Translations under genes and position numbers: made by a program
Notes under the pieces: model-generated
The model's database searches: none
Told to the model about the DNA's origin: nothing
What the model saw: the letters and a program-made list of their open reading frames with translations, nothing else
In this document: one piece after another, positions 1 to 32,985 of the stretch
How the letters are laid out: each line of letters opens with the position of its first letter
Numbering within the stretch: position 1 is the first letter of the stretch
From: a virus
Virus record (IMG/VR): IMGVR_UViG_3300032284_000253
Location: 1-32,985 of that record
Strand: one strand, 5' to 3'
DNA length: 32,985 bases

Positions 1-125
1 AACAACTGAAGGATATGCTCAACGGTCAAGTCCCCGCTTTCCGAGCGAAGGTATTTGAGCATGTCCACAACCTCATCGGCTGGCCGTGTAAACCCTAGAT
101 CGTTTTTCCATGCGTATTTTATCAC
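1..125 (-). CDS. Truncated hypothetical early protein (N-terminal part)
   Basis: An open frame on the minus strand runs off the left edge of the window, so only about the first 41 residues are visible. It begins at a GTG codon (123-125) preceded by a good purine-rich ribosome site (GAGGGGAG) at the right distance. The nearby ATG in another frame closes after a dozen codons. The peptide starts MIKYAWKNDLGF and continues as a mixed charged, probably helical segment (PADEVVDMLKYLRSES). I do not recognise the family. It follows the replication genes in the same leftward operon, 21 bases after the upstream stop codon, so a replication or early accessory role is possible but unproven. Confidence 0.55.
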   Translation of the reverse strand, partial: MIKYAWKNDLGFTRPADEVVDMLKYLRSESGDLTVEHILQL

Positions 126-146
126 ATTCCTACTCCCCTCAAAGCA

Positions 147-545
147 CTAGATTCTGCCATTCCCATTTGATTTCAGAGTGTTACTGAGTTCCTTGAACAA
201 CTTGGAAATCTTTGCGCGGTTCTGTGCTCGGATCTCTTCACTGAACTCAATCGCTGGCGGCGGCGGGTCGTAACTACCTCCCCTGACCGGCGCAATCTTC
301 TCCCAAGCCCGGTCGCAGAATTTCCGTAGCTCTGCAATCGAAGGGAAGAACGCACACTCCGCAATGATCCCTACACGAGGGTTGACCAGCTTCCGAAGGA
401 CATCCTCCGGGTATGGCGCGAGAGCCTGCGCGGCCAAAATCATAAATTCCCGCATTGCCTCCCGGTCAGCCTTTGCCGTCGATGGGTAGGCAGCAGACAG
501 AATTGCGAGTGTTTCGTTTACGAGCTTCTGTGAGGCCATCTTCAT
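147..545 (-). CDS. Probable replication accessory protein, helicase-loader-like
   Basis: This is a 132-residue soluble protein with a helical N-terminal half containing KADREAMREFM and ALAPYPEDVLRKL, then a loop with RVGI and FFPSIAELRKFCD. The C-terminal third is proline-rich and charged. Small phage proteins of this pattern commonly follow a winged-helix replication protein, and some act as loaders of the replicative helicase; that role here is inferred from position and general resemblance. The chosen ATG (543-545) overlaps the stop of the upstream replication gene as ATGA, which indicates translational coupling. A longer reading from 587 would overlap the upstream gene by 46 bases and is less likely. 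Confidence 0.6.
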   Translation of the reverse strand: MKMASQKLVNETLAILSAAYPSTAKADREAMREFMILAAQALAPYPEDVLRKLVNPRVGIIAECAFFPSIAELRKFCDRAWEKIAPVRGGSYDPPPPAIEFSEEIRAQNRAKISKLFKELSNTLKSNGNGRI

Positions 546-1234
546 GATCTCCGGTAGGGTAGTAGCTGGAACTCCTCTGATGGGCACTCAGCGGCCTTCC
601 TAGCCAGTTCTTGGGCCATTGTAAGCCGTGGGGTAGTCTGCTCGTCCTCCCAGCGGCGTTGATTGAGGTAGGTAGCGGGTAGCGGGATGAACTTCGGGTC
701 GGGGTTCCATTGGCGACCGCGAAGGTCTGCGAAAATCGTCTCGGCTTCGGCCAGCTTGCTCGCTTTCTCCCAAGCCTTTTCAGCCGCACCCTTCCCCTCC
801 TTCCGGGGATACTCAGCCCAGAATTGATCAAACTCAGCGAGGCTGGCCGAGCGAAAATTCGATTTGGACGATATATTCTTCTCTGTCTCTACCTCTGTCT
901 CTGTCTCTGTCTCTGGAGTAGCATCTTGCAAGCATGTTGCTAGCACGCCGCTATCGTCAATAATGAAACCCTTTTCTATCAAAGGCTTAATAGCTTCTTT
1001 TAATTCTTTCTCAGAACACCGAAGGCGAAAACAGAGTTCCCGTTCGGATAGGCTAATCAGGCCATCTTGATGCTCGCTAGCAAGCAGCCAAATGCAAGGC
1101 GCTAGCGCTCTGCTAGCAAGAGGCAAGCAGAACCATTCGTAGTTATCAAGCAGCGATTTGTGCAGCTTGATCCACGGCGGATTTCGATTTTTGTAATGTT
1201 GAAACTGGTTCCAATTTTTCGGACGAATCTTCAT
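542..1234 (-). CDS. Phage replication initiation protein with winged-helix N-terminus
   Basis: This 230-residue protein probably recognises the phage origin and recruits the helicase. The N-terminal 100 residues (KNWNQFQHYKNRNPPWIKLH, then ISLSERELCFRLRCSEKELKEAIKPLIEKGFI) look like the winged-helix domain of phage replisome organisers. A low-complexity Thr-Glu linker (TETETEVETEK), encoded by a tandem hexanucleotide, joins it to a C-terminal segment with FDQFWAEYPRKEGKGAAEKAWEKA and FIPLPATYLNQRRWED. That segment is typical of the C-terminal part of such proteins. The ATG at 1232-1234 is preceded by GGCGGTGG; a GTG at 1258 in the same frame has no ribosome site. The gene sits between a small HTH gene and the putative helicase loader in the leftward early operon. 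Confidence 0.75.
   Translation of the reverse strand: MKIRPKNWNQFQHYKNRNPPWIKLHKSLLDNYEWFCLPLASRALAPCIWLLASEHQDGLISLSERELCFRLRCSEKELKEAIKPLIEKGFIIDDSGVLATCLQDATPETETETEVETEKNISSKSNFRSASLAEFDQFWAEYPRKEGKGAAEKAWEKASKLAEAETIFADLRGRQWNPDPKFIPLPATYLNQRRWEDEQTTPRLTMAQELARKAAECPSEEFQLLPYRRS
881..915. repeat. CTCTGT hexanucleotide tandem repeat inside the replication gene
   Basis: About six imperfect copies of the hexamer CTCTGT lie in tandem and encode the Thr-Glu linker of the replication protein. Because the unit is six bases, gain or loss of a copy keeps the frame and only changes linker length. Iterated sites inside phage initiator genes can act as the origin, but these units are too simple to argue for that. 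Confidence 0.7.
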
Positions 1235-1324
1235 CGCGCCACCGCCGTTGCGTTGCACGACGAGCTAGCCCATGGTAAACAAGGGATAAGCCCAACGCGC
1301 ACCCAGAATGCGAAGTTGGTTTCT

Positions 1325-1356
1325 GAGGCTCACCGGCTGCCACTCCGGTGGGCCTC
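1325..1356 (-). terminator. Strong hairpin between the HTH gene and the replication gene
   Basis: Two 12-base arms (1325-1336 and 1345-1356) pair with a single mismatch or G-U position around an 8-base loop. The hairpin begins 13 bases after the stop of the leftward HTH gene and ends about 90 bases before the replication gene. No U-tract follows in the leftward direction, so it is better seen as a possible attenuator or processing site than as a certain intrinsic terminator. Confidence 0.45.
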
Positions 1357-1368
1357 ATTCATTTCAGG

Positions 1369-1593
1369 CTAATCCACATCGGCTGGCCGAGCAAGACGTT
1401 TCATCTCGCGAATTTCCAGCTCAAGTTCAAGCATCCGAAATACCGATTTCGGTATAGGACTTTCCCCTGCCAGCCATCGGTAAAACGTCCGGGGGTTCAC
1501 CCCGCACATAGCGATAGCTTCCTTATTCAACACATCAAGATCCCATAACAAGACCTTGAGATGAGTAGCTTCTTTAGCCTTGTCGATCACCAT
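1369..1593 (-). CDS. Small helix-turn-helix DNA-binding protein
   Basis: A 74-residue protein with a central helix-turn-helix: LNKEAIAMCGVNPRTFYRWL followed by IPKSVFRMLELELEI. This looks like a cut-down Cro/XRE-type DNA-binding domain in which the NPRTFYRWL helix would read DNA. It probably regulates early transcription, though it could act at the replication origin given that the replication gene is next. The start codon overlaps the end of the upstream 67-residue gene by seven bases. No separate dimerisation domain is present. The exact regulator family is not clear from sequence alone. Confidence 0.7.
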   Translation of the reverse strand: MVIDKAKEATHLKVLLWDLDVLNKEAIAMCGVNPRTFYRWLAGESPIPKSVFRMLELELEIREMKRLARPADVD

Positions 1594-1790
1594 GCGTTCT
1601 CCAGTACAAAGGCTCTTGCCCCGCTGATTGAAAAGAAGTGCCGGACATCGTTGTGAACGCTGACAGCCCGGTACTTTACCCCGTCGGCGGTCTTCACGCG
1701 GATGCGGGAGATGTATCCCGCTACCCGCCCGAAATAGGTCACCGTGTAGGTACCATCGCCGTGGTTCTGGACCTGAATGGGGCTGGTCAT
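1587..1790 (-). CDS. Hypothetical small early protein
   Basis: A 67-residue protein with an apparently beta-rich sequence (DGTYTVTYFGRVAGYISRIRV, then KYRAVSVHNDVRHFF) and no membrane segment or known catalytic motif. It is preceded by a one-base gap after the upstream stop and overlaps the following HTH gene, so it belongs to the same leftward operon. I do not recognise its family. Its size and place are usual for phage early accessory proteins. Confidence 0.6.
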   Translation of the reverse strand: MTSPIQVQNHGDGTYTVTYFGRVAGYISRIRVKTADGVKYRAVSVHNDVRHFFSISGARAFVLENAW

Positions 1791-1791
1791 C

Positions 1792-2079
1792 TTATGCCTC
1801 CACCTTGACGTTGCGGATCGCCTTCACGCGGATGGTTTCAACCAGCGCGGTCTTGGAGCAGGCGGCAATCTGTTTGTCGGTCAGGATCTCCTTGACCAGC
1901 TTGGTATCAAGGCTGGTGCGCTCGGAAAGGCCGAGGGTGACGATTGCGCGGGTGCCGATGATCTCTTCCCGGCCAGCAGCCTTGATCTCGGTCTTGCACT
2001 CGTCCAGCAGGCGGGTCAGGGCTTCGATTTCAGCCTTGATGTCGGCGTAACGATCAGCGAGGGTTGCGAGGTTGTCCAT
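1792..2079 (-). CDS. Hypothetical helical early protein
   Basis: A 95-residue protein. Residues 1-35 form an amphipathic, probably coiled-coil helix (DRYADIKAEIEALTRLLDECKTEIK), followed by a compact part with SERTSLDTKLVKEIL and a C-terminal basic strand (TIRVKAIRNVKVE). Phages often carry small proteins of this shape near their recombination genes, but I cannot name a function. It is the first gene after a probable leftward promoter and operator (2126-2168) and is followed one base later by the next gene. Confidence 0.6.
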   Translation of the reverse strand: MDNLATLADRYADIKAEIEALTRLLDECKTEIKAAGREEIIGTRAIVTLGLSERTSLDTKLVKEILTDKQIAACSKTALVETIRVKAIRNVKVEA

Positions 2080-2125
2080 GTCCGTATCTCCATCTCAATG
2101 CCGCGCCATCTGCGTCGGTGATAGT

Positions 2126-2168
2126 GTTATGCCATAATGCCAGACTGGATGCAATAGGGGATGGCATA
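2126..2168 (-). promoter_or_regulatory. Leftward promoter with an 8-bp inverted repeat (operator candidate)
   Basis: On the minus strand a TTGCAT box (2149-2154) and a CATAAC box (2126-2131) are 17 bases apart, as in a sigma-70 promoter, and face the gene starting at 2079. An exact inverted repeat, TATGCCAT at 2128-2135 and ATGGCATA at 2161-2168, covers the -10 box and reaches upstream of the -35 box. That is a sensible place for a repressor such as the Cro-like or HTH protein encoded nearby. The assignment rests on pattern only. Confidence 0.4.
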
Positions 2169-2198
2169 GCGCCATGCATATTTATTGTAAAACTGTCG

Positions 2199-2570
2199 TT
2201 ACGCCACAATCGGCTCAATCAGGATCGCGCATTCCGGGCCTTCTGCCACCCAGCGGATCTCCAGCCACTCGCAAAGATAGTCATCGGCTAGCACTTTGGA
2301 CGATACCAGAATGTCTGAAACCGCCTTTTCCAGATTGCCCAGATCCCGGCGTCGCTTGTCCGGGCGCTTGGCTTCTATAGTCAGCTTGTAGGGTGTATCA
2401 ACTGGGAGGCCCTTGTATTGCCCTTTAAGCTGCCACAGGGCGCGATTGCGCCATTCAGCATATTTAGGGGAGCGATAGACCCCGCCGCCCTTGCTAGCCC
2501 TCCAGAGGCGGTTCACGGACGGGGGGAAGGGGAGGATTAGCCGGATCACGTTGGGCCTCTCTGGCAACAT
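2199..2570 (-). CDS. rusA: RusA-type Holliday junction resolvase
   Basis: A 123-residue protein of RusA length that would cut four-way junctions made during phage recombination and replication. The N-terminus has the family pattern FPPSVNRLWR followed by YRSPKYAEWR, and the core has DKRRRDLGNLEKAVSDIL with a later ADDYLCEW. In E. coli RusA three aspartates (D70, D72, D91) are essential. Here the first (D76) and an acidic pair near the third (D96/D97) are present, but the second position is glycine (RDLGN). It sits with leftward early genes, opposite the ERF/YqaJ module that would generate its substrates. Its 5' end overlaps the small HTH gene by 77 bases. Confidence 0.85.
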   Translation of the reverse strand: MLPERPNVIRLILPFPPSVNRLWRASKGGGVYRSPKYAEWRNRALWQLKGQYKGLPVDTPYKLTIEAKRPDKRRRDLGNLEKAVSDILVSSKVLADDYLCEWLEIRWVAEGPECAILIEPIVA

Positions 2571-2691
2571 TCAGAAGCCGGACCACCAACGATTCCGGTA
2601 TCAATAGTTTTTCAGCAATTTCAAATGAGTTCAATCCCTTACGGAACATTCGCAGCACTAACCCCGGAGGCGGATCAGGCTGGGAAGTCAT
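2494..2691 (-). CDS. Small HTH-like protein between regulator and resolvase
   Basis: A 65-residue frame starting at an ATG inside the last codons of the Cro-like gene and ending inside rusA. It contains a possible helix-turn-helix (GLNSFEIAEKLLIPESLVVR) followed by an arginine-containing helix and a proline-rich tail. The tight overlaps with both neighbours fit phage early operons, but overlap also raises the chance of a spurious frame, and no strong ribosome site is visible. I regard it as probable rather than certain. Confidence 0.45.
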   Translation of the reverse strand: MTSQPDPPPGLVLRMFRKGLNSFEIAEKLLIPESLVVRLLNVAREAQRDPANPPLPPVREPPLEG

Positions 2692-2878
2692 CGTACAGGT
2701 CCGGTCGAAGCCGTTCCCTTGGCAGGCCGGTAAACTGAACAATTGTCCGCAGATGCTTGATCGGCACCTGCTTCCAGTTGCAGACCGCTGCTCGGCTGAT
2801 ACCCAGATGCTGCGCCAGCTTGGCGGCATTGCCGGATGCTTGAAAAACTTCGGTGAGGATGTAGCTGCGCTTCTTCAT
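2675..2878 (-). CDS. YdaS/Cro-like transcriptional regulator
   Basis: A 67-residue DNA-binding protein. The helix-turn-helix reads NAAKLAQHLGISRAAVCNWK, followed by VPIKHLRTIVQFTGLPRERLRPDLY, which is the signature of YdaS/Cro-like phage regulators (the LRPDLY tail is typical). The chosen ATG (2876-2878) gives the usual family length; a longer frame from 2953 would read through the promoter. It is the first leftward gene after the divergent promoter region and would be expected to bind the inverted repeat there, repressing itself and the rightward recombination operon. I see no CI-type partner in the window. Confidence 0.8.
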   Translation of the reverse strand: MKKRSYILTEVFQASGNAAKLAQHLGISRAAVCNWKQVPIKHLRTIVQFTGLPRERLRPDLYDDFPA

Positions 2879-2884
2879 AGCCGT

Positions 2885-2949
2885 GTTATCCCAGAAATTA
2901 CAGTTTTTGTCAATGACCGGCTTGACAAGCCCAATGGGTGTGCTAAGTT
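2885..2949. promoter_or_regulatory. Divergent early promoters sharing an inverted-repeat operator
   Basis: Leftward: TTGACA (minus strand, 2908-2913), 17 bases, then GATAAC (2885-2890), facing the Cro-like gene. Rightward: TTGACA (2922-2927), 16 bases, then TAAGTT (2944-2949), facing the gene at 2978. The two -35 boxes lie back to back inside a perfect inverted repeat, TTGTCAA (2907-2913) and TTGACAA (2922-2928), with an 8-base spacer. A dimer bound there would block both promoters. This is the main early control region visible in the window. Confidence 0.65.
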
Positions 2950-2977
2950 GCACCTATACAAGCTGATGGAGATTGAT

Positions 2978-3241
2978 ATGGCCCGCTTCGCACCTGTTAC
3001 CATCGAGATCATGGACCTTGAGATCAAGGACCTACCCGGCCTTGTCCTCTGCGGAGAGATCGAAATTGACATTGACTGGAGCAATGAGCCTTACATTGAC
3101 GGCATCTACCTTCAGGGTGTCGCTGACGGCAAGTATTATAAGAAGGGGGATAAGCTGTTCGATGTGATCTCCTACGCGATGTATGACGATAAAAAGCTGA
3201 TGGACATGATCTACGACCGCAGCCGCTCAGCGGCTGCCTGA
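2978..3241 (+). CDS. Hypothetical early protein, first gene of the rightward operon
   Basis: An 87-residue acidic protein (EIMDLEIKDLPGLVL, EIEIDIDWSNEPYIDG, KLMDMIYDRS). It has no recognisable enzyme motif or membrane segment. The ATG at 2978 is preceded by TGGAG at the right distance; an earlier in-frame ATG at 2966 would place that ribosome site inside the gene. It is the first gene under the rightward promoter and lies 11 bases upstream of the ERF annealing protein. Small acidic proteins in this place are often host-modulating or recombination-associated, but that is only analogy. Confidence 0.7.
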   Translation: MARFAPVTIEIMDLEIKDLPGLVLCGEIEIDIDWSNEPYIDGIYLQGVADGKYYKKGDKLFDVISYAMYDDKKLMDMIYDRSRSAAA

Positions 3242-3252
3242 AAGGACTTAAA

Positions 3253-3834
3253 ATGAAGATGTCAGATAGCATTTCCGAACTGGCGGCTGCCCTTGCCAAA
3301 GCGCAGGGGCAGATTGAAGCGGCCTCCAAGGGGTCCGTAAACCCCCATTTCAAATCCAAATATGCAGACCTGAATGCCCTGCGAGACGCGATCCGCGAGC
3401 CTATGGCGGCTAACGATTTGGCAGTCGTCCAGCTCCCTCGTATGTCAGAAAGGGAGGTGGAAGTTGAAACAATGGTCATTCATAAATCAGGTGAGTACAT
3501 CGCAGAAACCCTGCGGATGCCTGTCGGCCAGATGACAGCGCAGGCTGTAGGGTCTGCCCTGACCTATTGCCGACGGTATAGCCTATCCTCAATCCTGAAC
3601 CTGTCTGCTGACGACGATGATGGGAACGCTGCCTCTGAACGGCCTATGAAGCCCGCCGTTATGAAGGCATCTCCTAACCTGCTTGAGGATGGCCGGGAAG
3701 CCGCTGAGAAGGGCAAGGAAGCTCTTCGGGAGTGGTACAAGAACCTAAGTTCATCCGACCGCCAGTCATTGGATACGGACGACATCAAGACGCTTCAAAA
3801 GGTAGCTGAAACAGCAACGGCAGGGGCTGACTGA
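3253..3834 (+). CDS. erf: ERF-family single-strand annealing protein
   Basis: A 193-residue recombination protein that would bind single-stranded DNA and anneal complementary strands, working with the exonuclease encoded next. ERF-family features are in order: NPHFKSKYADLNALRDAI near residues 30-50, a strand ending VIHKSGEYIAETLRMPVG, then QAVGSALTYCRRYSLSSILNL and the acidic DDDDG. The C-terminal 60 residues are charged and variable, as usual. The start has an AAAGGA ribosome site. Its stop overlaps the start of the exonuclease gene (TGATG), which supports coupled synthesis of an exonuclease and annealing pair comparable to lambda Exo/Beta. Confidence 0.88.
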   Translation: MKMSDSISELAAALAKAQGQIEAASKGSVNPHFKSKYADLNALRDAIREPMAANDLAVVQLPRMSEREVEVETMVIHKSGEYIAETLRMPVGQMTAQAVGSALTYCRRYSLSSILNLSADDDDGNAASERPMKPAVMKASPNLLEDGREAAEKGKEALREWYKNLSSSDRQSLDTDDIKTLQKVAETATAGAD

Positions 3835-4481
3835 TGGAACAGCGTACTGAAGAATGGTTTGAGGCTAGGCTTGGAAAAGTTACGGCCAGCCGGGTGGCTG
3901 ATGTAATCGCCAAGACCAAAAGCGGCTATTCCGCCAGCCGGTCTAACTACATGGCCGAATTGATTTGCGAGAGACTGACAGGAAAACAGGGGGATTTCTT
4001 CCAGTCTACCGCGATGGCATGGGGGACAAATACCGAGCCAGCCGCCAGAGCTGCCTATAGTGCTGCATCAGGGGCACTGGTAACTGAAGTCGGATTTGTC
4101 TCCCATGCGCTCATTGAAATGGCAGGAGCAAGCCCTGATGGTCTTATAGACGACGATGGATTGGTGGAGATCAAGTGCCCCAATACGGCTACCCACATTG
4201 ACACGATCCTATCGCAAGAAGCTCCTTCTAAATATATTCCGCAGATGCAGTGGCAGATGGCTTGCACCGGGCGTCAATGGTGCGACTTTGTGAGCTTTGA
4301 CCCACGGATGCCGGAAGACATGCAGCTGTTCATCACAAGGGTGCCAAGGAACCCGGCGATGATCGACCTGCTGGAAAGGGAGGTTCGGTCTTTCCTTTTT
4401 GAGCTTGATCAGAAGATACACGACCTCAAGCAAAAGGTATCTGGGTTCATAGGTGGACTTCAGAAACACAACCTGATCTAG
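3834..4481 (+). CDS. YqaJ-family viral recombinase exonuclease
   Basis: A 215-residue nuclease of the lambda-exonuclease/YqaJ type, expected to resect double-strand ends to leave single strands for ERF. The N-terminus shows QRTEEWFEARLGKVTASR, the family opening. The PD-(D/E)XK centre is visible as SPDGLI (D102) and GLVEIKCP (E112, K114), with E68 upstream and the glutamine helix YIPQMQWQMA (residues 134-143). The final 30 residues are a helical extension. It overlaps erf by one base and is followed nine bases later by the SSB-like gene, making a complete recombination cassette. Confidence 0.9.
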   Translation: MEQRTEEWFEARLGKVTASRVADVIAKTKSGYSASRSNYMAELICERLTGKQGDFFQSTAMAWGTNTEPAARAAYSAASGALVTEVGFVSHALIEMAGASPDGLIDDDGLVEIKCPNTATHIDTILSQEAPSKYIPQMQWQMACTGRQWCDFVSFDPRMPEDMQLFITRVPRNPAMIDLLEREVRSFLFELDQKIHDLKQKVSGFIGGLQKHNLI

Positions 4482-4490
4482 GAGACAAAA

Positions 4491-4775
4491 ATGGCTTACG
4501 AAAAGCGCGACAACAGCGGTAGCTTGTTCAAGAACGACAAGCGAAAGACCGATAAGCACGCAAACATGGCCGGATCGATCATGGTCAATGGAGTTGATTA
4601 TTGGATCAATGGGTGGACCAAAGAAACCAAGAACGGAGATAAGTATATCAGCCTTTCGGTCACTCCAAAGGAAGCCAAAAAGGAGACGCAAGGTCAATCG
4701 GTTTACGATGACCATCGCAAAACGGAACCAGTATCTACCCGTAATGTAGATCTGGATGACGATATCCCGTTTTGA
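4491..4775 (+). CDS. SSB-like (DUF736-type) protein with DDDIPF tail
   Basis: A 94-residue protein. Residues 8-60 follow the pattern SGSLFKNDKRKTDKHANMAG, then VDYWINGWTKETKNGDKYISL, which resembles the small DUF736-like domain, a short beta domain. The last six residues are DDDIPF, the same acidic tip that bacterial SSB proteins use to recruit partner proteins. Together these suggest a phage single-strand-binding protein that interacts with host SSB-interacting enzymes. A canonical SSB OB-fold signature is not obvious, so the function is inferred from the tip and from its place between the exonuclease and a second nuclease gene. A purine-rich GGAGAC precedes the ATG. Confidence 0.7.
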   Translation: MAYEKRDNSGSLFKNDKRKTDKHANMAGSIMVNGVDYWINGWTKETKNGDKYISLSVTPKEAKKETQGQSVYDDHRKTEPVSTRNVDLDDDIPF

Positions 4776-5254
4776 TGGACATCCTAACTCCTAAAGGCGC
4801 TGAAAGCCGCAAGTGGGAGTCCATGGCTGTAAATCTATGGAATACCGAATGGCCTGATATTGCCTACATTGAGACACCTAAAAACCAACCATCGGTCATA
4901 GATGCTGTTTTGGTTAAAAATGGTCAGATCATAGGAGTTGTTGAAACCAAGTGCCGACCTAGCCTCAATCTTGTTGATTTCAAAGTCACATACAACATGA
5001 GATGGTTGGTTACGGCATCAAAGCTGGATAGGATACAGCAGGTAGCAGAAGCTCTTCGTGTTCCTTTTGTGGGGTTCCTGTACCTGCCAGACCAGAATGT
5101 TCTTTTGTATAGATCTCTATGGAAGCCTGACAAAGGATGGACTGTAGATATTGAACGAAAGACTACCAAGACCCAGACAACGATCAATGGTGGTGAGATA
5201 TGGAGAGAGAACGCATATATCGACATGACGGAAGCGAAGATGATAACTCGGTAA
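4775..5254 (+). CDS. Putative PD-(D/E)XK nuclease
   Basis: A 159-residue protein with a likely restriction-like nuclease core: ESRKWE near residues 10-15, IDAVLVKNG with D43, and IIGVVETKCRP with E57 and K59. The spacing D-x13-E-x-K, with a beta-hairpin between, fits PD-(D/E)XK enzymes. Later parts hold RWLVTASKLDRIQQVAEAL and VPFVGFLYLP, again usual for a nuclease fold. The start ATG overlaps the SSB-like stop by one base (TGATG). It may process recombination intermediates or incoming competitor DNA. It differs from the YqaJ enzyme and I cannot assign a named family. Confidence 0.6.
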   Translation: MDILTPKGAESRKWESMAVNLWNTEWPDIAYIETPKNQPSVIDAVLVKNGQIIGVVETKCRPSLNLVDFKVTYNMRWLVTASKLDRIQQVAEALRVPFVGFLYLPDQNVLLYRSLWKPDKGWTVDIERKTTKTQTTINGGEIWRENAYIDMTEAKMITR

Positions 5255-5565
5255 ACAATCTTCCGTTGTCTGAACAATTCAGGATTGTCGCAAAGAAGTG
5301 GGTTGACGCAGATGCGGCAGCCTCCATACTAGAGGAGACCAAAAGCGCGGTACTATCTAAAATGATGATGGCGACTGGAGAATCTGCTGTCAGCAAAGCT
5401 GAAATGATCGTTAAGGCATCCGATGACTGGTCTATGCACGTCACCAGTATGGTTAGAGCTAGGGAAAAAGCATCCCTTCTCAAGGTACAACTAGAATACA
5501 TTCGGATGAGATTCAGTGAATATCAATCACATGAAGCAACCCGACGTGCAGAAATGAAACTGTAA
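5200..5565 (+). CDS. Helical protein of the recombination module
   Basis: A 121-residue, almost wholly helical protein (VAKKWVDADAAASILEETK, SKAEMIVKASDDWSMHVTSM, EYIRMRFSEYQSHEATRRAE). Proteins of this pattern recur beside ERF/RecT and exonuclease genes in phages, where they are annotated as hypothetical. It overlaps the preceding nuclease gene by 55 bases in a different frame; the ATG at 5200 has GGTGAG upstream. A structural or accessory role with the annealing protein is plausible but not shown by any motif. Confidence 0.65.
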   Translation: MERERIYRHDGSEDDNSVNNLPLSEQFRIVAKKWVDADAAASILEETKSAVLSKMMMATGESAVSKAEMIVKASDDWSMHVTSMVRAREKASLLKVQLEYIRMRFSEYQSHEATRRAEMKL

Positions 5566-5599
5566 TTCAACCTAACTTGGCTAAGCATGGAGATACAAA

Positions 5600-6208
5600 A
5601 TGGCTACGACTAGTGTTAAAGTGAATCGTCACATCGACATCATTCGGCGGGAGGTCGTTATATGCGGAGTAAGAGACATCATGTTCGACCGGTACTCGGG
5701 GGACAACAAGACTCAACTGGAGCCTCATCAGAAATTTTACCTCCAACCTTCGGAAGAGTTGCCCGTTATTGGCATTCCGGCGGCGAACATTATCTCGTTC
5801 TTATCCGCACACAACACGAACTCAGCACCCAAGCGTCTGAGGGACAAAAGGCAATACAAGGACATTGCAAACGCCTGCCTCTCATTCGTTGACATTGAAG
5901 AAACATTTATCCCGTTCCTTCGGGATGGTAAACCGATCCAATTCGGTGCATTCGTAAATGACAAAGATGAAGTTAGTAAAGCCTATATCGACCGTCGTGT
6001 TGCTAAGTTGGAGAAGGGAATCCCTAATGTAAAGCACCGCCCTGTGCTTCCAACGCCATGGGAGTTGCGGTTCCATCTAACAATTTTCCCAAACAAGGAA
6101 ATTCAAGAACAGGAAATCTTGAATCTGTTTGAGGATGGCGGGCGAGCACTAGGATTTGGAACTTTCCGTGGTGTGTTTGGAAAGTTCTTCGTCAAATCTT
6201 GGGAATAA
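5600..6208 (+). CDS. RAMP/Cas7-like phage protein (family resemblance)
   Basis: A 202-residue protein. Its layout is an N-terminal strand (REVVICGVRDIMFDRY), a central IPAANIISFLSAHN, a segment KHRPVLPTPWELRFHLTIFP, and a C-terminal glycine-rich loop GRALGFGTFRGVFGKFFVKSW. I recognise this arrangement from hypothetical phage proteins whose loop of the type GxGxxRxxxGKF and two-part ferredoxin-like outline recall RAMP proteins such as Cas7. No Cas genes are present and no nuclease residue is obvious, so it may simply bind single-stranded DNA or RNA. It closes the recombination module and ends six bases before a strong hairpin that leads into the pentamer array. Confidence 0.55.
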   Translation: MATTSVKVNRHIDIIRREVVICGVRDIMFDRYSGDNKTQLEPHQKFYLQPSEELPVIGIPAANIISFLSAHNTNSAPKRLRDKRQYKDIANACLSFVDIEETFIPFLRDGKPIQFGAFVNDKDEVSKAYIDRRVAKLEKGIPNVKHRPVLPTPWELRFHLTIFPNKEIQEQEILNLFEDGGRALGFGTFRGVFGKFFVKSWE

Positions 6209-6213
6209 TCAGT

Positions 6214-6239
6214 TTGGGGGCGTGATATATCGCCCCCAA
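6214..6239 (+). terminator. Strong hairpin at the head of the repeat array
   Basis: A perfect 9-base inverted repeat, TTGGGGGCG (6214-6222) and CGCCCCCAA (6231-6239), encloses the loop TGATATAT. It begins six bases after the stop of the RAMP-like gene and ends five bases before the first GGCNN unit. No U-tract follows, so it may be an intrinsic-like terminator, an RNA processing or stability element, or the 5' boundary of an array transcript. Confidence 0.6.
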
Positions 6240-6244
6240 TTCGC

Positions 6245-6749
6245 GGCTAGGCAAGGCGGGGCGTGGCGGGGCAAGGCGAGGATCGGCACGGCGCGGCGGG
6301 GCTGGGCGAGGCAAGGAATGGCGGGGCGTTGCCCGGCATGGCAAGGCAAGGCAAGGATTCATTAGTAAATTTTGCGTGGCGGGGCAAGGCTATGCCGGGC
6401 GCGGCGTGGCAGGGACCGGCGGGGCTAGGCAAGGCGCGGTAGGGCGAGGCAAGGCAAGGATTCATTAGTAAATTTTGCGTGGCGGGGCGCGGCGCGGCAT
6501 GGCGAGGCACGGCACGGCGTGGCAAGGCAAGGCGAGGATTCATTAGTCAATTTTGCACGGCGGGGCTAGGCAGGGCGAGGCGAAGTTTAATTAGTCAATT
6601 TTTCCGGGCGAGGATGGGCAAGGCGCGGATAGGCTCGGCGTGGCATGGAAAGGCGCGGAGAGGCAAGGCTAGATTCCATTAGTAAATTTTGCGTGGCGGG
6701 GCGTTGCCCGGCGTGGCAAGGCATGGCAAGGTACGGCACGGCAAGGCTA
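6245..6749 (+). repeat. Degenerate GGCNN pentamer array divided by AT-rich boxes
   Basis: This 505-base stretch has no credible gene. It consists of about 75 pentamers of form GGCNN (GGCAA, GGCGG, GGCGT, GGCGA, GGCAC and others) in six runs of about 22, 16, 11, 5, 12 and 11 units, divided by five AT-rich boxes. Four of the five runs that follow a box open with GGCGG. A few units deviate to GGANN, and three are TGCCN, each making a tiny hairpin with its left neighbour (GGGCGTTGCCC twice, GGCTATGCC once). A stretch of about 36 bases starting at 6320 is nearly repeated at 6695. The plus strand is G-rich, so a transcript could form G-quadruplexes or R-loops. Frames crossing it are artefacts of a 5-base period. 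Confidence 0.9.
6356..6693 (+). repeat. Five-copy AT box family within the array
   Basis: Copies lie at 6356-6376, 6459-6479, 6537-6557, 6586-6605 and 6672-6693. The core is ATTAGT(A/C)AATTTT, usually preceded by GATTC and followed by GCG and then a new GGC run. Copies 1 and 2 are identical. Copy 3 has C for A in the core, copy 4 lacks GATTC, and copy 5 has one extra C. Starts are about 103, 78, 49 and 86 bases apart, so spacing is irregular. GATTC is a GANTC site, the CcrM methylation target in Alphaproteobacteria. Confidence 0.85.
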
Positions 6750-6755
6750 TCATTT

Positions 6756-7103
6756 ATGAAACGAGTTCGCATCACAGCTAAAATGAGGGTTGATATCTTC
6801 GAACGGCACGGCGGAATGTGTCATTTGTGCCAGATGAAGGTAATAGCCGGGGAGGACTGGGATGTTAGCCATCAGATACCTTTAGAAGCAGGAGGGCTAG
6901 ATGACGCATCGAACTGGCTCGTTGCTCATAGGAAGTGCCATCGCGTTCATACTGCTACTGTTGACGCTCCCCTCATCGCCAAAGTAAAACGAATACGTCA
7001 ACGCCATATAGGTGCTAAACAATCTAGAACGCCAATGCCATTTGGGCGAGGATCAAAATTCAAGCGCAAAATGGATGGAACTATCGTCAGGAGAGATGAA
7101 TGA
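6756..7103 (+). CDS. HNH endonuclease
   Basis: A 115-residue nuclease. The HNH core is clear: a zinc pair C22-x2-C25, then DWDVSHQIPLEAGG with H39, DDASNWLVAH with N53, and C61-H62. A basic C-terminal tail follows (KRIRQRHIG and FKRKMDGTIVRR), as in free-standing phage HNH proteins. The ATG at 6756 begins seven bases after the last pentamer, so AAGG in the array may serve as its ribosome site; earlier in-frame starts lie inside the repeat and are unlikely. Its role could be homing, packaging-related nicking or action on the neighbouring array. The sequence shows only the nuclease. It overlaps the next gene as ATGA. Confidence 0.85.
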   Translation: MKRVRITAKMRVDIFERHGGMCHLCQMKVIAGEDWDVSHQIPLEAGGLDDASNWLVAHRKCHRVHTATVDAPLIAKVKRIRQRHIGAKQSRTPMPFGRGSKFKRKMDGTIVRRDE

Positions 7104-7444
7104 AGTTTTTGATCACCATGAACATGCCTAGTGCAGTAGGGCATTTGGTTCACCAAGTTACCGTTGAGACCTCATGCACAACGATTGATGAAATGCTGGA
7201 CCTGTTGTCCAACAATGATTTTATCTTGGGAACTCAATGGTATCGTAAGAAAACCCCGGATGGGATGTATTGGGAGGACCGAGGACAGATTGTTATCAAC
7301 ACAACCCACGTTGGGAAAGTTCAAGTTTTCATCGAATATGGAAAGGATCTAAGCGATGACGAAGCCTACGCTGATATTGAATACAGCCGCCAAGACACTC
7401 GTGGAACGCGAGGAGCAGTACGGGGACGCAGACCCGTGCTTTGA
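7100..7444 (+). CDS. Hypothetical protein downstream of the HNH gene
   Basis: A 114-residue protein. The first 85 residues look like a small alpha-beta domain (KFLITMNMPSAVGHLVHQV, then DEMLDLLSNNDFILGTQWYR, WEDRGQIVINTTHVGKVQVF); the tail is short, basic and overlaps the next gene. I do not recognise the family. The sequence TTIDEMLDLL plus IVINTTHVGKVQV resembles small phage proteins that sit in accessory operons. It overlaps the HNH stop by ATGA, so both are probably translated together. Confidence 0.6.
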   Translation: MKFLITMNMPSAVGHLVHQVTVETSCTTIDEMLDLLSNNDFILGTQWYRKKTPDGMYWEDRGQIVINTTHVGKVQVFIEYGKDLSDDEAYADIEYSRQDTRGTRGAVRGRRPVL

Positions 7445-7766
7445 TCGCATCTCCAAGCTGGCAACAATCATCCTGAACAAGCCAATCTCACAATACGATG
7501 TAGCGATGATCCAAGTCGCAACAAAGCTGGGACGGCTTCAGGAGGCTCGGAACCATGACGATAACTATATTGATGCGATCAATTACATGGCCTTCGGAGC
7601 GCAGTTCGCTGCCCTTCAGGGTTCCATCGAGACCGCAGTCGAAGACGACTTCGCCGCGATTGCCCGCAAGTTTGCTCCGCGTCGTGCAAATATCCCGAAC
7701 GCGCCAACGCCTGATACTGCTAGCTACTCTAGCCCTATCAATGAGCCTCCTGTGGCTGGTGGATAA
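7356..7766 (+). CDS. DUF6378-like phage protein
   Basis: A 136-residue protein with the pattern of the phage DUF6378 family: TLVEREEQYGDADPCFDRISKLA, then ISQYDVAMIQVATKLGRLQEARNHDDNYIDAINYMAFG. This resembles a small all-helical metal-binding module of the MazG/HD-like kind, with acidic and histidine residues (HDDNYID) that could hold a metal, but no activity has been shown to my knowledge. A good ribosome site (GGAAAGGA) precedes the ATG. The gene overlaps the previous frame by 89 bases and is followed by a strong hairpin. Confidence 0.7.
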   Translation: MTKPTLILNTAAKTLVEREEQYGDADPCFDRISKLATIILNKPISQYDVAMIQVATKLGRLQEARNHDDNYIDAINYMAFGAQFAALQGSIETAVEDDFAAIARKFAPRRANIPNAPTPDTASYSSPINEPPVAGG

Positions 7767-7777
7767 GCCAAAAGTAA

Positions 7778-7802
7778 CCCCTCGCCCTAACTGGGCGGGG
7801 GG
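7778..7802 (+). terminator. Hairpin after the DUF6378-like gene
   Basis: A 10-base-pair stem (7778-7787 with 7793-7802, one G-U pair) with the 5-base loop TAACT lies 12 bases after a stop codon. It is very stable by inspection but lacks a U-tract. The next 128 bases before gcrA also hold the small palindrome CCTATAGG (7829-7836) and a TATGAT box (7870-7875) with no good -35. A separate transcription unit for gcrA is therefore possible. Confidence 0.5.
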
Positions 7803-7930
7803 CCTATCTCAAGGCGTATTCTGGCCGTCCTATAGGCCACTTGATATAGAATGCTTGAGGATGACAATCTATGATGAACTGTCCATCATATACCAGCCAG
7901 AATGCTTCTTTAAGCCATCTTGGAGATGAA

Positions 7931-8362
7931 ATGAGCGAAGAGCTTACCAACGATAAAGAGCTGATTTTGGAGATGTGGAAAAAAGGTAATTCAGCCAGAG
8001 ATATTGCTGCGGCTGTCGGCAAAACACGAAATTCAATCATGGGACTGATATATCGGCTCAGGTCAAAGGGATTGGTAGGATACCGGGTAGAGCCTGTCGT
8101 AAAACAGAAGGCGCGTCCAATGCCAAAAAATAAGGTAAGCCGCCCACCAAAGATGAAAAAAGCTCCGATCCCAAAGGTCAAGCCTTTGAAGGATTCCCAG
8201 CCAATCCCGTTCTATAAATTGGAACATTTTAACTGTAGATACATTGTATCCGATGGGATGCCCAAAGACTTTTTGTTCTGCGGGAAAGTGGTACTATCAG
8301 CACCGTACTGCACCGATCACAGAGCCTTGTGCTATACTAGGGATCAGGCCCGTGAAGGATGA
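7931..8362 (+). CDS. gcrA: GcrA-type cell-cycle regulator
   Basis: A 143-residue homologue of GcrA, which binds sigma-70 RNA polymerase and activates promoters carrying methylated GANTC sites. The N-terminal HTH is typical: EMWKKGNSARDIAAAVGKTRNSIMGLIYRL. After a basic linker (KKAPIPKVKPLK) comes the C-terminal part with NCRYIVSDG, FLFCGK and APYCTDHRALCYT, carrying the expected cysteine and histidine residues. The ATG with GGAGATGA upstream was chosen; an earlier frame start at 7871 lacks the family N-terminus. Phage copies may redirect host transcription or time late expression. This gene is the strongest host clue, because the family is known from Alphaproteobacteria. Confidence 0.9.
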   Translation: MSEELTNDKELILEMWKKGNSARDIAAAVGKTRNSIMGLIYRLRSKGLVGYRVEPVVKQKARPMPKNKVSRPPKMKKAPIPKVKPLKDSQPIPFYKLEHFNCRYIVSDGMPKDFLFCGKVVLSAPYCTDHRALCYTRDQAREG

Positions 8363-8630
8363 ATTGATAAAAACTGGATGGCATTGGCAATTTGGATGGC
8401 TTAGACGCCCGGAGCAAGACAATACATTTGGGTACTGCTACGAGGAACCAGATGGAGATTTGGTATATACCCCTCATGCTTGTCATGAAGAAGCTGCACA
8501 CTTGTATCAATGGAAAGACCAGAAAACCGGCGAAATGTATCTCACATTTAGGCGGAAACCTTCATCAAAAGCGAAACCCAAAAATGTCAATGATTCAACT
8601 AAACCCTACAATCCCTTTGACGACGCCTAA
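8352..8630 (+). CDS. Hypothetical protein, GTG start
   Basis: A 92-residue protein (KTGWHWQFGWLRRPEQDN, FGYCYEEPDGDLVYTPHACH, EEAAHLYQWKDQKTGEMYLTF). It is rich in aromatic residues and probably a small beta domain; no known motif is visible. The GTG at 8352 lies inside the end of gcrA with AGG upstream, giving an 11-base overlap; an ATG reading from 8244 would lie mostly within gcrA and is unlikely. It continues the accessory operon. Confidence 0.6.
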   Translation: MKDELIKTGWHWQFGWLRRPEQDNTFGYCYEEPDGDLVYTPHACHEEAAHLYQWKDQKTGEMYLTFRRKPSSKAKPKNVNDSTKPYNPFDDA

Positions 8631-8793
8631 AGGTCGCGCCCTTGCTCATTTCCTGATCGACAATGGGGATGAGCATCACCTGATGTGGGTATGCTTCCAA
8701 GACGAAACAGGTGAGTGCTGGGTGTGGCCTAACAATCAAATCAAAGCTAGAGATAACCCAACGATGAACAGAAACTTAAAAGAAACCAAATAA
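8590..8793 (+). CDS. Small conserved phage hypothetical protein
   Basis: A 67-residue protein beginning MIQLNPTIPLTTPKGRALAH and continuing HHLMWVCFQDETGECWVWPN. I recognise this pattern as a short conserved hypothetical found in many phages of Gram-negative hosts; its function is not known to me. It overlaps the preceding gene by 41 bases. An ATG two codons earlier (8584) is equally possible. Frames extending to 8392 are mostly inside the previous gene. Confidence 0.65.
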   Translation: MIQLNPTIPLTTPKGRALAHFLIDNGDEHHLMWVCFQDETGECWVWPNNQIKARDNPTMNRNLKETK

Positions 8794-8802
8794 GAGGATA
8801 AA

Positions 8803-8952
8803 ATGACATCCTATCTGGCGATCATTATTGGAATTACTTCTGTTTTTGCAGCAGTAGCAATTTTGATGTGGGTTGTAGCTCTGATTGTTTTTAAGGATGA
8901 TACCCCGCAGGATGATGAACCCTACGGGGACACCACAAACTATAAGCGTTAG
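8803..8952 (+). CDS. Short single-span membrane protein
   Basis: A 49-residue protein with a clear ribosome site (AAGAGG) nine bases after the previous stop. Residues 4-30 form one hydrophobic span (YLAIIIGITSVFAAVAILMW, then VVALIVF), followed by an acidic soluble tail (KDDTPQDDEPYGD). It could be a small holin-like or superinfection-related membrane protein, but it lies far from the lysis cassette on the other strand. Its stop codon TAG overlaps the TAA of the convergent tail fibre gene by two bases. Confidence 0.65.
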   Translation: MTSYLAIIIGITSVFAAVAILMWVVALIVFKDDTPQDDEPYGDTTNYKR

Positions 8953-10901
8953 GGGACCTTAGCCTCTAAGGCGGAAACCTTGGCAGAAAGCTCTTTCACA
9001 GCGTTGACCAAAGCAAACACAAGTTGACTTGTGTCAACCGATAAAAGTGTATTTCCTTCTGGGTCTGTAGTTTCACCAACCATAGAAGAAAATGGCGTGT
9101 TAAGAACGTCTTGAGCTAGCAATCCGGTATAAACAATACCGTTATCCGGCGTCCCATATTGACCGTTATATTGGTAGTTTATTGGATTAAGCTGGTTGAT
9201 AGCGGATATGCTGAGAGAATAATTTGTAACATTTTTCTTTGTTCTGCTGTCTGAAACATTTGTCCAAGTTGTAAATCCATAGGCATTTGCTGCCGTCATG
9301 GAAGAGCCAAGGCTAAAAGAACTGGTATTTACAAACCAACCAACATTTGTTACGCCACAGCTTACCAAACTGCTGTTCCCATAAATGGAACTATTCGCAG
9401 CAAAATTAAGTTGTACATATCCGGAAGCGGAACTAAGGCCTGCACTGGAAACTCCATTTAAAACAAAATTGTTCGCATTAACAGGCCCAGCTGATGCCGT
9501 AATTCCGCTGCTGCTGCTGGTCGAAATGCTTCCGCTTGTACTGATGACAGCAGAACCGCTCAAAGCGTTTGCGGTAGAAGCTGTTGTAGACGTAGCAGCA
9601 TTTCCGGAGCAACTTGCGGCTGTTGTTGCATTGGTTGCATTGGCAACTGCACCAGATACCTGAGACCCAGAAATGGAACCCGAAATAGTATTAGGCGTTC
9701 CAGATAGACTGACGCTGACTGCGCCGGTAGTTGGACTAGCCGTCAAGCTCAAGCCGCTAGAGCTGCTGGATGCACTGACAGACGAAACACCGCTGCTTGA
9801 TATAGAGACATTTGAGGCGCTCGTAATACGACCCTGAGCATCAACTGTGATCTGGGGAACCGTAGAAGAGCTGCCGTAGGTTCCTGCCCCCACAGACGTG
9901 TTAGCAAGGGCTAGGGTGCCAGCCGAATAGCTAAGACCTGTGCTGACAGCTATTTCCTCAACCGCCCCAGACGCTGCCGTTGTCCGGCCTAGAAGGCGAT
10001 TGGTAGCCATCGTCATTCCAGACGCTGTATATGCCCCTGTAAGCTGGGCACCGGGGATAGTGCTGGAAACAGACATGGCACTTGTACCATTGGCATATAG
10101 ATAGCCAAAAGTGCCAGCAACAGCGGCAATACCTGTTCCGCCAAATCGAGGGTCAAGCGTACCAGAAAGCGTAAAAGTTCCGCTTGTAGTGATCGGATTG
10201 GTAGAGCTGGACGTAAAAGTCAGCCCCATGTTGGTGGCTGCGGTCATCGCAATACTAGTGACCGATCCACCTCCGCCGCCGCCACCCGAATTGGGAAGCC
10301 ATGACGGGACACCGCTATTGAGAGTTAGGATATAGCCGTCTGTGCCTGCCGGAAGCTTGGAAAGTGTATTAATAGCAGAGGCGTAAATAATGTCGCCCTT
10401 GGCATAGCTGGATAGCCCTGTGCCACCATAGTTATAGGCGATTGGGGTAGAGATACTGAGATTGTTACCGGTCAGGCTTAGAGGAGCGGATACGTTCAAG
10501 TTGGCGTTGTCTGCCAAAATGACATTTCCACCATCGCTATAAACGAATGTACAGGCAGCCTTCACAGCCGTGACTGTAGATCCGGGGAAACCACCTGCTG
10601 AAGCAAGAGTAACTTTGTAAGCGCCGGAAGTTGTATTATCAACGATGTAATATCCACCTACGCCAGCGGGAAAATAAACCGTGACATCTGCACTAAGTGA
10701 ACCTTGAAGCAGAATATGAACATTCTGGCAATTCTCTTGCGTCAGCGTCACATTTGAGCTGCTCAAAGAAACTGGGAAAGATCCACCAAAAGCTTTATCA
10801 ATAATGTCCCAATCTTTGTTAACTGGAACATCCCACGCATCAACATCAGAATTATTAGAAGGCTTGATAATGGCTTTGTTGACCGTATAGGTGTAAGTCA
10901 T
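8949..10901 (-). CDS. Tail fibre with C-terminal S74 intramolecular chaperone
   Basis: A 650-residue fibre. The N-terminus (MTYTYTVNKAIIKPSNNSDV, then DVPVNKDWDIIDKAFGG) resembles virion-attachment parts of phage fibres. The middle is a long Ser/Thr/Gly-rich beta-repeat shaft with PIAYNYGGTGLSSY and RFGGTGIAAV. The last 101 residues are a peptidase-S74-type chaperone starting SDSRTKKNV at about residue 550, with LLAQDV and a terminal helix VNAVKELSAKVSALEAK for trimerisation. In this family the chaperone cuts itself off just before the SD motif after folding. This is the last gene of the leftward late operon and probably binds the host receptor. Confidence 0.85.
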   Translation of the reverse strand: MTYTYTVNKAIIKPSNNSDVDAWDVPVNKDWDIIDKAFGGSFPVSLSSSNVTLTQENCQNVHILLQGSLSADVTVYFPAGVGGYYIVDNTTSGAYKVTLASAGGFPGSTVTAVKAACTFVYSDGGNVILADNANLNVSAPLSLTGNNLSISTPIAYNYGGTGLSSYAKGDIIYASAINTLSKLPAGTDGYILTLNSGVPSWLPNSGGGGGGGSVTSIAMTAATNMGLTFTSSSTNPITTSGTFTLSGTLDPRFGGTGIAAVAGTFGYLYANGTSAMSVSSTIPGAQLTGAYTASGMTMATNRLLGRTTAASGAVEEIAVSTGLSYSAGTLALANTSVGAGTYGSSSTVPQITVDAQGRITSASNVSISSSGVSSVSASSSSSGLSLTASPTTGAVSVSLSGTPNTISGSISGSQVSGAVANATNATTAASCSGNAATSTTASTANALSGSAVISTSGSISTSSSSGITASAGPVNANNFVLNGVSSAGLSSASGYVQLNFAANSSIYGNSSLVSCGVTNVGWFVNTSSFSLGSSMTAANAYGFTTWTNVSDSRTKKNVTNYSLSISAINQLNPINYQYNGQYGTPDNGIVYTGLLAQDVLNTPFSSMVGETTDPEGNTLLSVDTSQLVFALVNAVKELSAKVSALEAKVP

Positions 10902-10909
10902 GGCAAACC

Positions 10910-12925
10910 TCAGATGTTCTGTTGAGCGATTTCAAGGGCTTTGGCGATATGGTCGTCATGAGCCGCGAGCAATGGTTCAGTCGTTTGATTGATGCGGTTC
11001 TTCGCAGCTTCTGCTGACCGTACAAGCGCATCGCCGCGATCTTCCGAGGAGACGCGACCGCCAGATTTGCGTTCTACGCGACCGCCTGTAGATTCAGGAA
11101 AATATGGACTTTGATAAGATGGTTTTGGCGGCGCTTGTGGGTTTGCACGTTCATATGCGTTAACTGATGCGGAGGCATAGGGCTGAGCGGCAACTGCTGC
11201 ATTCTTAACTATTTTCGCACCCAAAATTGGGGACGACTGAGACAAAACACCTAGACCATATGCGGCTTTTCCAAGGACATAAGGAGATGAAACAATAGGA
11301 ACAGCCGCAGCAGCCGCGCCTGTCTTCAAAGCGGTCCCAATGTCTCCCGTAAATCCTTGATGACCAGCTAGAATGCCAAGACCGCTAGTCAAAAGACCTT
11401 CCGCAACAGCTCGCATACCCCCCGGAGTTGGGTCATGCAACGCTGCCCCAGATACCATAAAAGGGATTTTTGGGTCTTTATCTGCAAGTCTTTGGAGAAC
11501 TTGTTGCGTTCCAATTTTACCACTGTCTCTTACCAATTTAGAGACAATAGAACTGGCAGCAGATTTAGACATTCCACCACTAGTTTTTTCAATATTATTC
11601 AAATCCGTTTGAAGTTGCTGCCATCCGCCCATAAGAGAGTCATATTCTGGCGCGACATCAGAAAGTCCTTTTCTGACAGCAGCATGAGCAGAAAGCATTG
11701 CATTTTTAGCATCCGTTGTTGGCTGCTTATATGCTTGATCGTATAGTTCTTGCTTTAACCGATCAAATCCAGCCAAAGTTCTTTCTGGAGAACCAGATGG
11801 ATATGCCTCTCTCATTGAGAGATGGTTTTCCAATTTATCTAAAACATCATGAGCACTCGGGTCCAACGCAAGATTACGAGGCCCTAGCTCTTGACGCTTT
11901 GCATCCAATGCATCCCGAATAGGTTGAATTGGGATGTCAGTCGTAGCAGCTCCAGAAAGAGCTTCCTTGGAGCTTTTCCATTTATTTATTTCTTCATTTT
12001 TAATTTCTGAAATAGCGTCCCTTAATGTATGTACAAACTTGACAGGATCTCCACCATTTTTCCCAGCATATTCATTGAACACTTGACGGATTTCAGGAGA
12101 TTGAGCCTGACCAGCCTTATAAGCTGTCTCAAAATTTACCTTGTCCCGACCAGTTAAGCCAGACGCCATCTTCTTTGCGATGCTTGGTATCACAGTTTGA
12201 GCGGTAAAATCAGCAGCTTTAATAGTACCCTTTAATGGGTCCATCACTGTCGATAATCCTGTCAATCCTTTACCAAGTGTAGATTCAGTTCCAGCAAGAG
12301 ACGACAAGCCCGTTATTGGAAGACTAATTGTTTGAAGATAACTAAAAGGATCTGTAGTAAGCATCTGCTTTAACGCAGCAGTATCTTCAGGTTTTCCCTG
12401 AATTGCACCATATGTTGCAGTAAATGGTTTTGCATATTCTGACCAGAAATGAAGTCGGCGTTCTTCTTGTTGGCGCATATCTTCATCAGTCATCGGCTTA
12501 CCGATACCGGATTCTTCAGGCGTAACCCACTGTTTTGCTAACGTAGAAGGCGTAAGAGTCTGCCCTTTAGCCATTGGTTGTGGTTCAGCGTAAGGAAGTT
12601 TCCTTACATCTCCACCAACTTCTGAAATTGCTTCAGGAGCTTTACCTTCAATTGCGCCAGACACCATTTTGAATGGCGCTGATAGTTGAGAAAGAAACGA
12701 CATAGGAGCGGCACGAGCCGTTCCTCCAGCCACTTCGCTCCACGGCATTGTATAATAATTAGGCTTTTTCTCTTCACCAGCGGCAAATGCCTCTTGCAAC
12801 TTTTGAGCCTCATCCCCTGTTTCAGGAAGAAAAACAGGAGACTTATATGATGCTCCATCCCCAGAAGCACTAGGAGCAGGTTGAACTGCAAAGAGATCAT
12901 CAAGTGAAGGTGTCTCGTCAGCCAT
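10910..12925 (-). CDS. Large virion protein, possible ejection protein
   Basis: A 671-residue, mostly helical protein. It has an acidic, proline-containing N-terminus (MADETPSLDDLFAVQPAP), a long helical middle with a hydrophobic glycine/alanine part near residues 520-580 (LLTSGLGILAGH, LKTGAAAAAVPIVSSPYVLG), and a C-terminus containing GGRVERKSGGRVSS followed by a helix (TTEPLLAAHDDHIAKALEIA). Placement directly after the giant virion protein, with a TGATG overlap, suggests a partner in a DNA-ejection channel as in short-tailed phages. The GGRV/RKSGG motif recurs in the giant protein. I know of no enzymatic function. The ATG at 12925 was preferred to the GTG one codon earlier. Confidence 0.6.
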   Translation of the reverse strand: MADETPSLDDLFAVQPAPSASGDGASYKSPVFLPETGDEAQKLQEAFAAGEEKKPNYYTMPWSEVAGGTARAAPMSFLSQLSAPFKMVSGAIEGKAPEAISEVGGDVRKLPYAEPQPMAKGQTLTPSTLAKQWVTPEESGIGKPMTDEDMRQQEERRLHFWSEYAKPFTATYGAIQGKPEDTAALKQMLTTDPFSYLQTISLPITGLSSLAGTESTLGKGLTGLSTVMDPLKGTIKAADFTAQTVIPSIAKKMASGLTGRDKVNFETAYKAGQAQSPEIRQVFNEYAGKNGGDPVKFVHTLRDAISEIKNEEINKWKSSKEALSGAATTDIPIQPIRDALDAKRQELGPRNLALDPSAHDVLDKLENHLSMREAYPSGSPERTLAGFDRLKQELYDQAYKQPTTDAKNAMLSAHAAVRKGLSDVAPEYDSLMGGWQQLQTDLNNIEKTSGGMSKSAASSIVSKLVRDSGKIGTQQVLQRLADKDPKIPFMVSGAALHDPTPGGMRAVAEGLLTSGLGILAGHQGFTGDIGTALKTGAAAAAVPIVSSPYVLGKAAYGLGVLSQSSPILGAKIVKNAAVAAQPYASASVNAYERANPQAPPKPSYQSPYFPESTGGRVERKSGGRVSSEDRGDALVRSAEAAKNRINQTTEPLLAAHDDHIAKALEIAQQNI

Positions 12926-15900
12926 CACTGGACTCCCGTTGTCGGCGTAGACGTGGGCTTTTGGACTCGTGTTGGGAAATAACGTGTCACATCGGGTGCT
13001 GCTTTCCCATAGGTTTTTTTGATAACACGATCTATGTCATCTGCTGTATACTTTCCCTTCATCATTTCCATAAATGCTTTAGGCTGCAAGGCAATTAGAT
13101 CCTTCAGAACCGCTTGTTCATCAGCATACTTTTTATCGCTATTAATTCGATCAAAATCGGCTGCTGCATTTGCGCCAAATCCACCTGCTGAGAGGTAGCT
13201 GGTCAAATGAGCCTGACGATCAAGATCTTTCCTATTAAGCATCAGGTTCTGAGCAGCTAGGTCGGCTGCCGCCATGGGATTTTGAGAAATATTAGGCAAC
13301 GCGGAACGCAACCTTTCGAGAGCAGCATAGCTAGCTTGATTCCCAGATGCTGCTGTACGAGAGCCAAGCATGGTATCAATCTTGTCTTGGATGTTCTTAT
13401 ATTGATCCAAGTCCCCGAACGTTACAGGGTTTCCACTTTTATCGGTTGCCCCGATAGAACGAGAAACTGTGTTCAAGAAGTTAACAATATTGGCTCTGAC
13501 ATCTGCACCATACCCGGAAGTGTTTATGCCACCCTTAGTCCCTGCATCAGCAATTATTGTCGACAGTTCCCGATGAAGAGGAGCAACATCCCTAGAAGAT
13601 TGAGCAGCATTGGTTGTTGATGCCGCATAGGCATCTGCTGATTTTCTAAGAGTTTCATTTGCGGGTGTTGGGGACATCATACGGGATTTTTCATCCCTAG
13701 ATGCTTTGACTGATGTGTCATCAAATCCAACGCCACGAGGGACTGCTGGAGGCTCACTAGGCTTTGGAGGCCATAGGACAGGAACTTCACCTGTAGGTGA
13801 TTTTGAAGGTGTCGTAGAACTAGGAACGGGAGTAGGTGACGGAGTGGCCGCAGGAGTTTGATCAGGGGCCGGGGCAGGAATATTAGGGCCGCTTGGAATA
13901 GGGGGAACTGATCCCTTTTCAGTTGATGCAGGAGGCAAAGTTCCAGCCTTTCTCCTTTCTGCAATAACAGCTTCTACGCGCTTTTGAGCGTCCTGCGGCA
14001 AAGCTCCAAGTGTCTCGATACGCTCACCCGCAGCCTTCCTACGGATATAATCATCAAACTCGAGAGGTGTTCCATCAGCAAGGAACACATACTTTCCATA
14101 GCCTGTGTCATAGATTGATTTATAAAAGTTTTGCAGGCTAACACCTTCTGTTTGGGCTTTAAGAAGATCTGCCTGCTGCTTTGTTTCAGCAGTCTTAGCG
14201 CCAGCAAGGCCAAGAGTTGCTTGCTCTTGATCCTGTGCGCTCATCGCAGACAGACCGCCAATGATACCTTCACCAAGCGCCTGACCAAACTTCGGGCGCG
14301 GGGATGCCATTGTGGTAGCTACAGTAGCAAGAAGCGGAACCCAGAAGTTGCTTTGAGTTAACTCTTCAGGAAGGTTCAAACCTGCCTTTTGGGCAAGGCT
14401 CGCATATGGCCGCTGGGTTGGAAGGACTGCGGTAGAGAACTTGCCTTGCGGCGCAAGACCTCCAGAGGGGGCCTCACTAGGAGGCTGAGCAGGCTGCTTT
14501 GAAACAACAGGTGCATATACATTATTTTTATCAATCAGGCTTGCCTCAAAAGCACGTCGATCCGCTCTTGCCCCACCATTTGTCCCACCAAGATTGTTAA
14601 CAGCGGTTGCGAGAGCTGTGTTATTTCCAGATTTCGCGGCAGCCACAATTTGTGAAGGAAGAGATCCATGATTGTAAGCAACAGATGTAAGAGAACCTTG
14701 GCTATCTGGATCTAACTTATTCCAGATATTTTCCCCAACCTGCTTCTTTGCAGCTCCCATAAAATCAGGAACTCGGCGCTTCAAATCGCGCTCGGCATCT
14801 TCCTTTGAAATCACAGTGTCTTTTGTGACAGGCAGGACAGTTCCATCATCTTTCGTAATGGTGTCAGATCCATACCCAATCCGAAGTTTATCAACGTCCA
14901 TCTTCGGCTTTTGGATAAGCCCCTCACCGCGACGGATGATGGCATATGCGGGATGCTCACCAGAGTCATCTGTAACTGTATCAGCACCAGCAAGCTGCTG
15001 ACGGGCAAGTTGCACTGTATCGTCAGGCGTAACGTCTTCTGCTGTAGAGTCGATGGTGAGCGGATTACGCGGGTTCAGGCCGCCACCGCCATCGGTTGCA
15101 TATCCGCGACGGTTAGCAGCTCCTCCTCTAGCAAGGAATAGGAAGGGAAGAACATCCGCAAAGAAACTCCCACCGCCTTCTGCGGCAGCCAATCCACCTC
15201 CTCCGATTGCAGCAGCATCAGCCCCAGCGCCAAGGCTCATCAAAGAACCACCGATGTCGCCAATCGCTTTTGCAGCACCCAATCCGGAAGAAATCATTCC
15301 AAGCGGGTTACTTCCCGAACCACTTCCGCTACCCGTATATCCAACATTAAGCTTATATTGACCCTTTTCATCTGGGATGTTGATACCCGATCCAAAGGTT
15401 TTATACATACCTTCGGGAGTATCATCGGATGAATCATCATTCAATGGACCACCAGATTTGCGCCCAATACGACCGCCACGGGCTGCAAAATCAAATCCGC
15501 CAAGACCGCCTAGCAGATCGCTATCTGACGTAAGCTCAGGAGCCAATCCTGCTGTTTGAAGCTCTGGGGCACTTGCACCACCAAGTCCGGGTTCAAGATC
15601 TGCTGCTGGCTTGGTAGTAGTTGTCGTTGTTCCACCGGGCAATTCAGAGACAGGGCGACCGCCTTGATATGCCTGACCAGAAGATGCCGCAGTTTCAGAC
15701 GATCCACCAAACAGACCCGGAACCTTTTTACCTGTATTTTCGTCCGTATAACCAAGAAGCTTTTGCTTGGCCTTGCTACCAAGATCGGCAAGCTTGGCGA
15801 TGCTTTCACCCATCTTGGCAGCTTCATTGATGCCGCTTGTTGGGGCTTGAGGCTTGAAGGTAGGCGTCATAAGCTGTCGGGTAGACCCCGGCTGCAACTT

Positions 15901-18705
15901 GATCCGCTCAAAGTTCTGACCGCCGGGAAGATTGGCATACATCTGCTGTTGAGCAGCCGCCAAAGACGAGAAGTCCGGCGCACCACCATAGGCATAGCCT
16001 ACGCGACCACCACGGTTCCAGCCGCTTGAACTGCTGCCCGAACTGCTGCCAGATGACGGACCCTTGCCAGTTGCCGTGCCAGAGGATTGCTGCGGCATAT
16101 ACTGCCCAGAGGTATCCCCATAGCGTGTAGTCGGCTGATAAGAGGATGATCCTTTACCCGTCGCGGTAGGCATCCCCTGCGTCCCATAGTTTGTGGGAGC
16201 TGCGCCATAGCCGGAACCGCTATAAGAAGGTTGGAACCCCTTCCCATAGGATGATGGATTATATCCAGACATGGAGGCAGGTCCATAATTAGCTGCGCCC
16301 GGATATTGGTATCCGCCGTATCCCTGACGACCTTGAGCTTCGGCAGAATTAGCAAATGCAGATTGTATAGTCTGGGGAGACATAGAACCGCTCTGCAATT
16401 GTTGATTATAGTATCCATAGCCACTAGGGTCAGACGTACGCCCTAAATATGCTCCATACATATTATTAATCATTGAGTTAGGATCAAAAGATGACCCATA
16501 AGCAGTCGGCGGTGCAGCATAAAACCCATAGCGATTAGGTTGAACACCAAGTCCCTGACCCACAAATGAACTCGGATTATAGGTTAGTGGTGTTTGATTA
16601 ACGAGAGCCTTCTCATTAGATGCGGCAAAAGAACTTGCGACCTGCGATGGAGACATAGTCCCATCAGCAATTTGTTGTGCCCAGTAATCAACACCGGAAG
16701 TATCACCAGAACGGTTTAGATCGCTGCTGTACAAGGAACCGACATAAGCCTTGGCTTGGTCAAGGGTCATACGGCCAGATGAATCAGTTGTTCCAGTAGA
16801 TCCTGTAGTTGAAGTAGAACTTGGATGAGCTGTCTTGTACTCAGATGATGCATCAAGCTGGGACTTCACCTGATCGGCAGTCCACCCCTGTTGCATCAAG
16901 TTTTGATAATATTGAAGTCCAGAAGCATCCGGGGTACGGCCAAACTCGCTCTTATACAAATCAGAAATTGTCTTAGTATAGTCAGCCGGAGCGGTTGACC
17001 CAGAGGTCGTTCCGGTCGTTCCGGTCGTGCTAGGGCTGCCTGATGTATTTGCCTTTTGCGATTTTAGCAGGTTTTGGTATTCTGAAGATTGATCCATAGC
17101 CAACTGAACTTGGCGTGGCGTCATGCCACCAGCCATTTGCTGTTCCCAATAGGCAAGTCCTGCGGGATCAGCTTGTCGGTTAAGTTCAGACTGATACAAA
17201 CTTTGAAGCGTTTGATAGTACGGGTTACCGTCACCCGTGTCAGCCGTGCCGCCATCATCAAACCCCTGACGGGCCATAGACGGCAAAACAGCACCACCCT
17301 CGCTATTGGGGACAAGACCGCCTGAATAGAAGTGTCCACGCTTTGCAGCGTCAGACGTAGCCTTGTTGTAATCAACGGTCTTATACCCAGAAGCCAATCC
17401 GACTGCATCTGGATGCTTATCCTCAACCTCTTGGGCCATCAGTCCAAGACGGCGCTCGTTATCGCCCTTGAGGTTGTAGGCATAGATATTTTGACCATCA
17501 AAGGTCTTACCAACCTTCTCAACATTGTCCTTCAGGCGCTTATCCGACCAGCCAGACGGTTGTGTCGTCGTAGTCGTGGAACCCGACAGAGACCCCGTGC
17601 CTTCCGCAATATTCGCAAGGAACTGCGCCTGTTGATAGGGGAACCCCTGCTGCTGGAGGAACTGGTTGTAAAGTGCCGACTTTGCAGCCTGATCGGTCTG
17701 CTGCTGGACCTGCCCAACGCCCATCTGGGCCTGTGCGCCAGAAAGACCTGCGTTGTATCCAGAAAGGCCAAGATTTGCATAATTCTGGCCGTATTGCTGG
17801 CCGATGTTGAAGAGGTTCTGACCGGCCTGCTGTTGAGCAGCACCCGTCTGGGAACCCATCCCATAAATGCCCTGACCAATGCCAGCCGCTGCCTGTGCCG
17901 CTCCAAGGCCCTGCTGATACTGTTGTTGCCCAAGAGCTGCTTGCTGCTGGGCACCAAACTGCTGGGCGGCCCGGTTAGCCTGCTGAGCGGAAAGATCAAC
18001 ACCCTGCTGCTGCTGGAAAGCACCAAGACCTTGCCCATAACCCTGCTGAAGCAAGTTAGACAACGTAGCCTGATTAGCTAGACTTTGCTGCTGGCCGAGG
18101 TTAGCCAGCGCAATGCCCGCACGATCTCCGCCAAATGCCCCAGCCCGGATAGCATCACCAGTCATCTGAGACCGCTGCTGGGCATTCTGCTGGCCTTGTA
18201 ACGCCTGCTGGGCAGCCACAACATTAGACATATAGGGCGACATATACTGCTGAACGGCATCCTGAGAGAATGCCATCGGAGTGATGTTTTGGGTCGCCCC
18301 CGGAAGATAACCTTGTGCCTGAGCCGTAGCCTGCTGACCGGCCTGAGTGCCCCCAAGAATGCCAGCCAAGGCACCCTGATAAATGCCCTGAGCTTGCTGC
18401 TGTGCCCCAAGCGTAGACCCAAGACCTGCCTGAACCAGCGGGGCAGCAGCCGACGCTCCCGCCGTCATAGCCTGCTGGCCGGTAGAAATATCCGGAGCAT
18501 AAGACCCCATCAACTGATTAACATTGCCAACAGCGGCCTGCTGGCTAGAGGTTAGTGGGGCGACAAAGGCGCTGGGATCTTGAGAATATGAAGTAAAAGG
18601 CTTTTGAGCTACTTGCTCAGCTCTGGAGTTCACAGCATTGTAGCGGGCCAATACTTCGGGTGGAATCGACACTGTTTGCGATGACGTAGTAGATTTGCCG
18701 CCCAT
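12925..18705 (-). CDS. Giant multi-domain virion protein (S74-like, DUF4214, lysozyme-like)
   Basis: A 1926-residue protein. Residues 1-385 are Gln/Ala/Gly-rich and helical. About 386-455 read as an S74-type module (SDKRLKDNVEKVG, LGLMAQEV) placed internally. Four DUF4214-like repeats follow near 493-545, 572-626, 648-700 and 743-793, each of the form YxxxLxRxxDxxGxxYW. A Gly/Tyr/Ser-rich part comes next, then GGR motifs near 893, 1075 and 1192. Residues about 1250-1388 resemble a GH24-type lysozyme: RRGEGL with a likely catalytic Glu near 1260, RIGYGSD and SVAYNHGSLP. A proline-rich linker (1592-1655) leads to a helical C-terminus. It is probably ejected or tail-bound and may open peptidoglycan during entry. 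Confidence 0.75.
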   Translation of the reverse strand: MGGKSTTSSQTVSIPPEVLARYNAVNSRAEQVAQKPFTSYSQDPSAFVAPLTSSQQAAVGNVNQLMGSYAPDISTGQQAMTAGASAAAPLVQAGLGSTLGAQQQAQGIYQGALAGILGGTQAGQQATAQAQGYLPGATQNITPMAFSQDAVQQYMSPYMSNVVAAQQALQGQQNAQQRSQMTGDAIRAGAFGGDRAGIALANLGQQQSLANQATLSNLLQQGYGQGLGAFQQQQGVDLSAQQANRAAQQFGAQQQAALGQQQYQQGLGAAQAAAGIGQGIYGMGSQTGAAQQQAGQNLFNIGQQYGQNYANLGLSGYNAGLSGAQAQMGVGQVQQQTDQAAKSALYNQFLQQQGFPYQQAQFLANIAEGTGSLSGSTTTTTQPSGWSDKRLKDNVEKVGKTFDGQNIYAYNLKGDNERRLGLMAQEVEDKHPDAVGLASGYKTVDYNKATSDAAKRGHFYSGGLVPNSEGGAVLPSMARQGFDDGGTADTGDGNPYYQTLQSLYQSELNRQADPAGLAYWEQQMAGGMTPRQVQLAMDQSSEYQNLLKSQKANTSGSPSTTGTTGTTSGSTAPADYTKTISDLYKSEFGRTPDASGLQYYQNLMQQGWTADQVKSQLDASSEYKTAHPSSTSTTGSTGTTDSSGRMTLDQAKAYVGSLYSSDLNRSGDTSGVDYWAQQIADGTMSPSQVASSFAASNEKALVNQTPLTYNPSSFVGQGLGVQPNRYGFYAAPPTAYGSSFDPNSMINNMYGAYLGRTSDPSGYGYYNQQLQSGSMSPQTIQSAFANSAEAQGRQGYGGYQYPGAANYGPASMSGYNPSSYGKGFQPSYSGSGYGAAPTNYGTQGMPTATGKGSSSYQPTTRYGDTSGQYMPQQSSGTATGKGPSSGSSSGSSSSGWNRGGRVGYAYGGAPDFSSLAAAQQQMYANLPGGQNFERIKLQPGSTRQLMTPTFKPQAPTSGINEAAKMGESIAKLADLGSKAKQKLLGYTDENTGKKVPGLFGGSSETAASSGQAYQGGRPVSELPGGTTTTTTKPAADLEPGLGGASAPELQTAGLAPELTSDSDLLGGLGGFDFAARGGRIGRKSGGPLNDDSSDDTPEGMYKTFGSGINIPDEKGQYKLNVGYTGSGSGSGSNPLGMISSGLGAAKAIGDIGGSLMSLGAGADAAAIGGGGLAAAEGGGSFFADVLPFLFLARGGAANRRGYATDGGGGLNPRNPLTIDSTAEDVTPDDTVQLARQQLAGADTVTDDSGEHPAYAIIRRGEGLIQKPKMDVDKLRIGYGSDTITKDDGTVLPVTKDTVISKEDAERDLKRRVPDFMGAAKKQVGENIWNKLDPDSQGSLTSVAYNHGSLPSQIVAAAKSGNNTALATAVNNLGGTNGGARADRRAFEASLIDKNNVYAPVVSKQPAQPPSEAPSGGLAPQGKFSTAVLPTQRPYASLAQKAGLNLPEELTQSNFWVPLLATVATTMASPRPKFGQALGEGIIGGLSAMSAQDQEQATLGLAGAKTAETKQQADLLKAQTEGVSLQNFYKSIYDTGYGKYVFLADGTPLEFDDYIRRKAAGERIETLGALPQDAQKRVEAVIAERRKAGTLPPASTEKGSVPPIPSGPNIPAPAPDQTPAATPSPTPVPSSTTPSKSPTGEVPVLWPPKPSEPPAVPRGVGFDDTSVKASRDEKSRMMSPTPANETLRKSADAYAASTTNAAQSSRDVAPLHRELSTIIADAGTKGGINTSGYGADVRANIVNFLNTVSRSIGATDKSGNPVTFGDLDQYKNIQDKIDTMLGSRTAASGNQASYAALERLRSALPNISQNPMAAADLAAQNLMLNRKDLDRQAHLTSYLSAGGFGANAAADFDRINSDKKYADEQAVLKDLIALQPKAFMEMMKGKYTADDIDRVIKKTYGKAAPDVTRYFPTRVQKPTSTPTTGVQ

Positions 18706-19505
18706 TACTGTTCTCCGCCGTCAATTTGCTTTTCTGCGCATGTATTATTCTTGTTTTTACTATTTCTATTCTTATTCATTTCTATTGTTCTTAGTCTTTG
18801 TGCTTCGCGTCGCTCTGGAGTCCAAGCATTCTTGAACTTTTCTATTGCTTCCGAAGATCTCTTCTTTCCAATAAGGGAAGCGCGGCGGCGTTCAATCTCT
18901 TCTGGGGGGTGAACTCGGCCAAGGGATGCTTCTCTAGCTTTTTGGGCATGTTCTGCGGATAGCTTCCGTCCAGTAAGAGCCTTAGAAACCTTTTCGTAAT
19001 GTTCCTTGGTTCTTACCCTGTTCTTTTGAAATTTGCTTAGCTTTTCCTTAACCTCTGGTTTATTCAAAGCAATCTTAATTGAATTTGAGAGTGTCTTACG
19101 CAGTTCATCCGTAAGAGCCTTCTTATAAGACTCCCCAATCTTTCTCTTGTGTTTCTCGGAAAGCTTACGCCCTACCTTTGCCTTTCGCATAAGGTTGCGG
19201 GTTTCTTCGCTGGGATTGGACCCACCTTCTCCGCCAGAGGTCAAATTGGCAAGCGCAACACCGATGGATGTCCAATTGGCGATGCGATCCATTTCGATCT
19301 CAAAGGCCTCTTCCTCGGTAAGGTTTTCCGCTACGAGACGCACTTCAACGCACATCCCGATTTGATTCAGCTTGCTTTGGATGTTCGTATGGTATCTGTT
19401 CCGGCCATACATAACATTCGCCCGGCGGCCCATCCCCTTGCCTACATAGAAGCATACGTCCCTATCGGGTCGCCAATGCTCGTAAACGTAGAACTTGCCG
19501 CCCAT
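18705..19505 (-). CDS. GIY-YIG homing endonuclease with NUMOD3 repeats
   Basis: A 266-residue free-standing homing enzyme. The catalytic domain spans about residues 1-95 with FYVYEHW, CFYVGKG, GRR and the acidic EEEAFEIEMDRIA. Several NUMOD3-type DNA-binding repeats follow (SEETRNLMRKAKVGRKLSEKH, GRKLSAEHAQKAREASLG, GKKRSSEAIEKFKNAW), then a basic tail. It is inserted between the GNAT gene and the giant virion gene without breaking either. Its TAA overlaps the ATG of the giant gene. Its first four codons (MGGK) and their surroundings repeat the start of the giant gene, which suggests target-site duplication or capture. The gene is AT-richer than its neighbours, as expected for a mobile gene. 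Confidence 0.88.
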   Translation of the reverse strand: MGGKFYVYEHWRPDRDVCFYVGKGMGRRANVMYGRNRYHTNIQSKLNQIGMCVEVRLVAENLTEEEAFEIEMDRIANWTSIGVALANLTSGGEGGSNPSEETRNLMRKAKVGRKLSEKHKRKIGESYKKALTDELRKTLSNSIKIALNKPEVKEKLSKFQKNRVRTKEHYEKVSKALTGRKLSAEHAQKAREASLGRVHPPEEIERRRASLIGKKRSSEAIEKFKNAWTPERREAQRLRTIEMNKNRNSKNKNNTCAEKQIDGGEQ

Positions 19506-19510
19506 AAGAA

Positions 19511-20002
19511 CTACTCCGCAGCGTCTTTCCAGCCACCCGTACGAGCATTATACAAGAAAAATGCTCCACTTGGTTTGCCGAATTGCCTCTCGTAAAGACG
19601 AACTTTAGCTTCAGTACGATGATTGCTAAGAACTCCGATAATCAGAGGAATCTTTAGCATATCAGATACTTGCTTTGAGAACTCACACAATCTACGCGCT
19701 CTTCCACCTTTAGCACTCCGATAGTTCGGGTCAATAAAGATGGCCTTCTCTTCTACGACTTGCTGGTCAGAATACCACATACTTCCAATTCTCAGAAGTA
19801 CAGCACCTTCAGGCTTTTGGCCTTCCTCGCCAATAATCCCAATCAACCCGAAATCAAGATTTAGGGCAGGCCAGATCTCTTGAAGCAGCTTTTGCGGGTT
19901 AGGAAATACAAATCCGTTTTCTTCGCAGGCTGATAGCGCAAGTTCCATGATGTTATGGACATCTTCCGGTGTCCCAACACGAATACCCAAATCGTTTTCC
20001 AT
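19511..20002 (-). CDS. GNAT-family N-acetyltransferase
   Basis: A 163-residue enzyme expected to transfer acetyl from acetyl-CoA to an amine. The GNAT fold is visible: an N-terminal strand and helix (LGIRVGTPEDVHNIMELAL), a beta core (GAVLLRIGSMWYS), and motif A (AIFIDPNYRSAKGGRARRL) whose arginine/glycine loop binds the CoA pyrophosphate. The later VRLYERQFGKPSG matches motif B and C-terminal features. Its place among late virion genes suggests it modifies a phage or host protein during assembly; the substrate is unknown. It lies 11 bases after the DUF6496-like gene and five bases before the homing gene. Confidence 0.75.
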   Translation of the reverse strand: MENDLGIRVGTPEDVHNIMELALSACEENGFVFPNPQKLLQEIWPALNLDFGLIGIIGEEGQKPEGAVLLRIGSMWYSDQQVVEEKAIFIDPNYRSAKGGRARRLCEFSKQVSDMLKIPLIIGVLSNHRTEAKVRLYERQFGKPSGAFFLYNARTGGWKDAAE

Positions 20003-20013
20003 AGCGTTACCCC

Positions 20014-20553
20014 TCAGTCACGCTTCGGGCCGGGTAGACTTTTCAATGTTTTAACCGTCTTGGCTCTCATCTTCTTTACAAAAGAATCTAGCGCACGATG
20101 GCCTTCATCCAGATCTCCGCCCCCGACCCTTCGGACATTATCTGGATGAATAACGTATTCTCCACCAGCCGCGACAATAGGGACAGCCTGAACTTGCCCA
20201 CCATCTGCTCTAGCTTGAGGATTTGAACCGAAAATAGACTTGGCAATACGGAACCCTGCCATCGTATTGCCTTCACCCATGGCGCTAATGATGTCAGCCG
20301 GGATGACATAAGACCCCGATGGAACGTGCATGGGGAGGTGATCTGTGCGTCCCGCTACCGGCGAATGGATTGGGCCTACATGGGTTCTGGTGACTGGCGC
20401 TTCGCCACCCATCATTCCCCCGCCGCCAGCCTTACCCTTACGAGATTGGCTGAGTGCCGCCGCGACAGCCTGCTTCTGGGGATGACCGGCGCGGACCATT
20501 TCAGAAATATTCTTGGAAATGGTCTTCTGGGAGGAACCTTTAGCGAGTGGCAT
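20014..20553 (-). CDS. DUF6496-like virion-associated protein
   Basis: A 179-residue protein. The first 40 residues (SSQKTISKNISEMVRAGHPQ, then KQAVAAALSQSRK) are the DUF6496-like pattern seen in many phage proteins. The middle is glycine-rich, followed by LPMHVPSGSYVIPADIISAMGEG and DGGQVQAVPIVAAGGEYVIHP, which resemble pieces of large tail or ejection proteins. The C-terminus is basic and helical. It lies between the small 120-residue protein and the GNAT gene in the late operon, so it is probably a minor virion or assembly protein; no activity is visible. Confidence 0.6.
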   Translation of the reverse strand: MPLAKGSSQKTISKNISEMVRAGHPQKQAVAAALSQSRKGKAGGGGMMGGEAPVTRTHVGPIHSPVAGRTDHLPMHVPSGSYVIPADIISAMGEGNTMAGFRIAKSIFGSNPQARADGGQVQAVPIVAAGGEYVIHPDNVRRVGGGDLDEGHRALDSFVKKMRAKTVKTLKSLPGPKRD

Positions 20554-20556
20554 AGT

Positions 20557-20919
20557 TTACCCCAGAGAATAAGTGACGTTGACCGACTGCCCGCTGCCGG
20601 GAACAATAACCAACCCGGTCGAAAATACCTGACCAGTTTGGACAATCCCGACCGTATTTGGGATGACACACAAAGCTGCTGAAGCCGCTGGGGATGTAAT
20701 TGAGTTCGTATTATAGATCGTCCCAACAGCCGAACCCGCAACCGTAACGCAGAAGTTTACAATAAACCCCTTGCTGGTCGAAATCAGGGTTGGACTAGTG
20801 ACCGTTACAGTGGTGTATTGCCCCTGACCGCGAGCAATATAATTCAAAGCAGAAACGATAGAGTTGATGCCAACGACACCGTTCTTCTGCGTAGTGAGGA
20901 TGTCGTCTAAGCCTGCCAC
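20557..20919 (-). CDS. Small beta-rich virion protein
   Basis: A 120-residue protein rich in Val, Thr, Ser and Gly. An N-terminal helix (LDDILTTQKNGVVGINSIVS) leads to strand-rich sequence ending VPGSGQSVNVTYSLG. It looks like a small beta-sandwich or fibre component; short proteins of this kind are common next to the tail hub gene in related podoviruses. It starts with GTG at 20917-20919, sharing one base with the stop of the upstream gp10-like gene (TAGTG). No function can be named. Confidence 0.65.
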   Translation of the reverse strand: MAGLDDILTTQKNGVVGINSIVSALNYIARGQGQYTTVTVTSPTLISTSKGFIVNFCVTVAGSAVGTIYNTNSITSPAASAALCVIPNTVGIVQTGQVFSTGLVIVPGSGQSVNVTYSLG

Positions 20920-23207
20920 TAGAACTTCCCATCCTGTTGATAACGATACCGCATTCTACCGATACGCCAGAAGCTACCAGTATCCATGCTTTCAATCTTG
21001 ATGGATACCAGACGGCCACGCAAACGAGGCGTTACATATTGAGTTGCCTCGGTAAGTGTAAATGGTCCAGCAACCTTCGGAGTATCACCAGCATAATCGC
21101 AATAGTAGAATGTCATCAGCAGGTTAGCTGTTTGGGTTCCGCCATAGTAGCCCCATTTCGCATCCGGCCAAACCTGATCTATGAACGTCAGCAGATCGCC
21201 ATCGTTCATTTCGAAGTAGCCGGTCTGGAAATACGAATCCATGGCAACGGGAGCGCCGCTGCTGTTTACAGCGTCCGTCGAAGTCTCATGCTGGACGATG
21301 TAGTACCCCGACCCACCGGGGACTTGGCCTGCCCCAATTGGAGCGCCAAGAACCGACTGGTTGATCCATGCTGTCCGCTGGAGAACCCCAAAGTCCCACT
21401 GCTGGAGGACTACGTTATATTTAACGTAATTGGTGATTTCGCCGCCGCCGCCGACTGTTGGGTAATACCAAGAGATTTCGCCAAACCGAGAGTTAGGAGC
21501 TACGCGGATCTTATCCAGATGGTTCGTATCAAGGTCCTGAAATATAACGTCCCAAATTGGGCAGATCACCGGCTCAACACCTGCCCCGGATAGCTTGAAA
21601 AACTGCGATTGGCTCATCCAATAAACAACACCATTCATCGAAATAGCAGCCTTTGCGCTAACCAGACCGCAGCCTGTTCCAATTTCGTTGAACTGATAAA
21701 CGTAAGGCAATCCGACATATTGCATCGCCCAAACAGCTAGATCAGTCCAAATCAACCCTTGTTGCGGGCCTTGAATAGCGCCGACAATCCGCGATCCCTT
21801 TGGAATGCGATATGATCCAGCTTGGTTAACGACCGTTCCAATCCACGATGTGTAGTCATTGATATCGCACCAGCGGATCAGAAGAGGGTCTTGGACGCCA
21901 TTAAACGTAGATCCATAAGCGATAATCTGCCTTTGCGGCATCGCAACAAACATGCCCTGATTGATAGGCGGGCAATTAGGGGCAATATTCGCAACAAGCT
22001 GGCCGGTGGTCGGAATCCATTCGTAAATAGCCCCACCAGTCGGACAAGCGATAAGAATCTGACCCCAGTTATCAAGCGACCAATCGGTTGTTGTAATCGG
22101 GGTTCCTGCGCTAGGCGATAGGGTGATGCCTGTGCCATACCCGCCGCGACCATAGCCGCCAATGCCATAGCCAGAACCTGCCGTAGCTGGACCGCTGCCG
22201 TAATAGAACAGATACCGAGCTTGATTGTTGTTGATGTAGTAAGAGTTTACAAAGATTGTTCCAACGACCGTTTGCGCTCCTGTTGTTGCATTTGCATAGG
22301 AAACGCTATTAGCCGTAGAAGCAGTTACCGTGAATGTCCCATTATACCCTGATGGCGTCACGCCAGAAACTGTAATGACGCTGCCGACCGGAATTGAATA
22401 TGTCCCAGCGAATGTTAGGGTTGCTGTAGTCCCCGTACCAGACGCGCCGGTTGTCGCAACGGTAGATGCTTTCGTCGCGGCATTAATTGAGAAATGGCCG
22501 GAGGTAGGTCCGACAGTCAGAATAGTGTAGTTCCCATATAGGGAAATTCCACCCAAATTAGTTTGGACAAGGATCGCAAAAGTATCTCCAACCGCATATG
22601 TGTTACCGGGGAAATATACATCAATAACAGGCGACCCATTTGTAAGTGTAAATTGAGGTACAACACCTCCGTTTACGACGGTAGAGGTCGCCGGAAGAGG
22701 GTTACCAAGCGTATCATGGGCAACAATACTAAACGTATTAGAGCTGACCGCTGTACATTGATACAAACCAGAAATGATATAACCATCAACAGCAATTGGA
22801 GTTTCAATAAAAACACTATCAAAATTGCTGATATTACTTCCAGTATCCGTTATATTTACAACTGAACTCCCGGTGGTAGTAGACAAGCTTACCGCAACAT
22901 TATGGGTAAATGTCTGCGGAGTAATGTCTTTTGCATTTCCGTTATTGATAACCGCTAGTTCGGCCTCAGATCCTACCGCTAGGTAGGCGTCGTTATTCAG
23001 CCCCTCCCATGCTAGAAGACTGCGTACAGGAGTAGCGAATGAGTTGGGGTAATAGAGAGTCCAGCCACCTAACTTTTGAACCAATCCAAAACCCTGCCGA
23101 TCAGGGATGAATCGGACCAGATTAGAATATGAGATAGCTGTTTCGTTGAGCGCAGACGTCCGGTTCTGATCGACGCCGGGGATAAGCTGCAAGGTAGCAT
23201 GGGGCAT
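20919..23207 (-). CDS. P22 gp10-like tail hub / DNA stabilisation protein
   Basis: A 762-residue virion protein. The N-terminal opening (GVDQNRTSALNETAISYSNLVRFIP followed by GGWTLYYP and LAWEGLNNDAYLAVGSEAEL) and the later WGQILIACPTGGAIYEW, RWCDINDYTSW and GLIWTDLAVWAMQYVG are typical of the beta-propeller stabilisation protein that closes the P22 portal and joins the tail. It is longer than P22 gp10 (about 470 residues). The extra length holds beta modules near residues 75-320, including GVTPSGYNGTFTV around residue 280. It follows the adaptor gene by three bases. Confidence 0.7.
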   Translation of the reverse strand: MPHATLQLIPGVDQNRTSALNETAISYSNLVRFIPDRQGFGLVQKLGGWTLYYPNSFATPVRSLLAWEGLNNDAYLAVGSEAELAVINNGNAKDITPQTFTHNVAVSLSTTTGSSVVNITDTGSNISNFDSVFIETPIAVDGYIISGLYQCTAVSSNTFSIVAHDTLGNPLPATSTVVNGGVVPQFTLTNGSPVIDVYFPGNTYAVGDTFAILVQTNLGGISLYGNYTILTVGPTSGHFSINAATKASTVATTGASGTGTTATLTFAGTYSIPVGSVITVSGVTPSGYNGTFTVTASTANSVSYANATTGAQTVVGTIFVNSYYINNNQARYLFYYGSGPATAGSGYGIGGYGRGGYGTGITLSPSAGTPITTTDWSLDNWGQILIACPTGGAIYEWIPTTGQLVANIAPNCPPINQGMFVAMPQRQIIAYGSTFNGVQDPLLIRWCDINDYTSWIGTVVNQAGSYRIPKGSRIVGAIQGPQQGLIWTDLAVWAMQYVGLPYVYQFNEIGTGCGLVSAKAAISMNGVVYWMSQSQFFKLSGAGVEPVICPIWDVIFQDLDTNHLDKIRVAPNSRFGEISWYYPTVGGGGEITNYVKYNVVLQQWDFGVLQRTAWINQSVLGAPIGAGQVPGGSGYYIVQHETSTDAVNSSGAPVAMDSYFQTGYFEMNDGDLLTFIDQVWPDAKWGYYGGTQTANLLMTFYYCDYAGDTPKVAGPFTLTEATQYVTPRLRGRLVSIKIESMDTGSFWRIGRMRYRYQQDGKF

Positions 23208-23210
23208 GGA

Positions 23211-23927
23211 TTACCCCCGCGTCGGTGAAGCGACAACAGCCGGGGACATCGAAGTCCATCCGCCAGCTTGGAACTTCTTGCGAGCCTCTTCCACCATGGC
23301 CCCCTTCAACAGGGTCTGATACTGCCCCTCATAGCTTTGAGCCATAGCCGGGTCGTCAGATTGCCTTCCGAAATTGCGCTGATACCCCGAAATGTAGATC
23401 ATGGACGCCATAATCATCAGATCCGGCAGGTATAGGCTAATGAAGGTCGTAGGGTTAGACGCCGAAAGGCTAGCCGGTCTAATAGTTCCAACGATTTCAA
23501 GATTATAGTTGTTATCAGGCCATGGCCCAACGATGAACGTGCTTTGGTCAAGCATGGCAAAATAGCTAGGAACAGAGTTCCCCGCTACGCTGTTATAGAC
23601 AACATCAAGAAACTCCTTGGTTGTCGGGATCAATGCCTGACGAGTATTTGTATCAGGGTTAACCGCCCCGGCTGGCGTAATGACATTCACTTCCTGAATA
23701 GTCACGAATTGGGAAGCTGGGACTGAAACCTTCCGGTTGCCTGCGGTCAGCGCATAGCTCGTGTTGGTTGTAACCGTTGAAAGAAAATCCAGATCGCGGC
23801 ACATCCTATTTTCTGAATAGGTAATGGCTTGCGGAAGAATAATCTGAAAATTCGGGTCGGTTGGATCGACCACGGTCAAAGTCGCAATTTGGGTTACATA
23901 GTCGCTGTAAGTAAGGCCAGTGGTCAT
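23211..23927 (-). CDS. Phage adaptor (head-tail connector) protein
   Basis: A 238-residue protein. The helical N-terminus (SDYVTQIATLTVVDPTDPNF, then LPQAITYSENRMCRDLDFL), a middle beta part (SYALTAGNRKVSVPASQFVT) and the C-terminal helices (PDLMIMASMIYISGYQRNFG) are the pattern of phage adaptor proteins that sit under the portal. It directly precedes the gp10-like gene, as expected for an adaptor-hub pair. A ribosome site GAGGG precedes the ATG. A second adaptor-type protein is encoded at 32142-32834, so this phage has two components of this class. Confidence 0.7.
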   Translation of the reverse strand: MTTGLTYSDYVTQIATLTVVDPTDPNFQIILPQAITYSENRMCRDLDFLSTVTTNTSYALTAGNRKVSVPASQFVTIQEVNVITPAGAVNPDTNTRQALIPTTKEFLDVVYNSVAGNSVPSYFAMLDQSTFIVGPWPDNNYNLEIVGTIRPASLSASNPTTFISLYLPDLMIMASMIYISGYQRNFGRQSDDPAMAQSYEGQYQTLLKGAMVEEARKKFQAGGWTSMSPAVVASPTRG

Positions 23928-23961
23928 TTCGCCCTCACAAGTGGCTCAATTTACCCTATTC

Positions 23962-24153
23962 CTAGCCTTTACACCAGCCGTCCCTGCGGGCGTTATTCTG
24001 CTTAACTTCCAGAATAGTACGGTCTGTATCCTTTGGCGCCCAGCTTACCGGCCTCCACTGGGTACAAACTGCTTCATTCGTGACGCTCGTGGCTGTCCGG
24101 ATCGCGCAGCCGGGAAGGGTCAATAGGAATATTGTTAGCAGCATCAGTCGCAT
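23962..24153 (-). CDS. Rz1-like outer-membrane spanin lipoprotein
   Basis: A 63-residue protein with a classic lipoprotein signal: a short hydrophobic helix MRLMLLTIFLLT followed by the lipobox LPGC with C16 as the lipid-bearing residue. The mature part is small and ends with charged residues, typical of o-spanins. The ATG at 24153 has GGAGG upstream. Eighty bases of the gene lie in another frame inside the i-spanin gene, the overlapped Rz/Rz1 arrangement known from lambda-like lysis cassettes. Together the pair would fuse inner and outer membranes in the last lysis step, which implies a Gram-negative host. Confidence 0.75.
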   Translation of the reverse strand: MRLMLLTIFLLTLPGCAIRTATSVTNEAVCTQWRPVSWAPKDTDRTILEVKQNNARRDGWCKG

Positions 24154-24307
24154 CTCTGATCCTCCGCAAGGCGTCTTCCGCAGCAGTGGCACGTACATCG
24201 GCCTGAGCATCATGCCGGACCTTTATATACATACCAGCAGCTAAAAGGGTCACTACAGCCGCGATAGCGGCATACCGACCAATCGGTGTGAGCAGGAAGG
24301 CGATCAT
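24074..24307 (-). CDS. Rz-like inner-membrane spanin
   Basis: A 77-residue protein with an N-terminal membrane span (TPIGRYAAIAAVVTLLAAGMY) and a periplasmic helical part (AQADVRATAAEDALRRIRDATDAA), then a short proline-containing C-terminus. This matches the i-spanin half of a spanin pair, although it is shorter than lambda Rz. The ATG at 24307 overlaps the endolysin stop as ATGA, with AGGAGG upstream. It encodes the first part of the o-spanin gene in another frame. Confidence 0.7.
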   Translation of the reverse strand: MIAFLLTPIGRYAAIAAVVTLLAAGMYIKVRHDAQADVRATAAEDALRRIRDATDAANNIPIDPSRLRDPDSHERHE

Positions 24308-25026
24308 GCCCCCTCCTCTTGAAGCCGCTTGGAACGCCAATACCAGATAGCCGCAGCAGCCCCCACAATAATGACAAGTACCCAGAAGGAGGGCTTGTGC
24401 AGAAGCTCTAGAAGGGCGCTCATTGTGTCGTTGGCCTGCTGAACCTGATCAACAACCTGCGATGCAGCGCCAGCAGATGCCAATGCGCCCGAGATAGCGG
24501 CGGTATTACCTTCCTTCGACTGTGCCATGCTCTTGCTGGGAGTGGGCAGGTCGGGTTCGGCTGAGCTTTCTTCTTCATTCGGAGCTTCCGTGCCATGGGC
24601 TTTGGCGAACATGGCCGCTTCAGCGTGGCGACGGCGGGTCAATCCGGGGAGGGAACGGCCACCAGCCTTGTCCCATTTCAGAAATTCGGATGGAACCTGA
24701 TTGAACTGTCCAGCGTTTACCTTCTTCAGAAGGGTGGACTTAGCCAAGTTACCCAGACCAACGTTAAACGCAAAGCTGACAAGGGCGTCGAACTGGCACT
24801 GTTCAAGCTGGACCTTGACTAGATTGGTAACGCCCGTTTCAAACTTTGAAATATCTCGGTCAAACCTATCCATGGCTTCTTGCTGAGTAATGACCTGACC
24901 CGGTTGAACAGTTGGATAGGTTGAACCAACACCAATCGTCCATACACCAACGGAGTCTTGATAGGCTTTGAGCCTAACTCCTTCAAAGCCAACAATAAAA
25001 TCTTTTGCAGTTTGATCTATTTTCAT
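24304..25026 (-). CDS. GH24 endolysin with C-terminal membrane segment
   Basis: A 240-residue lysozyme that would cut the glycan backbone of peptidoglycan at the end of infection. E15, D24 and T30 (FEGVRLKAYQDSVGVWTIGVG) have exactly the spacing of the T4 lysozyme triad E11-D20-T26. The catalytic domain covers about residues 1-150 and ends with GRSLPGLTRRRHAEAAMF. After an acidic linker there is a second part with a hydrophobic segment (PSFWVLVIIVGAAAAIWYW, near residues 213-231) and a short basic tail. No N-terminal signal is present, so the C-terminal span probably tethers the enzyme to the inner membrane. TGATG overlaps the holin candidate. Confidence 0.88.
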   Translation of the reverse strand: MKIDQTAKDFIVGFEGVRLKAYQDSVGVWTIGVGSTYPTVQPGQVITQQEAMDRFDRDISKFETGVTNLVKVQLEQCQFDALVSFAFNVGLGNLAKSTLLKKVNAGQFNQVPSEFLKWDKAGGRSLPGLTRRRHAEAAMFAKAHGTEAPNEEESSAEPDLPTPSKSMAQSKEGNTAAISGALASAGAASQVVDQVQQANDTMSALLELLHKPSFWVLVIIVGAAAAIWYWRSKRLQEEGA

Positions 25027-25259
25027 CACTTGTCCGCCTTATGGTCTAGTTTGTCGTATATGCGTTGGAACATATCTTCTATATGCTTCATAGTATTGGA
25101 AAAATCGTCTTTGCTGACATACGATTTAGGGAGATCAACTTCCAGTTCATGAAGATCCACCTGTAGTCTTTGAGTGGCTTCCCAAATGGATCTCCCAACC
25201 CACCCTATAACGGCCAGCATCGCACCGCCGATCAAGTTTATGGTCGTCTGTGCATCCAT
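25026..25259 (-). CDS. Small membrane protein, holin candidate
   Basis: A 77-residue protein with one membrane span near the N-terminus (INLIGGAMLAVIGWVGRSIW) and a charged helical C-terminus (DDFSNTMKHIEDMFQRIYDKLDHKADK). It directly precedes the endolysin with a one-base overlap, the usual place of a holin or antiholin. The ATG at 25259 was chosen because a frame from 25397 would run through the end of the upstream gene. Holin activity is inferred from position and topology. Confidence 0.6.
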   Translation of the reverse strand: MDAQTTINLIGGAMLAVIGWVGRSIWEATQRLQVDLHELEVDLPKSYVSKDDFSNTMKHIEDMFQRIYDKLDHKADK

Positions 25260-25275
25260 TTTAGCACCCCAGCCG

Positions 25276-26466
25276 TCAAGTTTGGTTCCATTCGGTAACC
25301 ACGTTAGTGGATGATCCCAAAGATACCAGATTGTTGAAGTTTTTGAAAACGTTCCCAAAAACTTGAACATTCTGGCCGTTTGAGATGACGATGGCAATAT
25401 CTCCGCTAGGAGTTACATTTGCAATATTGTTTGAAACCATGACGTTACAAATTAACTGGTTTTGCTGACCAGCCCAGAATACATTGTTTGACGGTCCAAA
25501 AATGTAATTATTTGTAAATTGAAGTCCGCTTTTTAGTTGTACGCCATTGGATACAGAAACAGATGCGCCCCTTGCGCTATCCGTTGCTCGGAAGGACGCG
25601 AAGTTGCAATTTGTAATCTTGACAACTTGTTCAACCGTGCCGCCAATGTTTACGCCTGACCAACAGGCATCGAACTGGCAACCATCAAAACAATAGGGGC
25701 CACTACCGGCATAGCCAGAACCGCCGATGATAGAGCATCCTGTGCCATACCCCCACGCCTGAATGCCATCCAGAACGACCCAATCGCACCCACCCAGAAA
25801 AACAGCTTGGCCGTAGCGGGAGACCCAATCAATCAGGCCGCATTTGGGGTTGTATGGATTAATCTGTCCCGCATTGAAGTTGCAGTCTTCTATGGTTGCC
25901 CAGTCAGCAATGAAATCAGCCGCAATCCCAATCGAAAGCGGTGATCCAACGCAGCCCGAAATCCGTAGGTTTGCGGAACTCAGATTGCCCCCCAAAGACC
26001 CACGCGCATCAATGGCGAAGTAGCTTTTGAAGAAGTAGCAATCGGCAATCCTCTGGTTCAAATTCCCATATACAGGATCGCAGATTTGGACTGTTGAACC
26101 CCACTCAATCGGGGATGCCAAATCCGGAAGCTGGTCAGGATAATCAAACCCAACATTCTCAATAGCCGCTCCAGACCGCAATATAACAGCCGCACTATCT
26201 GAGTGGTTGGCAGAGTTGCCACCTGACCCCCAGTGAACCTCTATGATTGAGCCACCTGAGATGCGACCGGGGTTTGCCCAGACGTAGGCAACTTTCCCCG
26301 TGCCAAAAAGGCAAACGTTTGTCTGGACTACAATCTGGCTCTGAACCAGATACCGGCCCGCCTTCAGGATGACATTGCCACCCCCAGCCGCCGCTACAGA
26401 GCCAATGGCTGCATTGATGTTAGGGGCATCATCGCCAAGCCCAGAAGGAGAAACGGTCAGGTTCAT
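25276..26466 (-). CDS. Right-handed beta-helix (pectate-lyase-like) tailspike protein
   Basis: A 396-residue protein with the layout of a phage beta-helix spike. The opening APNINAAIGSVAAAGGGNVILKAGRYL is the pectate-lyase-like start (D-A-x-x-A-I, G-G-G, P/A-G-x-Y). Repeated rungs follow, such as RISGCVGSPLSIGI, TIEDCNFNAGQ, FDGCQFDACWSGVNI, KITNCNFASFR and FTNNYIFGPSNNV. Beta-helix spikes bind and often cleave surface polysaccharide; I cannot pick out catalytic residues. The ATG overlaps the glycosyltransferase stop as ATGA. No separate trimerisation or chaperone domain is visible at the C-terminus. Confidence 0.75.
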   Translation of the reverse strand: MNLTVSPSGLGDDAPNINAAIGSVAAAGGGNVILKAGRYLVQSQIVVQTNVCLFGTGKVAYVWANPGRISGGSIIEVHWGSGGNSANHSDSAAVILRSGAAIENVGFDYPDQLPDLASPIEWGSTVQICDPVYGNLNQRIADCYFFKSYFAIDARGSLGGNLSSANLRISGCVGSPLSIGIAADFIADWATIEDCNFNAGQINPYNPKCGLIDWVSRYGQAVFLGGCDWVVLDGIQAWGYGTGCSIIGGSGYAGSGPYCFDGCQFDACWSGVNIGGTVEQVVKITNCNFASFRATDSARGASVSVSNGVQLKSGLQFTNNYIFGPSNNVFWAGQQNQLICNVMVSNNIANVTPSGDIAIVISNGQNVQVFGNVFKNFNNLVSLGSSTNVVTEWNQT

Positions 26467-27539
26467 TCTGCGGCTTCCTTCTGAATGGGCGGGTTCCGGT
26501 ACCATTCAAGATTTTTGATAAATCGCTTGTTTTCCGGTTCATATGATAGAGCAAGTTCGCCCTGACGGATAGCTTCGTCCGGCATCCCAAGATACCAAGC
26601 AGACAATGCAGCCAAGTCATGCGGCATTGCACCAAAGAACTCAGGCCCCTCCATATATTGGAAAGTCCTGTGTTCAATCCGCAAGGCACGCTTTGCCATG
26701 GCATAGCATTCTTCCCAACGGTGCTGACGGTGCATGAACATGGACAGGTCGCACCATGGATCGCGCATCCAGCCAGCCTCTCCACAAGCCGCCAGATACC
26801 ACTTCTCAGCTTCTCCGGGGTTGTTAAGAGCCTCATAAGAGCGGCCCATTAACCGCATGGCGTAGCCGCGCTCAGCGTTCCAAGTCGCTTCCGGCATTGC
26901 CAAATACTTGTTGAAGGCCGCTATAGCCTTTTCGTGCTGACCATAGAAGGAAAGTTCACGGGCATAATAAAGGGCATTGCGGGGGCAGTGCGGGTCTTCC
27001 TGAACGGACAGTTCCAGAAGGGGGAGATACTGCCCACGGCTCTTTGTAGGGTCTGGCAAGTGCCTAACCAGAAGCTTGTCAGTATCGGACCAAACTTCCG
27101 GGCACCTGCCATCCGGGATAACCCGCTCATGGACCGGGTGATGCCACAAATACCCATTGCGGGCATGAACCTTTTCAGACTTGAAGATAACCCCATTGCT
27201 CCAATCGAACGTATACCGCATCCGAGTGGTATCCGCCTTCCAGCACCGTTCGATCTCATCCCTCCAGCCGGGTTCTAGAACTTCATCCAAGTCCAGAGCA
27301 ACGCAAACATCAACGTCAGCGGGAACCAAAGCAAGAACAGCATTGCGAGCAACGTCGAACCTAAAAGGACGAACAGTGATGTCATAAACAGTGGCACCAC
27401 AAGTCCACGCAATGTCCGATGTTCCATCTGTTGATCCCGTATCTCCAATAATAATCAAATCAGCGTCTTTGGCCGAGTTACAAAAACGTTCAGCGAACTG
27501 GGCTTCGTCCTTGCTTATAGCATACACAGCGATCTTCAT
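26463..27539 (-). CDS. Family 2 glycosyltransferase with TPR-like C-terminus
   Basis: A 358-residue enzyme. The N-terminal half is a GT-A fold: KIAVYAISKDEAQF, the nucleotide-sugar loop IGDTGSTDGT (residues 31-40) and the metal-binding DLDE (83-86), followed by WHHPVHERV. The C-terminal half (about 190-350) has TPR-like helical repeats, for example NALYYARELSFYGQHEKAIAAF and ALSAWYLGMPDEAIRQGELAL. Such GT2-TPR proteins transfer sugars to proteins or surface polymers. It lies among fibre genes, so a fibre or the Gly-Pro-Thr collagen-like protein is a possible substrate; alternatively it alters host surface sugars. Good ribosome site (AGGGGAT). Confidence 0.82.
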   Translation of the reverse strand: MKIAVYAISKDEAQFAERFCNSAKDADLIIIGDTGSTDGTSDIAWTCGATVYDITVRPFRFDVARNAVLALVPADVDVCVALDLDEVLEPGWRDEIERCWKADTTRMRYTFDWSNGVIFKSEKVHARNGYLWHHPVHERVIPDGRCPEVWSDTDKLLVRHLPDPTKSRGQYLPLLELSVQEDPHCPRNALYYARELSFYGQHEKAIAAFNKYLAMPEATWNAERGYAMRLMGRSYEALNNPGEAEKWYLAACGEAGWMRDPWCDLSMFMHRQHRWEECYAMAKRALRIEHRTFQYMEGPEFFGAMPHDLAALSAWYLGMPDEAIRQGELALSYEPENKRFIKNLEWYRNPPIQKEAAE

Positions 27540-27575
27540 AATTCATCCCCTAAACCACTTCTTCAGATATTCAGG

Positions 27576-27665
27576 TCAGTTACATCCGTGCCAATGGTTT
27601 GAGACACCACATGATGAATATATGCTCTTACCATTGGGAATGTAGCAGGCGAGGATGGGGATCAT
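27576..27665 (-). CDS. Possible 29-residue peptide filling a gap
   Basis: A very short frame starting at an ATG that overlaps the lectin-like fibre stop as ATGA and ending 36 bases before the glycosyltransferase gene. The peptide (MIPILACYIPNGKSIYSS, then CGVSNHWHGCN) has four cysteines and two histidines, an unusual density. It fills most of the 122-base gap. It could be real by translational coupling, or chance. Confidence 0.3.
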   Translation of the reverse strand: MIPILACYIPNGKSIYSSCGVSNHWHGCN

Positions 27666-29737
27666 AGTGGTGCGCCAAGTTTTACTTTGTCGGATAACAT
27701 AGTGTCAGGCAGGCGGATATTGTAAAACGCGGCGCGGGAGTACCAGCCGTCGGCGGGGGCGCCACCGTTCACACTGCCCAGATAGAACGTGGAAGTCCAT
27801 GTCGGCGCGGTCGTGTCGGTCGTTACCGCAACCCCCGTATTAATGATTGAACGCCCACCAGAACTCCACGCAAGAGCGGCGCGGTTCTGGTTTGTCCAAG
27901 TCGCCCCGGTATTCCCAAACAGCGTGCCGGTGCCAATATTTGTTCCTGAACCGATAATGAACAGGGTCGTTTGAGTACTGGACCCAATCAGACGCCGGTT
28001 AGCGCTATCTGTCGCGGCCTCCTGCGTCGTCTCCACCAACGCCGTCCCCTGTGAACTTGCTAAGATTGTCGCAGGAGTTCCCGTAATTGTTGCTATGTCA
28101 GCAGCGCGGGTTAGGGAAGATCCATATGTTGGTATGGCAGATGAGGCGGTTTGGGAGAAGGAGGAAAGGAGTTCGAGTTGGGGGAGGCCGATGCGTAGAG
28201 TGATATCTATTGCTTGCCCGGTTGTCACGCCAAACGCAACGCAAGGATAAGCGGCGGTCGTTGTAGATGCGGAAAAAGAAGACGTACCCGTATATCGTGT
28301 AAGGGTCGTTGTAATGGAGCCGATTGTGGTATTATTTGACGCGACAAACGCCCCTGTATTAAGCTGCTGTATATTTAGAATAAAGGAACCAACATTTGTT
28401 GCTGTGCCACCCGAACGCTTCAGAAAATAACTTGAATTCCAAGACTGCGACCCAGATGCTGGAACTGCCGTATTGGACTCAACAAATACCTGCACACCTT
28501 GTGAAATTGTTCCAGTTGGAAGCCCAGCAACTCGAAACTCGAGATAATTAATCCCATTCTCAGTGCCAGAACCAACAACAGATGACCCTAATCCACTAAC
28601 GCCATTAAAATAGATAACCCAATTTGTTGGCGGTGTTCCCTGTGAGAGACCACTGACGCTTGCTCCAGTGACACTATCTGTGCGGCTTGTTGAAGTGACG
28701 TAAGAGAATGATGTTGATGCCACAACAGCAGAAACAACAAATGTCCCGTTGTATTCAGACGCATTGGTGCCTGTTGCACCAGTGATTGTGACAAGATCAC
28801 CAACCGAGAAATTGTGCGTTGCCATTGCCGCTACAGCAGTCGCAGAGGCTGTGCGGGAAATGGTAATTCCAGAGCCAGTCGCGCGAGCAGTTCCTGCAAC
28901 CGCCCCCTGCATCGTATTGTTACGAATGCTATTTGTTCGCGCACCTTCCAGCAACAATCCTTTTGCTGCAAGCGTAGATGGATTGTAGTCGAAACGGGGG
29001 CCGTAATAGGCGGCAGAAGTCGTCGCAGGCATGTCCGTGATGGTGGACTGCGCGGCGGTGACAAGTGATAGTTGCGGCAATATAATGCGAAGCGTTACGT
29101 CTATCGCAAGGCTGCCAGCGTTAAATTGAATGTTGAGTGTTGGATAAATATAGGCTGTAGTCGCCTGATTAAGCGTTTGTTGTGTTTGGAAGTTTGCAGG
29201 CGTGCTAGTCAGCGACCCCTTGATGTCGCTACCCGGCAATGTCGCAAGATAAGTTCCGCCACTGTTCTGCATATTGATGGCAAGATAGATTTGCGTAATA
29301 TTCGAAATAGACCCAGACACTAGAGAAACATAAGACCCAGAAATCCAATTTTGAGCATTGACCGCCGCAACTTGGGACAAACTTTCAAACTGGATATATG
29401 CTGTTCCGGAAGATGAAGTTGTTCCAAACACACGTAAGTCTATATAGGTTCCTTGAGATACGGTCCCTGTTCCAATGACTGACGAAGAAAGGCCGCTAAG
29501 ACCTCCAATAGACCAATTGTTAGGTAAAGTACCGGGCGTTCCCGCTGAAGCACCAGACATGCTGTTATTGCGAATCTGATTATTAGGCGCATAAAAAAGA
29601 TTACCGGAAGAATTGAAATAGGTTGCATTGCCAGCACGAGAAAACGAAATCCAAGACGGAAGAGCCGTTGCGCCGAGAAAGTTATAGCTAGCGGTCGGGC
29701 AGATAGAGTTTGTATTGTATGGTATCGTGACGCTCAT
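27662..29737 (-). CDS. Fibre or lectin-like receptor-binding protein with duplicated module
   Basis: A 691-residue beta-rich protein. It contains two related modules, about residues 50-225 and 267-520. Each starts with IRNNSM or IRNNTM, carries a NNW or TNW motif, and ends with RIILPQLSLV or RIGLPQLELL, as in carbohydrate-binding modules of phage fibres. The second copy is interrupted near residues 290-350 by an extra domain (FSVGDLVTITGATG, YNGTFVVSAV). The C-terminal 170 residues (TLFIIGSG, ADGWYSRAAFYNIRLPDTML) look like a concanavalin/LamG-type lectin fold. It overlaps the collagen-like gene by one base (TGATG style) and probably binds host glycans. Confidence 0.75.
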   Translation of the reverse strand: MSVTIPYNTNSICPTASYNFLGATALPSWISFSRAGNATYFNSSGNLFYAPNNQIRNNSMSGASAGTPGTLPNNWSIGGLSGLSSSVIGTGTVSQGTYIDLRVFGTTSSSGTAYIQFESLSQVAAVNAQNWISGSYVSLVSGSISNITQIYLAINMQNSGGTYLATLPGSDIKGSLTSTPANFQTQQTLNQATTAYIYPTLNIQFNAGSLAIDVTLRIILPQLSLVTAAQSTITDMPATTSAAYYGPRFDYNPSTLAAKGLLLEGARTNSIRNNTMQGAVAGTARATGSGITISRTASATAVAAMATHNFSVGDLVTITGATGTNASEYNGTFVVSAVVASTSFSYVTSTSRTDSVTGASVSGLSQGTPPTNWVIYFNGVSGLGSSVVGSGTENGINYLEFRVAGLPTGTISQGVQVFVESNTAVPASGSQSWNSSYFLKRSGGTATNVGSFILNIQQLNTGAFVASNNTTIGSITTTLTRYTGTSSFSASTTTAAYPCVAFGVTTGQAIDITLRIGLPQLELLSSFSQTASSAIPTYGSSLTRAADIATITGTPATILASSQGTALVETTQEAATDSANRRLIGSSTQTTLFIIGSGTNIGTGTLFGNTGATWTNQNRAALAWSSGGRSIINTGVAVTTDTTAPTWTSTFYLGSVNGGAPADGWYSRAAFYNIRLPDTMLSDKVKLGAPL

Positions 29738-30960
29738 CAGACACCGATATTACCTGCGAGGATGAAAGCATTTGCAACTGGGGCAATCAGGGTAGCCACT
29801 GCATACTGACCCGCCGTTTTTGTTGCACTTGCGTATGATGTAAGCGTTGTTCCAGATCCAGCCGCTACCGTAATCTGTCCTGCGCCGTTCTGAATGATTG
29901 TACAAGCGAAATTTGCGCCTAACCCAGACGCAGTTGTCAAAGTGATGGAACTGCCAGATGTAAAGTTGATGATTGTCCCATTATCGCTAGATGACAATGT
30001 ATATGTTGTGGCAGATGTCGTCGTTACAGAACCAGCGCCAGCATTACCAGTTGGACCTGTTGGACCAGTCGGACCTGTAACAGTAGAAGCCGCGCCAGTT
30101 GGACCTGTCGGACCAGTGGGGCCTGTAACTGTAGATGCCGCGCCTGTCGGCCCGGTAGGGCCTGTTGGGCCATTTAGATTAACCGCCCAAGATGCGAATG
30201 TGCCTGTTCCCGTCGTAGACGTAATATTCACAACCATTGCGCCAGTGGCGGAATTGTACGAAGTGACCGTACCAACCATTGAATGGGTGGCATCATTCGC
30301 AATCAAAATCTGCTGGGCGACCGTATAAGACAAGCCCGTGCCAACAGTCAGGGTTTGGGTACCAAGCGCAATTGAAAGCGTTGTTGCGCTGGTTGTCGGA
30401 TACATTGATCCGGAAGATCCAGTAGGGCCTGTCGGGCCCGTTACCGACGGGCCAGTAGCTCCTGTCGGGCCAGTGGGGCCTGTAGGACCTGTTACAGTCG
30501 ATGCAGCGCCAGTAGGCCCGGTTGGCCCAGTGGGTCCGGTCGATCCCGTCGGGCCTGTTACAGTAGAGGCAGCACCGGTTGGGCCGGTCGGGCCAGTAGG
30601 CCCTGTTGGGCCCGTAACTGTTGAAGCCGCGCCAATTGGGCCAGTAGCTCCGGTGGGCCCAATAGGACCAATTGTGCCAGTTGGGCCGGTGGGACCTGTA
30701 GAACCCGTTGCGCCAGCATCGCCTTTTGCGCCGGGGATGCCCTGATTACCCTGAACTCCCTGAGCGCCGGTCGGGCCAGTGGGACCGGTAGGACCGGTTG
30801 CTCCACGCGGGCCACTTGGACCCGTCGGACCAGCCTGAATGCCAGCAACCTGACCAGTTGTTGTGCGGCGGGATACGCCGTTCTGGACAATCTCAAGCTC
30901 TTCCGTGCCAGAAAGAGATGTCGCTACGGCGAGCTGGGGAATCTGGACATTATTTGCCAT
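29737..30960 (-). CDS. Collagen-like virion protein (Gly-Pro-Thr repeats)
   Basis: A 407-residue protein. A short N-terminal head ([17 protein letters not shown]) of the type found in phage fibre attachment regions is followed by Gly-X-Y triplets, mostly Gly-Pro-Thr, near residues 44-187 and 267-307. A 75-residue beta domain ([19 protein letters not shown]) separates the two stretches, and a Ser/Thr/Ala-rich C-terminal beta domain ends in FILAGNIGV. The linker [11 protein letters not shown] occurs five times. Such stretches form trimeric triple helices that act as shafts. The protein should be part of a fibre with the lectin-like protein downstream. Its start overlaps the preceding gene by 11 bases. 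Confidence 0.85.
30053..30830. repeat. Nine-base-periodic collagen repeats (two blocks)
   Basis: Units coding Gly-Pro-Thr form two DNA blocks, about 30053-30172 and 30417-30830, separated by non-repetitive coding sequence. Third codon positions vary, so the array is old or selected for protein repeats rather than newly slipped. A larger unit containing GAASTVTG recurs five times. Copy number changes would keep the frame and alter shaft length. Confidence 0.8.
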
Positions 30961-31459
30961 TTAGCGGACCCGTTTTTGGCACTTCATCGAAGTTATACGG
31001 CAATCCGGGGTCTGCGTCACCCGGAGCATTGGGGTCTGTACCCGGCTCTTGGTTAAGCCCACCCGGTGGTTCGCCAGTAGTCTGCGTCACGCGAACATTG
31101 TCATCCTGCGTAACACGGGTATCACCATTGATGATTGGAATATTCGTGACAGGATCGACTGTGTTTTGACCAGAAGTAGCGCGGGTATTTGTTTCAGCCG
31201 TTACATAATCTTGAATACGAGGGTTCTGGATCGGCACGGGGTCAGCCGGAATAACGATTGCCCGAAGCTGCTGCTGCGGCTCGTCATAGCAAGGATTGCA
31301 GACAAGAATGCGCTTATTGATGAGAGAAGCGCCTGCCCAGTCGAACTGCCATCTAAGTGTTGAATGCGTATATACAAAGCCGCACCTATCGCATATCCCG
31401 GCAGCTTGCGGGTTTGTTGCACTTATTCGTGCCCGACCTAACTTACTTGCATAAGCCAT
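30950..31459 (-). CDS. Zinc-ribbon-containing virion-associated protein
   Basis: A 169-residue protein. It has a four-cysteine motif, [15 protein letters not shown] followed by [16 protein letters not shown], that looks like a zinc ribbon binding one metal ion. The rest is proline- and glycine-rich and probably unfolded ([21 protein letters not shown]). I recognise the pattern from late operons of related podoviruses, where it precedes fibre genes, but its function is not known to me. Its ATG shares a base with the stop of the GIY-YIG gene, so before the homing gene entered, it was probably coupled to the adaptor gene. Confidence 0.65.
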
Positions 31460-32145
31460 TACGACATCTCCACATATTTAAATTTTAAACCACCAACAGT
31501 TTTTCTTCCATTCTTATTTAAACATAATTCTATTAAAGCGCTTTTAGACACAGAGTAATGTCTAGCCGCTTCACTTGCGCTTTTAAATGTTTTTCCGTCG
31601 TCCACGCACAAAACAGTTCTTGATAAACTATCTGGGCCAAGTTTCATGTATTGTTTAAAAATATCAAAATTTTTATGTCCATGTTTAGAAAGTTTTTCTT
31701 TAACATCTTTTGTATGCTTTTTCCCAAGCCTATATGTATTTCCATTATGGACTTCTTTAAGTTTTTTTACCATTCTTTCTTTGTTTTTTACAGGATCGCG
31801 TTTAGCATTCTTTCTTTTAATTGAAAAAATCTTTTTAGTTTTATCAGTGTGGCGAAATCCAGATGTGCCCTCTCCTCCAAGCGTCATATTGCATAAATCT
31901 ACGCCTGTAGATTTCCAAAACTGAATACGTTCTTTTTCTAACGTGAACGCTTCTTCTTCAGAAAGCCCACAAGATACAATTCTTACCTCAAATGCAGAAT
32001 TTTCACGAGATAATTTATTGCAAATTGCCTTATGGTGTCTGTTTCTTTTGTCCATTGAATATGCGCGTCTTCCACTGCCCTTCCCAACATAGAAGCACTC
32101 ATCACGGTCCAATCTCCAATGTTCATAAACGTAAAAATTATTCAT
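31459..32145 (-). CDS. GIY-YIG homing endonuclease with NUMOD3 and NUMOD1
   Basis: A 228-residue homing enzyme clearly AT-richer than its neighbours. The catalytic domain is in the first 95 residues: FYVYEHW, CFYVGKG, GRR and the acidic EEEAFTLEKERI. A NUMOD3-type segment follows (GFRHTDKTKKIFSIKRKN and LGKKHTKDVKEKLSKHG), then a NUMOD1-like domain at the C-terminus (DGKTFKSASEAARHYSVSKS, with KTVGGLKFKY). It is inserted flush: its ATG overlaps the adaptor stop as ATGA and its TAA overlaps the next ATG. Its catalytic domain is similar to the other GIY-YIG gene, but the C-terminal half differs. Confidence 0.88.
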   Translation of the reverse strand: MNNFYVYEHWRLDRDECFYVGKGSGRRAYSMDKRNRHHKAICNKLSRENSAFEVRIVSCGLSEEEAFTLEKERIQFWKSTGVDLCNMTLGGEGTSGFRHTDKTKKIFSIKRKNAKRDPVKNKERMVKKLKEVHNGNTYRLGKKHTKDVKEKLSKHGHKNFDIFKQYMKLGPDSLSRTVLCVDDGKTFKSASEAARHYSVSKSALIELCLNKNGRKTVGGLKFKYVEMS

Positions 32146-32834
32146 CGGAAATAACCAGACAAAAGGGGACTAATATACGTGGCCGCAGTCTCAATATTCT
32201 GTTGCGCAGCAATCTGATATGCTTCATCCGCAAAAGGCTTCAAATATTGAAGCTTTTCAGGTGACCATATTGCAGCAAGCCTTTGAGCAAGGCCATAAGC
32301 AAAGGCCTCTAACCACATATATGGGATTTCAGCTTGCTGCCCACCCGCAAACTCAGAATCCTGAATCTGCCGAACACGATAATACTTCAGATATTGAGCA
32401 CTGGTTCCGTCCGGGACAGGCCAAAGGGTGACAGTCGGGGACAGAAGGCGGTCAAACCAGAATGTCGTCGTAAAGCCCTGCTGTTCCTTATTGGGATATG
32501 ATGCATATTCCGTGCGACTAACTGGCAGGATAATACGGTCTGTCGCAAGTCCAGAACCATTATCAATGGTCATATATGCATCAAGCATTACAACAGTATT
32601 AGAAGGAACCGTATATGTTGACTGACCCTTAACAAGTGGTACAGTCTGAAGATCAACTGCCCACAAATTTACACCTTGATTTGCCCACCTAGACAGCATC
32701 AAATTAGATGCCATACGGGCAGATTCCATGTGTTCTTGGACAATTGACGTTCCACGAATACCAAGCAAATTGTAGGCATAGATCGTCATTTCGCCAAGCG
32801 ACGGGTTGAACGTATATGTCCCGCTGGTGGTCAT
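32142..32834 (-). CDS. P22 gp4-like head-tail adaptor
   Basis: A 230-residue protein. The helical N-terminus (IYAYNLLGIRGTSIVQEHME, SARMASNLMLSRWANQGVNLW) matches the gp4-like tail accessory family that binds beneath the portal. A beta insertion follows (LVKGQSTYTVPSNTVVMLDA to LSPTVTLWPVPDG), then C-terminal helices (YMWLEAFAYGLAQRLAAIW). It is the first complete late gene in the window. Its start overlaps the upstream partial gene as ATGA and its stop overlaps the homing gene. Confidence 0.7.
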   Translation of the reverse strand: MTTSGTYTFNPSLGEMTIYAYNLLGIRGTSIVQEHMESARMASNLMLSRWANQGVNLWAVDLQTVPLVKGQSTYTVPSNTVVMLDAYMTIDNGSGLATDRIILPVSRTEYASYPNKEQQGFTTTFWFDRLLSPTVTLWPVPDGTSAQYLKYYRVRQIQDSEFAGGQQAEIPYMWLEAFAYGLAQRLAAIWSPEKLQYLKPFADEAYQIAAQQNIETAATYISPLLSGYFR

Positions 32835-32985
32835 GCAATCATCCCTATCGGTGGCTGGGTCTCGGGATCAGCATATTCTACCACACCAGACGGGGTTGCA
32901 GGAACAGGATCATCACGCAGCCAGCGCAACCGTGCCCAGTAGCCCTTCATTTCCATGACAGGGATTTGTTCACCCGTATCCGGGT
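32831..32985 (-). CDS. Truncated late protein (C-terminal part)
   Basis: The last 51 codons of a leftward gene whose 5' end is outside the window. The visible end (VMEMKGYWARLRWLRDD, then proline-rich PVPATPSG and EYADPETQPPIG) does not identify a family. It overlaps the adaptor gene start as ATGA, and upstream late genes in such phages are usually head or portal-related, but no call can be made from this fragment. Confidence 0.55.
   Translation of the reverse strand, partial: PDTGEQIPVMEMKGYWARLRWLRDDPVPATPSGVVEYADPETQPPIGMIA

Follow-up and report, generated by a model that had tools for sequence, protein, structure and literature searches.

In April 2026, a bioRxiv preprint reported VIPR (Viral Interference Programmable Repeat), an RNA-guided DNA-binding system that consists of a minimal RAMP protein and of vrRNAs, which combine 9-16 YNNGG repeats and a tail (PMC13142463). 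The NN positions of these repeats pair with double-stranded DNA, one base being skipped per repeat, and binding silences transcription, with competing phages, prophages and satellites as the natural targets (PMC13142463). The mechanism was tested in two systems, SUSP1 and P. fulva, which belong to type II among the seven types of the preprint's VIPR tree (PMC13142463). Here we analyse a locus in a viral DNA of 32,985 nucleotides (positions 1 to 32,985 of the IMG/VR record IMGVR_UViG_3300032284_000253, hereafter the window), for which an earlier note, made from the letters alone, had held that any guide role would be new. This expectation had been overtaken, as VIPR was described months ago; the locus is an additional, real VIPR locus, and the explanation that we propose for its positions 5600-6749 is very probably the right one.

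At the level of sequence, the locus combines a RAMP homologue with an adjoining GGY/NN pentamer array, whose NN are hypervariable, and with the invariable 3' tail, the sixth array unit having no clear one. The vipr homologue (5600-6208, plus strand) encodes 202 amino acids and ends in ...GGRALGFGTFRGVFGKFFVKSWE; the conserved C-terminal pattern of the Vipr family, AGxxxGxGxxRPxxxxxxGxF, represents the glycine-rich loop of RAMP proteins. A Pfam scan of the protein returned zero matches and a comparison with PHROG a single weak one, phrog_4652, a family of unannotated function. Homologues from IMG/VR relatives, extended with an iterative profile, yielded 93 aligned sequences with a lowest identity of 14%, and phrog_4652 was matched by all 93. 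The AlphaFold2 model of the protein is confident (pLDDT 93.3, pTM 0.87), and its best matches among solved structures are Csm3 subunits of type III CRISPR complexes, with Z-scores of up to 12.3 and superpositions of 161-167 residues, that is, most of the protein, at an rmsd of about 4 Å. The structure prediction and Cas comparison that the earlier note had proposed as a check thus returned a RAMP fold, closest to Csm3, rather than an unrelated structure. The 93-homologue profile also matched PDB entry 36pp, the 'SUSP1 Vipr protein', with an E-value of 3.2e-37; since hhalign still found 36pp (95.9%, E 5.7e-9) from a smaller, 20-sequence alignment drawn mainly from the window's own clade, this link is not due to profile drift. 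Judged by its predicted structure and by these profile matches, the protein is a single-RRM RAMP of the Cas7/Csm3-like kind and belongs to the Vipr family of SUSP1, in line with the note's reading of a RAMP/Cas7-like protein. A stretch identical to the Vipr protein of E. coli phage SUSP1 is also found in GenBank GU169904.1 (91700-91861, 'Staphylococcus phage SA1'), a record that is probably mislabelled or contaminated.

Within the family, a maximum-likelihood tree separates the window from SUSP1, placing it in a fully supported (100/100) clade of 26 rows that sits on a long branch, and the two Vipr proteins are only 15% identical. A vap1 homologue is absent near the window's vipr. Because of its separate clade and the absence of vap1, the locus would not be assigned to VIPR type II, as far as these sequence comparisons go. 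The cluster tally of neighbours over 108 loci gave no universal accessory gene beside vipr: its two most populous clusters consist of spurious reading frames within arrays, and the next, YqaJ exonuclease, occurs at 13 of the 108 loci. The other genes around vipr are ordinary early genes of phages, such as YqaJ, ERF, SSB and helicases. Cas families found zero matches among the ten neighbourhood proteins scanned, in agreement with the note, which had seen no Cas genes.

Elsewhere in the window, the gene at 7871-8362 (plus strand) encodes a homologue of GcrA, a cell-cycle regulator of Alphaproteobacteria (PF07750, E 1e-13), which points to a host from this class or to takeover of the host via GcrA sites. 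Two similar reading frames on the minus strand (18705-19505 and 31459-32145) start with FYVYEHWR.DRD.CFYVGKG..RRA and by eye look like GIY-YIG nucleases, with no Pfam match at 0.001. A collagen-like GPTGPTG repeat protein (29737-30960, minus strand; PF01391, E 2e-17) is probably a fibre.

The array downstream of vipr (6245-6749) lies, like the other three elements, where the earlier note had put it, and stands far above chance: it contains 52 GGY-GGY pairs at an exact spacing of 5 nt, compared to a mean of 4.1 and a maximum of 10 in 300 dinucleotide shuffles, and four matches to eight consecutive GGCNN, compared to none in shuffles. It is not uniform, being split by a repeated AT-rich motif into six units, five GGC runs and a short one, with GGA replacing GGY in some of them. 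The AT-rich tail, most commonly GGATTCATTAGTAAATTTTGC, closes five of the six units; these five tails align with one another and with two tails from the related locus L004, and the motif TTCATTAGT-n-TTTT is common to both loci, while their NN series differ. By GGC register and tail motif, unit 1 (6243-6375) comprises 22 pentamers (6245-6354) and a tail (6355-6375), long enough for two fused or staggered guides. Unit 2 (6376-6478, tail 6458-6478) reads GT GG AA TA CG GC GT AG CC GG TA AA GC AG GA AA AA at its NN positions, and unit 3 (6479-6556, tail 6536-6556) reads GT GG GC GC AT GA AC AC GT AA AA GA. Unit 4 (6557-6604), delimited by sequence reading and tail alignment, is short, with about 6 NN and a tail from 6584, and is possibly decayed. 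Unit 5 (6605-6692, tail 6672-6692) has about 14 NN, four of which follow GGA instead of GGC. Unit 6 (6693-6749) reads GT GG GT CC GT AA AT AA AC AC AA TA, and the sequence downstream of it merges into the start codon of an HNH gene. All six lie on the plus strand. An Rfam scan of the array found no family at gathering score, and no hammerhead was seen in it. The note had also remarked that true spacers are missing; indeed, the pentamer array holds no contiguous spacers, because it is the NN dinucleotides that carry the guide information.

The perfect 9-bp hairpin that the note had placed shortly after the protein gene (6214-6239, plus strand) lies ahead of the array, with an 8-nt loop and with five bases separating the vipr stop codon from the stem. 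It is real, but taken alone it is weak evidence, its folding advantage over shuffled sequences being modest (z -2.0; 8 of 200 shuffles were equally good). By eye, L004 and L005 have hairpins of different sequence at this position, and L002 and L007 have none there. The element probably marks a transcript end or a boundary.

The association of array and protein was assessed from both sides. When viral contigs were scanned for runs of nine GGCNN pentamers, with no protein used as query, at least 119 loci emerged, and among the array-first loci listed a vipr homologue was present in 85 of 119 (84 in the first count), or in 73 of 82 when only multi-block arrays are considered. Among these same loci, the nearest array was on the coding strand in 82 of the 84 homologue-bearing loci measured, and within 300 bp of vipr in 65 of 84 by the first count; in five of the nine multi-block loci without a homologue, the array lies no more than 150 bp from the end of its contig. 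Conversely, starting from the protein, an array lay beside the gene wherever the flanks could be read, namely in 15 viral relatives and in five relatives on bacterial contigs. This co-occurrence, found array-first and protein-first, establishes protein and array as a genuine two-part system, closely linked in phages of diverse kinds. Two loci, L046 and L091, are the only ones among the array-first matches listed with the nearest array on the strand opposite vipr. Relatives of 55-68% identity (L138-L142) sit on contigs attributed to Methylococcaceae, Patescibacteria, Paraburkholderia, Planctomycetota and Candidimonas, of which those that come from metagenome bins may be binned viral contigs. 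In one vipr clade (L023, L045, L078, L119), the GGC arrays are unbroken, with up to about 120 pentamers per run, compared to units of 10-20 pentamers outside it, and are perhaps the staggered arrays of the preprint.

The HNH endonuclease gene (6756-7103, plus strand; 115 aa; PF01844, E 9e-6; phrog_333, E 2e-16) does follow the last repeat on the same strand, as the note had described, its ATG at 6756 lying six bases past the last pentamer; an alternative in-frame ATG at 6645 would extend the frame back into the array, and we took 6756 as the start. Given this proximity, it is conceivable that the HNH protein is an accessory (vap) protein and that the guided complex cuts its target DNA instead of only silencing it. 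Accessory nucleases do occur in some VIPR types (PMC13142463), and in the same-clade loci L005 and L018 a close HNH homologue immediately precedes vipr. However, an HNH homologue lies within 1 kb of vipr at only 5 of 108 loci, where about 2.4 would be expected from the HNH density in the same loci, and it changes sides, being upstream of vipr in L005 and L018 and downstream of the array in the window; other same-clade loci (L002, L007, L009, L138) carry different genes at that place, and such HNH genes are widespread in other phages. We therefore reject a three-part system and consider an accessory role improbable; the HNH gene is most likely a bystander. The more novel proposal that the window's clade is a VIPR variant recruiting an array-end HNH nuclease, and so a phage-borne VIPR with guided DNA cleavage, is likewise improbable. 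In the preprint, nucleases are found only in VIPR types associated with host defence (PMC13142463). Another vipr clade has four members, L062, L082, L107 and L111, and in the first three an HNH gene lies 0.7-2.6 kb from vipr, which makes this clade the best place to seek an HNH accessory. The co-occurrence test suggested in the earlier note, which had likened the whole arrangement to RNA-guided or repeat-associated systems, thus upholds the module of protein and array, a combination now known from VIPR (PMC13142463), and removes the HNH gene from the conserved layout.

If protein and array form a unit, the array could nevertheless be a DNA or mRNA binding site, serving autoregulation by the Vipr-like protein or marking sites of replication or recombination, with no guide role. 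Arrays do flank the vipr gene itself, and the module resides among phage genes for recombination and replication (YqaJ, ERF, SSB, helicases). A fixed binding site, however, would not be expected to behave as the arrays of close relatives do, in which the NN turn over and GGC and tail persist. The loci L012 and L016 have 94% of the vipr gene in common and a near-identical tail, next to unrelated upstream genes, and of about seven NN outside the last two repeats none agree in our reading of the alignment; L002 and L003 have 96% of vipr in common and well-matched flanks, yet different arrays. The pattern in these two pairs is the one expected of replaceable guides, and the turnover stands as evidence independently of the VIPR preprint. 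As the same family with the same repeat is, moreover, RNA-guided in SUSP1 and P. fulva (PMC13142463), we regard a mere binding site as very unlikely. The simpler reading offered in the note, in which a mobile HNH gene and a regulatory repeat are unrelated neighbours, is right in that the HNH gene appears independent, but is almost certainly wrong as a whole, since the repeat accompanies a member of the Vipr family in most of the array-bearing contigs listed and in every relative with readable flanks.

For the VIPR reading that we favour, the sequence of events can be pictured largely by analogy. As in SUSP1 and P. fulva, the array would give rise, by transcription from the coding strand, to short vrRNAs in which a series of GGC-NN pentamers is closed by the conserved tail (ATTCATTAGT); on our own reading of the units, the AT-rich tail would form the 3' end of one guide RNA. 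Copies of Vipr would coat this RNA, probably one per pentamer by our reckoning, and, if the ribonucleoprotein assembles as in the published systems, each copy would grip a GGC and present the adjacent NN. The NN would then be read in order, with one target base skipped in between, pairing with the double-stranded DNA of a rival phage, prophage or satellite, where the bound complex would block transcription.

We also searched for targets. Four 9-NN patterns from the window's guides had no exact match in IMG/VR, and two 8-NN patterns had 20 and 2 matches, none of which extends past 9 NN in all; these searches gave no target for the window's guides. The 20 matches to the first eight NN of unit 3 all encode VGAA(I/M)(D/E)TT in wobble phase and fail at the other four NN; we discounted them, as four-fold degenerate codons yield such matches by chance. 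Over skip lengths of 0-4 and 411 guides, there was no convincing excess at skip 1 (52 compared to 40.8, sd 7.0) in the fetched loci, which are a small sequence set and not the right targets. Guides from Candidimonas and Paraburkholderia, compared with 268 and 349 genomes, respectively, at up to three mismatches, gave no target.

VIPR has been described in a single recent preprint; the present analysis adds a VIPR locus from a clade that has strong support and is remote from SUSP1, and counts, independently of that preprint, how often pentamer array and Vipr protein occur together. Should the 1-nt skip code also apply to the window's Vipr, with its 15% identity to that of SUSP1, the code would be general; should it not, variants of it would exist, and either outcome bears on the origin of RAMP-based RNA guidance. 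Among other guide systems, TIGR-Tas reportedly also places a phage-borne guide array beside one gene, but is said to employ a Nop-domain protein family and interspaced guide pairs, unlike the RAMP protein and pentamer array of the window. Csm3, the Cas7-family backbone of type III CRISPR-Cas, resembles the window protein over nearly its whole fold, including the glycine-rich loop, at about 10% identity. The window differs from type III systems in having pentamers as its guide, with no Cas neighbours among the proteins scanned and no contiguous spacers, and so lies outside class 1 CRISPR-Cas, which is defined by a contiguous-spacer array and further cas genes. Compared to the SUSP1 VIPR locus, where GGY-NN arrays lie on both sides of vipr and mostly use GGT, the window has its array downstream only, uses GGC with some GGA, carries a different tail and lacks a vap1 homologue near vipr. 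What the two have in common is a small RAMP protein of one family in a phage genome and, beside its gene, coding-strand GGY-NN arrays of several units, each with a tail.

What the first reader, a model, noticed from the sequence alone, without database searches (positions are those of the whole stretch)
6245..6749. Array of about 75 degenerate GGCNN pentamers split by five AT boxes
The stretch is built on a strict 5-base period (GGC plus two variable bases) in six runs, each separated by an AT-rich box with core ATTAGT(A/C)AATTTT. Four of the five runs after a box restart with GGCGG. The period is not a multiple of three, so it is not coding, and the conserved GGC with free NN is not what simple slippage yields. 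I know of no named element with this form. It could be a structured or G-quadruplex RNA, an R-loop origin of replication, a protein-binding scaffold or a decoy for nucleases.
Basis: seen in the sequence. Interest (0 to 1): 0.88.

Follow-up and report, generated by a model that had tools for sequence, protein, structure and literature searches.

The report
VIPR guide-RNA array in a phage
The odd run of GGC-plus-two-letters repeats is a set of guide RNAs of a VIPR system, a recently described CRISPR-like weapon with which phages recognise and silence rival phages; this is a new, uncultivated example with unusually short AU-rich tails between its guides.

Summary
In detail: 82 pentamers (66 GGC, 10 GGA, 2 GGT) in six runs, split by five AT boxes, at 6245-6749. 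It is the guide-RNA (vrRNA) array of a VIPR system (preprint PMC13142463, 2026). The gene directly upstream (5600-6208) encodes a Vipr protein. Its profile hits the solved SUSP1 Vipr sequence (PDB 36pp, E 1.7e-46), and its model (pLDDT 95) has the Cas7/Csm3 RAMP fold (Z 12.3). Of 76 distinct relatives found by protein alone, 71 carry same-strand GGCNN arrays within 1 kb of the gene, and none carries an antisense one. The AT box is a short, unstructured vrRNA tail or cleavage site. Related phages share it (TTnRTTNGTnnnTTT), where others have a folded tail. No target of the window's own guides was found: seeds from five runs gave only chance hits. The 1-nt-skip code was checked independently in Mycobacterium phages: one Quico guide matches the tape-measure gene of Che8, Wachhund, Squirty and Minnie at 19 of 20 positions, with skips on wobble bases, and spares Quico's own gene. 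So this is a new member of a known, very recently described kind.

The parts
5600..6208 (+). vipr gene: 202-aa RAMP (Cas7/Csm3-like) protein with G-loop GxGTFRGVFGKF; matches phrog_4652 (function unknown)
6214..6239 (+). 9-bp hairpin (TTGGGGGCG...CGCCCCCAA) between the vipr stop and the array; different hairpins lie at the same place in L130 and L131
   Evidence: -18.4 kcal/mol, z -4.1; L130 z -3.2, L131 z -3.8
6245..6359 (+). vrRNA run 1, 23 units (NN: TA AA GG GT GG AA GA TC AC GC GG TG GA AA AT GG GT CC AT AA AA AA TT); may hold more than one guide
6361..6373 (+). AT box 1, core of the compact vrRNA tail / cleavage site
6378..6462 (+). vrRNA run 2, 17 units
6464..6476 (+). AT box 2
6481..6540 (+). 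vrRNA run 3, 12 units
6542..6554 (+). AT box 3
6559..6583 (+). run 4, 5 units, probably a truncated guide
6590..6602 (+). AT box 4
6607..6671 (+). run 5, 13 units, several of them GGA
6678..6690 (+). AT box 5
6695..6749 (+). run 6, 11 units, followed by TCATTTATGAAACG, which overlaps the start of the HNH gene and vaguely resembles the box
6756..7103 (+). HNH endonuclease gene; neighbour only, not a conserved partner of vipr (homologue within 4.5 kb in 3 of 86 loci)

Best explanation
This is the vrRNA array of a phage VIPR system. The vipr gene at 5600-6208 makes a small RAMP protein. The array downstream on the same strand is transcribed, and at the AT boxes it is separated into individual vrRNAs of about 10-20 GGC/NN units. 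Each Vipr subunit grips a GGC and presents the following NN. The NN dinucleotides together pair with double-stranded DNA of a rival phage under a one-base-skip code (target NNxNNx..., skip at the codon wobble base), and bound complexes silence transcription of the target gene. Shown here: the array, the RAMP fold, the Vipr family relationship, the conserved gene-array linkage, the conserved tail motif, and the skip code in a related Mycobacterium phage system. Inferred: expression, cleavage at the boxes, subunit-per-pentamer binding, and the identity of the targets.
For: Array statistics. The upstream protein's family profile hits PDB 36pp 'SUSP1 Vipr protein' with E 1.7e-46, and the window protein alone hits it with E 0.0022 over the G-loop region. 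AlphaFold2 model pLDDT 95.1, pTM 0.88; best structural matches are Csm3/Cas7 RAMPs, Z 12.3 over 165 residues. About 84 of 119 IMG/VR stretches found by the array pattern alone encode a homologue of this protein. Conversely, of 76 distinct loci found by the protein alone, 71 have sense arrays within 1 kb (median gap 44 bp upstream, 13 bp downstream), none antisense, and only 7 further arrays lie in 550 kb beyond 1 kb. The preprint PMC13142463 describes exactly this pair (RAMP protein plus GGY/NN pentamer RNAs). Independent test of the code: the Quico (Mycobacterium) guide AA TT AT TT TT AT GC CC TC AT matches 9 consecutive units plus one further base (19 of 20) with a 1-nt skip in the tape-measure genes of Che8, Wachhund, Squirty and Minnie. 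The target copies differ only at skip bases and the skips are wobble positions. Quico's own gene matches 14 of 20. Skips of 0, 2 and 3 give at most 14, 17 and 15, and 2,000 unit shuffles give at most 17.
Against: No convincing target of the window's own guides was found in IMG/VR with exact 8-unit seeds from five runs or in 5.5 Mb of held DNA counting both strands. The array is somewhat degenerate (12% GGA; run 4 has 5 units), so some guides may be decayed. The tail is not folded, unlike the SUSP1-type tail. There is no RNA evidence.
Confidence: 0.93

Rival explanations
1. A Vipr-like RAMP bound to GGCNN RNA, but used for the phage's own gene regulation or for RNA targets (antisense-like) rather than against rivals.
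For: No rival target of the window guides was found. The arrays lie in early/recombination operons near Erf and exonuclease genes.
Against: No good match of the window guides inside the window itself. In Mycobacterium phages the guide matches rivals and spares its own phage. The preprint shows dsDNA targeting and inter-phage targets for two VIPR clades.
Confidence: 0.05
2. A decaying remnant: the vipr gene is intact, but the array has lost function by mutation.
For: 12% GGA and several broken units against 2.7% GGA across 560 runs; run 4 has only 5 units.
Against: The vipr gene is full-length with all clade-invariant residues. The boxes are perfectly kept, the GGC scaffold dominates, and NN stay diverse.
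Confidence: 0.1
3. Array as replication origin/R-loop, G-quadruplex element, packaging site or nuclease decoy.
For: G-rich strand with strong GC skew.
Against: The arrays are tied to the vipr gene, not to replication genes, and occur several per genome up- or downstream of it, always in sense. They do not fold better than shuffles. The HNH gene is not a conserved partner. G-quadruplex formation itself was not tested.
Confidence: 0.02

Closest known systems
VIPR systems (Viral Interference Programmable Repeat; PMC13142463 / bioRxiv 2026.04.26.720920), in particular Escherichia phage SUSP1
   Same: Phage-borne small RAMP protein (profile match to PDB 36pp), flanking non-coding GGY/NN pentamer arrays, several guides, each followed by a shared tail.
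   Different: Runs of 5-23 units against 9-16; tail is a short unstructured AU box instead of a folded or pseudoknotted tail; guides lie head to tail without promoters between them; 12% GGA units; no conserved accessory (vap) gene recognised; only distantly related in sequence to SUSP1 Vipr (phmmer E 0.0022).
VIPR loci of Mycobacterium cluster-F phages (Quico, Florinda, Donkeykong, Brocalys and others; not annotated as such)
   Same: vipr gene next to GGCNN arrays.
   Different: Guides are separated by a 4-base unit (GGCAGGC) rather than an AT box; the array lies upstream of vipr; the protein belongs to another clade.
Class 1 CRISPR effector subunits Csm3/Cas7 (types III and VII)
   Same: Same RAMP fold with G-loop (Z about 12).
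   Different: They use CRISPR repeat-spacer RNAs read in a contiguous stretch; this window has a 5-base GGC/NN array and one RAMP gene alone.

Membership tests
VIPR | Vipr protein: small RAMP with RRM core, G-loop and thumb | tested here: met
   Profile hit to PDB 36pp SUSP1 Vipr E 1.7e-46; model with RAMP fold, Z 12.3 to Csm3; invariant W154, G185, G194 and nearly invariant G187, R190. The thumb was not examined separately.
VIPR | Tandem GGY/NN pentamers with hypervariable NN | tested here: met
   68 of 82 units GGY, 10 GGA; 13 different NN among the GG-led units
VIPR | Array in intergenic DNA flanking the vipr gene, same strand | tested here: met
   The array starts 37 bp after the vipr stop; 71 of 76 relatives alike, 0 antisense
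VIPR | Invariable 3' tail after the repeats | tested here: met
   The AT box after runs 1-5 is shared with L130, L146 and L147
VIPR (SUSP1-type tail) | Tail folds into a conserved structure or pseudoknot | tested here: not met
   Box-1 tail z 0.04 and run 3 plus tail z 0.77 against shuffles. The preprint states this for the SUSP1 clade, not for all types.
VIPR | vap accessory gene | tested here: inconclusive
   HNH homologue in 3 of 86 loci, 121-aa gene in 4 of 86.
VIPR | NN read with a 1-nt skip against dsDNA of rival phages | tested here: inconclusive
   No target of the window guides. Met for a Mycobacterium relative.
VIPR | About 100-nt vrRNAs expressed and bound to Vipr | not testable with these tools
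   Needs RNA sequencing and pull-down
CRISPR-Cas class 1 | CRISPR repeat-spacer array and several cas genes | tested here: not met
   No CRISPR-like array among the tandem repeats; only one RAMP gene recognised, no other cas-like hit among the window proteins scanned

The most novel reading that the evidence does not exclude
Compact AU-tail VIPR: a VIPR array class in which guides lie head to tail in one transcript. A 13-nt AU box serves both as the minimal unstructured vrRNA tail and as the cleavage site (for example by host RNase E), replacing the folded tail of SUSP1-type systems. It is shared by several uncultivated phages with 64-76% identical Vipr proteins.
Probability: 0.35. Interest if true: 0.55.

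Novelty: new member of a known kind. Interest (0 to 1): 0.5.

Why it matters
VIPR is a just-described RNA-guided system thought to precede CRISPR. This locus shows it in an uncultivated phage group, with no relative detectable in 50,697 phage records at the cut-off used. It offers a minimal guide format with an unstructured tail, and a clade of at least 76 distinct loci in which array evolution and processing can be compared. The Mycobacterium result gives a tractable, well-sequenced phage set in which natural VIPR targets can be read out by computation.

Tried and rejected
Rfam: no credible match. Pfam and NCBIfam have no family for the Vipr protein. HNH as accessory protein: not conserved next to vipr. 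Targets of the window guides: exact 8-unit, 1-nt-skip seeds of runs 1, 2, 3, 5 and 6 in IMG/VR gave 8, 1, 16, 6 and 9 stretches, with no meaningful extension. The best, run 6 against L251 (18 of 18 for nine units, in frame), is about what nine seed hits give by chance, since one extra unit matches at 1 in 16. Cross-scan of 560 guides against all loci then held: no excess for any skip, top hits low-complexity or self. Guides of the Candidimonas prophage (L212): one 13-unit guide, no match in 268 genomes of its family. Donkeykong guide against IMG/VR: up to 21 of 22, but the sites were chosen by a 16-base seed, so not significant. The idea that each guide holds exactly one [TAC]GC unit was dropped: 375 of 560 runs have none. 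The preprint's supplement was not readable here, so the VIPR type number could not be assigned and it is unknown whether compact tails are described there.

Full report
WHAT IS THERE. The stretch 6245-6749 consists of 82 pentamers in six runs, 66 of them GGCNN, separated by five boxes with the core ATTAGT[AC]AATTTT. GGCNNGGC occurs 48 times against a shuffle mean of 2.8 and maximum of 9. The register shifts by 3 at each box. The gap from the last full unit to the next GGC is constant (23 bases from GGATT to GGC), so neighbouring runs abut the box directly and no promoter-like site lies inside the array.

CONTEXT. The window is a 32,985-base uncultivated virus record. It has a rightward early block: Erf-like annealing protein 3253-3834, exonuclease 3834-4481, single-strand binding protein 4491-4775, an unknown gene 5600-6208, the array, HNH endonuclease 6756-7103. 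Most of the rest is a leftward structural block. The 762-aa stabilisation protein is closest (52% identity) to a spring-water virus record.

THE KEY GENE. About 84 of them encode a homologue of the window's 202-aa gene 5600-6208, found without using that gene in the search. Its most conserved part is a glycine-rich loop, G.G.[FWY]RP..GRF.V. An AlphaFold2 model from 67 sequences has pLDDT 95.1. Foldseek and VIA-align place it with Csm3/Cas7 subunits of CRISPR effectors (Z 12.3, 165 aligned residues). The family profile hits the SUSP1 Vipr protein, PDB 36pp, with E 1.7e-46, and the window protein alone does so with E 0.0022.

THE KNOWN SYSTEM. PMC13142463 describes VIPR: a phage-borne ancestral RAMP, Vipr, with vrRNAs of GGY/NN pentamers. 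The NN dinucleotides pair with dsDNA under a one-base-skip rule, the skip usually falls on the codon wobble base, and the targets are competing phages and satellites. A full-text search found no other paper on it.

LINKAGE TEST. I then searched by protein only. Of 76 distinct vipr genes (52-78% identical to the window's), 71 have a sense-strand array within 1 kb and none has an antisense one. The median gap is 44 bp when the array is upstream and 13 bp when it is downstream. Only 7 further arrays lie in 550 kb beyond 1 kb. Two of the five exceptions are genes cut by a contig end or lying at one (L201, L207).

THE AT BOX. In L130 (Vipr 76% identical) the array is also downstream of vipr and is split by GGTTTCATTAGTCCCTTTTCTGCAC. 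L146 and L147 have GGATTTGTTAGTTCGTTTCGCG and GGATTGATTTGTTGATTTGCGG. Aligned, the motif is TT-n-RTT[ATC]GT-nnn-TTT. It does not fold (z near 0), whereas L128, with a 78% identical Vipr, has a strongly folded tail (z -4.4). Across the clade the last units before a tail are mostly AA or GA, which suggests a constant 3' end rather than guide letters. I infer that the box is a compact vrRNA tail and probably the place where the transcript is cut; AU-rich single-stranded boxes of this kind are typical RNase E sites (own knowledge, not tested). A hairpin between the vipr stop and the array (z -4.1) has counterparts of different sequence in L130 and L131, perhaps an mRNA end or processing signal.

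TARGETS. For the window's own guides, exact 8-unit seeds with a one-base skip gave only chance-level hits in IMG/VR, and nothing stood out in 5.5 Mb of held DNA counting both strands. One site, run 6 in L251, matches nine consecutive units in frame, but it was selected by a 16-base seed and is not significant.

INDEPENDENT CHECK OF THE CODE. The first BLAST of the array region hit Mycobacterium phages. These carry a Vipr gene (E 5.6e-44) beside arrays; the Donkeykong array is annotated as a hypothetical protein, gp48. Twenty-seven phage records hold this locus. One Quico guide matches the tape-measure gene of Che8 at 19 of 20 positions, nine units in a row, with a one-base skip only. Other skips reach at most 17, and 2,000 shuffled guides reach at most 17. 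Wachhund, Squirty and Minnie match equally, differing from Che8 within the site only at skip bases. The skip base is the wobble base, and Quico's own gene matches only 14 of 20. The single mismatched base lies in the last unit before the array's separator, which is AT in most of the guides read. Nine guides and four skips were tried, so some multiple testing applies; the consistency across four target phages and the escape of self make chance unlikely.

HOW IT MOST LIKELY WORKS. The array is transcribed with or after vipr, cut at the boxes, and each vrRNA is coated by Vipr subunits, one per pentamer. The complex binds rival phage DNA by NNxNNx pairing and blocks transcription. Only the anatomy, the homology, the linkage and the code in the Mycobacterium relative are shown here; the rest follows from the preprint.

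VERDICT. A new member of a known kind. It is not an unnamed element, but the kind is only months old in the literature, and the compact AU-tail format in an uncultivated clade may be a variant worth characterising.

Noticed in passing
L254:3470-4480 (Quico), L253:3330-4430 (Donkeykong), L281:27500-28488 (Brocalys): VIPR loci in 27 Mycobacterium phage records, arrays unannotated or called hypothetical proteins. A Quico guide matches the tape-measure gene of rivals Che8, Wachhund, Squirty and Minnie with a 1-nt skip on wobble bases.
   Followed up: partly
L253, L254, L281, also L029 and L070: In these arrays guides are separated by a single 4-base unit (GGCAGGC), a register slip that resets the pentamer phase. 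This is a different separator from the window's AT box.
   Followed up: partly
window 6214-6239: Strong hairpin between the vipr stop and the array; non-homologous hairpins at the same position in L130 and L131.
   Followed up: partly
window 6290-6750: Run 6 and the 3' part of run 1 look like diverged copies (GG GT CC GT AA AT AA / GG GT CC AT AA AA AA), both with a TGC unit, suggesting that guides arise by duplication followed by NN change.
   Followed up: no
window 18705-19505 and 31459-32145, minus strand: Two similar genes among the structural genes, starting FYVYEHWR.DRD.CFYVGKG.GRRA, which by eye look like GIY-YIG homing endonucleases; no Pfam hit at 0.001.
   Followed up: no
window 29737-30960, minus strand: Collagen-like protein (Pfam PF01391) with imperfect GPTGPTGPT repeats; the mirror-strand ORFs over it are spurious.
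   Followed up: no
window 8949-10901, minus strand: Tail fibre with a C-terminal endosialidase-type chaperone domain (Peptidase_S74, PF13884); an SDKRLKDN motif like that of such chaperones also lies inside the 1926-aa protein 12925-18705.
   Followed up: no
L147:3445-4300: Very long array downstream of vipr (five runs of 20-37 units by the parse), much longer than the 9-16 repeats reported for vrRNAs.
   Followed up: no
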